Source of the DNA: Dichotomocladium elegans
Lineage: Eukaryota; Mucoromycota; Mucoromycetes; Mucorales; Lichtheimiaceae
Direction of reading: 5' to 3'
Length of the DNA stretch: 64,000 bases
Assembly: GCA_025716815.1 (NCBI GenBank)
Contig: JAIXMN010000012.1
Coordinates: 620,001 to 684,000, forward strand
The notes under the pieces are model-generated. The model searched no databases. It was not told where the DNA came from and was given only the letters and a program-made list of their open reading frames with translations. Shown here one piece after another: positions 1-64,000 of this stretch. Position 1 is the first letter of the stretch, and the number at the start of each line of letters is the position of its first letter. Position numbers and translations under genes: made by a program.

Positions 1-1315
1 CGAAGCAGGCACTTATCCTGCTCTCACCTTGATCGTCAGCACCTGCTATCGCCGGTCCGAACAGGCTGCCCGACTTGGTTAGCTACATTATTGCTAGCCG
101 ATTACGAATAACGCTAACTGATCTCCGTATTTTATCTACAATCAGGTGCGTTCTGGACGTTCAGCGGCATTGGCGCTGTTGCCGGTGGCCTTATTAGCTA
201 CGGCATTGGCAAAATGGAAAACGACTTGGGCCTTGCTCGCTGGAAATGGTAAATACCCGGTTGTTAATTCCATTGGGCACGTGATCTCATTCGACTTCGT
301 TACTCTCTTTAAAACAATGAATGCTAGGATTATGATCATCCTTGGCGCAGCCACCGCCGTCATGGGCGTCGTCACATTCTTCTTCCTCATCGACAATCCA
401 AAAGCGAAATCCTTGAGACTCAATGCAGAACAGGAAATCCTTGTAGAAGAGCGCACACATGACAACGCTGTTGTGCGTACAGCAGCGATTAAACGGCACC
501 AGATCGTTGAGGCCTTGGGCGAGTATCGTTTCTGGGCTCTGAACTTTGCGTGCATGTTCTTGAATCTGCAGAACGGTGCTCTGGGTATTTATAATGCCCA
601 GCTCGTTATCGATTTTGGTTTCAACGTAAGCCCTTGGTCAGAGAATAGTATCCATGGAAAGCTCTCTTTTAACTCGAACAACAACAATGCGACTTATTTT
701 AGCAACTCCAAAGCGTCCTTTTGACAGCTGGCACTGGTGGATTTGATATCATCTTCATCTTCATTGCGGTTGTCGTTACTAAACGAACGAAAGAAACCCT
801 TCTCACTGCTTCGGGGATGATGTTGATTGATGTCCTCGGCTTGATTTTGCTGCAAGTGATCCCTATCATCCGTCTCAGACTTATCGGCTTCTATATGCTG
901 TGGACCTATCCTGCTGCATATGTGCTGCTGCTCGCGAATGTCTCGAATAATGTTTCTGGATACACCAAAAAAATCTTCTATAATGGTGCACTCATGATCT
1001 TTTACACCGTACGTCAACTTATTCTTTATCTCCCTCTGTTTCGGCGAATCAGACTGACACTAACGTCACATAAAAAAACAGATCGGAAATTTTGTTGGTC
1101 CGCTCCTTATGCTTGATTCCGAAAAGCCAAATTATCGCACTGGCATGGTCATCTACACTGTAGCCGGCTTCTTGGTGATATTGCTCTTTATCTCGGTTCG
1201 TCAAAAGATGGCGGCTGTCAATCGCGCTCGTCTTGCACAGCCCTCAGGCGTTATCACCAATGTAGAAGATGATCTGAGTGATGTTCAGGATCCAAACTTT
1301 ATCTACCGGCTATAA
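1..1315 (+). CDS. MFS anion:cation symporter (allantoate permease-like), 3' part
   Basis: C-terminal part of a major facilitator transporter of the fungal allantoate/anion:cation symporter group, a multi-pass plasma-membrane protein. The 5' end lies outside the window. Exons read as <1-77, 146-248, 328-625, 703-1008 and 1082-1315, all joined by GT-AG introns of 68-79 nt that keep frame. The joined protein has the family stretch AFWTFSGIGAVAGGLISYG, a charged central loop (NPKAKSLRLNAEQE...), then helices around TAGTGGFDIIFIFIAVVVTK and the conserved GNFVGPLML near the last helices. It ends with an acidic cytoplasmic tail. No lesion is seen, so it is probably functional. The substrate cannot be told; allantoate, nicotinate, vitamins and other organic anions are known for the group. 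Confidence 0.85.
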
Positions 1316-3185
1316 CCAGTCTTTTCCTTTCTAGACAAGAGACTCAACGCAGTATATATTTCTTTTCATCTACCCTCTATTTCGCTTTTCTTTGGTTATA
1401 TTCCCCCCTCATGCCTGAAATTCCATGATGCTACTGCTGCTATACCATTGTACGCTTTACTTCTTTATTAGAAACATCCTGCTTGGAAAAAGACCTTCTC
1501 CAATTATTATATGTGACCCTTGTAGGAAGATGTTGTTGATCATATTATTAAATTGGATATACTTTATCTTACTATCGGTGTGTCTCACATTCCAAAATTT
1601 ATACGGTGCTTTTACTCAAAGTAACGTTGCACCGTTGACGACCGTTGTGATACCACGGCGTTGAATGCGACACTGTTAATTAGAGCCTAACCCGGATGTT
1701 AAAGACGCTCTTCGAATCGGGAGGTGGATGAGGGTTCTTAATCAGGATTAGCTCCAACCTAGACCTTCTTTATGCGCTAGTGAGACATGCTTTCTGCATG
1801 CGCATTGTTATTTTGTCGTTTTCTTGCCATTGCCTTTCAGTTAGTCATACCGAGAATACCGTGTGAAATCCCCGTTGATCTTGACCGCCTCTTCTTGGCA
1901 GAATAAATGCCGCGATCATTCTCCCATGGAAAAAATATCAATCGTCATACCTCATCATTCGATTATTGAAACACAAGCATGTGCTGGTGTCTCTCGTGGA
2001 TGGATACACAGCGTGCAACATTTAAACATGTAACGATGCAGTTCCAGTTGGACTAAGGTGACAGGATATATAGAAAAATTGTATTTAGAAGCAGTATTAT
2101 ATTATTCAACGTCCATTATTTTACAGCGTTGTTGGCTGTCGGGATGTGCGAACTATCTTAAACAAAGCGGATTATTTAAATTCTCGGAAAAAGCGACGTT
2201 GAAGTTCATATTGAACTCAAGAAGTGGACTCCATACGCGCTGAGATATTAGTTTGCGCTACAGAGTAGACTAGGTTGCAGAGGAAAATATATCATTTTGA
2301 TCAAGTAGTATCACATCAAGAAATAGTCATTTATTTAGTCACACTTCAACTCAAGCCCGTAGCACGTCCGTATTTATATAGACCTAGTCTAAACCGTAAA
2401 CTACGAACAAGACAGCATCACAAAAAAAGTTGCTTTCGAATTTAGTGATGCCTGACCTTTCCTAGGCATTTTGCGAAGATGGGCGGAGCACTGTAGCTGA
2501 AGAAGGAGTATATCCTCTTTAAATAATTTGATCCGGCATAAACTACTTGTATAGTAATATATATACCTCGCAGCGGCAGCTCGAGAGACTCTCACTGTAC
2601 AGGTATCCAATGCAGACGCAATCGAAAAATGTTGGCCTAGAGGGAACGCAGTCACACATAGCGTTACCAGCGTCAAGGTCGATGTTTAAGAAGAAGCAGG
2701 GACACCTGCGGTTCAGCGAAGATAGAAGAGGTATACGCATCGGTCCCATATATTTTTGGCTGTGATCATAAAAGATATATATTAGAATGCATTGATCATC
2801 CTAGAAAATGGACTAAAGGATTTCCTCGATGCCTGAGGCCTGCCAGTTCTGAAAGTCGCAGGATCGCAAAAATACAAATCGCATTTTGCGCAGAAACCTT
2901 TACGGGTGACGACAAATCGAATGTCACATGCATACACGGAAAGATGTCGCAAATCCATCCCATCCTTATGACTCTTTCTCTTTATAAACTTTTACATTCT
3001 GAAATGAGCAATCTATTTTTTACGACGATGGCCAAGGTCATGTCGTTGATGAGGAAGTGTATTCACTTCCACCCGTTTGTTCTTACACTGAATATCTGCG
3101 TAGCATATCGTGCAAAGATAACCTGAGCTTACTGCCACAAACATTCCCAAGAAAAGGATCCAGACATTCGGATGAAAGAAGCGGG
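1316..3185. other. Intergenic, no gene recognised
   Basis: About 1.9 kb of AT-rich DNA with only short, unrecognised open frames. No RNA gene or repeat structure was seen. It separates the transporter from the transposon-derived region. Confidence 0.5.
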
Positions 3186-3420
3186 GATCAAGCGCAGTAC
3201 ACAGCGTACACTGACCAAGACAAAGTCAATTTTTTCAAACTGGTGTTGAGGAGGTATTGAGAGCATCCGCTGCAGCAAAACAGCTAGGAATCCATGTTCG
3301 TTCAGCACAGCGATGGGCATTACAGTACGAAAAGGACCCTGACAGCAGTGTCGTGTTTCGTTGTGTTGCAAGAGACTGAGAGAATATGACGAGACTCGTG
3401 GAAGGTTTTTAGTAAATTTT
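3186..3420 (+). pseudogene. Tc1/mariner-like transposase, N-terminal helix-turn-helix remnant
   Basis: In one frame the DNA encodes AYTDQDKVNFFKLV and, after a frameshift near 3245, ASAAAKQLGIHVRSAQRWAL followed by QYEKDPDS. This is the helix-turn-helix start of Tc1/mariner-type transposases common in Mucoromycota. The rest (DDE domain) is missing and stop codons follow at once. The fragment lies about 430 bp upstream of the Fanzor pseudogene in the same orientation. The other copy of this family (26.1-27.0 kb) lies directly beside the second Fanzor. Confidence 0.6.
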
Positions 3421-3846
3421 GAGTACGAAAAGTACACTACACAAGTACCGGATAGATGTCGGATTATTCTTCAGATGGTCTCTTGGAATTACTTCTTGAA
3501 CTTGTTTGGGATCTCGTTGTTGATTTCAGACCGCCCTCGCGTCGATAAAACCTCATAAAGAACCCAGTGGGAAAAAGACTGTGGAGATGGATCTGGAATA
3601 TTACATCATAATAGCTCCATTATTCTCAACAAGCAGTACTCAAAGTAAGAGCAATTATTGCTGACACTATAAATAGTGATGCTCAAGCAAACTGGCCCTT
3701 TCCACTATCCACATATAAAGCTAGAGCCCATACAGCCTACAGAAAATAACACAACACCACATTTACGGTTGAAAGGTAGTACGGCCGCTTTCATACTCGT
3801 CTCTGCGATACTAAGAAATAATATACCCTAGGTCTTCACCCACCAA

Positions 3847-6035
3847 ATGGCCCAACCCCACTGCCCCGTCATCCATGTAGGCATGCGCACTGGCCACAAC
3901 ATTGACCGCACTGGCCGTATAATTGGGGTGAAATCGTCCATACGGGGCATCGGCTGGCAACAGCAGTACTGTGAATATCTGTATCAGTTGGTCGACCTTG
4001 TCCACAGCACCGCAACACAGGCGTACGAGTTCGCCAAATATATTTTCATCAACGAGGCAGCGCAGGATCCAAATTTTAACATCCAGGAAAACATCACGGA
4101 GAAGTTCTTTTCAGAAGTTTGGCTCTCCATGATTACCACAGCCGAACGCCGCACCCAAGGAGAAACTGCCCGCGTCCAAGAACTAATTAATCGCCACAAG
4201 GATGAGTACCTTCGGATATTCGGATACAACAGGCCTGCGTTCTCTTATTCCCAGCAATTTTCTTCTTACGAAGGCACCAAGATTTATACTGCTTACGTGA
4301 ATAATGTCCACATGCGGTTCGGGCAACACCTTCGGTGTGTCATCAATGTCATCCTGAATCTTTGTCAGCGAAAAGCCGACAGCAAGCGGGAGTTAATCGC
4401 ACAGGGTCTAAGCCCCGATCAAGTACGCCGGGACCTTTATGAAACCATCACCCGGCATGCCACAGGATTCAAGCTAGCAATTGCCCGTCGAGGTATATTG
4501 ATGGAAGACATTAATGCCGAGCCTGAGTTTCTTCGGGAAGCATACGATATCCTACAGCCTGTCTTAAATGCTTACCCCCGAAACCGCCAATTCCAACACC
4601 AGAGTATCAATTACGACGCCAAGGCCAATCCCGTTAAGCATTTCGACGCCTTCTTCCAGCTTGCACGTGCTTGTCAACAGAACGAAATACGCGGATTCAA
4701 CTGTTTTCCATTTCGTCGCTCGTGGTCACCATGCTATATGGAGATCGATACGAAAATCCTTTGCTACCATATCCTGGGCTGCAAAATGGAATCCCACACA
4801 AGCAATATGGAGTACTGGAGACGGGTTGTAAACCTGAAATCAAGAGCTTTCAAACCCCAAGAATCCGAGCTGCTCCAATTCCGTGGAACTATTCGCACTG
4901 ACGGCGTCGGTGTTACTGTGTTCAAGGAGACAAATGGCCTTCGATCGGGTTTCAGACAGAGATTTGGCATCCAGAGCGAAGATATCGAGTACGTCAACCC
5001 ATAGATAGTCCGGAACGAATACTATAGAGGACAATGGGTCACCATTGATCCTGGCAGAAGGGACCTGTTGTATTGCGTTCATGAGAACTCTTCACCCGAC
5101 AATCACCAGACCTTCCGATATACAAAGTAGCTTCAAGATCATACACGAAAGACCAAACGATACTGCAGACTCCGAGAACGACTCAAGTTAGAACGACCCG
5201 AGGTTGCGTTAGCTGAGCAGAATCTTATCTCAATTTCAAAGACATACGCTTTCCGTGTACAGCTACGACGGATACCTCGCCGCCAAGAACCAGGTCACTG
5301 TAGTTCTCAAGTCTTTCTACGCGACAACCACTACGTACCACCCGAACCCGCAATTTCTTTTTCGAAAACTTCGCCTGTCAGCATTTTACAAGAAGCAGCA
5401 AGCATATGAAAAGCTTCTCGACTCTCTGAATGTGAAGTTCGGCAATAAGTCCGTTTTCGTGATGGGAAATTGGTCTGCGCCGCATACCAGATATCACAAG
5501 CCTATCCGTGGTGTCGGCTTCCGGCGGCAGTTGAAGAAGAACAATTGCAATATTTATTTAATCGACGAGTACAAGACAACCAAGTGCTGCCCTGTATGTG
5601 ACAATGAAAGCCTTGCTACATTTAGAATGGTTCCTAATCCACGCCCATATCGACGGCCCGACAATCTGCTCATGATCTGCCATGTCCTGCTACGGTATAA
5701 AGGACGGACATGTTGTGTTATATTTCCAAAAGATTCTAATACAGAATTTTGATGTTTCAATAGATGCACAAATCAAAACTGTACAGCAGACATGGCAGAG
5801 GGTATTTGTCAACCAAGGTTATGGAACCGGGGATCTGGCGACGGCTCTCAACATGCATCATATCCTCCGGGGTCTTCGGGAAGATGATATCATACCAGCA
5901 AGGTTTCAGAGAAGAAATGCTGCACAAGCGTCCGCAGCTGGTGGAGGGCCACGGTCACCTGTACCAGAGCAGCGCAGCGTGAGACTACGACGGACAAGGC
6001 CACGAAGGCCACGAGGTGCACGCTCTGGCGGGTAG
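3847..6035 (+). pseudogene. Fanzor (eukaryotic TnpB-like RNA-guided nuclease), nearly complete, inactivated
   Basis: The reading begins at ATG 3847. TATA-like boxes lie at 3668 and 3712. Residues 1-340 form the long N-terminal part with RSWSPCYMEIDTKI and FRGTIRTDGVGVTV (4876-4920), the motif that precedes the nuclease domain. RuvC-I reads TIDPGRRDLLYC (5041-5076). The usual RuvC-II glutamate position reads GNWSAP, and an alternative glutamate is present in LIDEYKTTKCCPVC (about 5560-5600), as known for Fanzors. A 69-nt GT-AG intron (5695-5763) splits the zinc finger; after splicing it reads CHVLLRCTNQNC. RuvC-III reads WNRD-LATALNM, broken by one extra G at 5831. Lesions: in-frame TAG at 5002 and at about 5128, a +1 shift near 5230, and the 5831 insertion. 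With few lesions, decay looks recent. Known family members cut DNA using a guide RNA made from the 3' end of the element; see the adjoining ncRNA. Confidence 0.88.
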
Positions 6036-6059
6036 AGGCGCCGTAACCCCGAGCAAGAA

Positions 6060-6283
6060 TTTTCCGCGTCAGTTATCGCTGACGCACCCAGGATAACCAT
6101 AGCCCTTCGGGGCAAGGCCCCTTCCTTTGGAAAGACGGTGTGTTGTAAGTTAACGGGATTGGAGAAGGCGTAGTGTTTTCTGCTGACTAACAGGGTTTAA
6201 TCCATGGATGCGAAATCTTTTTACCTATTGATACGACAAATTTATATAATTCTATGCGACATTTATTTTTATGAATTGCCTTT
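6060..6283 (+). ncRNA. Candidate Fanzor guide-RNA (fRNA/omegaRNA) scaffold and element right end, copy 1
   Basis: It starts right after the Fanzor reading frame and resembles a segment at 29.1-29.3 kb. Hairpin 1 at 6066-6085 is GCGTCAG / loop TTATCG / CTGACGC. A UUCG-capped hairpin GCCC-TTCG-GGGC lies at 6102-6113. The heptamer GGATAAC (6091-6097) can pair with the hairpin-1 loop. The stretch 6196-6252 is identical over 57 nt to 29227-29283. Similarity ends near AATTGCCT (6274-6281), taken as the right end of the element; a guide would be read from flanking DNA just beyond. Placement 3' of the nuclease gene fits known Fanzor/TnpB biology. Function is inferred; expression is unproven. Confidence 0.55.
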
Positions 6284-8187
6284 AACAAAAGATTCGGTCA
6301 CGCTATGCAGATATTATGCAAGATTCAAGCACCACCTTTGATCGAACATCCTGATACAGTATGATATGAGTGACCATCGACTGCTTTTAATGCTGCGCTG
6401 AGTTTCCGTCATCAACACGAGGAACACAGCAAAATTTAAAACAGTGGATTCTGTAGTGGTTACGGCACACCGTTCATTAGAACAAAAGAAATGATAATAT
6501 TCGTACCAATCTCGGCATCAAAGTATCAAATACTGCTTGTAAATTTGAAGGCAAGAGACGTGGATGATGGAGAAATAATGAGTATCTCTCTTATTATCAA
6601 AATTTCTCTTGTCTGTCCTCCGCCGATGCTCCTCCAGCAAATTTATAAATTAGGCTCCAGCGACTCTATGGCTTACACTATACAATGCTGGTCACTAGCC
6701 GCAAGAGTCATTTTCTCCGGCTGTAATGACAACCTGAGAAAGAGGTGCTACTGTATTATCACTCTCCGTTTAAGAGCCGACTAAAGTAGGAACGTGTGGA
6801 TTCTAGCGTATTTTATCTAACGATCTCTATCTTTTGGGCGCGAAGTTCTTTGTGGATGCTGCTTATTAAACTCATGTATTTTTCATACAGCGGTAACGTT
6901 GGACATCTCACTGTCAGACTGGCACCTCTTAACTTTAAAAATGGGTGAGCTGATGGTACTGATAATCGTGGATATTACTTCGTGTAAAGAACGATATGAA
7001 CTTCAGTTTCGTATCCGCAAGTAGAGTACATGACTAAGATATATAGGAAGATTCTTATGGGTAATTCCAAGTATGCATAAAAATAACCATTGCATTCCTA
7101 AGATATGTTGCAAACGACTAGCCAGGATTTAATAGCATGGTATTATAGGCATCGGAAAATGGGTATTTGTCATCGAATAAAAGAACTGCAGCTGCTTGAA
7201 GGATAATCTATGCAGCTCTTTCACGATCACCATTGTAGATAGCATTAATGCCCTGTTCAGAAGATACAGTAATACTAGTTAATTCATCCGAGACATTCAT
7301 TATTGGCAGGAGTATCCTATGGGCATATCAGTTTTCGGGTTATGTCCCGAACAAAGAAAGAATATTTGATGATTTGAAGTCTAATAAATGGCGTCAGATA
7401 TATATGTATGCACTAGGATTTTTCTGTAGTTTATTACGCACCCTATCATAGATCTGATCAGGGCTCAACATTAGATATGGAGAATATTTGTGCTCATGAA
7501 AGCTGATTGATCAACATCGTCGCACTATGCAAATACTTTCGAGCTCAAAGGACTCATTGGCTTTTGGTTTCCCTATTAGATCCACTTTCTACTGTCAGAA
7601 GCCGTGTAAGAGCAAGGCAGTATTTCATCTGAATAACTTTATTGCAATGAGCGTGATTTTTAAAATGCCTAGTGAATTATGCTTATACATTTATCACATG
7701 AATTCTTTGTGCATAATGATCTCTGAAAATGAAAAGGTAACGGCATTTCCAACCCAATAGCAGCAGAGGGAATTACCCCGAAAAATATGCTCTTTAACAA
7801 TATACTTCTCTTATACACCCAATAAGCCTAGCTTGACTCCTTCGAATATGTTTAGGCTATTCATGAGGACATCCCTGGGGCAAGTGAATTGTTCCATTTG
7901 CCGGCTAATCTGATACTTAACGCCAATGAACATCGGAATGTGGTGAAATGAAACTGACTCGATAAAATCAAGTAGGGAAAAAAAGAACCGCGTAAGGGGA
8001 AATAACTAAAGATATGATATGTTAGTTACAATAACAGCGTAAATATAAACAATCAGAGAAGTTGTACGGGTCTAAGCTAAACGAGAACTAAATGGAAAAA
8101 AAAGATGATGAATATATCGGCGGGTATGGGTGATGTGGTTGACGCACGGGAGAGGAAGGTGGATATCTCGGTCACTTGATATCCGGT
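6284..8187. other. Intergenic, no gene recognised
   Basis: AT-rich DNA without a convincing reading frame, RNA gene or repeat. Only short open frames with no family resemblance are present. Confidence 0.5.
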
Positions 8188-9556
8188 TCATCCCAAACCT
8201 TGAGAGCAGGGTTGCCGATGGGTTGCGGAGGACACGAAGTAGTCTATGATGCTGGCGTGTTCGCCCTTGCGAAAGGTACATTCGCCATATGTGAGAGGTT
8301 CATTCCAGTTCACTAAGTAATGCTCATTGAGGCGTTGCGTGAAGCTGTAGACGCGTTCGTTTTCACGGGTGACCCCAAGTACGGTTGCCGAGATGGGTGT
8401 TGTAATCACCAAACACAAAAGTGTGATCGTCGATTGGGAGGAAACGGAGTATGCGATGAAAGGTGGGTAGTGACACGGCACGTGGCGGGAAGTAAACTCC
8501 ATGAAATGTGTAAGCGCGCCCATCGAGAACGACATCACAAAGCGATTGCTATGAGGTAAGTCAGGGTGGATGTGATAGGGCAGCCCAGGCCGCACTAGGA
8601 GTGTTAGCCCGCCAAAATCCCTGTGTGCGTTACCATCAAGTAAATACTTTTCTGTAAGTAAAATTATATCAATATTATTATTCTCGCACAGACGAATAAG
8701 TTCATCTGGTAAGCAATCAATGCGAAAAGCATTGAACCTTGCCAAGCCGATGGCGGTGATGTTATCCGGCGTTATCGGGTGTTTTTATCTGCCTCATGGG
8801 GTCGCTGCTCGGCGCCGCTCGCCATGCTATTTTGGGTGGTAAAAAGCTCGTCATCATCACCGAGGCGAGGGCGTCTTGTTGGGGTGGGTGCGGATTTTCT
8901 GTGCATAAAGACTGTCTGATTCTCTTCACTAAGATGGTGCGATCCTTCGACGCTGTTGAAGTAACGTACAATTGCGAGGCCGAGCGGTGCCTGCGAGAGC
9001 GCCAGGCAAACTCGCAGCATTCGTTCCTAGAATATATTGTAGTAGCCTGTGCTGTGAGGGAGGCGAGAATAGGATCGTTCAGGAAATCGGCGGCGGCGGG
9101 ATCATATTCAGCCAAAAGTTCCAGTTTGTGACCTGTCGACGTCGCGGCGTGTTACGCACCAAATGAGCGATGGATAAGTAGCCAAGTAACCCCTTCTTTA
9201 CTGGGAATTGAGTGTCGATGATTCTTTGCCTGTGTCACACCAAGGAGACGCAGGCGACGTCGCACCTCGCTATCTTTCGACCGGCGATCGCTTCACAGCT
9301 ACATGAAGGTGCATCCAGTATCTTGGGCAGGTACAGAAAAGCCACATTTGGCCCACTCAGTGGATTCGGTGGTAGGTTTTACAGGCACAGCCTGTGTCGG
9401 TTTACTTGGCTGCATGGTCTTGTGCTTTTTCGGCTGCCGTTGCTGCTGGGATTTTAGTCCACCGTTGCGGACAACGCTGGCAAAAGATGGTGTGGCTGGT
9501 GGGACGAGTGAGGCTATCGCGACGATAGGTCCTGCATGTACATACTTGGATGCCAT
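8188..9556 (-). pseudogene. LINE (non-LTR retrotransposon) fragment with endonuclease domain
   Basis: On the minus strand, 8745-8188 encodes ENNNIDIILLTEKYLLDGNA, then a short hydrophobic strand, and ends with HASIIDYFVSS. These are the start and end of the exonuclease-endonuclease-phosphatase domain that nicks the target in LINEs. Upstream (9556-8762) broken frames contain PSFASVVRNGGLKSQQ and a basic, proline-rich stretch typical of the region before such domains. No reverse transcriptase follows, so the copy is truncated on its 3' side, which is not the usual 5' truncation. Multiple frameshifts show it is dead. Its 5' part may continue toward 10.05 kb and possibly beyond the Ty3 insertion at 10128-16025, but I cannot show this. 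Confidence 0.65.
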
Positions 9557-10127
9557 TGCTCATCGAGGATCGAGCTCCGTTACCTCAATGGGGGGAAATT
9601 GCTGTTTGTGGTGCAAACGGTTAGCCGATCTGCTGCCAATTCCGCCTCCAGCTCCTTATTGCGTGTTAGGAGACTGACCAACTCTGCAACAATTGCTTTT
9701 TGCTTCGCAATCTCCTGGTCCTGAGCACGTAGACGGTGTTCAAATGCGAGTGCCCTTTCAGGTAAATGCGAAGGTAGGACTTCGGTGTCATTAAGTCGCG
9801 AAGGGGCCGCAGTAAAGGAGTTGCTCTGGGTGTCGGCAGGCTTGGAGGCTTTCCTTTCCGATCGAGCTAAGTCGATCGGTTTGCCGATTGTGAGCGGATT
9901 AGTGTCACCGATGTCTGGCGACCAGGTTCGGCGATCGGTAGCACTGGAGCTGCTGATCGACGGCTAGGCGACGCTTCCCGTGAGCGGTATCCAGTACGGC
10001 GCTGGATGGTTGCAGATTCCGTCGTGGGAGGGTACTACTACACACGTTGCTCACTTGCATTCTTGGCATGATAGCAATATCTCCACTAGTTGCACGTGTT
10101 TTCTCTCGTATGGGGATTTTGGATGAT

Positions 10128-10713
10128 TGTCATGACCAAAATGGGAATCAATTTAGGGTCGTGCATTTTCATTCATGCAATGGACACCCTTATTGCATTA
10201 ATTTGCTTCCCGGCCAATTCCCCAATCTATCGACTGCATTTATTAATTTCTAGTCAGTATCTCAACGTCCAAGGCTATCTGAACTCTGGTCCTACACATC
10301 ATAGCTAGTATAAATACTGCCATAGTTTGTCTTAATAAATATCATCAGATTATTGTCACAATTACCAAGAACCACTTACTTGTCCTGGTCAAGCCTCGGT
10401 CCTGTCCTGTAAACCGTTTCTGCTCTTATCCCGAAGTATCTGATCCGTCTTGTCGCGCCTCTCCGGCTCTGCCTTGTTCCTGGTAGTTATCCGACTTGGT
10501 GTATGCTGCGTAATGGAAAGTACCTAACACCCACCCCGTTAGTCTAGCTCTTGACTTGCTTCCTGTTCTCTTCTTGTCTTGTTTTGATCTGCCATCTGGC
10601 ATACTTCTGCATTACCACTATCTTCCAGTTCCTAGCCTGTGCCTTCCTCTTGTCCTCTCCTCTGTCCGAGCGCAAGTCCTGTTACCTAGACTACCCCCAG
10701 TTATATTCTGACA
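10128..10713 (+). repeat. 5' LTR of the Ty3 chromovirus
   Basis: 586 bp, TG...CA ends. It contains a TATA-like TATAAATA near 10309 and AATAAA near 10335, consistent with an LTR promoter and poly(A) signal. It matches 15440-16025. Confidence 0.95.
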
Positions 10714-10760
10714 TCATAATCTGATCACTGGTGTTACCTACTTTCTTGCCCATCCGCAAA

Positions 10761-11681
10761 ATGCCTAAGTTTGGTCAATCTGGAGTTCCGCGAGCTCAAG
10801 ATGACGACAACGAACCACAGCCTGTGGTTGTCAATGCCACTAGTACCGAGGATGTCACCAGTTCCATGTCGCGCCTCCATCTGGATGCGGGAAGTGACAT
10901 TCATGCAGGTACAGGCGAAATCAAAATTTCAGTTCCGACGTTCACTGGTGAGACTACAGAGGTGTCCACGTTTATCGCGAAGGTCAAGCTTGCCATCCGC
11001 TTAAACCCAAAGCGCTACCCAGATCACCTCACAAAAATTTTATTCATGTGCTCAAACATGTCTGGTATCGCGTTCACTTGGGCCGAGCCCTACATCATGG
11101 ATCTGGATGATGAAGAAGTCGACCCCATCATGCTCTCATTCCCCGCTTTCCTCCAAGCTTTCCGCGCCGCTTTTGGAGAGATTAACGAGCTGAAAGACGC
11201 GCAGCACAAATTGCTCACCCTACGTCAAGGATCCAAACCTGCCAGCGAGCACGTTGCGATGTTCCGTCGCTTAGCACTCAAAACAGGCTTCAATGATGTC
11301 GCCTTGCTCGCAATTCTGGAGCTTAGTTGGTCAGACCGTATCAAGGACCAACTCACCACCCGTGACCTCCCCGACGAAATATGGTCATACGCCTCAAAAG
11401 TAATCGAGCTGGATACCCGCGTGCGTGCTCGCGATGGGAAACGCCCGCAACGCCCAGCATACAGGTTTTCCCCTCCTGTCCGGAATCCACACGTTGCCCA
11501 GTCCACACCTCCTGACGTACAGGACATGGAAATCGACACTGCCCCTGCCAAATTCGGACCTCTGACCAAAGAGGAAAAGGATCGACGTCGCAAGCTGAAT
11601 CTCTGTTTATACTGTGGCGGCCAGGGCCACAATGCCGCCTCTTGCCCGAAAAAGGGAAAAGGCAATCCCCAGGGTCTGTAA
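10761..11681 (+). CDS. Ty3 Gag polyprotein
   Basis: 306 residues from ATG 10761; the frame is open from 10731. Residues about 60-220 resemble the retrotransposon gag (capsid) domain: [20 protein letters not shown], then a helical region ending in the [11 protein letters not shown] stretch. A single CCHC zinc knuckle, [14 protein letters not shown], lies near the C-terminus and should bind the element RNA. Gag forms the virus-like particle in the cytoplasm. The 3' end overlaps pol in the -1 frame, with a slip site inside the overlap. Confidence 0.92.
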
Positions 11682-14600
11682 GAGAGTATTCCCTGGGACA
11701 ACGTCATCATAATTTCAATAAACCGATTGTTGAAAACAAACCTCTCTATCCGAGATCCATTTTCTCACCCTCAACTGTCCACGCACTCACGCTACATACC
11801 TCTACACCGAACGAACCACTGAACCTCCCATTGACCCTGCGTTTCGGCAAGAAAGAGGTGGCTGTTAATGCTTTGATCGACTCTGGTGCAATGGAAAGCT
11901 TCATCGATATGGAATTCGCCATTAGCCAAGGAATACCCCTCACTGCCAGCCCTCAGCCATTAAGAGTATACACAGTTGATGGCCGCGCAATCCGGTCGGG
12001 TCTCGTGACAAAAGTATGCCAATTAGAAATGCAAACTGGAGATCATATCGAGAACAGTACACTGCACGCCACCTCGCTGGGCAACTACTCAGTCATTTTG
12101 GGAATGCCATGGCTCACACAACATAACCCCCGCATCGACTGGAAAACACGAAAGATCACCTTGGACTACCAATTATGTCAGGCCGCTTGCCATAGGAACT
12201 CATCAGCGTCCACCTTTCCTATCGCTACCAACAACGTACCACCACCTCCCAGCATCGACATCCGCCTCTGTAATGCTCGTACCCTGAGGAGATACATAAG
12301 AAAAGGGGCACAAGCATTCTGTATGACCCCCGAACAGATTGCAACCTTAGCAAGCATTTCTTCGCACCCCGGTGGTGGAAGTGAAGCCCCTGGGGTACCA
12401 GAGAAGTATCGTGATTTCTTCGACGTCTTTAGCGAAAACGAAGCCAGCTCGCTGCCAATACACCGCCCTGGCACAGACCATACCATCCCCCTCGCAGAAG
12501 GCACCCAACCCCCTTTCGGTCCTATCTACCCACTATCGCAAGATGAGTTGAAGGAACTATCCACATATCTTGAAACCAACCTAAAAAACGGATTCATTCG
12601 TCGCTCTTCCAGCCCTGCAGGCGCGCCAATCATCTTCGTCAAAAAAAAGGACGGCTCACTTCGTCTTTGTGTGGACTACCGTGGGCTAAACAAGATAACT
12701 GTCAAGAATAGATACCCACTCCCTTTGATAAACGAAATGATCGATCGCCTCGCCACGGCACGGATATTCACCAAACTCGATATCCGCAACGCATATCACC
12801 GCATCCGTATTGCAGAAGGTGAGGAATGGAAGACAGCATTCCGGACACGTTATGGCCACTTCGAGTACCAGGTCATGCCTTTTGGATTAACAAACGCCCC
12901 AGCATCCTGGCAATCCCTCATCAACGACGTACTTCGGGATTACCTTGACCAATTCGTCGTCGCATATCTGGATGATATCCTCATCTTCAGCGATAACGAT
13001 AAGGATCATGAGAAACATGTCCATATGGTTCTCCAGAAACTTCGGGATGCTGAGTTATATATCAAGGCCGAAAAATGCGAATTCGACGTACGAGAAGTCG
13101 ACTTCCTGGGTTTCCGCATCAATGACAGTGGCATCTCTATGGACCCTGCAAAAGTCGCCTGCATCCTCGATTGGCCTACCCCACAGTCAGCTCATGACAT
13201 CCAAGTATTCCTGGGATTCGCCAATTTTTATCGTCGGTTCATCAAAGGCTACTCGGGTGTCACCATACCTCTGACAACCCTCCTCAAGAAAGGTGTACCA
13301 TTTGATTGGGGTATAGATCAAGAATCTGCTTTTCGCACGCTCAAAACTGCGTTCACGACTGCCCCAATACTCCACTACTACCAACCCGACCGTAAAATCG
13401 TAGTGGAGACTGATGCATCGGATTCGGCCATTGCTGGAGTCCTCAACCAGGTTGGCGACGATAACAAGCTCCACCCAATTGCCTTCTTTAGCCGAAAGTT
13501 GTCGCCCGCCGAGGTAAACTACGATATATATGATAAGGAACTCCTAGCCATTGTCGAGAGCTTTACGACCTGGCGCCATTACCTTCAAGGCGTAAGGCAT
13601 ACCATTCTGGTGTATACGGATCACAAAAACTTGCAATACTTCATGACGTCACCCGCAAAGTCCCTTACCCGCCGTCATGCCCGATGGGCTATAGTTTTCA
13701 GTGAGTACGACTTCCAGATCACCTATCGTCCAGGTTCGGAAAATCCCAAGGCCGATGCCCTCTCTCGTCGTCGGGACATGGCCTTTGGGGAGGGGGAAAA
13801 CGAGAAGCAACCAATCCGAGGATTATTCCGTGAAGAGCAAATCGTCCTAAGCGCCACATCCTCATCCCGGTTAGGCTTCGCTCTGCTTGAGAAGATCCAA
13901 TCCTCCCTTCTCGAAGATACCTCGTTAAAACAGCTCATACAATTTGTCCGTTCTCCAACCAGCACTCCCCACTACCTCCGCAAGAAAATTCAACGATACA
14001 CCTTCGAAGAGGAAACAAACCTGCTACTTTTTGACAACCGGATTTGTATCCCAGCTAACAACGAGTTGAAGATTGCAATCCTCCATGAACATCACGACAC
14101 ACCTGCCTCAGGTCATCCAGGTAGAGCTAGAACCTGCGAACTCATCGCCCGAACGTTCTACTGGCAAGGTATGCGTAAATTCATAAACCGCTACGTCCAC
14201 AACTGCTCTATCTGCAGAAGGTCGAAGTCCTCCTCTCAAGCACCCCAAGGACTACTCAAGCCACTGCAAATACCCAAGCGCCCATGGGCTGCGATCTCCA
14301 TGGACTTCATCACGGGTTTGCCAACGTCCAACAAGTACAATGCTATCTGGGTTGTGGTCGATCGATTAACAAAAATGGCGCATTTCATCCCTTGTCAGAA
14401 CACCATTACTGCCGAGCAATTAGCGCATCTCTTTATTCATGAGATCTTCCGCCTACATGGTCTACCAGATGAGATCGTGTCGGACCGCGGCTCGATTTTC
14501 ACCTCCAACTTTTGGAGATCAATTCTAGGGTTGCTTCGGATCAAGCCATGCATGTCTACGGCTTTTCATCCTCAGAGTGACGGGCAGACCGAACGCACGA

Positions 14601-15427
14601 ATGCGATCTTAGAACAATATTTGCGAGCATACATAAACTACCAACAAGATGACTGGTCGGAATTTATATCGTTAGCCGAGTTTAGCTACAACAACTCGCA
14701 GCAGAGCTCAACACATCACTCGCCCTTCGAAGCCAATACCGGTTACCATCCTCGTTTCACCACTGCACCTGCTCCTGCGAATTCTAGTCTCTCTCAATCA
14801 TCGGAAGACCTTATCCATGCACTGAAAGAGCTCCACGAAGCGTTGCGTTCCGAAGTCAAGCTAGCACAAAGGGCGCAAGAGGCATCCTATAACGCGGGGC
14901 GTCGTCGCACCCCTGACCACAAGGTCGGCGACTACGTGTACCTATCGAGTCGCCACGTCCGCACAGCTCGACCATCACCAAAGTTAGAGCACAAATACTT
15001 AGGCCCATTCAAGATCACTGCTCGTATTGGTTCACACGCATACCGCCTCCAACTACCAGACTCCATGCGCATTCACCCGGTCTTCCACGTCAGCCTGTTG
15101 TCACCTCGCGATGACCCAGCATTACCAGACATTCCAGGCCGCGCCCAATCTGAACCACCTCCAATCGAAGTTCACGGCGAAGAACATTACGAGGTTGAGC
15201 GTGTACTGGATAGCCGCATATATCGACACAAACTGCAGTATCTTGTAAAATGGAAAGGCTACGAAAACCCAACAGACAATACGTGGGAACCAGCTGAAAA
15301 TCTCTGGAATGCCACCGAGGCAGTCCGTGACTTCCATCTACGTCACCCTACCAAACCGAGAAAAGATTTGCGCATCCAACCTCATAGGTCACAACCTCAT
15401 TGCCGTTCTCGTAGGACTCGAACCTAG
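11642..15427 (+). CDS. Ty3 chromovirus Pol (protease, RT, RNase H, integrase, chromodomain)
   Basis: Open over about 1261 codons without a stop. Order: aspartic protease with [13 protein letters not shown] (about residue 80); reverse transcriptase with YLDDILIFS (442); RNase H with [13 protein letters not shown] (about 590) and [10 protein letters not shown]; integrase with an HHCC zinc domain ([15 protein letters not shown] ... CSICRRSK), then catalytic Asp in MDFITGLP, Asp in [12 protein letters not shown] and Glu in [14 protein letters not shown]. It ends with a C-terminal chromodomain, [20 protein letters not shown] plus [15 protein letters not shown]. The chromodomain marks a chromovirus and in this family directs integration to modified histones. 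There is no start codon at the head of the frame; translation is expected by -1 frameshift from gag. Confidence 0.95.
11654..11660 (+). promoter_or_regulatory. Putative -1 ribosomal frameshift slip site GGGAAAA
   Basis: In the gag frame the bases read G GGA AAA, the X XXY YYZ pattern for simultaneous -1 slippage. The site lies inside the 40-nt gag-pol overlap (11642-11681). Pol is in the -1 frame and has no ATG near its start, so frameshifting is the likely way to make Gag-Pol. The downstream stimulatory structure was not resolved. Confidence 0.65.
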
Positions 15428-15439
15428 AAGGGGAGCTAC

Positions 15440-16025
15440 TGTCATGACCAAAATGGGAATCAATTTAGGGTCGTGCATTTTCATTCATGCAATGGACACC
15501 CTTATTGCATTAATTTGCTTCCCGGCCAATTCCCCAATCTATCGACTGCATTTATTAATTTCTAGTCAGTATCTCAACGTCCAAGGCTATCTGAACTCTG
15601 GTCCTACACATCATAGCTAGTATAAATACTGCCATAGTTTGTCTTAATAAATATCATCAGATTATTGTCACAATTACCAAGAACCACTTACTTGTCCTGG
15701 TCAAGCCTCGGTCCTGTCCTGTAAACCGTTTCTGCTCTTATCCCGAAGTATCTGATCCGTCTTGTCGCGCCTCTCCGGCTCTGCCTTGTTCCTGGTAGTT
15801 ATCCGACTTGGTGTATGCTGCGTAATGGAAAGTACCTAACACCCACCCCGTTAGTCTAGCTCTTGACTTGCTTCCTGTTCTCTTCTTGTCTTGTTTTGAT
15901 CTGCCATCTGGCATACTTCTGCATTACCACTATCTTCCAGTTCCTAGCCTGTGCCTTCCTCTTGTCCTCTCCTCTGTCCGAGCGCAAGTCCTGTTACCTA
16001 GACTACCCCCAGTTATATTCTGACA
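15440..16025 (+). repeat. 3' LTR of the Ty3 chromovirus
   Basis: 586 bp, same sequence as 10128-10713 by eye, followed by the ATGAT target duplication. Confidence 0.95.
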
Positions 16026-16030
16026 ATGAT

Positions 16031-16643
16031 ATAGGTACGTAGCACGAGTTTCTCCGCTTTGAGGACGACGGTTCGATTGCCTCGAGGTGATCTACGTGTG
16101 CTCCTTGGTGTAAAGGGGTGCTTTCACAGGTTTCCGTAATTCCGGGAGATATATTTCCGAGCCAATAAGGTATGAGCGATTTTCCAAAAAAAAGATGCAA
16201 TGGGCATGTTATGATCGAGTTGCGTTCCATTCTGTCATGGACGCGCCCAACCAAGGCATTAGGCCGTCACAAAATAAACGAAGGTTCAAGCCCAGAAATC
16301 CAGGCCGACGGGAAAACCTTCGATCCGAAACCGAAACCTTGGATACTGCGCGAATATTCTAGATGTCGGCTGCAGAACAACCACCTCATACACCAATTGG
16401 TATCCATAGCAGTTCTATCAGAAGTACTTTCCATGAAACACTGCTTCCAGCACATTCCATAGTGAAATATATAAATATAAGTCATATAGAATCAATAAAG
16501 GGCATCACTTGGTCAAGCAAGAAGAAGTCTGCAAAGTCGATATCAAGGCTGCTTTGAGTACTCCGGGACATTACCATTTTTAGACGGAATTGTACAAGAC
16601 AACCAGGAACCAAAAGGCCAGGACCTGACAATTCCAAGGATCA
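16031..16643. other. Intergenic between Ty3 element and tRNA gene
   Basis: No gene recognised. It may include a continuation of the degenerate LINE interrupted by the Ty3 insertion, but the minus-strand frame (16254-16003) has no diagnostic motif. Confidence 0.4.
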
Positions 16644-16716
16644 GCCTGCTTGGCTCAGTTGGCAGAGCGTCTGCCTAGTAAGCAGAAGGTCACTGGTTCG
16701 ATTCCAGTAGTAGGCA
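16644..16716 (+). tRNA. tRNA-Thr (anticodon AGT)
   Basis: 73 nt folding into a complete cloverleaf. The acceptor stem is GCCTGCT with AGTAGGC (one G-U pair). The D stem is GCTC/GAGC, and the anticodon stem TCTGC/GCAGA has loop CTAGTAA, giving anticodon AGT (ACU codons). The T arm is ACTGG-TTCGATT-CCAGT and the discriminator base is A. There is no intron. A TTTTTT run at about 16723-16728 is a Pol III terminator. It is the landmark for the LTR cluster that starts 35 bp downstream. Confidence 0.95.
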
Positions 16717-16750
16717 GTTCAATTTTTTGTGTATATCGTGACAAAAAACT

Positions 16751-17108
16751 TGTCGTTGCCTAGGTCACTGAGATCCTTTTGTATACTGGGGACAACGACG
16801 GGTTCACACAGAACACTGAATGTCACTAAGACAATTCGGAAGATTGTGATTGATCAGATAGATACCCTTTATTCTATATTACTGGCTTGATATTTATACT
16901 TTGTTATACATTGGATATCCATAGAGGTTATGTAAAAGATATGTCACGCCATGTAGAGCTTGTCAGGCCATAGCGACATAATGTATGCATATGCATACAT
17001 TGCGGGCATGTGCCTGAGGGCGATGGGATCAGGTCATTCTAGCGTGCATATGCATGATGCAAAATCTTTACATTCATGCCACGTGACTCGCACGATCAGT
17101 CCACGACA
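16751..17108 (-). repeat. Solo LTR 1 (TGTCG...CGACA, 4-bp duplication AACT)
   Basis: 358 bp beginning TGTCGTTGCC and ending CCACGACA, flanked by AACT at 16747-16750 and 17109-17112. TATTTATA and TTTATT inside read as TATA and AATAAA on the minus strand, which sets the orientation. No internal coding region is present, so it is a solo LTR left by recombination. Confidence 0.75.
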
Positions 17109-17112
17109 AACT

Positions 17113-17427
17113 TGTCGTCTTTCTTTTTGAATCCACACAGGATGATAGACGACGTCCGAGAGGAAGATAGTAAGACCACAAAGGAGTATAACCACGAAGG
17201 AATGAGACCACACAGGAATATAATGAGGATGGCGAGGATCTTCGATACCCTTTATTCTATGTGATGGTCCACTATTTATACTGTTGGACGTGGCTAAGTA
17301 TATCAAGATGGCTAAGTAATATGGATGTGGCGAAGTAATGATGGAGGGCGCAGCGTAAAAGAGATAAGGTGATACAATCATACAAAAGACAATACTGATC
17401 AAGAAGATCTGATATGTTGCTACGACA
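17113..17427 (-). repeat. Solo LTR 2 (TGTCG...CGACA, 4-bp duplication AACT)
   Basis: 315 bp beginning TGTCGTCTTT and ending GCTACGACA, flanked by AACT (17109-17112 and 17428-17431). It shares its left duplication with LTR 1. It carries the same arrangement of minus-strand AATAAA and TATA boxes (TTTATTCTATGTG ... TATTTATACT) but differs in sequence. Confidence 0.75.
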
Positions 17428-17443
17428 AACTCATCGGCCAATC

Positions 17444-17719
17444 TGTCGGCTATACTTCTTTATCCTTTTGACGAGATCACATGATCCTGATCCATGATTC
17501 CACGACATTCCTTTTCCCTTGATATTCCTTTACACATCACACACAGTCACAGATTTCCGTCACTTTCCCTTTCCCTTCGTTTCTAGAATCTACATCTCCC
17601 GCACATATATAAGAACATGTTGTATTCTAAAATAAACCATCATCTTCATCTCTCGCAAAAAGTCATCTTCTATCATTTGTTGTCCTGGCCTTGCTTTGCA
17701 GCCATTCTTGATTACGACA
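17444..17719 (+). repeat. Solo LTR 3 (TGTCG...CGACA, 4-bp duplication AATC)
   Basis: 276 bp beginning TGTCGGCTAT and ending TTACGACA, flanked by AATC at 17440-17443 and 17720-17723. TATATAAG and AATAAA (about 17605-17636) are on the plus strand. Its right-hand duplication abuts the next retrotransposon directly. Confidence 0.75.
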
Positions 17720-17782
17720 AATCTGTCGCAGCCTCAACCCGGTAATCCCTTTTGCCGAACTGCGCCTCACCTTACTTACCCA

Positions 17783-18074
17783 TGTCGTGCGTATATTTTG
17801 GCGGTTACACCGTAGCCAATAGCAACGACCAAGCGTAACCGTAGAAGAAGAAGGGTAACGGATAGATGATGTTTATTGCATGGCACTACTTGGATATTTA
17901 TACTGGTTTTGCTATCTAATAATAATCATGGAGAAGTGGGATAAAAGGGAAATAGAAGTGGGCTGTGCGTCTGATGCGAGGACTACTGTCATTCGTGCAC
18001 TTGTCGAAGAGGACTATGAAAAGCGATAAAAATAGAGAGCACCGTTGATTGGTCAAGCAATCTGTGCTACGACA
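17783..18074 (-). repeat. 3' LTR of the nested element
   Basis: 292 bp, same as 22322-22613. Minus-strand TATAAATA and AATAAA boxes agree with the pol orientation. The pol stop codon lies inside it (18067). Confidence 0.9.
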
Positions 18075-21000
18075 ATATCCCCTCCCCAGAATGTTGTTCG
18101 TCCTCGAACAAGAGAGACAGTTGGGAGCGAGCGACAGCGGCGGCTTCGAGGTGGCGGCGTTCGGCTGCGCGAGCGGCAGTTGGGTCGTACCATGGATCGG
18201 TTGGTGTGGCGTTGTTTCGTACAAAAATGGGGCGGAGGCGGTCAGTGTGCACCCAAGAATTGTAGATTTTGCCGTTCATGTCCTGAAGCTGGTAGATGTC
18301 AGTGCTAGGGTTGGTCTTAATTACGCGGAATGGACCTTTCCAGTTGTACTCCAGTCCAAACTTGTTCTCGTGGCGCATAAGGACATGGTCCCCCACAGAA
18401 AAAACTTGCGGTGTTAAAGCAGCATCCCATCGGGCCTTATCTTGTGCAGCACTGGCGCGGACACGCGTCTCGGCAGAAATTCGTTCATCGCGTAACTTGA
18501 GAAGGGCTTGCACGCGAGACTTTGATGCATCCGCTTCGGTAAGTTCGGTGGCTTCCTTGTCGATGGTGATATATGGTCGAAGGTGATCACCTGGAAGCTT
18601 TGGTTCTTGGCCATAGACGAGGAAGAATGGGCTGAATCCGGTGGTGCGATGTCTGCGTACTCGGCATGCGAAAAGAGCGGGTTCCACAAAGTCGTCCCAT
18701 CGGTGAATCCGGCCATTTACATACTTACGTATCATTTGTTTGAGAATGCCGTTCGTACGTTCGGCCTTTCCGTTTGTGCGTGGGTGAAAAGCTGAAGTGA
18801 AAACATGTCGTAGCTTGATGCGGCCAGTATAGCTGGCAAGGACGTTTGACATAAAGTTTGCACCTCGGTCAGTAACGATCTCGTCTGGGCAGCCAAAACG
18901 TAGGACAATTTCTTCGTATAAGAACTTAGCAATGGCCTCTCCGGTGGCGTCAGGTACAGAGCGAGCAATGGGCCAATTTGTTGCAGAGTCTACCGCGACT
19001 AAGATCCATCGATTTCCATTTGCTGTTGTAGGCAATTCGCCGATAAAGTCGAGGTGCCAGCGGGAAAATGCAGGTGGGACGTCCAAGGGCTTCATTGGTG
19101 CATGGTGAATATGTCTGTCGGCATTTGCAGCCAGCTGGCATTGTGTACAGGTAGCGAGCCAATTAGCGATGTCAGTCCTCATATCCGGCCACCACCATCG
19201 TTTCCGCATCAAATCGTATACATTTGCATTCCCGGAGTGACCGAATGATTCGTGGAATTGTTGGACAAGGTCGGCGCGTCGAGCGAAAAGCACATAGCGG
19301 ATTTCTTGGGTTTCTTTACCTGTCTTGACTTTGCGATAGACGCAATTGTCCCGTACAACAAAACGATCTCTATGCTTGCTCAAAAGGTCGCGATATGATG
19401 CAGGCCAGTCGTTTTCTGGCTTGGCATAAAATTTGGGCCAGTCGGTTTCTTGCAAGGATCGTACAGCATAAAGATAGTCAGGTTCCATCGTGTCCTTAGC
19501 TGGGGTGGATGAAATCCCATCGCGGCGAGATAGCAGGTCAGGAACTCGATTTTCTGCGCCAGGCTTGTACCGGATATCAGGGTCATACAACTCAATCTCG
19601 GCGATCCACCGGGTTAAACGGGGAGGTCGGTTATTTTGTTCGCGAAAGTACTTGAGCGGTAGATGGTCTGAATAAACAGTGAACCGCCGGCCATCGATGA
19701 AGCATCGCCACGTGCGCAAGGCGTGCAGGATACCCAGCAACTCTCTTTCTTGAGCAGGGTAGTTGCGTTCTGCCTCCGATAACTTTTTGGACTCAAATGC
19801 AACGGGGTGCATTAGCCCATCCTCCCCTTCTTGAAGCAAGACGGCGCCCACGCCGTAATCAGAAGCATCCGTTTCAATGACAAAAGGCAGGTCCGGGTTG
19901 GGAGGAAGCAGGATCGGAGCAGCAATCATGCGGGCTTTGATTTCGTCGAAAGCAGACTGACACTCGGGCGTCCAATCAATGGCTCGTTGTTTTACTCCCA
20001 TTCCTTTTGTCAGGTCCGTCAACGGTGCAGCAATGGCAGCAAAGTCTCGAATAAAACGCCGGTAATACGAACCCAGACCAACGAATTGCCGTACCTCTTG
20101 AACATTCTTTGGGATTGGCCAGTCTTGAATGGCCTTGACCTTAGAGTTTGACGGAAGAATACCACGCGCCGTAACATGGTATCCAACGAACTCAAGCTCA
20201 GTCTTGTTGAACTCGCATTTCTTGATGTTGGCAACGAGTTTTGCAGATCGAAGACGGTCCAAGATTTGTCGGACATGCGTACGGTGTTCTTCGGCAGTCT
20301 TGCTGTAGATGAGAATGTCGTCGAGGTAAACCAAGGCAAAGTCGTCCAAATATTCGCCCAGCACCGCATTCATCAGATTTTGAAACGTCGGTGGCGCATT
20401 CGTCAAGCCAAAGGGCAGCACCAAAAATTCGTATGAACCGTATCGTGTATTGAACGCGGTTTTAGGGACATCGTCGTCGTGGATCCTAACTTGATGATAA
20501 CCGCTTTTTAAGTCGATGCTCGAAAAGAATTTAGCACCACCTAGGCGTTCGAGGCACTCATCAATGCGAGGAAGAGGATGGTTGTTACGGCGTGTAACGC
20601 GGTTGATGGCGCGGTAATCAACACACATGCGCATCTCGCCGTTCTTCTTTCGCACAAATAACACAGGCGCACCCCAAGGCGACGACGTTGGTCGGATTAG
20701 GCCTAGGTCTAAGAGCTCTTTAAGCTGCTTGCGCAGCTCGTCCAGCTCACGTGGGCTCATCTTGAATGGTGGTCGGCTAATGGGTGCAGAATCTCCTGTA
20801 TCGATTACATGGGTTACCTCTCGCCTTGGTGGCAGTCCGGGGAGCTTGTCCTGAAAGACATCTGGATATTCAGTCAGCATACTTTTGAAATGCTCATCCA
20901 TCACCCCGTCAGATTCGACGTCCTCCAGACGAATATAGCACAGGAATATCGACTGGAGACGTTTATCACGCTCAAAGCGCTCAAGTTGGCGATTCGATAT

Positions 21001-21459
21001 TAAGAAAGCAAGGTCAGGAATCTGGCGATTGAACTTGGGTCGTAGGATATGAGTTGCGTCCCCGTGAGTAATGCGCCATTGGTCGAGGTCCCAATCCGGC
21101 ATAGGCTTCATCCGTTTGATCCAGTCGCGGCCAAGGATCAAATCGAATTTCGTGTCAAGGACATATGCGGGAACAGGATGGGTGAGCCCGTCAATACAGA
21201 CATTGAGAATGACTTTCTCCGTGATACTAAGTGTGTGACCTCCAGCAGTTTCAACTGAGCGCCCCATGACACGTGTTCGAGGTAAGCCAGGTATCAGCCT
21301 GGGCGATACATAGGTGGCTGATGCACCACTATCGAGTAATGCTTCGCATTGGCGTTCGTTGCAGGTTATATCTTCATCCCCGTATCCATCTCCACTCGTA
21401 GTTTCGAATTGCGTGGCAACGCTGATGGGCATTGAAACAAGGAGGGAGGAATGGTTCAC
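18067..21459 (-). CDS. Pol polyprotein of the nested Ty3 element (intact)
   Basis: Open frame of about 1130 codons. Order: protease with CEALLDSGASATYVS (about residue 40); reverse transcriptase with LVYLDDILIYS; RNase H with ETDASDYGVGAVLLQ and YSDHLPLKYF; integrase with zinc domain (HESFGHSGNANVYDLM ... CTQCQ) and catalytic Asp in WHLDFIGELP, Asp in TDRGANFMSN and Glu in TNGKAERTNGILKQ. No chromodomain is seen; the C-terminus is a short tail after HTDRLRPIF. The frame has no clear ATG at its head (GTG at the first listed Met), so it is probably made as a fusion with the upstream frame. No lesion was noticed. Confidence 0.92.
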   Translation of the reverse strand: MNHSSLLVSMPISVATQFETTSGDGYGDEDITCNERQCEALLDSGASATYVSPRLIPGLPRTRVMGRSVETAGGHTLSITEKVILNVCIDGLTHPVPAYVLDTKFDLILGRDWIKRMKPMPDWDLDQWRITHGDATHILRPKFNRQIPDLAFLISNRQLERFERDKRLQSIFLCYIRLEDVESDGVMDEHFKSMLTEYPDVFQDKLPGLPPRREVTHVIDTGDSAPISRPPFKMSPRELDELRKQLKELLDLGLIRPTSSPWGAPVLFVRKKNGEMRMCVDYRAINRVTRRNNHPLPRIDECLERLGGAKFFSSIDLKSGYHQVRIHDDDVPKTAFNTRYGSYEFLVLPFGLTNAPPTFQNLMNAVLGEYLDDFALVYLDDILIYSKTAEEHRTHVRQILDRLRSAKLVANIKKCEFNKTELEFVGYHVTARGILPSNSKVKAIQDWPIPKNVQEVRQFVGLGSYYRRFIRDFAAIAAPLTDLTKGMGVKQRAIDWTPECQSAFDEIKARMIAAPILLPPNPDLPFVIETDASDYGVGAVLLQEGEDGLMHPVAFESKKLSEAERNYPAQERELLGILHALRTWRCFIDGRRFTVYSDHLPLKYFREQNNRPPRLTRWIAEIELYDPDIRYKPGAENRVPDLLSRRDGISSTPAKDTMEPDYLYAVRSLQETDWPKFYAKPENDWPASYRDLLSKHRDRFVVRDNCVYRKVKTGKETQEIRYVLFARRADLVQQFHESFGHSGNANVYDLMRKRWWWPDMRTDIANWLATCTQCQLAANADRHIHHAPMKPLDVPPAFSRWHLDFIGELPTTANGNRWILVAVDSATNWPIARSVPDATGEAIAKFLYEEIVLRFGCPDEIVTDRGANFMSNVLASYTGRIKLRHVFTSAFHPRTNGKAERTNGILKQMIRKYVNGRIHRWDDFVEPALFACRVRRHRTTGFSPFFLVYGQEPKLPGDHLRPYITIDKEATELTEADASKSRVQALLKLRDERISAETRVRASAAQDKARWDAALTPQVFSVGDHVLMRHENKFGLEYNWKGPFRVIKTNPSTDIYQLQDMNGKIYNSWVHTDRLRPIFVRNNATPTDPWYDPTAARAAERRHLEAAAVARSQLSLLFEDEQHSGEGILS

Positions 21460-21697
21460 ACGACGTTAGCCGAGAGTCTTTCTCTTTTGCACAGAAATCA
21501 GGTGCAGCTGTCGTGGTACAGACCAGAGTACCACGAAGGCCAGGGACTCTGGTGGTACACACCCATATTATATATTGTCGGTTCGGGTCGTACTGAGCGG
21601 CACTCCGCCGCATAATATATCTAGACGGTCAGTTGCGTGTGCGTTGTCACTACTTTGAGTTTCATTCGTTCGTATAGAAGGCTCTGCATTGTGTGTC

Positions 21698-22310
21698 TTA
21701 TTTTGGCGGGCTAATTTCTGCATAGAGATGCAAGCCTGAGACAAAGAAAGCGAGCGCATCGGAGGAGGAGGAGGAACAATATAGCGGTAGGTCTGTGCCA
21801 GTGGCGGTGTTTAATTCTTCGAAGTGCTGTATGTCGTCACTGAGTTGTCCGTCATATATATCTGCAATAAATTCGGACGTGTCAACATCGATCAAATCAC
21901 CTGTTAAAGGTTCGTGATAGTCGTGTCGATGTTGGCTGTTGTCTTGTGCTGGATGCGGTTGCAACATATCGTCATCTTTCTGGTAACTGTGTGGTATATG
22001 TTGCATTGTTCTCTTGTAACTATTTCGTGTCTCGTGCTGCCGCGGTCTCCAAATCGGTCGAAAACGGTATTCGTTTGGCAAAATCGGTAACATGCAATCT
22101 CGGGCAAAATGGTGTTCGTTTCCCACAATTGTAACAGCGCAAGGTTCGCTCGGAAGCACAACTATAATCATCATGACCGTAGCCACCGCAATTTAAGCAT
22201 CGTAGCGTTCTTTCAGAGGCACAGTCTTGTTTGTCGTGGCCATGCCCACCGCAGTTCGAGCACTGGTCTTCATAGGGCTCCGGGTCATCTATCGGGGAAT
22301 CGAATTTCAT
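21698..22310 (-). CDS. Gag-like zinc-knuckle region of the nested element, capsid absent
   Basis: The first frame after the 5' LTR (22310-22020) carries CSNCGGHGHDKQDC and CLNCGGYGHDDYSC, two good CCHC knuckles, and a third broken one (CYNCGKRTPFC). A second frame (22186-21698) continues with an acidic, serine-rich tail. The ATG at 22310 follows the presumed primer site almost at once, leaving no room for the capsid domain normally upstream of the knuckles. Either the capsid part was deleted or the element depends on Gag from another copy. Confidence 0.55.
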
Positions 22311-22321
22311 CAGCTACCAAT

Positions 22322-22613
22322 TGTCGTGCGTATATTTTGGCGGTTACACCGTAGCCAATAGCAACGACCAAGCGTAACCGTAGAAGAAGAAGGGTAACGG
22401 ATAGATGATGTTTATTGCATGGCACTACTTGGATATTTATACTGGTTTTGCTATCTAATAATAATCATGGAGAAGTGGGATAAAAGGGAAATAGAAGTGG
22501 GCTGTGCGTCTGATGCGAGGACTACTGTCATTCGTGCACTTGTCGAAGAGGACTATGAAAAGCGATAAAAATAGAGAGCACCGTTGATTGGTCAAGCAAT
22601 CTGTGCTACGACA
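22322..22613 (-). repeat. 5' LTR of the nested element
   Basis: 292 bp, matches 17783-18074. The flanking CCCATTCCCACGC resumes the outer LTR. Confidence 0.9.
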
Positions 22614-22740
22614 CCCATTCCCACGCAAATCTGCTACACCGCCACACTGCCAAGACATTGCTTTGACTACGCCTCAGATATCATAGATAACCAAAACGTA
22701 TAAATATCCTCCTATCGCTAAAACAATAAAGGACATCTCT
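22614..22740 (+). repeat. Right part of the split outer 5' LTR
   Basis: It continues the LTR begun at 17724-17782 and matches 25017-25141, including TATAAATA and AATAAAGGACATCTCT. It diverges after that, before the true LTR end. Confidence 0.85.
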
Positions 22741-22950
22741 TTCTTTTCCTACTATTTATAATATGTTGAAGTTCCTAGTGTCTGTCTTACTCACAATTAT
22801 TTACACACAAACACTTATTAGGATGACAGGTTTCTTAATTGGTTTGTTTCAGAGAACAATAGCCTGGAGAATAGACAAGGTTGAGGAATGGTTGGGATTG
22901 TGAGTGGATGTAAAAAAAAAAAAAGAAAAAAAAAGAAAAAAAAAAAAATG
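22741..22950. other. Unrelated 210-bp block with A-rich end inside the outer element
   Basis: It replaces the LTR end, gag, protease and most of RT of the outer element. It shows no similarity to the 3' LTR and ends in a 36-nt tract of A with two G (about 22911-22947). Origin unknown: filler DNA at a deletion, or a retroposed fragment with a poly(A)-like tail. Confidence 0.5.
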
Positions 22951-25066
22951 TACAGGAGGTCCGCCAATTTATTGGCCTGGGTTCCCATTACCGACGGTTC
23001 ATTCGAGGATTTGCAGGTCTCGCGGCACCATTGACTGACCTAACGAAAGGCACAGGAACGAAGACACGCCCTATTAACTGGACCTCGGAATGTCAAACAG
23101 CTTTCGAGGAAATCAAGTCACGCATGATCGCTGCCCCTGTTCTGCAACATCCTAATCCGGACCAACCCTTCGTGATCGAGACGGACGCTTCCGACTATGG
23201 TGTTGGTGGCGTGCTACTGCAAGCGGGGGAGAAGGACGGCTTGATGCATCCAATCGCTTTCACGTCGAAGAAGCTATCGCGAGAAGAGCGCAACTACCCA
23301 GCGCAAGAAAGGGAACTTTTGGCCATTTTGCATGCACTCCGCACGTGGCGTTGTTTTGTAGAAGGACGATCATGCACAGTGTATACGGACCACAAACCAT
23401 TAGAATACTACAAGACACAAGCCAGACCGACAACGCGCCTGACACGGTGGATCCAAGAATTTGCGTTATATGACCCTTGCATCGTCTACAAACCGGGTAA
23501 ACTCAATCATGTACCTGATCTCCTATCGCGGCGCGATGGTGCAAATTGCACGCCCGCAGAATCAAGCATGGAACCAGATTACCTGTATGCGGTGAAGGCG
23601 GTGCACGACTCCGATTGGCCCAAGTTTTATGCCAGACCTGAACCCGAATGGCCAGCAATCCTTAAAGATCAGCTGCTCAAGCATCGCGACCAATTTGTAG
23701 TACGAGGTGGCTCGGTGTTTCGTAAGGTGAAGATAGGTGATACAACTGAAGAGCGTCGATATGTCATGTTTGCTCGTCGAGCCGATTTGGTACAGGATTT
23801 TCACAAGTCGGTGGGTCATGCAAGCAAACTTACAGTACAGGATTTGATGTGCAAACGGTGGTGGTGGCCTCAAATGCGTCAAGACATTGAAGATTGGTTG
23901 GCAGGTTGTCCGGAATGTCAGTTAGCAGCACGACCCGACCGCAACACACATCATGCGCCTATGCGTCCCTTGGATATTCCTCAGCCTTTCTCACGATGGC
24001 ATCTGGACTTTGTAGGCGAACTCCCAACAACGGCGCATGGTAATAGGTGGCTACTAGTCGCCGTAGATTATACAACCAACTGGTGTTGTGCACGTGCCGT
24101 ACCGGAGGCAACAGGAGAGGTTATTGCCAAATTCATTTACGAAGAGCTAGTACTCCCATTCGGATGCATGAACGAAATTCTCACCGATCGAGGCGCCAAT
24201 TTCATGTCCAACGTTCTGGCGAACTATCTTGGGCGCCTCAAGGTCAAACATTTATTCACGTCCGCATTCCATCCACGAACCAATTCAAAAGCTGAACGCA
24301 CCAACGGTATCCTCAAGCAGATGATCCGCAAATATGTACATGGCAAAATTCATCGTTGGGATGACTTTATTCCACTGGCTGTTTTTGCATGTCGTGTTCG
24401 AAAACACCGCACGACGGGTTACAGCCCCTATTTCCTCGTTTATGGCCAAGAACCCAATCTGCCTGGCGATGATCTACCACCCTTTTTATTCGCGGACGCC
24501 GATGATCCTGTCAAGGATAAAGGACTGCCGTCCAGGGCCGTATACCAGAAGTCCGCGCATTACACCGTGCTCGTGCCATTGCGGAACAACGCCTTCGCGA
24601 CAATGCTGCGAAAGACAAAGCCCGTTGGGATGCGGTCATGAAACCTCAGGTTTTTAATGTTGGCGATTATGTTTTGATGCGACATGAAAACAAGCTGAGC
24701 CTGGAATATACATGGAAGGGGCCCTATCGAATTATCAACACAAACACCACGTCTCATATATATCAAGTCCAAGACCTTAAGGGCTCTCTCTACAAGTCAT
24801 GGGTACACACCGATCGCCTTCGCCCCGTCCATTTCACATCCTCCCCAACTGATCCGTGGTATGACCCCACTACTGCTCGTGCTGCTGAAAGACGTCACCT
24901 TGAGGCTATCGCACAATTGCATGTTCTCGAGGACGAACAACATTCTGGAGGGGGGGTATTGTCGCAGCCTCAACCCGGTAATCCTTTTGCCGAACTGCGC
25001 CTCACCTTACTTACCCATTCCCACGCAAATCTGCTACACCGCCACACTGCCAAGACATTGCTTTGA
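22951..25066 (+). pseudogene. Truncated pol (end of RT, RNase H, integrase) of the outer element
   Basis: It begins within the RT-RNase H connection (VRQFIGLGSHYRRFIRGFA). RNase H is present (ETDASDYGVGGVLLQ, YTDHKPLEYY). The integrase has HASKLTVQDLMCKRWW, CPECQ, WHLDFVGELPTT, TDRGANFMSN and KAERTNGILKQMIR. A frameshift near 24530 separates this from the C-terminal piece (VFNVGDYVLMRHENK ... SWVHTDRLRP). The YLDD reverse transcriptase core is absent, so the copy cannot move by itself. Sequence is close to the nested element's pol, so both belong to related families. Confidence 0.88.
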
Positions 25067-25222
25067 CTACGCCTCAGATATCATAGATAACCAAAACGTA
25101 TAAATATCCTCCTATCGCTAAAACAATAAAGGACATCTCTTCTTCTTCGTCTATACTTTATTTCGGTGTACGCGTCTCCCTATCTCTGGCCATTGGTTTA
25201 CCAGCTCAGATTTAGGCCGACA
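24960..25222 (+). repeat. 3' LTR of the outer element
   Basis: 263 bp, TGTCGCAGCC to GGCCGACA, preceded by a G-rich purine tract (24946-24957). TATAAATA and AATAAA are near 25100 and 25127. It is followed by AATC. Confidence 0.88.
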
Positions 25223-25226
25223 AATC

Positions 25227-25489
25227 AATGCAGTCTATTCATTTTACTCTTTTCTGCACATTTCTGACATTAATTGTACAAAATGGATGTAGTTTCCTCT
25301 TTGTAAATATCACCAAATGCCGTTTCTCTTTTCTCTCACTTCTCCGTGCTTATTATTATATAGCAAAACAGCAAAAATATCCAAGTAGTTCTAGACAATA
25401 AGCAGCATCTATCTCTTGTTATCTATTTCTATTATTACGCTTGAGTCGTTGCTATTGGCTATAGGTAACTGCCAAAATATATGCACGAC
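25227..25489 (+). repeat. Probable LTR remnant (3' end only recognisable)
   Basis: Its right end, GGTAACTGCCAAAATATATG followed by CACGACA (25463-25489), closely matches the sense-strand 3' end of the nested element's LTR. No matching left end or target duplication was found. The rest of the stretch holds no gene. Confidence 0.4.
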
Positions 25490-25510
25490 AACGTTGTCTT
25501 GCCGTAACAC

Positions 25511-26008
25511 TGTCGGCGCACAATACTACAGACCAATAAGAGTTTCATCTGCTTTGGTGGAAGACCGTGAACAGAGCAGTGACATGGAATATGACAAGTA
25601 TATGATAGGTACGTCAATCAATGTTCTTTTATTATCACAACAGTAAGGGTATTTTAGCATTAGGAGTGAACGCTCTCGAATAATCACCTTTTTTTTGTTA
25701 TGACAGCATTATACTTCCAAGGAGCTATATAATTAATAGTGCTGTGAGATCGGTAGGGCCCGGTTACGACCGGAAATGCTTTGTCACACCATTACCACCG
25801 TTGGAACACTTGGTCACTCTCGATCATGCCACGCAACAATTGTTTTATAATTAGCATTACCACAGTAACAGAGAATATATAAATCTCTCCTCCCGCTGCA
25901 AGCAATAAAGAGACAGATTTCAAAGTTACCTTTTAAAGGTCCCCTTTTATTGGAATAATTGTTTGAAGCATGTTGTCACTGGCGGTTATATCCGCCAAAA
26001 GGACGACA
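25511..26008 (+). repeat. Solo LTR 4 (TGTCG...CGACA, 4-bp duplication ACAC)
   Basis: 498 bp beginning TGTCGGCGCA and ending AAGGACGACA, flanked by ACAC at 25507-25510 and 26009-26012. AATATATAAATC and AATAAAGAG (about 25875-25915) give plus orientation. Its end, CCGCCAAAAGGACGACA, resembles that of the nested family. Confidence 0.75.
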
Positions 26009-26089
26009 ACACAGTGTCGTGTTCGAAATCTGTGCTAGCAATCCAATGGCCAGATAAGAGCAGACTGAGGTAGCTTTTGCTAGTAGAAG

Positions 26090-26978
26090 ATTAGATATGA
26101 CGTTTATTCATACAAGAAGAGCCCTGACAGCATCTTTAAGAAACCTAACACGGGGCACCGTTCGCGTATTCTCAATGAAGAGCATAAACGCATTCTTTTA
26201 GAATGCGTTAATGAAGACCCATCCATTGTTCTAGAGTAGCTGGTCCAACGATTTGAGGGTTTCAAAGCATCTAAAACGACGCTCCATCGATTTATGAAAA
26301 CGTATGCAACTTGTCATTAAAAATGGCTCGGTTTCAGCCTATAGACAGGAATAATGCTGCGAAGATCCAAGAGCGCCTTGACTGAGTATGCAGATGGGAT
26401 AGGACCGACATCGACTTCAAAAGCTGCGTTTTTTCTTTGATGAGTCTGGATTCCATATTAACATGAAATGCAGCATGGTGTGGTCCAAGAAATGGACCCC
26501 TGCAGTGGTTACAGTACCAAAGGCAGCCACAATCGTGGGAGCAATCTCAGCATCAGGCATCATTCAATGTAGCTTGAGACTCCCGCAGCCACCAATCAAG
26601 AAAAGAAGAAGGCAGGTCAATCTGAAGTTGCGAGCAGAGGAACTGCAACTGAACATCATCTCAGCTTCCTTAAGGCAACAATGGACGAGATGGATAAGTA
26701 TGAACATATGAAGGGCCATTGGTTGGTAATGGATAATGCACCTATCCATACGGCTTAGGATATCTCTGAATACATCGAGTCTCGGGGATATCGATATGCT
26801 TATCTTCCACCATACTCGCCTGAACTCAATTCTATTGAGCAGTTTTGGTCAGTGGTCAAGGGCAAAGTTAAATGCAATAGGTTCTTGGAAAGCGAGACGT
26901 TGATAACATAGATCTGCGAGGCATCCAACAGCTTAAAGCTGAGCGATTTCGAAGGTTTCGTTTCTCATTCTCATATGT
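26090..26978 (+). pseudogene. Tc1/mariner-like DD34E transposase, inactivated
   Basis: Fragments in shifting frames: KKPNTGHRSRILNEEHKRIL (start of the linker), FFDESGFHINMK (first catalytic Asp), LVMDNAPIHTA (second Asp) and YSPELNSIEQFWSVVKGKVK (Glu). Exactly 34 positions lie between the second Asp and the Glu, i.e. DD34E. It ends with LSDFEGFVSHSH. Several stop codons (for example at about 26237 and 26757) and frameshifts make it dead. The N-terminal helix-turn-helix is missing here but is the part preserved at 3.2-3.4 kb. It lies tail to tail with, and directly against, the second Fanzor. Confidence 0.8.
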
Positions 26979-26984
26979 GCTTAG

Positions 26985-28099
26985 TTAACTGCCGTAATTG
27001 GAACAACTGTGATCCGACTGCTCCTCCAGCTTCGGAGCTGCTCCGGTTCTTGGGAGTACATCCCTGTCCCTTCTCTTCTTGATAATGGAGACTCCTACGC
27101 CATCCGTTTCAAGTGTACCGCGAAATCGAAGTACTCCATTCTCTGAAGACTTGAGAGCTTTCGAATAGAAATCGATGACCTCATCCCATCCGCCAGGATA
27201 AGGAAATTTTTTGGTCCATGAGCGACCCAGAATGTTTTGCCATATGATTTTTGCGTCAATCCTTATGTATGACGGAGACCATGACCGACGAAGAGGGAAA
27301 CAGGCAAATGCAGGCAGCTGAAGTCGCTCAAAAAGGAGAGCGAGCTGGTAAAAGGCTGCCATATGTTGGATTGGATGAGCCTTTGCATCGTAGTAGATGC
27401 TATCGTTGTCAAAGGCGTGGGTACTGGTGTAGGCATCGAAAATTGGCCGGATGGCGTCGAAAGCTTCCTGAAGATAAGCTGGGTCGTCGGGACGTCGTCT
27501 CTGGATACGTTTCGACCAGCTACAATCTGCTTAAATGTTGTTGCGGGTGTAATGATTGTCTCTCGGATGCGTTGACTGATTTGTGTCGGGTCCAGACCTT
27601 GGCCAATCAGCTGCTCTTCAAACTCCTCTTTCCGCATTTGAATGTTATTGGTGTAAGCAGCAAAGATCTTGGCGCCTTCGTAATTTGCACATTGCTGGGA
27701 GTATGGAAAGGATGGTCGTTCATAATTTGTATATAAGAGGTATGGCGTCGAGTATTCATCAATCAGATTCCGGTATCGAGTCGTTTCCTCGCCACAGCCA
27801 CGTTGTTTGTAATCGATCAATGCGAGCCAGACTTCAGCAAAGAATCTTTCGCTGATAAAAGCCCTGATGTCAAAATTTTCATTGGCTTGGAACTCGTGGA
27901 GAAAAATGTATTTTGATAGTGCGTATGCATGCATTGTCGTTATATTCACAAGTTCGACCAAATGGTTCAACTTTTCGTGGTACTCTTGTCTCCAGCCTAT
28001 GCTGTCAATGGATGCTTTCACAACCATGGTACGATCGCGGGTTTCGGGTCGATGAACGTTCATACTTGGAAGGATTGTTTTAGTATGGTAGGTTGTCAA
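26985..28099 (-). pseudogene. Second Fanzor copy, truncated before the RuvC domain
   Basis: The minus-strand frame from 28099 aligns with the N-terminal half of the first Fanzor: IGWRQEYHEKLNHLVELVN, RFFAEVWLALI, FPYSQQCANYEGAKIFAAYT. It lacks about 20 residues after NNIQM that the first copy has. A single frameshift near 27485 moves the reading to the frame with FPLRRSWSPSYIRIDAKI and LRFRGTLETDGVGVSI. It stops at 26985 within the variable linker, so all RuvC motifs, the zinc finger and any 3' guide RNA are gone; the mariner-like remnant starts there. Divergence from the first copy is large, so these are separate lineages or old copies. Confidence 0.85.
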
Positions 28100-28241
28100 T
28101 GAAACGAGTATATCAAAGAAAAAGAAAGAGTGAGAGTAAACAAGCGGTTTTCTACGCGAAAGTATATATTATCTATTATTTCTTATTTGACTGGTCTCAT
28201 ACAAGCACTCAGATGGTAGGGTTAACGGGAAATCAATTATG

Positions 28242-28400
28242 TACAGTGGCCACCCCTCATAATGATATTCATTATAATGATAATTCATTGTAGCGATACA
28301 CTTTATAGAACAAAATTACCAGGTAAGGGTTATTCCAATTCATTATAGTGATGCGATTTCCTGGAACCGAGGGTATCACTATAACAGGCGGCCACTATAA
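28242..28400. mobile_element. MITE-like element with TA-flanked inverted ends
   Basis: The left end CAGTGGCCACCCCTCATAAT and the right end read inverted (TATAGTGGCCGCCTGTTATA) share AGTGGCC and TNATARTGATA. The ends are bordered by TA, the target of Tc1/mariner/pogo transposases. The interior has repeated ATTCATTATARTGAT words. About 158 bp with no coding capacity. The border is approximate. Confidence 0.6.
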
Positions 28401-28564
28401 CAGAAATGCACATCCAATTCTTATCAAACCGACCTCCGAATACGCCCAATACAATTTCGTTTCTAACAGCACCACGGACGGTATGTCGATTGCTGAAATA
28501 CGCTATGCAAACCGCCTAGGACTAAAAAAACCAAAATAAACAGTATCAATAAATGATGGAAATC

Positions 28565-28762
28565 GTCAATGAAAAGAGCATGTGACCCGCTGCTGTATTT
28601 ACTGCAGCATCGTTCAACACAAAGAAATTATGCAAGTATTCTCGGAATGCAATAACAGGACGTTTCCAAGCTTCTGTACCGATTAAAGGATCAACGAGTC
28701 GATGAAAAGAGCATATGATCCGCCGCTGTATCTACTGCAGCATTGTTTATCACAAAGAAATT
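28565..28762 (+). repeat. Two 64-bp direct repeats
   Basis: 28565-28629 and 28698-28762 share GATGAAAAGAGCAT, CTGCAGCAT and ACAAAGAAATT with about 85-90 percent identity by eye, 133 bp apart. Each contains a short GCTG...CAGC hairpin. They lie just upstream of the orphan candidate guide-RNA segment. Confidence 0.6.
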
Positions 28763-28838
28763 TCTTCTGCTCCTCCTTGATTTCCTATAAATAATGGACA
28801 ACTGAGAAATCTCCTTTCTCCATCGACTTCATCCCGAC

Positions 28839-28963
28839 CCTCTCTTCCATGGTCTTATCCGGTATGATCGCTATAATACCAAATTATTTTATTGCAACTA
28901 ACATCCACTGTCCTTTATAGATTAACCAATCGTACCCGTGCTTGATGAGCCATGGAAGAGAGG
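28839..28963. repeat. 14-bp inverted repeat enclosing an intron-like segment
   Basis: CCTCTCTTCCATGG (28839-28852) and CCATGGAAGAGAGG (28950-28963) are perfect complements, about 97 nt apart. Between them lies GGTATGATCG...CTTTATAG, which has good GT-AG intron signals (about 28861-28920). A TATA-like TATAAATA is at 28791. It could be the transcribed 5' part of the element whose 3' end is at 29345. Confidence 0.45.
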
Positions 28964-29084
28964 AGTTCCTGAACACCCTTCGCTCCTTCCGCTCTTTTTC
29001 GCTGCCACCGCAGGCCCCATTCCGCTCCTTCCCTCCGCCGCCGCCATTCCCTCGTTTGGCGCCCTGGCAGCCGCCGCCTGTCCC

Positions 29085-29345
29085 TTCTGGTGTGCTGGCT
29101 CTCTCCTCCTGTTTCTCCGTCCCGGTTATCGCCGGGACTACCCAGGATAACTCCTGGGTCCTTCGGGGCCCTTGAGTGTAAGTTAAAGCGTATGGAGGAG
29201 TAGGGTTTTTCTGTTGACTAACAGGTTTTAATCCATGGATGCGAAATCTTTTTACCTATTGATACGACAAATTTATATAATTCAATGCGACATTATTTTA
29301 TCTTGTTTACGACATTTATTTTTGAAAATAAAGTAATTGCCTCTA
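29085..29345 (+). ncRNA. Candidate Fanzor guide-RNA scaffold, orphan copy 2
   Basis: It matches 6060-6283 but has no Fanzor frame upstream. Hairpin 1 at 29119-29138 is GTCCCGG / TTATCG / CCGGGAC, the same loop as copy 1 with a different but fully paired stem. Hairpin 2 at 29141-29158 is CCCAGG / ATAACT / CCTGGG; its loop AUAA can pair with UUAU of hairpin 1. A UUCG-capped helix follows (29156-29171). 29227-29283 is identical over 57 nt to copy 1. The end has a short duplication of CGACATT..TTT before AATTGCCT. Most likely a deletion derivative or non-autonomous relative of the Fanzor element. Confidence 0.5.
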
Positions 29346-31410
29346 CGCGCAAGTAGAACCTCCAGGGAAAATTTGTGCCACCATCAATAATTTAACTGGT
29401 CAACCGACCCGGAAAAACCACCTACATGGCTACTTATATCCATCCCTATACAGAACGATGTTTTGATGACCTTGTTTTATGAACTGGTCCGTTATTAGCA
29501 TTTCATAATAAAAGAGCTTTGATCATCTTTTCAAAGAATCAAACTCTGAGCATTTCCTTCTATTTAAATCCCTTGATTTACGTATATACAGGAGACATTC
29601 GAGGGATAACAGGCACAATGAGAGAGCGATAGGAATAGTTCGGTGATGTATCATACTGGTAATTGCGAGAACATCACTAGAGCAATAAAGCTTTCTGATA
29701 TCAGTACATATACAAGTAAATACTACCTACCTAGTAATATTACTAGCTCCAGTAAAATAGTCTCATAACGTTGTTAGAAACAGCTCACAGGGTCTATATT
29801 GGTGGAGAGCTTCATTAGGTTGCTTCCTAAGATTGGTTATTACCATAAAGGACATATCTATTTCGGCTGAATGGCTGTAAAGTTTATAAAGATACATATA
29901 CAAAAAATTTAATACTGACGACAGAGAGTGCTGTGATTGAAGATTCAGTATCTGATGCAGCTTTGTCAACGGCTGTCAAAAGTATGTCGGTTATGGTATG
30001 TGTGATCTGCGTAGTTGTGATGCTACCCAACTATATTTGCTGTATATATAAACACTGAAAATACTCGTATTTATTACAGCCGTACACCCGCGCTATAAGT
30101 CGTGCTTATTTCTCTCATACTGGAGGTCACTACATTCGAGCCTCAGGACTTACTATTGCTGGCTTTTATGCAGTTGTCACAATGGTGATTGAGTATTCAG
30201 CTATGCTTCATCATCCCACCAAACTATCTGATGCCACGCTAAAGATTGCTGCGTGTTTAATTCGCACAAAATATCGCATTCGAGCTACAGACTATAATTC
30301 ACATCATGCGTTTGATCTACTTGTCACGAGATACTTCGTTTTTGAAAAGGAACGGTCACGTCATATCCCCTTTGCTGCGCCATGTTACTCGAGCATCCAA
30401 TCCCAAACAAGAAATACTGCAGCTTCATAATGTATCAATGGTTTGGTGCACGAGATGTACGGTGCGTGGGCGTTGCCATTATTAAGAGTGCCCATATCAA
30501 AATCTTATTGGCCGAGACCATGTAAACTATACCTTGCTGAGTATATACACCCAGAATCCTACCAATGTAACTACGTTTCCGGTCTGATTAACTGGAGCTT
30601 TGAGGAGGAATCCCATGAATTACCAATGATAAAAAGGAAGATTATAGGCTTATATACCCAACGTCGAAATTCTTTGCAGTGAGTGTTTTCACCTTCAAAG
30701 CGCTTCCCATTTGGGAAACAGGACCGAGACATCGGAAATAAACCTATGAGGCATCAGCACTTGCGATTGCACATGTAATGGTTTATTCCTTATTAACACC
30801 CATAAGCGCACATGAACGTCGATCAGTGCCGCAGTAGAAAAAAAATATTAGGTGTACATTGTAGCAGGTAACTATTGGGGTCCTTAAGATATCCATGGAT
30901 CGGAAATCCACTTTTATATATAGAAAGAGGCCGGGTCAGGTAGCCAATTTCAAAAATTACAGTTCGTGGATGTCCTCAGCAATGATGAAAGGGTGCACAA
31001 GTCAGATTCTCGTGTAACAAATGGACCAAGAACCTTAGCGCTGTTTATGTAAGTGACGCCAAGCAATGCGCCAAGCGCAAGAAGATGAGTGATTTTCATT
31101 CGACGGTGACAAAAACGTTTACATAGTCCAGGGGATGTGTGGCGTAGGATATACCAAGGGTAATGTTAAAGGCGGAACTCATAAGAGCAAAAAGTTCGAA
31201 TTGGAGCAGTACCAGTGTTTTTTAGCATTTTGATCTGTATTCGTCATTTTTCTTTATTTTTTTTTTTGGCAGCCATGCCAAGTTACACATGAACACGGCA
31301 AACGCGGCGCCCACTTGGCAGGATCGGCATTCGAGGCTTTATAAAATGACTTGACACGTATACTTCCTTCATTCACTTTACTCTTAACGGCGCATTAGCT
31401 CGACATCATT
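29346..31410. other. Intergenic, no gene recognised
   Basis: AT-rich, with short unrecognised frames (for example 30182-30430 and 30443-30682, plus strand) that may be relics. No RNA gene or terminal repeats were seen. The end forms the promoter side of the arrestin gene, with TATAAAAT at about 31340. Confidence 0.45.
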
Positions 31411-32642
31411 ATGCAGACAGCACCACTCCGAATTTCTATACATCTCCTACCCGACTTCGGCTGGACTGTCAATGGCAATCCAGTCTACGGTCCTGGATCT
31501 GCTTTACAAGGTGTGTAGTTACACCTGCATTAAGTCATAGTAAACTCATATTGAGTATTTCATCGACGACAGGCTTTGTGCGTGTTGAACACGCCATGAA
31601 TGACAGCACCGACCTTCACGAAGTAGATCAGTTACGGATTCTCTTTTATGCATCAGAGGCGCTTGCTGGCAGTAAATCAAATACCCATACTTTGGCTTGC
31701 TTCCGTGAACAATTTTTTGGATCGCAGCATATACTATGGCGACGAAAGGAGAACAGCGAACACGTCATGGGCATTTTTCAGCATCATATTCAAGACTTTT
31801 ATTTTACTATTGAAATGCCAATGGTCCAGTACCCGCCCTCCATGGTATATCCCGGCCTTTATATGACGAAGTTTCGCCTGGTCGCTTCATTGGAGCGGAA
31901 AGATCATAGCCCTATAATCACAAGTGAAGAGTTACCATTGCAATACATGCCACTGGTTGAATCGCGGACGACCAAGGATGAGAAGCCTGTATCAGGTCTG
32001 GAACGAGAACAACAACAGGGATTTACATTGGGGCGCAGCATTCGACATAACAACGCCACAACTGTAATAACCGCGCGCCTAGACTCGTTAAACTACGTGA
32101 CTGGAGATCAAATCCAGATTAATCTTCTCGACGAGAGCAATAACACATTGGATGCAGCATATCGACTCACCCTTAGTCAAGTCATGAACACGCACGACGG
32201 TCGTCATAAGAGCACTGTCATCGCCGAGTCTCAGTCATGTCCACTTCAACTGCCGCATGACATGCTCCCTACTGTGTCGTACAGCAAGTTTATGTCAATT
32301 CGGTATAAGCTAAGGGTGATTGTATCACCTCCTCTCCGCCCATCCTCCGATTCGTCGTCATCTATGCTGCGGCTATCTCGTGCCCTTCGCCCTAGATCAC
32401 TCGTGACTTTTGATGATATCCCAATTCATATCGGTACCCTTGGTTACGGTCTCAGAATGCCTGCCGATCTCAAGCCCTACTCCATGTTTAAGAACCTCTT
32501 TGCTGAAGAGTCCAGCGGTAGCGTGTTGCCTCCTATTCCAGTTCCTCGCTTCATATTGACCGATCAGGCCAAGGACGTCTTGCCTGTATATGAGGCCTAT
32601 CAGTTGCCGACATACGAGCAAGAATGTGGATCCCCGTTTTAA
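31411..32642 (+). CDS. Alpha-arrestin (arrestin-related trafficking adaptor)
   Basis: Two exons, 31411-31510 and 31573-32642, joined by a 62-nt GT-AG intron; 389 residues. The start gives MQTAPLRISIHLLP and the second exon begins FVRVEHAMND, the beta-strand pattern of the arrestin N domain. A second beta-rich domain follows (HNNATTVITARLDSLNYVTG). The C-terminus carries LPVYEAYQLPTYEQE, two (L/P)PxY-type motifs that in this family bind WW domains of Rsp5/Nedd4 ubiquitin ligases. The likely role is to link plasma-membrane transporters or receptors to ubiquitination and endocytosis. The cargo cannot be inferred. Family call is from motif and fold pattern only. Confidence 0.7.
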
Positions 32643-33094
32643 ATGACCCTATCTATCCGTCTATGCATGCACACAGGCTTGGATGCATGCAGACTTTCCT
32701 TTCCTTCTACATTTGTATACCATACACACTCTTAAACACATTCCTCGATTATGTCCCCCCCCAATGTAAATATGATAGACACACACTGCATTTCGGTCTC
32801 ATAATCCCTATTCCCCATATTAATATGCAATTAGCCTAGAGACAATATATGAATTTGTTTTTTCCTTCCAAGGAAACCATCGAGTTTGTATTAAGCAAAC
32901 AAGCGCTAGCAAAAGAAAATCAAATGTACAAAATTAAAGGCGGGCGGGTGGAGATTATGTGCATGATAGAATGGATGAAAAATAGAGACAGAAAGATACG
33001 GCGTAAGGAAGAAAAAGGGGAAGGATTGGCGGAGGAAGAATGAAAGATGGGGAGTCTTGTTTTGTATGTGGGGTGGTGGCATCTCCTTGTTTTT
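32643..33094. other. 3' flank between arrestin and histone H3
   Basis: Convergent 3' untranslated DNA; no gene seen. A purine-rich stretch lies at 32970-33050. Confidence 0.6.
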
Positions 33095-34360
<1,266 letters not shown>

Positions 34361-35107
34361 ACAACCCATACCCTTCTTTCTTTATCGACATAGATGTCTT
34401 CGTCATCTCACCCACCTCTCCATCCATACAATCTGTACATAGCGTTTGAATTCTTATAATGTTTTCCTTACATTTGTCCACGGATGATCTTTATACTTGA
34501 CAAATAAATGAAAAACTACACATGTGCCTTTGAAACATGATATCTCCGCTTCTCACAACAACCGGACGGCATCTGCAACCCGCATGCACATTTAACGGAA
34601 GGGCTGAGGTATTCTAAAGCTGGAGCAAAGGAGTTCGTAGACAGAACTGCTTGATGTATTACTCCATTCGTAGCTTGTCCGATTCTCAGGGTATTGCCAA
34701 GATAAATTAATTGGAGACAAAGAGATATGTCTGGAGCTAGTATTATTGCGAGTCTGCCCATTTAAAACGGTATTATTATTAATCGAGATCGTCCACTATA
34801 TGGAATATCATTGTATGTAACCGATTCTGAGACAATATTTTTAAAGGAGTTTATTGTTTAAAATTTCGCTCAACGCAAATCGAAGGCTATGTACACTAAT
34901 ATGGTAGTCGAGGGAGGTGTTCGAAGAGATGGATATGAATGGGAAAAGGATTTTGCTGTTATAGGATGATACCGAAAATAATGGCTGAGTGATGTATTGT
35001 ACCAACGCCACAACAGCAAGCCGGGGTGGGGAATGCGGGAATGCAAAACGGACAAAGAGGTGCGGTGGATCGAGTATATGAGAGTGATGAAATAGTTCTG
35101 TACTTCT
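34361..35107. other. 3' flanks between H4 and H2A
   Basis: Convergent 3' regions of H4 and H2A. No gene recognised; AATAAA-like signals near 34503 and AT-rich DNA. Confidence 0.6.
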
Positions 35108-35503
35108 TTACAGCTCCTGGGAAGCACCGGCCTTCTTCGTCTTTGTGGGCAAGAGCGAAGTGTGGATATTGGGCAAGACACCACCCTGAGCAATGGTGAC
35201 ATGGCCGAGCAACTTATTCAACTCCTCATCGTTACGGATGGCCAGCTGCAAGTGGCGGGGAATGATGCGCGACTTCTTGTTGTCGCGGGCAGCGTTGCCA
35301 GCCAACTCGAGGATTTCAGCAGTAAGGTATTCAAGGACCGCAGCGAGGTAGACGGGAGCGCCTGCACCAACACGCTGAGCATAGTTACCGCGGCGAAGAA
35401 GACGATGGATACGACCAACTGGGAACTGAAGACCGGCCTTGGCAGAACGGGTTTGGGACTTGGCACCGGCAGCAGACTTTCCTCCAGATTTGCCTCCAGA
35501 CAT
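35108..35503 (-). CDS. Histone H2A (SQEL-type)
   Basis: 131 residues, no intron. [20 protein letters not shown] tail, then [20 protein letters not shown] and the acidic-patch region [14 protein letters not shown]. The C-terminus ASQEL is the SQ(E/D)L motif phosphorylated after DNA damage (gamma-H2A) in fungi, so the canonical H2A here also plays the H2A.X role. Divergent from H2B with a shared promoter. The leader contains a TG repeat (35511-35529). Confidence 0.99.
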
Positions 35504-36015
35504 GTTTGATGTGTGTGTGTGTGTGTGTATGTAAAATGAAGTTGCAATGATAATGAGGCCGTGTCGAATAAGCCATGTTTAAATAGTACCCCGCGCATCC
35601 GCCAAATTCCGAATTCAACGTCACACAAAGTCATATCCGACAACAATGACACGCGCGCGCTCTAAAGATAAAGGGTTCCTTCCTGAAATGCGAACATACG
35701 AAAAAAAAAAAAAAAAAAACTGAAAAAACGGTCTATCAATAGTAAAGCGTGTAGTTTCGTGTCAAACCGCGTTGAATCGCGAACACCGAACCTTTTTCCG
35801 CGCTTTTTCCATATTTTTTGTTTGCAGTGGCCTGACACCGATTTCCTCTTTTGGGGATACACGAGTCACGTTGGCTCTTTTCGGAGGGAGGAAAAGGGAG
35901 GGCGGGAAGTGGGGTCACACTCTGCAGAGCGCGTTAGACCACACCTATATAAAAGGAGGGATCAGGGCACAGCGATGTCCCCCTTCCATTCTATTCGACA
36001 ACCTTTTTTTACACA
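35504..36015. promoter_or_regulatory. Bidirectional H2A-H2B promoter
   Basis: TATATAAAAG at 35946-35955 serves H2B, and TATTTAAAC on the minus strand (35577-35586) serves H2A. CG-rich ACGCGCGCGC (35649-35658) and GCGCGTT (35929-35935) resemble words in the H3-H4 promoter. A 20-nt A run sits at 35701-35719. Confidence 0.75.
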
Positions 36016-36399
36016 ATGGCCCCCAAGATCGATAAGCCCGCCGCTGGTAAAGCCCCTGCCAAGACCACCACTGACAAGAAGGTCAAGGTTTCCGCTGACA
36101 AGAAGCGCAAGATCTCTCGCAAGGAGACCTATTCGTCTTACATCTACCGTGTCTTGAAGCAAGTACATCCCGACACTGGTATCTCCAACAAGGCCATGTC
36201 TATCCTCAACTCCTTTGTCAATGACATCTTCGAGCGCATCGCCTCCGAAGCCTCCAAGCTCGCTGCATACAACAAGCGTTCTACTATCTCGTCCCGTGAG
36301 ATTCAGACCGCTGTCCGCCTCATTCTCCCCGGTGAATTGGCCAAGCACGCTGTTTCTGAAGGAACCAAGGCTGTCACCAAGTACACAAGCTCCAAATAA
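36016..36399 (+). CDS. Histone H2B
   Basis: 127 residues, no intron. Lysine-rich tail ([18 protein letters not shown] ... [20 protein letters not shown]), fold with [20 protein letters not shown], and end AVTKYTSSK with the lysine that is ubiquitinated in H2B. Dimerises with H2A. Completes a four-gene core histone set within 3.4 kb. Confidence 0.99.
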
Positions 36400-36804
36400 G
36401 CACCTTCTTCTTTTCGCAGCTCAAACAGAATCCTTTCTTTAACCTCTATTCCTTTTTCCTCCCGCGCGCGATCAAATAACACATACATATACATACCGAT
36501 GCACACGCACAAACACACACATACATATATACACCTTTGTATATGTGCGTAAATGAAGATCACCTTGTACAGAACCCACTCTCTTTCGTAATAAAATAAT
36601 TGTTTATACGTTCAAAATTATCCATCTGTGCTTTCGTTAGACACTTAAATTAAGAAATTCTGGGTAATGTGCATTTGCTCAGAAGGTTGCCGAGCAAAAG
36701 CAATGAGTTATAGTACCATCTCCGAGGACCTCTGTAACCGTCTGGGATGCAGCGTTTGATTCATTTATGTGGATTATCGTATGCAGAAAAAGAGAGAGAG
36801 AGAG

Positions 36805-36842
<38 letters not shown>

Positions 36843-36905
36843 CCGGAATCAGGCATAAACATGTAGTCACCGGCACTTGCGGGCGGGGATATGGCATCTT
36901 ATATT
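36400..36905. other. 3' flanks of H2B and Vps25 with a TG microsatellite
   Basis: AATAAAATAA at 36590-36599 is a probable H2B poly(A) signal. A GA run followed by a TG/GT run lies at about 36788-36840. No gene. Confidence 0.7.
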
Positions 36906-37777
36906 TTAATTTGAATTGAAGAACTTTACACCCATACTGTCATCATCGGAGGAGCCCTTGAACAGCTGTGCGACACCACGTTTAACAAGGATATTGAGAG
37001 CTGCTTGCAGCACGGACGGGTCTAGTTCATAGAAGGCTATAAAGAGTTGTTGATATTGGTAATCCCATTTCTGGTTCCCAGTCCTTCAGTACAGCTTACG
37101 TTGATCCGCGACAAGCTCGCCATGCGCGATTTCATGTACCGTCATGATATCGTTGCCCATGCCGGCCTGGTTTACCTAGATGCCGGAAATAAAAGGTTAG
37201 CGACGCTGTACCTTTCATACCGCGTCTTCTGACGCGATCGTCCTTAACCCAATCTCCTTCACATACCCATGCCCAAATCAAGTTGGCCCACTCCTCTGGT
37301 TTGCGCCAGTAAACCAGAGCCACTGCCTTGGGGCCTTTCGAGCCGCCTTCCCATTCTGCACTGCCGTTTCCAACCATTCCCTCTACCACTTCCTGTAGCG
37401 TTTCGAATGAAAGTCGACCTGTGGTAAACAGAACGTAAGTCATGAACAACACGCTCTTCTTTTGTACCCCCCCTTTCCCCAAGGTTCACATACGTTTTAT
37501 CCGGGTGTTCTCAAACAGATCAGAACCGCCTGGGGCAGTCATTGCTTGGAGATCAATGCGAAAAATGGAATAATGACGACAATAGTTCAAGATGAGATCA
37601 TGCCATTGGGCGAGTTGGCTCTGCCATGTGCTTTCGGTCGGCTGTCGGCTGCACATGGCATGATAAATCCCGGTTACGTAGAGTAGCAGTTTAAATCTTT
37701 GCTTCTTACGTGTAGAACGGGGGAAAACTGTGTATCTCTGGGAACTGAAATTGCGTTGCAGTGGTGGTGGTCATCAT
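36906..37777 (-). CDS. VPS25: ESCRT-II subunit Vps25
   Basis: Five exons on the minus strand: 37777-37710, 37648-37494, 37418-37267, 37175-37100 and 37036-36906; 193 residues, all GT-AG, frame preserved. Exon 1 ends SFPPFYT, the PPxY-like start of Vps25. It is followed by QLAQWHDLILNYCRHY, LFENTRIKRRLSFETLQEVV, VYWRKPEEWANLIWAW (family hallmark), IMTVHEIAHGELVADQPFYE and the C-terminal DSMGVKFFNSN. Length and the two winged-helix modules match the family. The protein acts at endosomes, linking ESCRT-I to ESCRT-III for multivesicular body sorting. An in-frame ATGATG gives two possible starts. Confidence 0.93.
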
Positions 37778-38924
37778 GCGATAGCTATTGCTCATGTGCG
37801 ACAAAAAGCAAGCATGTGTGTCGGAGCTGGAGGACGAGGTTTTGGGCACAGCGGTGTGGGGGGACGGCCCAAAAAAGGAGGACACCCCCCACCCGCATAA
37901 AATTTTATATCCATTAAAAAATATTCAAGAGGGGCTGGGGTGTGTTTGAATCTACTACAGAGGCAGGATTCTGTATCCGTTCCTTTCCTATGTTTGTCGC
38001 CTCATCCCAGGAGCTAGGACCACTGATTGGGCTGCCTGGAAAGCAGACCCACGTGTTTGGTACTGGGATGAAAGAAAGTGTTTATTAGACATTATAAGAG
38101 AGAAAAAGAATTGATTGATTAGATGCATTCTCTCCCCAACCCCTGGTTGTGAAGACTTATTGGTCCGTGATGTCGGATCAATGTTCCTTCCGCCGCAGTT
38201 CAGAGTCCAAAAAGAAAGCCCACCTCTGTTACCCACGTTAGGAAGCCCTAGAGATCGACGCATTGCGATTGGCGATGAGTGTGTAACCCTGGACACGAGT
38301 TTCATTATCTCTTTTTAGGACAACGTTGTGTCCATCATGTTTTGGAGAGCGAGATGCTTCTTTCTATTATGCTCTCCCCTCACAAAAGCGCCATGGAAAA
38401 AGCCGGCCCAATTTCGCTGAGATGGATAATTCAACAGGTGAGTAGCTCTGTAAGAAACAGAGCGACGTGCTCAGTAGTGAAGCACCGCAAGAGAGCTGTG
38501 TGGACTTTGAAAAGTGGGGAGGGAGGTGCGTGCGTGGAGATGTGTATGTATCTGGGTAAATATGAAAATGAAATTCTGGAACTCGTATGAGTGTGTATCA
38601 GCCTATGTCGAAATGCATGCTACAAAAAAAAAAGAGCAATCTTCATATGCCGTATCGTGGAAGCAGGACATCAATATCGGATTTGACATACCTGGGCTCT
38701 ACTGTTTTTTCCCTGCCTGATGACCGAACGACACAGACAGGCACAGCATCACAACTTTTTACAGCGCAATAACAACCGGCCTTTTTTTTGTGCGGTGCTG
38801 TAATTTGGTGAACTCAGGCAAGTTGTCTCTTTCCTCCTTTTTCTTCTTTCCGTCACTCTCTCCCCCCCCAACCCAACACCGCAAAGAAAAAAAAAGCAGA
38901 ATCGTCTTTTGTCAACCTACCACA
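37778..38924. other. Intergenic between Vps25 and the Sds3-like gene
   Basis: Holds short unrecognised open frames, C-rich and A-rich runs, and the promoter side of the Sds3-like gene. No feature supported. Confidence 0.5.
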
Positions 38925-41900
38925 ATGTCGCAAGCAAAGACGGCCACAATGACAGAGGAGGCTTCTCTCTCTATTACCAATAGTATGCATACCATGCTCT
39001 CACGCACGCGCACACCTTATTTTTTGTCTGCCTTTGGCTAACAATAAGCAAACAGCTTCTTCTTTTCCGGAACCCCCGCCAGCGGCCCAAGACACATTGA
39101 TCAATACTGAGTCTAGTTCCCAGAAAAAAGACACAGAACCCGTGCTCACCATCACACCTGCTGATGGTGATAATACAACGTCTTCCATGGTGGTAAATGG
39201 TAGCAGCAATATATCGTCTCCAGAAGAAATGGAGATATCCTCACCATCATCGGCCGTTGGTGCTGCTACCATTGCTACTACGGCCTCCAATGGGAACGGC
39301 AATATGCGAGTGACGCGGTCACAGTCGTACGAATCAGGCAGCCAACAAGACACTTCGGAGACAACAGGAACTGCAGCCCTAACGACGAGAAAACGTACAC
39401 GGCGTGGTGCAAGTAGCCCAGGAGCATCGGCAGCTAGCAACAAGAGAATCAAGAGTGGACCAATGCGAGGTGGCGACGATAATAGAGAAACTCGGCATAC
39501 GCATCAGCGCATGACCAAAGAGGCACGCGAGGCAAGGCGAGCACAGCGAGAGGCGGAGAGTAAGGAGAGGTATGTGACTTGCCATCATTTATATATACAC
39601 ACATATACATTACACATATACTAGCAACACATCTCGCTCCGCTCGATTGTTGCGTCGGCTGGGGGCTTCGCCCCCCGCCCCCCAATTAATCAGCGCGATA
39701 AGCCATAGAAATAATCAGACATTGGCGCAAACTTAATAGAGGTGTGTGTATTTATGAATAGATCTATATATGTGTTTTTTTGCTTTACGAAAGAGCATAT
39801 ATTCTTATTGATATAAAAAGGAATGTGTTGGGCATGATGAGAGAAATGGATGTATAATCAACATAAAAGAAAGGAGAGGAGATATAAATAACATAGAGAG
39901 ATAAATGAATGAAAAAGTCATATATGTTAGTGAGTGTTTAGCCGGATGACTGCTGGTTAAGAAGGACTTCGTGGTATACAACGTTAGCGGTTGTGGGGGC
40001 AGCAGTCGATCCGTCACTGTATACTGCCACGCGCAGGTTGTCAGGGTGTGTGGCTCGTGAGAGTGCAACATATAATTGGCCATGTGTAAACACAGGCTCA
40101 CGGAGATGGACACCTACGCGTGACAGGGTCTGTCCTTGCGCCTTATGAATGGTCATGGCAAAGGCAGCACGAACAGGAAACTGGCGGCGGCACAGGATGA
40201 ACGGCATTTCTCCTTCTTTTGTGCAAAGGTTGATCCTAGGGAGAATATGCTCTGCGCCCTGTGGTCCATGGGCAATGCATCGGACGGCAATACAATGGTC
40301 CATAAGCCTTGTCAAGATAAGCTTAGTCCCATTGCAGAGGCCTGCGCTTGGATCTAGGTTTCGCAGCAGCACCAAAGGCATACCCACCTTTAGTTCTAGA
40401 CAATGAGGCGGAATTCCGGCAGAGTTGAGACCATTAAGAAACTCCGGTGGGTAGCTTGCTGCAGCTACGTCTGGATCGTCGGCATCGATGATACGGTCAA
40501 TAGAGGTATACTGCCTTTTCTCGCCAGGGAAAACGCTAAAAGCCTTGTTGTTGATGTCATCAACATCTGCGTTTTTAGTGGCGAGGATGGCCCCATCACG
40601 GAACTGGTCTGGAGGTTGATTGGGGAGTCGAATGGCAGGATAGATGGCATTGATAAGGTCCATTCTATCATTCGCTTCGATCCGCCATTGTTCCGGGATC
40701 TCGACACTGTCGCGGTATGGAAGCCGGCCATCTCCAATGGCAAGGAGCTGGTTGGCAAATGCAGCGGCATGGGGGCCAGCATTACGAACTCGCATGTTAA
40801 TGTTCAAATGGAGGATGCGAACGTGTGGCCAAAATGATGCACGCTGTACAGTTCCCGCAACGACCTCTGGTCGAGTGCTCTTCTTGCTGACCGGGAGCAG
40901 CTGCCGAAAGTCTCCACCGAAAACGACGACCTTGCCACCAAAAGGGACTTGCTCACATGCAGGGTCATCAGCCCCCATGATGTCCTTGAGGGCCTTGTCA
41001 ACTGCTTCAAAGGTGAATCTGCCAGCCATGACAGCCTCATCCCAAACGATCAAAGAGGCGCGTCGTATGAGATGGGCGTGTGAGCTAGTGAGACTAATGT
41101 TGCAAGTACTGGTTTCGTCTGCATCGAGGGGAATTTTGAACCGGCTATGGGCAGTTCGGCCACCAGGAAGCAGGATTGCGGCAATTCCAGAAGAGGCGAC
41201 CGGCAAGGCAATCTCTTGCTGAGAACGAACATAGGCCAAGAGAGCTTTGAACACCTGTGATTTCCCTGTACCACCAGGGCCATTGAGAAAGAAAAGGCGG
41301 GGTACATGAGGGGCATGAGGCTGCTCCGCGATGGACATTATGATATTATTATATGCAGCTCGCTGGTCATCGTTGAGCGAGTGGACTAACTCTTCATTCA
41401 ACAGACGCTGCTCATCTTGGTCATAATTGCGGTACTCGGCATTTATCAGAACTTGAGAAGGAGACACAAATTCGTCGAGTGTTTCCCTTCGTTCCTGGGG
41501 CAAAGTCGTAAATTCGGAGAGCCAATGACCTCCAGCCTGCAGATGAGAATCGATATCGCCAAGTGTGCGCTGATAGATGGCGTCCAGGTCTTGCTGCTGC
41601 AGTTCTTGGTCGGTTGACATATTATGTATTCTCCGGAACTCGAAAAAGTAATCATCGGCCATTCTGTCGCGGTGGTTGTTCCAGAGTTGGAGCGGGTCAG
41701 CAGGGGAACTGTGTATCAGGATGCATGCAAAGAGAGCGCGTATAGATCTAGCTGAAGCAATGAGCGATGCCTCACTCATGCAGCGCTCCCATTCGTTGTC
41801 AGACTCCAAGAAACCCCTTGCAAGCGCAGCTGCCTGGAATGTCGGATGGGGGCTGCCGTCGCTATTCGCAAGCAGTGCCTCGAAACTTGTTGGCCCAGGA

Positions 41901-44900
41901 ATCTTTAGTAAGAGCAAGCGAAGGCAGTACAGAGGCATATTTGAAGGTGATGCAAAATAAATGCGTGTTACCACGTTCGCAATTGTTTGCCGATCTCTAC
42001 GTGCCCACATGTGGGTCCTTGTGTTCCAAGTGTAGTGGCGAGGCACCTCAGAATAAAGGAGGGTGGCGGCGAATGGGTCCTGGGAGCAGAGTTCAAAAAA
42101 GGCGAGGAGTTTGGTACCTGTCCTTGCTGCATGGCGTGCGACGATCAGTTCTTCCTGGGACATTGTGGCGCGAAACGTGACATACTGTTGCTCAGGCAGG
42201 TGTATATCTAAGCGTACGACAGATGGGCTGTGGAAATGGACATCATATCTGAGCGTCCGCCAGATTGCTTCACATGGTCCAATATACCTAGCATTAAGGT
42301 ATTGTTGGATCTCGTCCACAGGAGCAGGAGCAGGAGCAGCATCGGTGGTGGTGGAGGCGGAGGCAGTGGTGGTGGTCGTGGAATGGACAGCCTCAGAAGA
42401 TTGTCCAGTAATCTCCACTTGCGCTCGGTCAGTTCCCTTGGTAATATACTTGCAGATATATTTTACTGCCCTGGTGCTTGTACAGATCTCTACGTTAATA
42501 TGGGCATCGTACTTGTGGCTAAGGTAAGGATTATATGGAATAACCCATTGGTTGTCTATAACCATGTTCCGACGCTCAATCATATGCCCTTGGTTGGGAG
42601 TCTCCCGCCTACGGTATACTGGGTTTCCATCCCTGGTCTCTCGTGTCTTGCCACAGTAGCGCTTGGGGAACTTCTTATCGCACTGGCCAGTTCGTTGACA
42701 GCATGGCTGTCCTCTGCTGAATGATCCACATGGTCCATGGATCATTGTTGACGTGACTGTGCGATAGAGAGCGGGGTGGGCTACTGGATCTGGAAGCTCT
42801 GCGCAGACGAACTCGTCATACTGGGCTACAGCTTCTGGTCGATCTTCCTCATGCAAGATGAAAAGCATATGAACATGGGGCAAACCACGCTTCTGGAACT
42901 CGACAGTCGCGATATATCCTTCGATATGACCAAAAACTTTGGCATCCACAATATGCGCAATGAGCTCCTTCATCTTCATATTGAAGACTCGGGAGCAAAT
43001 ATCTGGACGGTCATGGGCCTCCTGCCCTGGAAGAAGCTCGCTGACAATTTCAGGCCATTTAGGATTGCAAGTGAACGTAATGAAGAGAGTTGGATCGCCC
43101 AGCTGGCTAACAATAGCCAAGCCGTCTTGCATCATTTGTTTCATATATCGCGGCCCACCAGTGAAACTTGAAGGTAGAATTGTTCTTTGGCCAATCTGTC
43201 GAGGATCAGAGTCGTCCGCCATGCCGCTGTAAAGCTCTCGCCGCAGATCATCCTGATTGTTCCGTAAATAGTCCAGACGGCCACCCTCGATCCGTGCATA
43301 ATTATCCACCACTAATTGCTGAAATAACCTGCCATAGTAGTGGTGGTATGTCTTCCTTGGGCCTTCTCGAATCATGAGCATGAAAGCAGCAAACTCACGC
43401 ACAGTGATGCTGACAGGGCTGCCCTCAGCTGTTAGACTTTGCATTCCTGCATACCATCCTTCATCCCCGAATGGATACATGAGGACGTAGTGGAGAGGTA
43501 TGTATGCCGGGTGGAGAGCACTAATCCTGTGGAGTCCTCCTGTTGCGCGATCAGCAAGAACAATTGCATGCGTATCGACTGTCCCATCTGTTGTCCTCTC
43601 GACGACTAAGGCTGCAACTTCAGGGGTAGCCTGTGGATCGTAACGCCTCCCCATCTGGTGTGCTGGACGAATGGTAGCACGAAGTGTTCCAAATGGCTCA
43701 TCTCGATAACGCTGAGCAGCAGACATGAAGGTCTGTGCATAAGGGTTATCACGCACCATGACCGCCTGAAGAAGCTCGATTGTATCCCTGTTAAGGTCTG
43801 AAAAGAATGAAGTGCGTCTTGACAGTTGATCGCCGGCATCGGTAAAATATATTTGAGAAAAAGCAGGCTGGCGATCGGGGCCAGCTCGCAATGTTCCCAT
43901 ACGGTGGTACATCGTCCCGTTGATGCGATAGGTTGGAACACCATTCGATCCATTGGCCAATTGTCGGTCATGATTGTCCTCAATGGAAGCAAAAGAAAAG
44001 GCGTTGTTATATGCGCGAATGGACTTGCGAAATTCTTTGCTGGCATCGTCTGTGCCTTCCAAGAGTGCGATGATCTCTTGTGAGGGGGCGCGAGGCAGGG
44101 CGATCTGGATCCTTCCGCTCGTGCAGCACAGTCCAAAACGCGGGTTGGAGCGAGAAGACTGGGCGAGGCGCTCGTCAATCCACATTTTAGCCTGACAAAA
44201 TGGGCATTCGGCTGACATGCGACCAAAGATGTGTCGACGATATTGTGGGCCATGGACGTAGCAGATGTCTGGGCCAAAAATATGTTCTGGCTCAAAAGAC
44301 GCCATTCGTGCAATCCGATACTGGGGATTATCGCTGTTATAGAATGGACAGCCACTGTATCTTGAACGCTGGTGAGATGGAGAACCACATCGAGCACATG
44401 GCGGATGAGTAGGAGCAACCGAAGCAGGAGCAGGAGCAGGAACAGGAACAGGAACTGGAGCAGTAGCAGGAGCAGGAGCAGTAGCAGGAGCAGGAGCAGA
44501 TGGAGGGTTGTCCAAACCAATATATTCTTTACAGAAAAATCAGTAAAAATTTCAGAGTTGTAATGTTCAGCTGTATTACCTCGTTGGCGCCGAGTGTTTC
44601 CAGGGCAATCACGATGAGTTGATCGGCGATGGGTGGTTGAGCCACATGTAGAACAGGAAGGAGAGGAGGACATTTGGGTTGTAGAATCCTAGGGATGCCT
44701 TGATATCAGCGGCTGCAAACATAAAATCGGGTAATTCAAGAAATACATACATCAGTAGGTTCAGGCCTCGGACGAACTCTACGGCTGTTTAAGGGACAGC
44801 CAGCAAAACTTGTACGCAGGTGGGTAGAAGAGCCACAACTGCAAGTTCTTGTTTGGGGCTCATCACCCTTGATCCAGAAGAATGATTAGCGGAGAATAAT

Positions 44901-46670
44901 GTCAATTTTAAAGAATAAAGTTACCATTTCTTTGGATATGTAAAGTAGTTGTCTTTCTCAAATATGTAGAATATATACAGTAGATAGCAACAGAATAGTA
45001 ATAGAATGATGATAAGAACTGATACTTGACAAAGTTCCTTTGAATGTTGATATTTATATGAAAGCCAAGACTTTTTCTTGTGCAAGTGTGGCTGCACACT
45101 GATTGTACGCCACTATTGATTGCTATTATTATCCATGCTGCGGCTGCATATATGAATTCCGTGGAGGAAATATGCCAAGATATCACATTCCCCAGAACCT
45201 TTTTCATTGGTGTTCCTTTTTATTTTCCAAAAGAATAGACAATATCATTTTGATGCATGCCATCCAATTTTTTTTGGGAAAATGACCACGTCTTTGCCAC
45301 GTGCCCCGACCTGCAACTCCTTCAGCTGCATTTATGGAGGCACATGTGAAGGTTGCAATGAAAAGAGACTATTGGTCGAAGGGGATGATCATGGGACTAA
45401 AGAAAATACCCACCACAGGCAACTCCAAGAAAAGGACCATTTTGGCCAATGGGAAAACCGAAATGCTCGCGGAATCTCAATGTTAATCCAACAAAAAGCA
45501 ACAAAAAGCAAAACCTCAGACTCCGTCAGGACCACGTAACACAACGAAACCGGCCCGAAAAATTGGCGAATCAAATCAGTCAAAAAGTAAGCTAAACCCC
45601 GCTGGAATTACCATATACTGGTTTTATTACGTCATAATTAGCTTTCTATCTACCCCCCTCAATTAATATGGCTTGGATACGTACACATACACAAACAATG
45701 CGAGTGAAAGGGACATGATCGAAATTTACTTTTATAGGCTTGCTGAGCTTGATGCACTGGAAGTGGCCGTCAAGAATGGGACACATCCTGAATATATCAA
45801 ACTTCTCCAGGAGATCGAGCATAAACGCGCGAGCAAGATCAGTATTACAAAGTCTCACTTCACCCATGCCGTCGCCAATCAGAAGGCTGTCATGACAGCA
45901 GCCACCAAGGCCGCTCATGACAACTTTCAACTACAGAAACAAGGGTTACGCCGACAAATGATTCAGCACGTGCAGCAGCAAATCAGCAGCCTCGAACAGG
46001 AGTATTATTCGCACAATGTCACAAGTAAAAAAAAAAAAAAAGACCTCTTCCCCTCCACCGCCCCCCTTTTTCTCATTGACAAATGCTTCTGCACTAGACT
46101 CACTGGACGATCAAAATCTCTCCGAATGGACTCCTCGCCATCGACCTTCTCGGCTTGATATCCTTTTTTCTTTATAATTAATCCCCATATTTGTCTGATC
46201 CAATCATGCATCATCATCCTTAACCCATGCCTGCACATTCTATTGTTGTTCCCCTTCCAGAAGATGAAGCCGACCAGGATTTCTCACAGATGTGGGCAGC
46301 GGCTGCTCAGCAGCAACAACAAAATCCATCTCGTAACCAGCATGCATTACCGTCCTCACCAAGACCAGAAGCTGCAACAGCGGCAGCACAATCATTGTCA
46401 CCTTCTCCATCCTCATTGCGGCACCAACCATCCTCATCGTATCCTCACAAATCCTCCAGCACGCAGAAAGCGTCCTCTTTTCCGAATATACCAACCTTAT
46501 CAAAGGAAGCTAACTCAGCACCACCCAATGCAAGACACGACTCGTCGTCATCGGCCACGCTTGATGAATATTCTCCGCTCGATGATCGTTCACGCTACCC
46601 CGGCCCGCCCTCGCTTCTCAACCATCGGCCACCGGCCTCTTCCTCTCCCACAAACCAACTGGTCAAGTAA
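38925..46670 (+). CDS. Sds3-like subunit of a histone deacetylase (Rpd3/Sin3) complex, with Helitron in intron 2
   Basis: Exons read as 38925-38982, 39056-39569, 45705-46024 and 46261-46670, giving 433 residues in one frame. Exon 2 is a low-complexity S/T-rich region with a basic patch TTRKRTRRG, ending in the charged helix REARRAQREAESKE. Exon 3 carries the Sds3 core ERDMIEIYFYRLAELDALEV, NGTHPEYIKLLQEIEHKR and a long coiled coil. Exon 4 is Q/S/P-rich. Sds3-family proteins help assemble Sin3-Rpd3 deacetylase complexes in the nucleus. Intron 2 is 6.1 kb because a whole Helitron sits inside it; donor GTATGTG and acceptor GCGAG remain, so splicing is still possible. The last junction (donor ACAA/GTAAAA) is the least certain part. 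Confidence 0.75.
39621..45677 (-). mobile_element. Helitron, full length, within an intron
   Basis: On the minus strand it starts TCCAAGCC (45677) and ends CTAG (39624-39621). Host A (39620) and T (45678) flank it, the A/T insertion rule of Helitrons, and no target duplication is made. Just inside the 3' end lie imperfect palindromes, including GCAACA...TGTTGC around a GC-rich core and GGGGGC-TTCG-CCCCC (about 39660-39680). Removing the element restores a simple AC/AT-rich intron. Total 6057 bp. Confidence 0.88.
39938..44673 (-). CDS. Helitron Rep-helicase (RepHel)
   Basis: Two exons, 44673-44580 and 44526-39938, joined by a 53-nt intron; about 1560 residues without a stop. The N-terminus has two related zinc-binding repeats (CSTCGSTTHRRSTHRDCP and CARCGSPSHQRSRYSGCP) around a repetitive P/A/V tract. 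The central Rep (HUH) domain has GLPHVHMLFIL and the tyrosine motif AVKYICKYITKG, which cuts and joins single strands. The C-terminal Pif1-type SF1 helicase has Walker A GPGGTGKSQ, VWDEAVMAG, GGDFRQLLPV, TIHKAQGQT and YVALSRATHP. Rolling-circle transposition is expected. The open frame and clean ends suggest the element may be active. A second frame over 43606-44673 is a shadow of this gene. Confidence 0.93.
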
Positions 46671-47017
46671 TTATACTATTACATAAACAAGCATTCATAA
46701 TCCTCCCACATATTGCCCAATCATGGATAGATTTTCGCAGCCGCACACATTGCAGGACAAAAAAAAGCAAATAATATATATATTTTATCCGGGTGGTGTT
46801 GGTGGTTCCTTCATCCTATGTCTGAACATCCAATACGCGCGACGCTATTCGTCTTGAACCGAAACATCTCTTCTTTCTTCTTCAAAAGTGTGAGGTTGTA
46901 TTTATGAAAAATAGGGAGGGAGAGAGTATAGCATTATGAGAGACGCGCGTATAAAAAGGACACATCAACCCACACAGATGGAAAAAAAGACCACCCTAAT
47001 GATAGTGGCAATCTCCT
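46671..47017. other. Convergent 3' flanks of the Sds3-like and cofilin genes
   Basis: Short AT-rich segment with no gene seen. Confidence 0.6.
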
Positions 47018-47836
47018 TTAGTTCGAGCGGAGGGCTTTCTCAAGAACAGTTTCACTGTCCACCTAGCGGAATAAGAAAAAGAGTGTGTAAGTGAAAGCGC
47101 TGCGGGAGAGGGAGAATGCGCATGTGTGTCCCACGAAAAAACTGCGCCCCGACTGCGCTCTATTTTTTTTGGAGTGGTGTTGATATCAATCGATAACATA
47201 CCTCAGAGAAGTCTGTGCCCTGGACCTCGATCGCCAAGCCAACAAGCTGCTTGCGGATCGCATCCTTGCTGGAAGCATAAAGCATCTTTGCGCGCACCTT
47301 GGCCACATCGGGAATCCTAAGTCCGAGGACGGGTTGAGTATTTTGTTTTATTCGTTGCAGAAGGGAAAGCGTTCGCGCCTTTCCACCTTGAGACGCACAC
47401 ACGCATCGGAGCTTACCAAGAGTAGAAGACAATCTTGTTTCTCATCCCCTCACCAGGCTTCTCGTACTCGAAGTCAAAGACAGCATAGCGCGGTTCGCTC
47501 TCGGGCAAGCAAGCCAAAAAGTCATCGTAGCCGCCCGTCTCGGCTGCCTTCTCGACCACAATCTCTCGGTGATCATCTAGACGTGATCATCATATGAGTT
47601 AAACTGCGTGTGCATATTCTATATATTCCTTCAGCAAGCTCAAAGTTTTTACCCGACAACTTGAAGATAATGTACTTGTACTTCTTACGAAGCTTGAACT
47701 CGTTATAGAGTTCAACGCACTGATCGTTGACGCCAACGCCGGAAGACTAAAGATATGCTTTAGTTTCTCCACCTCTTCCCCCTTCTTCATCTCGTCCGTC
47801 CGCTCATCATCTCCTTCTCCCTTGTCGCCTCACCAT
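47018..47836 (-). CDS. COF1: Cofilin / actin-depolymerising factor
   Basis: Five exons on the minus strand: 47836-47834 (ATG only), 47746-47653, 47576-47417, 47316-47202 and 47062-47018; 138 residues. It reads [43 protein letters not shown], then [20 protein letters not shown], the actin-binding long helix, and ends [11 protein letters not shown]. Length and layout match fungal cofilins, including the serine after the start Met and the ATG-only first exon seen in other fungal cofilin genes. It severs and depolymerises actin filaments in the cytoplasm. All introns are GT-AG. Confidence 0.95.
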
Positions 47837-48070
47837 CTTTGAAGTAATGAGTTTGGAGCAGAAGAAAAAGAAAAGGTGAGATGGGAAAAGAGATGGGCTC
47901 TTTTTTACAAACCCCCCCCGTCGCGCGTCAGACGTCTAAAAATGGGCTGACTTTCGATTGTATCGGCTTGGGGGACGGGGGGGGGAGAGAGAGCGAGGAG
48001 CGAGTTGGGGGAGGAGGGCTAGCGTATTTTCCCTTCCAATGCTTTACTAGGAAAAAGGAAAGTTTATTGT

Positions 48071-49577
48071 CTAGTCCATGTCCTCTTCATATTCGTAGTC
48101 TTCATCCTCATATTCATATTCGTTAGCATTATCGCCGAACTCAATGCTCACAATCCCATTATAGATGATATAAGCAAGGAGGAACGTAAACCCCCCTGCA
48201 ATGGACCATATCCTTTTGCGTTCAAAGTCCATTTGTGCTTCCGTCTTGGTCTTCTTGTTGTCAGCATCGTCATTTCCCATATAGGCCATAACATCGTGTT
48301 TAATACTGCTTAGGTAGGCCCGCGGGCTATTCCAGAACGTTCGCCACTGGGAAGGAACGTTCTGAGCCGCCTCCGAATGGACGTGCTCCGCCGAGAAGAA
48401 CCTTTCTTTCATGCGATCACAATATTGAGCGAGGCGGGGGTACTCGTTCGTAAGAATGTGCTGTAACCGTCTGTGCGCAAGGTCTGGATAGAGGTGAAGT
48501 GCAAGATAGCCAAAGACGATGCAATCCAACGTACTTGGGCTTTATTGGAAAAGACTGGATCAGCCATCGCCCTCTTCCCAATCTTTTTTTCCATTCATCT
48601 ACTTACTTTTCGCCAAACATGTACAGTTTTTCACCTAACTGGTTATCAAGCACGCCGTATGTCTCACGCGCCAGCCGGTACATCTGCATCAAAGGTATTA
48701 GCAAAAACCAGAAGGGCGCAACCTCCCTTCTCATCCCCCATATTCATGACTTGCGTAGTGCCATCCTGTCCGCTGCAGTTCCTTCATTTCCTCCATCTCA
48801 TTTTGCGGCAGGCCTGTGTCGTCATCCGTGATTTCCACGTTGTACTTTGCCAAGCGCGCTTTGGCGTTGCTCTTTAGCTGAATAGGTACAAGATATCGAG
48901 AAGGGAATGGCAAGATTTCGGCATACGTCGGTCGAATATTCTTGACGAAGTTCGTCATGTCCGCATACCATGTGAATAACTATGAAAAACGAATACACTC
49001 TTTTCTTGTAAGTTCATTCACCCAGTAGTTTTACACCTCCAATCTTTTGTTGCTCTTTTCATCGTTACTTTACCATACAGTCCAGCAGTTTCTCTTGCGC
49101 TAATGCACTATAGCTATATAGATAGCGTATATGAAATGAGAAACATGGTATATCATTTGCGGGACTAACGGTGTCTATCTTTGTTTGGACTGGGGGAAGC
49201 CGTACATGTTCTAACAGCACAGTAGCTTTACTTACGCGATAAAGTCTGCTTTCTCTTTTGCTGTCAGGTCGCGGTTTCCGTCGAAATTACGCTTTGCGAG
49301 ATGAGCGAGAATGCGATCGACGCCGGCAACCCATGTCGCACCGTCCTTTAGAAGAGGTAGTTCACCTAATACAAAATGGCCGGTTGAGCAGCAAACTCGA
49401 CTAGGTTATTATTTCAGAGTGGCCCTTGCCTCGCTAACCTGTAGGACTATACTGAGGATCGTTCGCGTAAACGATAGTAAAATCAGCATTAACGAGTCTA
49501 AGGTAGGCCTCCACGACGATGCATTTCGGGTCAATGGAGGGAGCGTTAAGAGCCGGACTCCAGACGTAAAGTTGCAT
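48071..49577 (-). CDS. Metaxin/Tom37-like mitochondrial outer-membrane protein (SAM complex)
   Basis: Six exons: 49577-49439, 49365-49236, 49113-49074, 48979-48755, 48683-48607 and 48539-48071; 359 residues in frame. The N-terminal thioredoxin/GST-like part begins MQLYVWSPALNAPSIDPKC and has LPLLKDGATWVAGVDRILAH. The GST C-terminal part has LGEKLYMFGENPSTLDCIVF and GYLALHLYPDL. A single hydrophobic segment near the end (GGFTFLLAYIIYNGIV) followed by a very acidic tail suits a C-terminal membrane anchor. Metaxin/Sam37 proteins work in assembling beta-barrel proteins into the outer membrane. Intron 4 fits only as GC-AG (donor GCAAGT at 48754). Confidence 0.87.
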
Positions 49578-49757
49578 GCTTTTTTATAGAAGATAGTTTT
49601 TTATTGCTCTTGAAAGGGCAACCCGCAAGGCATTGATGATCCTCGTCCGGGGCCCGGATTTTTGCAAGTCAGTCACACACATGCGCACACACACACATAT
49701 ATTCAGAGCAGCTGTCACACAACAGGCGGGATTCACAGTTTTCCCAAATGAGTTACT

Positions 49758-51114
49758 TTATTTTCCGTTGCGGATGCTACGGGACGCAGTGCTAGCCGCG
49801 TCAGACTGAATACCGGTGCCAACAATGCTTCCCTGATTTCTAGTCTCGTCCAAATCCTTCTTGATTTCCTCCTCTAAATTTCGGATGTCCTCGATGGTCA
49901 TGCCGTACCATTGGTCCATCCAGCAGAACAATTGTCTAAGACAGTTTTGTCCTATATGTTAGCAACCCATGTCTCGTTCTCCGCCAGCAGCTGCTATATT
50001 GCCCATATTACCTATGGAATCTAATAAATAGGTTGTGGATAGTCTTGGCAAGGAAAGACTCGACTTTGCCTTGAATGCCGAACCATTTGAACTCAATGTA
50101 TACCAGCTTGTAGCAGGTCATGACCGGCTCACATGTCTTATACCATTCCTTCTCAGTCAGTGGACCACGTCCTGCCTTGACAGAGTGCACCAGCTTGGGG
50201 TCTTCCTGGGGCTTATACTCTTTGGGATCGACGGGATCATTAGCAACATCGATCATAATCACCTCGCGCTTCTTGAGGTCCGCCTCCGAAATATTGAGTG
50301 CATTGGGCAATTCGCCACGGGAATTGTCGACGTGCATGGTTTCGTAGACGATAGAAAAGTTGTCCTTCATGTAGCCGTTCTAATAAGGAAGATCGATTGG
50401 ACATAATGAGTGTCAGTTCCCACCCCCAAAAGAACACATTATTATCCCGTCAAATCGTCGATTTCCTGCAAGCGCTTACCTTGAGGACTACGAATTTTTT
50501 TGGATGTGTGTGAAGGAGGAGGACGAGGAAAGGGAGTGAGTATCATAAGCCGGTTCTTCTCGCATCAACCGAAATCCTCCCCCTTTTCCGACTATACACA
50601 TAAAAACCCCACCCCTTGCTTCTTTTTAGCATATACGCTTACCTGTTTTGCAGTAAGGATAAGCATTCCAAGCCTAGGTTAACGTAGCAAGCAACACCAC
50701 ATTTGTCCTTTAGTTTCTCTCATTGAAAAACCCGTTAGACAGAAAGAAACAACAACCCACCTCCTCATAGAGGTCTAACGCACCGGCTGGTGCAAGCGCG
50801 CGCACAAAGCCGGGGACTCGCGATGCCAAGCGGAAGATCTTGTATGTGTATTGGCCTTTTTCGCCAGATTCCTTTTCATAAGGCTCGTTTTTCAAAATCT
50901 CAACACCTTCACCGCCACCGGTCTGTTCCTTGGACGCCATGGCCGTTGCATACAGCTGACCTAAGGAATCAAAAACGAGATGAAAGGTTTAACCATCTAG
51001 AAAAAATGGCGGTGGTGCAATGACCTGATGAGGCCACTGGTATATTTGAAGCTCACCGATCTTGTACTCAGCCTCAGTACAGTTATTGATGACGCGGAAT
51101 TCTTTGATGAGCAT
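49758..51114 (-). CDS. Phosphatidylinositol transfer protein (class I PITP, START-like)
   Basis: Six exons: 51114-51057, 50960-50761, 50673-50643, 50487-50480 (8 nt), 50379-50012 and 49935-49758; 280 residues. It reads [100 protein letters not shown] and [19 protein letters not shown]. This is the complete PITP fold at the usual length of about 270 residues. The microexon supplies VLK between CKT and NGYM, exactly where the family requires three residues. The protein moves phosphatidylinositol and phosphatidylcholine between membranes. A short acidic and S/T-rich C-terminus follows. Confidence 0.93.
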
Positions 51115-53221
51115 GTCAGATGATGTAAAAGAGTAAAAGATGAGAGAAGAGAGGATTGCTGATTTGAAAGGGAGAAAAGAAGGCGGACAAAGTTTCCCGG
51201 GGCGTGTAGCGGTTGTGGTAGTGGTGGTTGGTGGAGGTTTGGTGGAAGTAATACGCTGGAAAAAAGGGGGTGGTTGTAGGTGGGTTTGAATGGATGGGTG
51301 GTGGCGGAATTTGAAGCCAATCCCGATCCTGACAGGTTCTTTGCGCCAAGTCCGCTAGAGCAATTGCGTCTCCCAAAACACACGAGCAGCCCATATGTAT
51401 ATTCTTTGAGTATAGTACGCATTGGCACTGTTTGCCCATATGCATAGGAATGAATACGCTGAGCTTATAGTTAAAAACCCCCTTTTTTGCTTTAATGACG
51501 GATTTTCTCTCGCGGTGTCACAGATTCTGATGCCCGTGTCACCAACCTCAGTAAAAAGCCATCTAATTGGCACAGAGGCAGCTATCCGAAAAGAGGAAAC
51601 CAACCGGCCCAGGAGTAAGATATCGAGCAAGAAATACCCAATCCTATAATTTGACCGGCGTATCAAGATTAGTGAATCATCTTCGCCTACGCTCGCATAT
51701 TTTTTTCAGCTCTTGCTGGCATGTATCTCCTCCCTTTTCACCCACACTCGGCGCATGTAGTGAAAAACTCATCTGTAGAAAAGGGGAGAATAAAGAACAG
51801 CCTACGCATCTTTTGTAGGCAGTGAGTACGCATATCTCCATTCCGTATAACATTGTAGGACAAATAGACGGTGGCAGGGACACATGTTGGCGGTGTTGTC
51901 CCCAGATCGATGGGTCGAAGATCAGCAAGATCCACTGCATGCGCCACTGTTACCTTATCCTCCTTCTATATATCCTCGCTGTATCTCCCTTCTGTCCCAC
52001 CTCCAGAAAAAAAAAAACTTGCTGACTTACAACGAACGGGTATTTATGCATATTTGCTTGCACCGTTCCAATTGATGGTGGATGAATTCGGAGGTCAATA
52101 CCTAGTAGCTATATGAGCTTGAGACGATCTCGAGTTATTGATTATCTATCGTAATCAAACCGGCGATGAACATATTAGCTACCGTCACTCCTCCGTGCCT
52201 GCTGCTAGGTTGCTTCAGTTGTTGCATTAGGAGAAGCAATATCCTCTTTTTTTTTTGAACAAAAACAGAAACGACAACCACACAATCTTCCCGTGACGGG
52301 GATAGACGCCCAGCTTTACGCGCACCTTTTTACAACCCCCTCACTCCTTCTCTCTTTTTCTCTCTCCCCTTACCCAATCTAGACAGGTATGTGATAATCT
52401 TTCACTCAAGCACATTTGACGTTCTGTGCTTTCATCGAGATCAGTTCGCCTTTGTGCGGTATGACAATCCCTCCCATGTCACGTGGGTAAAATTTCCTGT
52501 TCTGGCCTCAGCCTTAGGAAGCTTGAGGTCTACAGAGAAAAAATAGACCAGAAACCTGCTCAGACGGGCGTGATACAATAATGAAGAAGTCATAGCGTTT
52601 GATACCTTTTATGCTGAAAACAATTACTGTATCTTCTCGCCTGTCTCGTGCAATGATCGACTTATCAACTAAATCCAATTTTGAACAAACGGGTCATGCT
52701 TTCATTCTTGTCGGAGAGCATTTGTTCCATCATTTTCCCTCCTCTCTGGCGCAAAATATTTGAAATACGTTTACCAGGCGGATTCATGAATTAAAAGAAA
52801 TGTATAATATTTGATCTGATACGTCATGCGTCATGCCGCATAGTGTATATAGTGAAGAATACTACGTACTAGAATTGATGTGTAAATAGTAGAGATGTTA
52901 TATATGTGTATGGGCTGTGTTGTTGAGTGCGTGGAGTTGGGGTTGGCTGAAATAAGTAGATAAATAGAGTGAAAGAAAGTGCTTGTGTGGAAGAAGATAA
53001 GGCGAAGATGCTTTTCAATGAAACCTTGGTGCGTTTGTGTAAAGATAGGGGAGAGATGAAACTTAGAGCCGACTGCAGGGAGATATGAAGATAACCACGC
53101 GTACGCATATATATCGGAGAGAAAAATAAATAGGGCGATTAATGTGGACAATGAAAAAAAAAAGATGGTGTGTGCATGATGAAAAGGAAGGTAGAGCTAT
53201 AAAATAAAATTGAAAGAAGGC
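51115..53221. other. Intergenic between PITP and the WOPR regulator
   Basis: No gene recognised. Pyrimidine-rich stretches at about 51230-51290 and 52340-52385 (ending TCTAGACAG/GTATGTG) and an A run at 52008 are seen. The right end is the 3' flank of the WOPR gene. Confidence 0.5.
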
Positions 53222-54915
53222 TTAGTAGTATTGGACCTCATTTGCTTGCTGCTGTTGCTGTTGGGTTTGATGGTGGTGCAACATGGGGTGAAAATCTTTG
53301 GTAGGTGAAGGCATGAGTGCAGCGTGAGACGCTGCTACCGCTGCAACAGCGCCGACCGTGGCGGGACTCTCTGCACCATATCGACAAGAGGCGGCAGTTA
53401 GTGGGGGCGGGGGCGGAAAATAACTGGCTGTTGAGGAGGATACCGAGAGTGGCGAGCGATATTGCTCCGTGTTGTGCGACGATGGTGTCGTCACAGAAGG
53501 TCCTTGTGGTGTCGTATATTGTTGATGCTGCTGCTGCTGCTGCTGCCATAGCAGTGGCGTGTTTTCAATCGAGGATTTTCGATGCCGACCGTAGAAGGGG
53601 GATGGAGGCGGTGACTCTGCTACGAGATCTTGCTTCACGACAATAGGTCGTGTCGTGTCCATGGAGTGTGGTGGCGCTGGTGGCGGAGAGAGGGTTGCTG
53701 GATAAGGCACCGTCGATGCCGGCATGCTTGCGGTGGTGTACCTAAGCATAGGAACACTCATGTCATGTGGACGCATTTCATTTATTGCGTCGTTCGTGGC
53801 GATAGCGTCTTGGTGATGGTGGTGATGGTGCATGTCGGGTGGGTAGCCATTGGCCCCGTGCTGCGCACCGTTGCTGGTGTACGGCTCCATGTAGAAATGA
53901 TGTGAGCGGGCACATACACCGGGAGAGTTGCTGTCTACGCTAAAGCGGGACACCTTGTGCGTGGAGACTGGTCGCACAAGCTCGGTGCTGAAGGCTTCGG
54001 AGGCACGTCGACGCATCGGCGAATCTATTGGAGGTGGAGAAACACTAACGCTTTAAACAACTGTCGCAATGAGGCGTTTGTGAATTATATAAAAAACGCT
54101 TACGAGACGTCGGATAAAAAGAGTAAGGAGAAGACAGAGGCGAGACGATCATCTCCTTTCTTCTGTTCGGATGATGATCGGGCGAGGTGTTCATTGCATG
54201 CTCAGCCATGGGAGGAATTCGGAAACTCTGACGAAGCAGGAGTTCTGGAGCAATATCGAGGGCTGCAAGCTCTGGAATTGACGACGGTGTTCGGAGCCGG
54301 TTGTTGAGAACATCCTCTTTCGTGTAGTAGCTAATAAGGTGCTGCGCAGACCCGTTCACAATGACACTCATTGTCTTTTTGATCAGACCGCCCTTCTTGA
54401 AGTTGTAAGAGGTCGTAAGCGACCCGACGAGGGCTCGCTCACGGTTGCGATCCAGAGCGCTTCCAGATCCGTTGATTCCCTCGTCCTCCTCCTCTAACAC
54501 TTGGGGTGGCACTAACGGGTGATTGTAAGGATTGTATCCCTGGCTCGCGTTGTAGCTGATGGGGCGCCGCCTATCCTGTATTGAGTCGCGCCCGTCCAGC
54601 TCGCGATAGATGAGAAAGTTGCCGAGGATACGCGAAGGGCTCCAGATGTAGCCATCTGTCCAGCGCTTAATGCCTAAAAACATATATGCAAAGGGTATGA
54701 GCCCTGGGATACGGCTGTACGGCGGCAATAAAGAGAAATGCACCTGATTCTCTTTCGTCAAATACGTAGACAGTTCCTGATTTCACTGCACCTCTCTCTC
54801 GTTCTTGGAGACGGCGGTTGACCTTTGGCAAGATACCGCGCCGACAGGCCTCAAATACTAGCAAGGTGTCTGTTGTACTCTCGATAAACCCGTGGAATGT
54901 TTCGGTAGCGGGCAT
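53222..54915 (-). CDS. Gti1/Pac2-family (WOPR) transcription regulator
   Basis: Three exons: 54915-54744, 54673-54104 and 54024-53222; 514 residues. WOPR box A: ATETFHGFIESTTDTLLVFE, ACRRGILPKVNRRL, GTVYVFDERESGIKRWTDG, then WSPSRILGNFLIYREL. Box B: LTTSYNFKKGGLIKKTMSV and AQHLISYYTKEDVL. The C-terminal half is low-complexity: a His run near MHHHHHHQ, Pro-rich and Gln-rich stretches (CAG/CAA repeats at about 53240-53270 and 53523-53550). WOPR proteins (Wor1, Ryp1, Sge1, Pac2, Gti1) bind DNA and control morphology, conidiation or virulence programs in fungi; the role here is unknown. The long flanking non-coding DNA suits a developmental regulator. Confidence 0.95.
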
Positions 54916-57900
54916 GATTATATCGCGTAATAATTAGATTACAAAGTTAAAGAATGGGCAGAAAATAGTGGCGTGTCAAGAGAAAACAGCGAGCTTAAAA
55001 AGAGTATCCAAAGAGAATAGGAGAATGAGGGGAGTAAAGAGGAGAAGAAAAATAAAAAGATGTTAGTAAGAGAACTTGGTTATTTATTGGGGGAGGGGGA
55101 TTAAATAAGGTCGTTTTGAGAAACAATGGCTAGACAAAGGTAGCGAGAAAGGCGAAAGATGGCCAATGAGTGCTTGACGGACGTCGTCGTCGCGTAAAGA
55201 AACCAGGAATAAAAGCCCAGCCACATGCTTTCATTGACCCTGAATCGTTCCCTTATTGTTGCAAGCCTGTATATTGTAGTAGCAGTGATTGTAGGCAAAC
55301 GTCCATAGCGCAATATCCCTCATTTAGCAAGTTCCAACAAGCTGCCTATTTGGTCCTGTCGCATAAACTACGGAAGGGGGGTGATTGGAGAGAAGGAGGA
55401 GAAGGAGAAGGAGGAGAAAGAGGAGGAGGAGGAGGGTACCGGAGCAATTTTACAATTGATGATTTGGCGCTGACAGGGGAGAAAGAACGAGAATAAATCT
55501 GAAGGAGGAAAAAAGCCTGGATCGCCCATACAGACGTTGCCCCCTGATATATGTATGTACGCTCGCTCGCCTCTTCACTTGTTTGCGCGCACTCGTTTTC
55601 TATTCATTTAGCTCCAATACAGATTCTTTTCTAACAGATTTAAACAAGAAGATGCAGAAAATGGACTTAGAAAGGTTCTAGCCTAATCTAATGAACATCA
55701 AGACCTTTATACCTTAAGATTGTAGACGTACCTCATGGGTCGAAGCTATTGCGCTTATGGTCTTTATCATACGATTCTGTTGCCTTTTTTTCTTTCCCCG
55801 CATTCGTACTCACCATCATCCTCTTTATCTCCTCTCTCCAATGTAATTAGGGGAGAAAGGGATGGGGGACGGCCAGTTATCTTGATCCTGCACGGAATAT
55901 CCTTACATATTCATTTTCTCGAAACAACGTGGAAAGACGTTCTCCGTTTTTGCTTTTTCCCCTACATGAAGTGCTTTTGCTTTTGTTCTATGATGCTTCG
56001 TTTGCCTGTGCTCTTGCGGATAAGGGATTCAAAAATGGTGGTATTTTGGATTAAGGATATGTGTGTGCGGGTGTATATATATATTCTTTAAAAAATAATA
56101 GCCGAAATGCTAGCTTGTCTAAATAAAGCAAGCTATAGGGATGGGGGAGGGCCATATCTGTTTATTAATATTAGAGTCTCTATACCATCTGACAGCTTAT
56201 TTTACCTGTCATTCTTCCGCCTACAGCTGTGTGGCTTTTTCATTTATTTACTTTGTGCTTGTGAATGCGTACGCGTGTGTTTGCGTTAGTATGTGTGTGC
56301 GCATGCGCGTGGTAGCGCGCGTGTGAGTGCGAGTATGTATATGTGAAAGTGTATATGTAAGGACAAGATACAACAAGATGCACCTGATATCATAGTGCAC
56401 GTCCTCTAAAAAGCTATTCCCGTAAATTCGGTTAAACTTCTAGCGATGGGGGTTATCTGTTAAAGGAAAGAAGGGGGGGGGAGGAGGATTTACTGAGGAC
56501 AGTAATGTCTGACATAGTTAAGACAGAGGTTTCTTTAATTGAAGAACTTTACGGTACAATGCGTGCGTTGCATTAATTTAAATCCTAAATCAAAGAAAAG
56601 CAAAATTATATTTTGTACAAAAATGCCAAGCTCAAGAGCGAATATATGTGTCTGGCAAACGATTCTATTTTTCCTTGGCCACGTCTTCCATCTCAGTAAA
56701 GGGGAAGTGATTACGTTGATGCGATCAGCACGCAATCACATACACAAACATAGCGAAAATGCATCAGCGACTACCGTGGCAAACCCACGTTCAGAATAGG
56801 TGTGTAGAAGAAGGAGTTTTATTGGGGGTACAGAGGGACGGGGGGAGGATGATGATATAGATAGAGTGAGTGAGAAAGGTCGGCTCGGGCTAAAGTGTGA
56901 GTGAATAAGCATGCGAATCATAAATTAGGGAAGGGAAGTGAAGGGGGCTTTGATGGCCAGAAATTGGGGAATGGCACATGACGATAATAGAAACACGTCA
57001 AGGCCATTCATACACTCATACACATGGTCTTGTCGCTTATTAGTTCATCGCAAAGGGCCATCTACCTTATCCGATGCCCCTCACTCCTGTTCCAGTTGAT
57101 TTCAGAAGGTGCGCCGAAGGAATCAAGTGATAATGCATCTATATATTTGTCGAGTTACAGAATAAATCGGGATGATTACTGTTCTCCTATTTCGTTTTAC
57201 TGTACCTTTGCTTTTACTGCGTTGATGCTGGTCTGACATCGGAGAAGACTAGAACGTACTGTTGATTCGTGCAAACGATGATTCTCGAACTGCATGACAT
57301 GACGTAAAGAAGGTTTTTTTATTGCAGACTGTTTCAGGAGAAAGGTATTATTGATAACGTTTCAGTGAAATAGCGAAGTAAGAAATGGGGTTCTGAGAAC
57401 TCTCTAAGCGTGCGTTTGGATTTTTATCGATTTATCCAGATTGGGGTAGAGTGATAACACACTATCGCCACTATCGCTATTAATCGGTATTGGTAAAAAA
57501 AAAAGGAGATATGTCAATGGATCGCTGATTCAATCACGACCAGCTAACGCTCATCTCCTTACTCCTTCTTTTATTATGCTTCTATTTCGCAAGTCCTCTT
57601 CTTAGTGTAGCCGTGTACATGACTGAAGTAAACAGCTACATCGATGACATTACCAGAACAACAACATTAAAAAGCGCTTGATCATATACATTAAAGGTAT
57701 AGAATCCTATGAATCTACCACAAATATATGGATAAATAGATACCAGGAAGGGAGGGGAGAGGGGAACGAATTACACATCATTTATGCTTTATTAAACCAT
57801 TTTTTCTTTCTTCCCTTTATTTGGAGATTTTGGACGGAGTCGTGCGCTCTCGTACACTCCTATGGTATAATTGACGTAGGGCATAACCTTAACATGATAA

Positions 57901-58148
57901 CAAAAACCACAAAACCACTGAGGCTGTTCAGCATTTGCTTGATACAAACCAAGACGAGAGAAAAAAGGGGGGGTGGACAGATGGGGAAGAGATAGAGGAG
58001 GAGAAAGAAGAGTATGTCAGGTTCTGTAGGACTTGATTACTACGATGACTAATATGAGAATGGTGAGGAGCTGAGAAAGAATAAATGTACATATTATTGA
58101 TTAAAAATACAGCATGTATGTGTGTTAGTGAGTTCTGTACAATGTTCG
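54916..58148. other. Long intergenic stretch upstream of the WOPR gene
   Basis: 3.2 kb without a convincing gene. It contains a GGA/GAA-rich block (about 55378-55435), GT/GC-rich simple sequence (56255-56350), a G run (56474-56482) and AT-rich DNA. It probably holds the long promoter of the WOPR gene and the 3' end of the Zn2Cys6 gene. Confidence 0.5.
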
Positions 58149-60802
58149 TTATGGGTGTGTATGTCCGCCAAAGTAATGATATAGTCCTTTCGCATTATCA
58201 TCATCCTCATGTGACGCATGGGGCAGATGTAAGGGTATTGACGCATTGCTGTTGCTGTACGGAACAGATACAGCATAATCATTTGGTGTTGCAAAGGACG
58301 ATGAGCTGGACGTTGTCCATCGTCCAAAGGGGGCGGAGTGGTAGTAGTTCAGGGCAAATGCAGTGTCTAGCGGTCCATAGCTTGATGTTGTCTGCGAGAA
58401 AGCCATCATTTCATTGTTACTGCCTTCTGTAGAGCACAGACCAATATTCGAGGGAGTACAGAGAAAATCAGTCAGTCCCAGTGGTGCCTGGACCATTGGT
58501 TGCTGCTGCTGCTCTCCCAACGCATGCTGAAAATAAGGAGATGACACGTCCGGCGCGTCAGCCAATGGCTGCGTTGGTTTGGCTGTTGGCATCGGGCTTG
58601 GAGTTGGAGTTGGAGTTGGAGTTGAAGTTGCAGTTAGCCCATGCTTTTGATCGTGCTTCTCAGTCACGTCTTTCAAATCAAGGTTATCTACTTGCTGCTC
58701 TCTAAGCAGCTTTTCCACACGCTCGACGAAGGTAATCACCATCTTGTGCTGCCTCACAGGACATGAGCGGAGGACGTCTGCCACACGCTGGAGCTGGCGT
58801 TTGTATCGTTCGCAATCGCCCTCTTTGTGTGTCAGGAAAAAGTTATACAGCATCGCTGGGACCATTGGTCTTTCCAAAGAAAAGTGGCACCAGCGCTGGT
58901 TAAGCCGAGCAAAGCATTCGAGCAATTCCACAATGGTGTCTGCTGCCAGAAGACATCGCTTTTTGGCGAGTAACTCAATGGCCGAAGGCTGCTGCTGGCT
59001 ATCGCTCGATTTTGATGCGAAAAGGCTGTAGAGCTGACAGACCTGAAAATTGTACTCGGCATTGAGCTTGACGCACGCTTGCTCTCGAAACGATGATGAG
59101 CCCCAGTCACGCTTAATGTTGTCCTGACCTGGTGTATATTTGAATTCGGGTATCAGATGGTCGTACCAATCCTGGAGTCTCTTGTCGAGGGCTGATATAG
59201 ATGATAGCAATAGGTTGTCCTGTGTGGTCGTATAGATGATGTCACGGTATATACGTGTGATCCGAAACCGCTGGATAATAAATTCTACCCGCCAGCGCAC
59301 CTCATCCTTTTCGTGATCCATGACCGAAGGGAACGAGATCGTGATAATCTCTTCTGGTGGAAGCGAGAACGTCTTATCTGAATGGATTGTGCAGAGCGTC
59401 TCGAGAAAATAGATTGCCCAAAAAAATCTGCGGTTTCGCTCGCTTATCAGAGGGTCGGCGCCCGTGGGTTCCTGATACATTTTCATATCAAGGCACATCC
59501 GGACTGCTAGGCCCAAATAAATATATGCTTCAGATTCGGACGACGGCCTACCGACAGCGTAGATATACATCAGCAACAGGCTATGCATGGTATCGACGTC
59601 CGTCGATGTAAACCGTTCCTTGAGTAACTCCTTTGCCTCTGCGAAAAACGGTTCGCCAACCTTGTTCGGATTCTGGCCAGGGAAGAGATTGTGATGAACT
59701 GCAGCATGGCGCGCAGCCCAGCAGAACACTGAATTCATTAATAGGGGATCCAGTGTGCCATTTTTATAGCGACAGAGCACAGAATTGGCGGGGTCAGCGC
59801 ATGGGAGTATAAGCATGCATTGTGTATAGATATCTATCAAGGCATCGTGCATCTCCGTGGATACGACACCATGCAGTTCATTCTCCTGTTCATTCTGCGG
59901 TTCCCACGTGCTGTAGACCGGAAATATTTTCAATCTCGTTTTCCACAGTTCCTTGCTTCGGGCAATCGTTGTAGATGCCGCATCAAGAATCGACATTTTG
60001 CTCGATGATGACGCTTGTGACGAAACATCCGACTGGTGACTACAAGTACTTGAACCATTCTCAACATGTTCTTGATGTGACGATGAAGAAATACCGGTCA
60101 ACAGAATATCGTATAGGCCGTTCATGGAGATGACGTTGGTATCAATACGAAGACCATTCGGAGTGAGCGATAATGTCCATTGCGGGTCCGAAGAAGTGGG
60201 CGAGGACGAAGGAAAAGAAGAGGACGCAATCGTGCTGCTCGTTGTAGTTACTACGGTGTTTGTCGCTTCGGGATTTCGAGTTGTGCGGAATTCTTCAGCA
60301 ATATAGCGTGTGTTCGTCGAAACATCCTTCATGTCCGTCTCAATCGACTTGACGCGGCGTTGAAGCATGTCAACGGTTTCATTGAGTTTGACGAGATTGA
60401 ACAGATCAACTTGGGTCGACGAGCCATTATATGAGCAGGTTGCTGGAACAAATATTCAGAAATAATGCCACTGGATATTAGATATAAAGATACCTTTTGC
60501 TTGCTGACATCGTGAACATGAAGGATGAGTGAAGTCACACTTGACTAATAATGGAGATCAGCAGCTGTCCGATTTATCCGCTCGTGTAGCCAAGTGTTGT
60601 AGTATGTACATGCTTGTCTCTTTCTCTCTCTCTGTGTGTGTATGTGCGGAATTTACCTTTCTTTGATCTAGCAGAAAAGAGGATTAGGTAAATATAACGA
60701 TTGAATCTAACCGAGAATGGCTTACCTGCATCGCTCGCATGCCATTGTCATGCGAATCTTTTTAGACGCCGACGGCCCGGATCTTTGCTCAAGTTGAGAC
60801 AT
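58149..60802 (-). CDS. Zn2Cys6 transcription factor with fungal-specific regulatory domain
   Basis: Four exons: 60802-60726, 60667-60657 (11 nt), 60544-60494 and 60442-58149; 810 residues. The joined N-terminus gives CERCRSKKVKCDFTHPSCSR and CQQAKATC, a complete C-x2-C-x6-C-x6-C-x2-C-x6-C binuclear zinc cluster that no single frame shows. A coiled-coil linker follows (LNETVDMLQRRVKSIETDM). The fungal-specific middle domain runs through ALIDIYTQCMLILPCADPAN, YLGLAVRMCLDMKMYQEPTG and RNRRFFWAIYFLETLC. The C-terminus is low-complexity with TPTPTPTP. A nuclear DNA-binding regulator of the Gal4 class; target genes unknown. The start Met is the first in the zinc-cluster frame; earlier exons cannot be excluded. 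Confidence 0.92.
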
Positions 60803-63800
60803 GAGAGTCTTGCTGAACAGCTGTTCAAGTGAGCCCGAAGAAATAAACCGCTGTAGGGGAAGAGAAACTGATTTATACGTGAGAGAATGAGTTCTTGATC
60901 TCCGACAATCCGATGCTGAAGTATCACCAGCTGTGAAGGACCAGTATGGTGATTGGTTGCGGGAAACATCGAAGACGCATGGTGAGCAATATTGCTTAGC
61001 ATTCAGTAACAAAAATTTGTCGGATTGTGCATAGCAACAAAGAGTGTGAGCTGAGGAGACCATTGGGTGAGACATGATCTTATTTCCATACATGATTCTT
61101 TCGTTGCGCAAAGTAAGTCATGTGTAAAAAAAGACGGATACCCTTGTGTCCTAGACAGTGTTCCTTGTGAAATTATAACAGTCTCATGTCACAGCGCCAT
61201 TTGCGCTTTTTGCTGTCCGTTGTATGCTTTCGTTTTACTTTTAACTCATTATATAATACTCCCATGTTCACTAACAATTCCGAAAAGTGTGTGGGGATTT
61301 GCTCTAGCCGACTTCGTTGTTACTATAGCTAGTGTTTCGAATGTAGACTAAGTTAAAGGCGGATTCATACTAATATTAAAATCACTTTCGTCAACAGCAA
61401 CTTTAGAGACATGCATATCCGCCGCTGTCTGTCGAATTATCCATCAGAATCATTTTTAGAGCTTATCTTTAGAATCTCTTTCTCCAGGAAATAAAACTTA
61501 GGCCCCGTATGCAGCCACTCAAATGTCACAGTATTTGACCTGATATTGCGTTTTTTGGAATAATGATGATATCCAAAAATTTTGATATTTGAATGTTGGG
61601 GCGCCAAACGAAGCATTAGCCATTTAGCAAATCTCAAGTAGCTTTATTTCCGTTTTGAGAGGCATTCAATTCTTGCTTTTCTCAAGTCACGTGATGAATT
61701 TCTTTTTTGGGGGATGTTCATGTAGGAAAACTTCAAGCCTATCCAAGGATGTGCGATTGCTATTCTGCGCACGGTTGGACAGATTGTCCTGATGACGGCT
61801 GCATTGTACATGTCGACACTTACCAGATAATAGCCAAATATTTAAAGTTAATGCAACTGGTAGACTAGCGGTTTGCATTTGCTGTTTTGCATCCAGCAAT
61901 AGAGCAGGTTTCCCCAGCTGCATAGCCGATTCTTGACATTGAGCGGGGGATAGTTTGCTCCTTATAATAAGGGAATTATGTCTTCTGCGGCTTCTTCTTC
62001 GACCTGCAGCGGTTTTTTCGCAGACCGGTATTCCTGTTTTCTGACAAGAATGCAGCCAGATCTTCACCATCGAGAGCGCTTGGGGAGAGCGATTCTTAGA
62101 CTATGTCTGTAAAAACTTGACCAATAGAAGCTTTCAAATTCACCGTGCAATCCTGCGCATGCTTGGGCCAAGTTTGGGCTGATTGACTTTACGTTAACTC
62201 GGTCCACTTGATCATAATGGCTGAATTTCATCGTCGCTTTAGTGTAGTTAGGCGGAAGACAGTTCATAGTAACTGACAGTGTCAGATGTGGCCGTTATTA
62301 TACCATAGCAGTCTGCTTGCATGATGGTTGGATGTATGCCTGTCTAAGAAAAACAGTGGGGAATGGTAAAGTGACCAATAAGTTCACGAAAGTACAAGTG
62401 TTACATTGGTAACCAGTATGTATTACTAGTTACATAATTTGTCGTAGCAGGCGCTGTGGATGAAAATCGATAGCAGTGTTCAGCGTAGCTACAACCGTTG
62501 GAATAACGGACAAGTATCGCAAATGTAGTGGGGAGACATTATAATCCTATCCGATGTTCAGATGCATGTGTTTACTACCAGGGCTGATAAGCATACGGAG
62601 ATTGGAGATTCACATCCGTATTTAAAACATCAGTAATAGTTGAGACTGATTGGTCCATCCACGAGATGTCCGGTAACAAGACGTACATCTACTACTATAA
62701 AATAATTTGCTAGATGCGTGGGTATATTTATACATGTACTGGTGCACATCTATACGTTGGAATCTTTGGGTTCAAGCGAGCAGGCTAGTGGTAGCAATGC
62801 TCCTTGTCAAGACGATAAAGATGATTGACGCCCAATGAAAGGTGCTGAAGCGTAGCACCCTACCCTGTGCAAGTCGAAATGCATCTTAATCCAGTAAGAT
62901 CTACACCCCTTCCTGGGGCACACTGTCTTCATCATAGTTAAATCGACAAATATGCGAAGTACTGACATAGAAACAAACTTTTTGGTTCGCATTGGTGTAA
63001 ATACTGGTCATGCGACTCTTAGTCGGTTGTCAACATGGTTTGTACCTTTTATTTATTAGCAGCTGTCAATAGACGGTTTTCGATTTATGCACACCTGCTA
63101 TAGAATATCCAATTATTGCTATTAGCCTGTTACTGTGGTGAAAAACATGCAGGCTGTGCCGAAAGTGGTTTATGAAGATCGTATTGTTGAAATAGACAGT
63201 AAAGTGGATTCCGTATGCACGGCGTTTTTGAAGTCTCCACTTCAATTTTGAAAACGTTGTAATATCTGGGCGACATAGAGTGATTTGAAATAGGGCAAAA
63301 AGTTTTTCTTTCAGTGCCGATGGTCGTGGTTCTTAATGTCTGACAGAGAATGCTGTGAAAAGATGAGGAGGGCAAAGGGAAAAAAAGGCGAAAGTGGAGT
63401 GGGAGGTTGATGTTGGAAAAGCTGTGGGACAGACGACTGCATTACTGTTAAGAAATCAATAAATAATATGCGATTGAGATGCACAACGGGTAGTCTGCTA
63501 AGGTTAAATACTGCAGTGGATGATAGGAGAAGCTGAGAGCCTGTTTAGAATAGAAGATGCGCTTGTTATTGGGCGTAATGAAAGTCGAGATGCAATACGG
63601 TTTTAAAGCCGATACGCACTGGATCGCGGGAACGGGTTGTCAGGTATTTCCGGATTAGCAACGCTTAATGAATTTAAAGCCATGCACACGTTGAGAAGTT
63701 CCAAGAAATATTCAGCCGAGCAACGCGGGATTTTTTGTTTTACGGAATCGATCTTTATTACCGCTAAAGAATGGGTACATCGCCATCCATTCTTGCGAAT

Positions 63801-64000
63801 GAATTCCCGAAATGTCATGTGGGCTGATATCACCGCCTGTCCATTTACTTTCCCTTCGTCGACATGGATATAATCCACTCCGATTGTTAAAAGTCCTTTT
63901 CTCCCAGTCCTTCATTACTGGATTATTGCTAATCCCCATGCGAGTCAACCCAGATACAATCTCATGTGACTTATGAAGAACGGAATTTCATACATCCCCC
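60803..64000. other. Intergenic to window end, no gene recognised
   Basis: 3.2 kb, AT-rich. The longest plausible frame is 63878-63603 on the minus strand (91 codons, no family recognised), possibly a gene fragment or exon. No RNA gene, LTR ends or inverted repeats were found. Confidence 0.45.

Follow-up and report, generated by a model that had tools for sequence, protein, structure and literature searches.

A segment present twice in the window, by which we mean the whole 64,000-nt stretch of Dichotomocladium elegans DNA analysed here, looks like the scaffold of a Fanzor omega-RNA, as judged from its covarying first hairpin (SL1), its linkage to Fanzor genes and its position at the 3' end of transposons. 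The hairpin is very probably SL1 of a Fanzor1 omega-RNA, and we propose that the segment would be the right-end module of TA-inserting Tc1/mariner elements which carry, or derive from carriers of, a Fanzor1 near Fanzor 1 of Parasitella parasitica (PpFz1). We observed SL1 covariation, Fanzor linkage, the element ends and motifs common to several families directly. The guide is likely to come from the flank of the element. More tentatively, at somewhat less than an even chance, the host spliceosome would make the guide RNA: the transposon's last AG would serve as the 3' splice site, the flank of each insertion would become the guide, and the TA would complete the last stem.

Covariation of the SL1 hairpin

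An earlier note on this DNA had described a 7-bp hairpin in both copies of the segment, and its description is accurate. Copy 1, of family A, reads GCGTCAG-TTATCG-CTGACGC at 6066-6085 (+), and copy 2, of family B, reads GTCCCGG-TTATCG-CCGGGAC at 29119-29138 (+), each with 7/7 pairs round the loop UUAUCG; both were placed by the sequence, by a pattern scan and by covariation. The pattern GTTATCGN{4,12}CCAGGATAAC matched 129 times in the 39.4-Mb genome and not once in the reversed control, which is more than chance. The SL1 stems of three families are unrelated in sequence, yet all are 7 bp long round a UUAYCG loop; the row from family E pairs in only 5/7. A 7-bp SL1 is common to all three solved Fz1 omega-RNAs (PMC11423790).

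The compensatory change that the note had claimed for the stem extends well beyond the two window copies. Among 16 distinct SL1 sequences, double-change cells numbered 33 against 11.3 in shuffled alignments (0/500 shuffles as high), with shuffles that keep the relatedness among the 16 sequences. Pairing held in 95.5% of cells against 68.9 when shuffled, and the covariation score was 0.826 against 0.291; sliding the partner by 1-3 columns lowered pairing to 31-53% and the score to 0.056-0.176. Pairs changed on both sides, at 6 versus 5.1, were not above shuffles (reached by 140/500), and the number of further pair types was reached by 16/500. The scan had yielded 17 distinct rows, from which L053, a reading of the wrong strand, was dropped. 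It missed the fetched pieces L094, L096, L098, L101, L102, L103 and L105; by eye, no SL1 was visible in L102 or L105, and L103 is cut inside SL1.

Two further candidate structures were rejected. A pseudoknot between the SL1 loop (UUAUC) and a downstream GAUA(A) is possible in families A, B, D and E; family C, with the loop UUACC, has no partner, and the pseudoknot was thus not taken as general. A second 7-bp hairpin in family B (ACCCAGG/CCTGGGT), met while running the C model on the window, is without a counterpart in A and was not adopted as SL1. That covariance model was built from seven C-type rows and searched against the window only. The Rfam scan of the window at gathering thresholds returned only a tRNA, at 16644.

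The 57-nt block and the scaffold core

Downstream of the hairpin, the identity of 57 out of 57 bases reported earlier was recovered as the longest exact block common to the two copies, 6196-6252 (+) and 29227-29283 (+); a repeat finder gave 95% identity over 93 nt (6176-6268 and 29207-29299). The exact block occurred in 12/105 fetched loci, some of them fetched twice, so that the perfect identity is partly peculiar to the two window copies. Moreover, the length and the sequence of the region that holds the block differ from family to family, and the block is not supported as the scaffold core. The scaffold reading itself stands on SL1 covariation, Fanzor linkage and the position at the transposon 3' end, with a core that is probably SL1 plus SL2, about 40-80 nt.

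In copy 1, SL1 is followed by the 5' arm UAACCAUA at 6094-6101 (+), the proposed SL2 partner of the exon end plus TA, which is absent from the minimum-energy fold of this copy, and by a GCCC-UUCG-GGGC hairpin at 6102-6113 (+; sequence and RNAfold). Copy 2 has the 5' arm UAACUC at 29148-29153 (+), which pairs with GAGU·UA in the spliced model (the dot marks the predicted junction), as indicated by the fold and by the junction-pairing analysis, and a GGGUCC-UUCG-GGGCCC hairpin at 29156-29171 (+; sequence and fold).

Linkage of the module to Fanzor1 genes

Upstream of copy 1 lie two broken pieces of a Fanzor1 gene, with an open frame of 390 codons. The first, at 3847-5004 (+), covers REC-WED and the start of RuvC and has a premature stop in the window copy; the second, at 5255-5752 (+) in another frame, covers the C-terminal RuvC/TNB part. 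The nearest solved relative is PpFz1 (PDB 9cf0, E 5e-67 for the first piece and 2.8e-28 for the second), and Fanzor1 homology over REC-WED and RuvC-TNB was also found with PDB 8gkh (E 1.6e-11 and 6.6e-13); the second piece additionally gave a weak PF07282 match below the cut-off. SL1 of copy 1 starts 313 nt past the last Fanzor stop. Across the genome we counted 113 Fanzor matches from 107 scored of 581 candidates, which are lower bounds, and 16 of the 113 are open for 639 codons without stops, so the Fanzor family is not simply dead. RuvC-I and TNB landmarks were present in one frame in 20/28 readings of A loci. A genome scan with PF07282 gave three matches, one just at the cut-off, and was of no use for counting Fanzors.

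The earlier note had named a lack of further copies beside Fanzor genes as what would speak against it, and such copies were found. For the linkage analysis, the 100 listed of the 129 SL1 matches were sorted by eye into 52 A-type, 45 B-type and 3 other motifs, and all 96 C-type motifs were added. A same-strand Fanzor lies upstream of 45/52 listed A-type motifs, and an opposite-strand match accompanies one. Measured from the end of the match to the Fanzor query P0001, 36 of these 45 motifs lie at 1,016-1,113 nt, 15 of them at exactly 1,070 nt. At least 9/96 C-type motifs, as counted from the scored matches, have a same-strand Fanzor upstream, eight at 1,068-1,101 nt and one at 1,433 nt; these Fanzors are 43-56%, mostly 50-52%, identical to P0001. 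That two Fanzor families, at about 51% identity, show nearly the same distance would be hard to explain unless Fanzor and module form a functional unit.

One C-type motif has an opposite-strand Fanzor 2,092 nt away, and for the remaining 86 the scored matches include none. These 86 may correspond to the 'ghost' scaffolds described from Spizellomyces (PMC10432273). Of the B-type motifs listed, 0/45 had a same-strand Fanzor and 4/45 an opposite-strand one among the scored matches.

Carrier elements, their termini and the target site

A search with the copy 1 segment gave 307 first-look candidates, of which 40/40 scored matched; copy 2 gave 393, with 41 matches from 40 scored; and family C, met beside a B copy, gave 289, with 40 matches of 72-100% identity from 40 scored. 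Thirty loci were fetched; upstream of the segment, the other 29 all align to L001, and for 24 the alignment spans the whole 1.5 kb. Family A elements consist of a transposase-side remnant, Fanzor and module, on one strand throughout. The 5' part of the window A element lies at 2839-3547 (+), in three pieces that match the A copy L093 at 90-95% and are homologous to the transposase-side left part of family B.

The layout of family B is a transposase remnant (+), a Fanzor fragment (-) and the module (+). In the window, a DDE_3 (Tc1/mariner-type) transposase remnant lies at 26106-27076 (+), with a 98% match to L091; PF13358 was recognised in 26681-27076 with stops read as X (E 4.8e-19), and no match was found in the three frames of 26321-26682. 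The N-terminal Fanzor1 fragment at 27075-28087 (-), located by tblastn with P0001 (39% and 44% identity, E 4.8e-73), runs opposite to the module. The earlier note had described the segment as lying just 3' of the Fanzor frame, which does not extend to copy 2: its module lies 3' of the transposase remnant, and the Fanzor remnant is on the minus strand. DDE_3 also lies directly upstream of the C module in L092 (PF13358, E 4.6e-17).

Several other features accompany the B element. A 157-nt stretch upstream of its Fanzor fragment (28242-28396) is 90% like the region upstream of the A Fanzor in the L093/L006 element, in the same orientation to Fanzor, so that B apparently contains a Fanzor gene in inverted orientation together with its own 5' region. 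A 65-nt repeat (28565-28629 and 28698-28762, 88% identical) lies in the element upstream of SL1 and is seen in other B copies too. Copy 2 recurs on contig C76 at 61577-61842, with 99.97% identity over 3.2 kb; since the flanks are included, C76 probably represents either the same locus in an alternative copy or a segmental duplication. The window further contains LTR retrotransposons at 10128-16025 and 17783-22613. The near identity of their LTRs (586 bp, 10128-10713 and 15440-16025, 100%; 299 bp, near 17777 and 22315, 99%) marks them as recent insertions. Reverse transcriptase, RNase H and integrase domains are found in the frame 18067-21459 (-), and the same domains without the reverse transcriptase in the frame 23031-24641 (+).

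The right end of the A element in the window is truncated at 6258-6270 (+). Its terminal GAAAATAAAGTA is absent by sequence and by alignment to other copies, and likeness to those copies stops at about 6264-6272. With the right terminus lost, the normal guide that the earlier note had expected beyond 6283 is impossible for copy 1. Copy 2 does not extend to about 29345, as had been thought: the right terminus TTTATTTTTGAAAATAAAG occupies 29315-29333 (+), its terminal AG being the candidate 3' splice site, and is followed by TA at 29334-29335 (+), which we read as the target-site duplication and predict to form the last two scaffold nucleotides. The usual right end is GAAAATAAAG, then TA; the exact TTTTGAAAATAAAGTA has 242 occurrences in the genome and none in the reversed control. 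The sequence of the left ends is TACAC..TTTTTCAAAATCAAAGTCGCAC, and the two ends form imperfect inverted repeats (TAC..TTTTCAAAA..GTCG). TA adjoins both ends in 4/4 elements for which both were read. DDE_3, terminal inverted repeats and TA duplication together fit TA-inserting Tc1/mariner elements as the carriers.

All five left ends read (L009, L041, L081, L092 and L093) show TATACAC, which leaves two ways of placing the duplication. Should the duplicate be the TA that adjoins CAC, it has an A in front of it, and the empty site would read ATA ahead of the predicted guide, in agreement with the ATN target-adjacent motif (TAM) of PpFz1 (PMC11423790). If the element begins with TACAC, 3/5 would read TTA, with no fit to ATN. 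The base after the target TA is T in 26/28 A, A in 18/27 B and C in 5/7 C and other copies, a difference that may reflect either a target preference or a piece of the element end. One locus, L105, ends in TTTTTGAAAATAAAGTA with no SL1, splice-like or branch motif visible, so the terminal repeat occurs also without the scaffold.

Intron-like signals between the scaffold and the element end

All five families, A-E, carry GTAAGY (aligned as TAAGY) and then TTTTCTGYTGACTAAC between scaffold and element end, with exceptions among single copies, and the element ends, after an AG-poor stretch, in AAAG followed by TA. The arrangement is reminiscent of a spliceosomal intron of the U2 type. Candidate 5' splice sites in the window are GTAAGT at 6145-6150 (+) and at 29178-29183 (+). 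Cross-family alignment places a candidate pyrimidine tract plus branch site, TTTTCTGCTGACTAAC, at 6176-6191 (+), and a candidate branch site, TTTTTCTGTTGACTAAC, at 29206-29222 (+); its core TTCTGTTGACTAAC, to which the counts refer, occurs 190 times in the genome and once in the control. We scanned for copies with one of five 5'-site hexamers, TGAYTAA and a near-intact GAAAATAA end, and for such copies the 5' site was GTAAGT in 28/29 A and 27/27 B copies, the remaining A copy having GTAAGC. Departures elsewhere were ATAAGT (L092, L094, L099 and L102) and GTATGT (L098); no 5' site was found in L101, and family D reads GGTGACTAAA. The first intron base of C-type motifs is an intact G in 82/96 and not G in 14/96; the nine with a same-strand Fanzor all keep the G of GTAAG.

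Internal AG after the branch motif was absent from 29/29 A, 24/27 B and 6/7 other copies scanned, and GA was present; these counts start from the fourth base past the branch motif and stop short of the terminal AG. An AG stands directly after CTAAC in A and B, which is excluded from these counts and included in the shuffle test; a splicing model would have to skip it. As a general rule, an AG too near the branch site is skipped. AG depletion per sequence gave shuffle P values of 0.011-0.12, and 0.051-0.62 without the 25-nt terminal repeat, below 0.05 in 0/9 sequences. In L094 and L095, both outside the scan, an AG falls among the last 12 nt.

The distance from branch motif to terminal AG is 51-136 nt in 34 pairs, a part of the listed matches. 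These pairs were drawn from 100 listed right ends (of 242) and 39 branch motifs (190 in the genome, 100 of them listed), with 10/96 C-type sites; motifs and sites were picked for nearness to a listed right end. This distance is longer than expected for a fungus. Similar signals seem to be present in the window's first gene (GTACGT ... CACTAAC ... CAG). The linker from scaffold to element end differs in length even between near-identical copies. A stem between GTAAGTY and TYGACTAAC was considered and set aside; we saw no double compensation between the two motifs, so the sequence, not a helix, seems to be kept. An intron ending at the AG beside CTAAC was likewise set aside, being possible in A and B, but not in C, which reads CTAACGG.

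Discussion

In the mechanism that we propose, the SL1-SL2 part would be the omega-RNA scaffold. The spliceosome would cut the transcript from GTAAGT (6145 in copy 1, 29178 in copy 2), by way of the branch site TGACTAAC, to the last AG of the element, removing the terminal-repeat region including the 57-nt block and fusing SL1-SL2 to UA plus the flank, with UA closing SL2. The guide would be the host DNA just past the target-site TA, for copy 2 predicted at 29336-29355 (+), an assumed length set beside the 14-15-nt guide of SpuFz1 from Spizellomyces punctatus (PMC10432273). The idea that copy 2 takes its guide from DNA past the element would hold as to the source, but the guide should start at or after the TA at 29334-29335 and may be spliced on. 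The loaded Fanzor would cut the empty site, favouring re-copying of the element. Transcription, splicing, guide use and cutting are all predictions from sequence. Joining of the guide by splicing comes close to an even chance without reaching it, and the whole chain, from an SL1-SL2 omega-RNA spliced to a target-site TA plus flank guide to cutting of the empty site, falls short of even, its probability being slightly lowered by the ambiguous TAM fit and the weak shifted-junction control.

The pairing expected in the spliced form bears on this proposal. In five families, pairing is possible between the exon end plus UA and a UA arm that starts 8-10 nt past SL1. Spliced type C would consist of SL1, a 9-nt linker and a 4-bp SL2, UACC-UUCG-GG·UA, which forms in folds of L095, L100 and the D copy. 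SL2 was absent from the folds of the window A copy, L006 and L097. Spliced B would pair UAACUC with GAGU·UA over 6 bp, and spliced E UACGCCC with GGGUUG·UA with one bulge. Random tails paired as well in 1.3% of cases for A, 19.0% for B, 60% for C, 74.5% for D (3-nt tails in C and D) and 2.6% for E when one defect was allowed, and in 25.5%, 4.2%, 16.3%, 18.4% and 33.2%, respectively, under strict pairing. Several shifted 5' sites gave a junction helix as long or longer, and in an energy scan of 81 shifted junctions the predicted one ranked 1 and 2 in two B copies and 14-50 in five others. Junction pairing in these models is supported by B; the other families are consistent with it, without being compelling. 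Target-site duplication nucleotides within the terminal scaffold stem have also been predicted for other Fanzor1s (PMC10711439).

A nearly equal rival, to which we give a slightly lower but still appreciable probability, is a contiguous omega-RNA as in SpuFz1. No splicing would take place, and the scaffold would extend from SL1 over about 120-260 nt to the end of the element, the RNA passing through AAATAAAG into the flank. The terminal repeat would then be the last hairpin, UUUAUUUU-UG-AAAAUAAA, beside TA, with the guide read straight on, and GTAAGTY would pair with TYGACTAAC in a third stem. Folding predicts this terminal hairpin for A, B, D and 3/5 C copies, with pair probabilities that vary, but not for E. 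The RNA of SpuFz1 passes through the right inverted repeat and takes in a further 14-15 nt (PMC10432273), the Fanzor1 reRNAs of insect viruses reach about 15 nt past the target-site duplication, and terminal inverted repeat and duplication are predicted parts of other Fanzor1 reRNAs (PMC10711439); moreover, the region past SL1 may be unconstrained, according to Xu et al. (PMC11423790). On the other hand, a contiguous RNA leaves the AG-poor stretch and the common motifs unexplained and has to accommodate a linker that varies widely in length within and between families, and PpFz1, the nearest solved relative, has only SL1, SL2 and then the guide. We keep this explanation near-equal to splicing because of the long branch-to-AG distance, the weak AG depletion, the terminal hairpin of the unspliced form and the terminal repeats and duplications in other reRNAs.

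The remaining explanations are far less probable. We consider it improbable that another kind of 3' processing accounts for the guide, with AATAAA in the terminal GAAAATAAAGTA acting as a poly(A) signal and an RNA end 10-30 nt into the flank setting the guide length, alone or together with splicing. AATAAA is present at the right end, and the left end read outward ends in ATGGTG in A, without AATAAA; yet the terminal repeat is already constrained by the transposase, and the spacing of 10-30 nt from poly(A) signal to RNA end is a general rule, the RNA 3' ends here being putative. Still less credit goes to a mere transposon end with transposase-binding repeats and no guide RNA, the hairpin being a DNA or mRNA feature: the segment adjoins terminal repeats, the first-look candidates are many (307, 393 and 289, with 40 scored each), and L105 carries the same end without a visible scaffold, but this leaves aside the RNA-level covariation, the 7-bp SL1 as in the solved Fz1s and the similar spacing to two Fanzor families. 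Least credible is a fixed internal guide, in which a PpFz1-like scaffold would stop at SL2 and the next element sequence, GUAAGUURAAG..., common to B and C, would be a constant guide as the guide of PpFz1 begins right after SL2 (PMC11423790), because Fanzor guides described in the cited literature come from outside the element and the sequence in question makes a good 5' splice site with a branch-like motif behind it.

Compared with known systems, the spliced model most resembles PpFz1, which has SL1, a 4-bp SL2 and a guide segment C50-C58 (PDB 9cf0-9cf3; PMC11423790). The likeness lies in the 7-bp SL1, in the 4-bp SL2 of the spliced C-type model, and in the TAM, ATN, with which ATA ahead of the guide agrees if the duplicate is the TA adjoining CAC. 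It differs in that the window Fanzor seems about 100 aa short at the FRI insertion of PpFz1, as estimated from the spacing of the matched parts, and in that RNA splicing goes unmentioned in the available text on PpFz1. With SpuFz1, the module shares a scaffold between Fanzor stop and right end, a flank-derived guide and many scaffold copies without Fanzor (ghost loci). The SpuFz1 scaffold, however, is 75 nt and reaches into the right inverted repeat (PMC10432273), whereas in families A and B about 217-262 nt separate the start of SL1 from the element end, and the intron-like signals fall within that span. Like the Fanzor1-bearing Tc1/mariner elements of Bao and Jurka (2013), ours combine a mariner-type DDE transposase, Fanzor1 and TA duplication; in contrast, the available part of that paper leaves an RNA module undescribed, while a right-end module common to several families is present here, and the family B Fanzor fragment is inverted (PMC3627910).

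Bacterial IStrons offer a precedent for a transposon-encoded RNA that unites splicing with a TnpB-type element, by means of a self-splicing group I intron. Our proposal differs in invoking host spliceosomal removal of the right terminal part only. Among the papers listed by searches of the open-licence part of PubMed Central, we recognised none on spliced Fanzor guides. If splicing is true, it would be a new route to a guide RNA, and would explain how a terminal repeat constrained by the transposase can stand between scaffold and guide and yet be absent from the RNA; it would perhaps also explain the shortness of the solved PpFz1 scaffold. The firm part alone provides a covarying scaffold family in a fungal genome with open Fanzor frames, and, since these open frames coexist with many scaffolds that have no Fanzor among the scored matches, guide function in D. 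elegans becomes open to genome-wide study.
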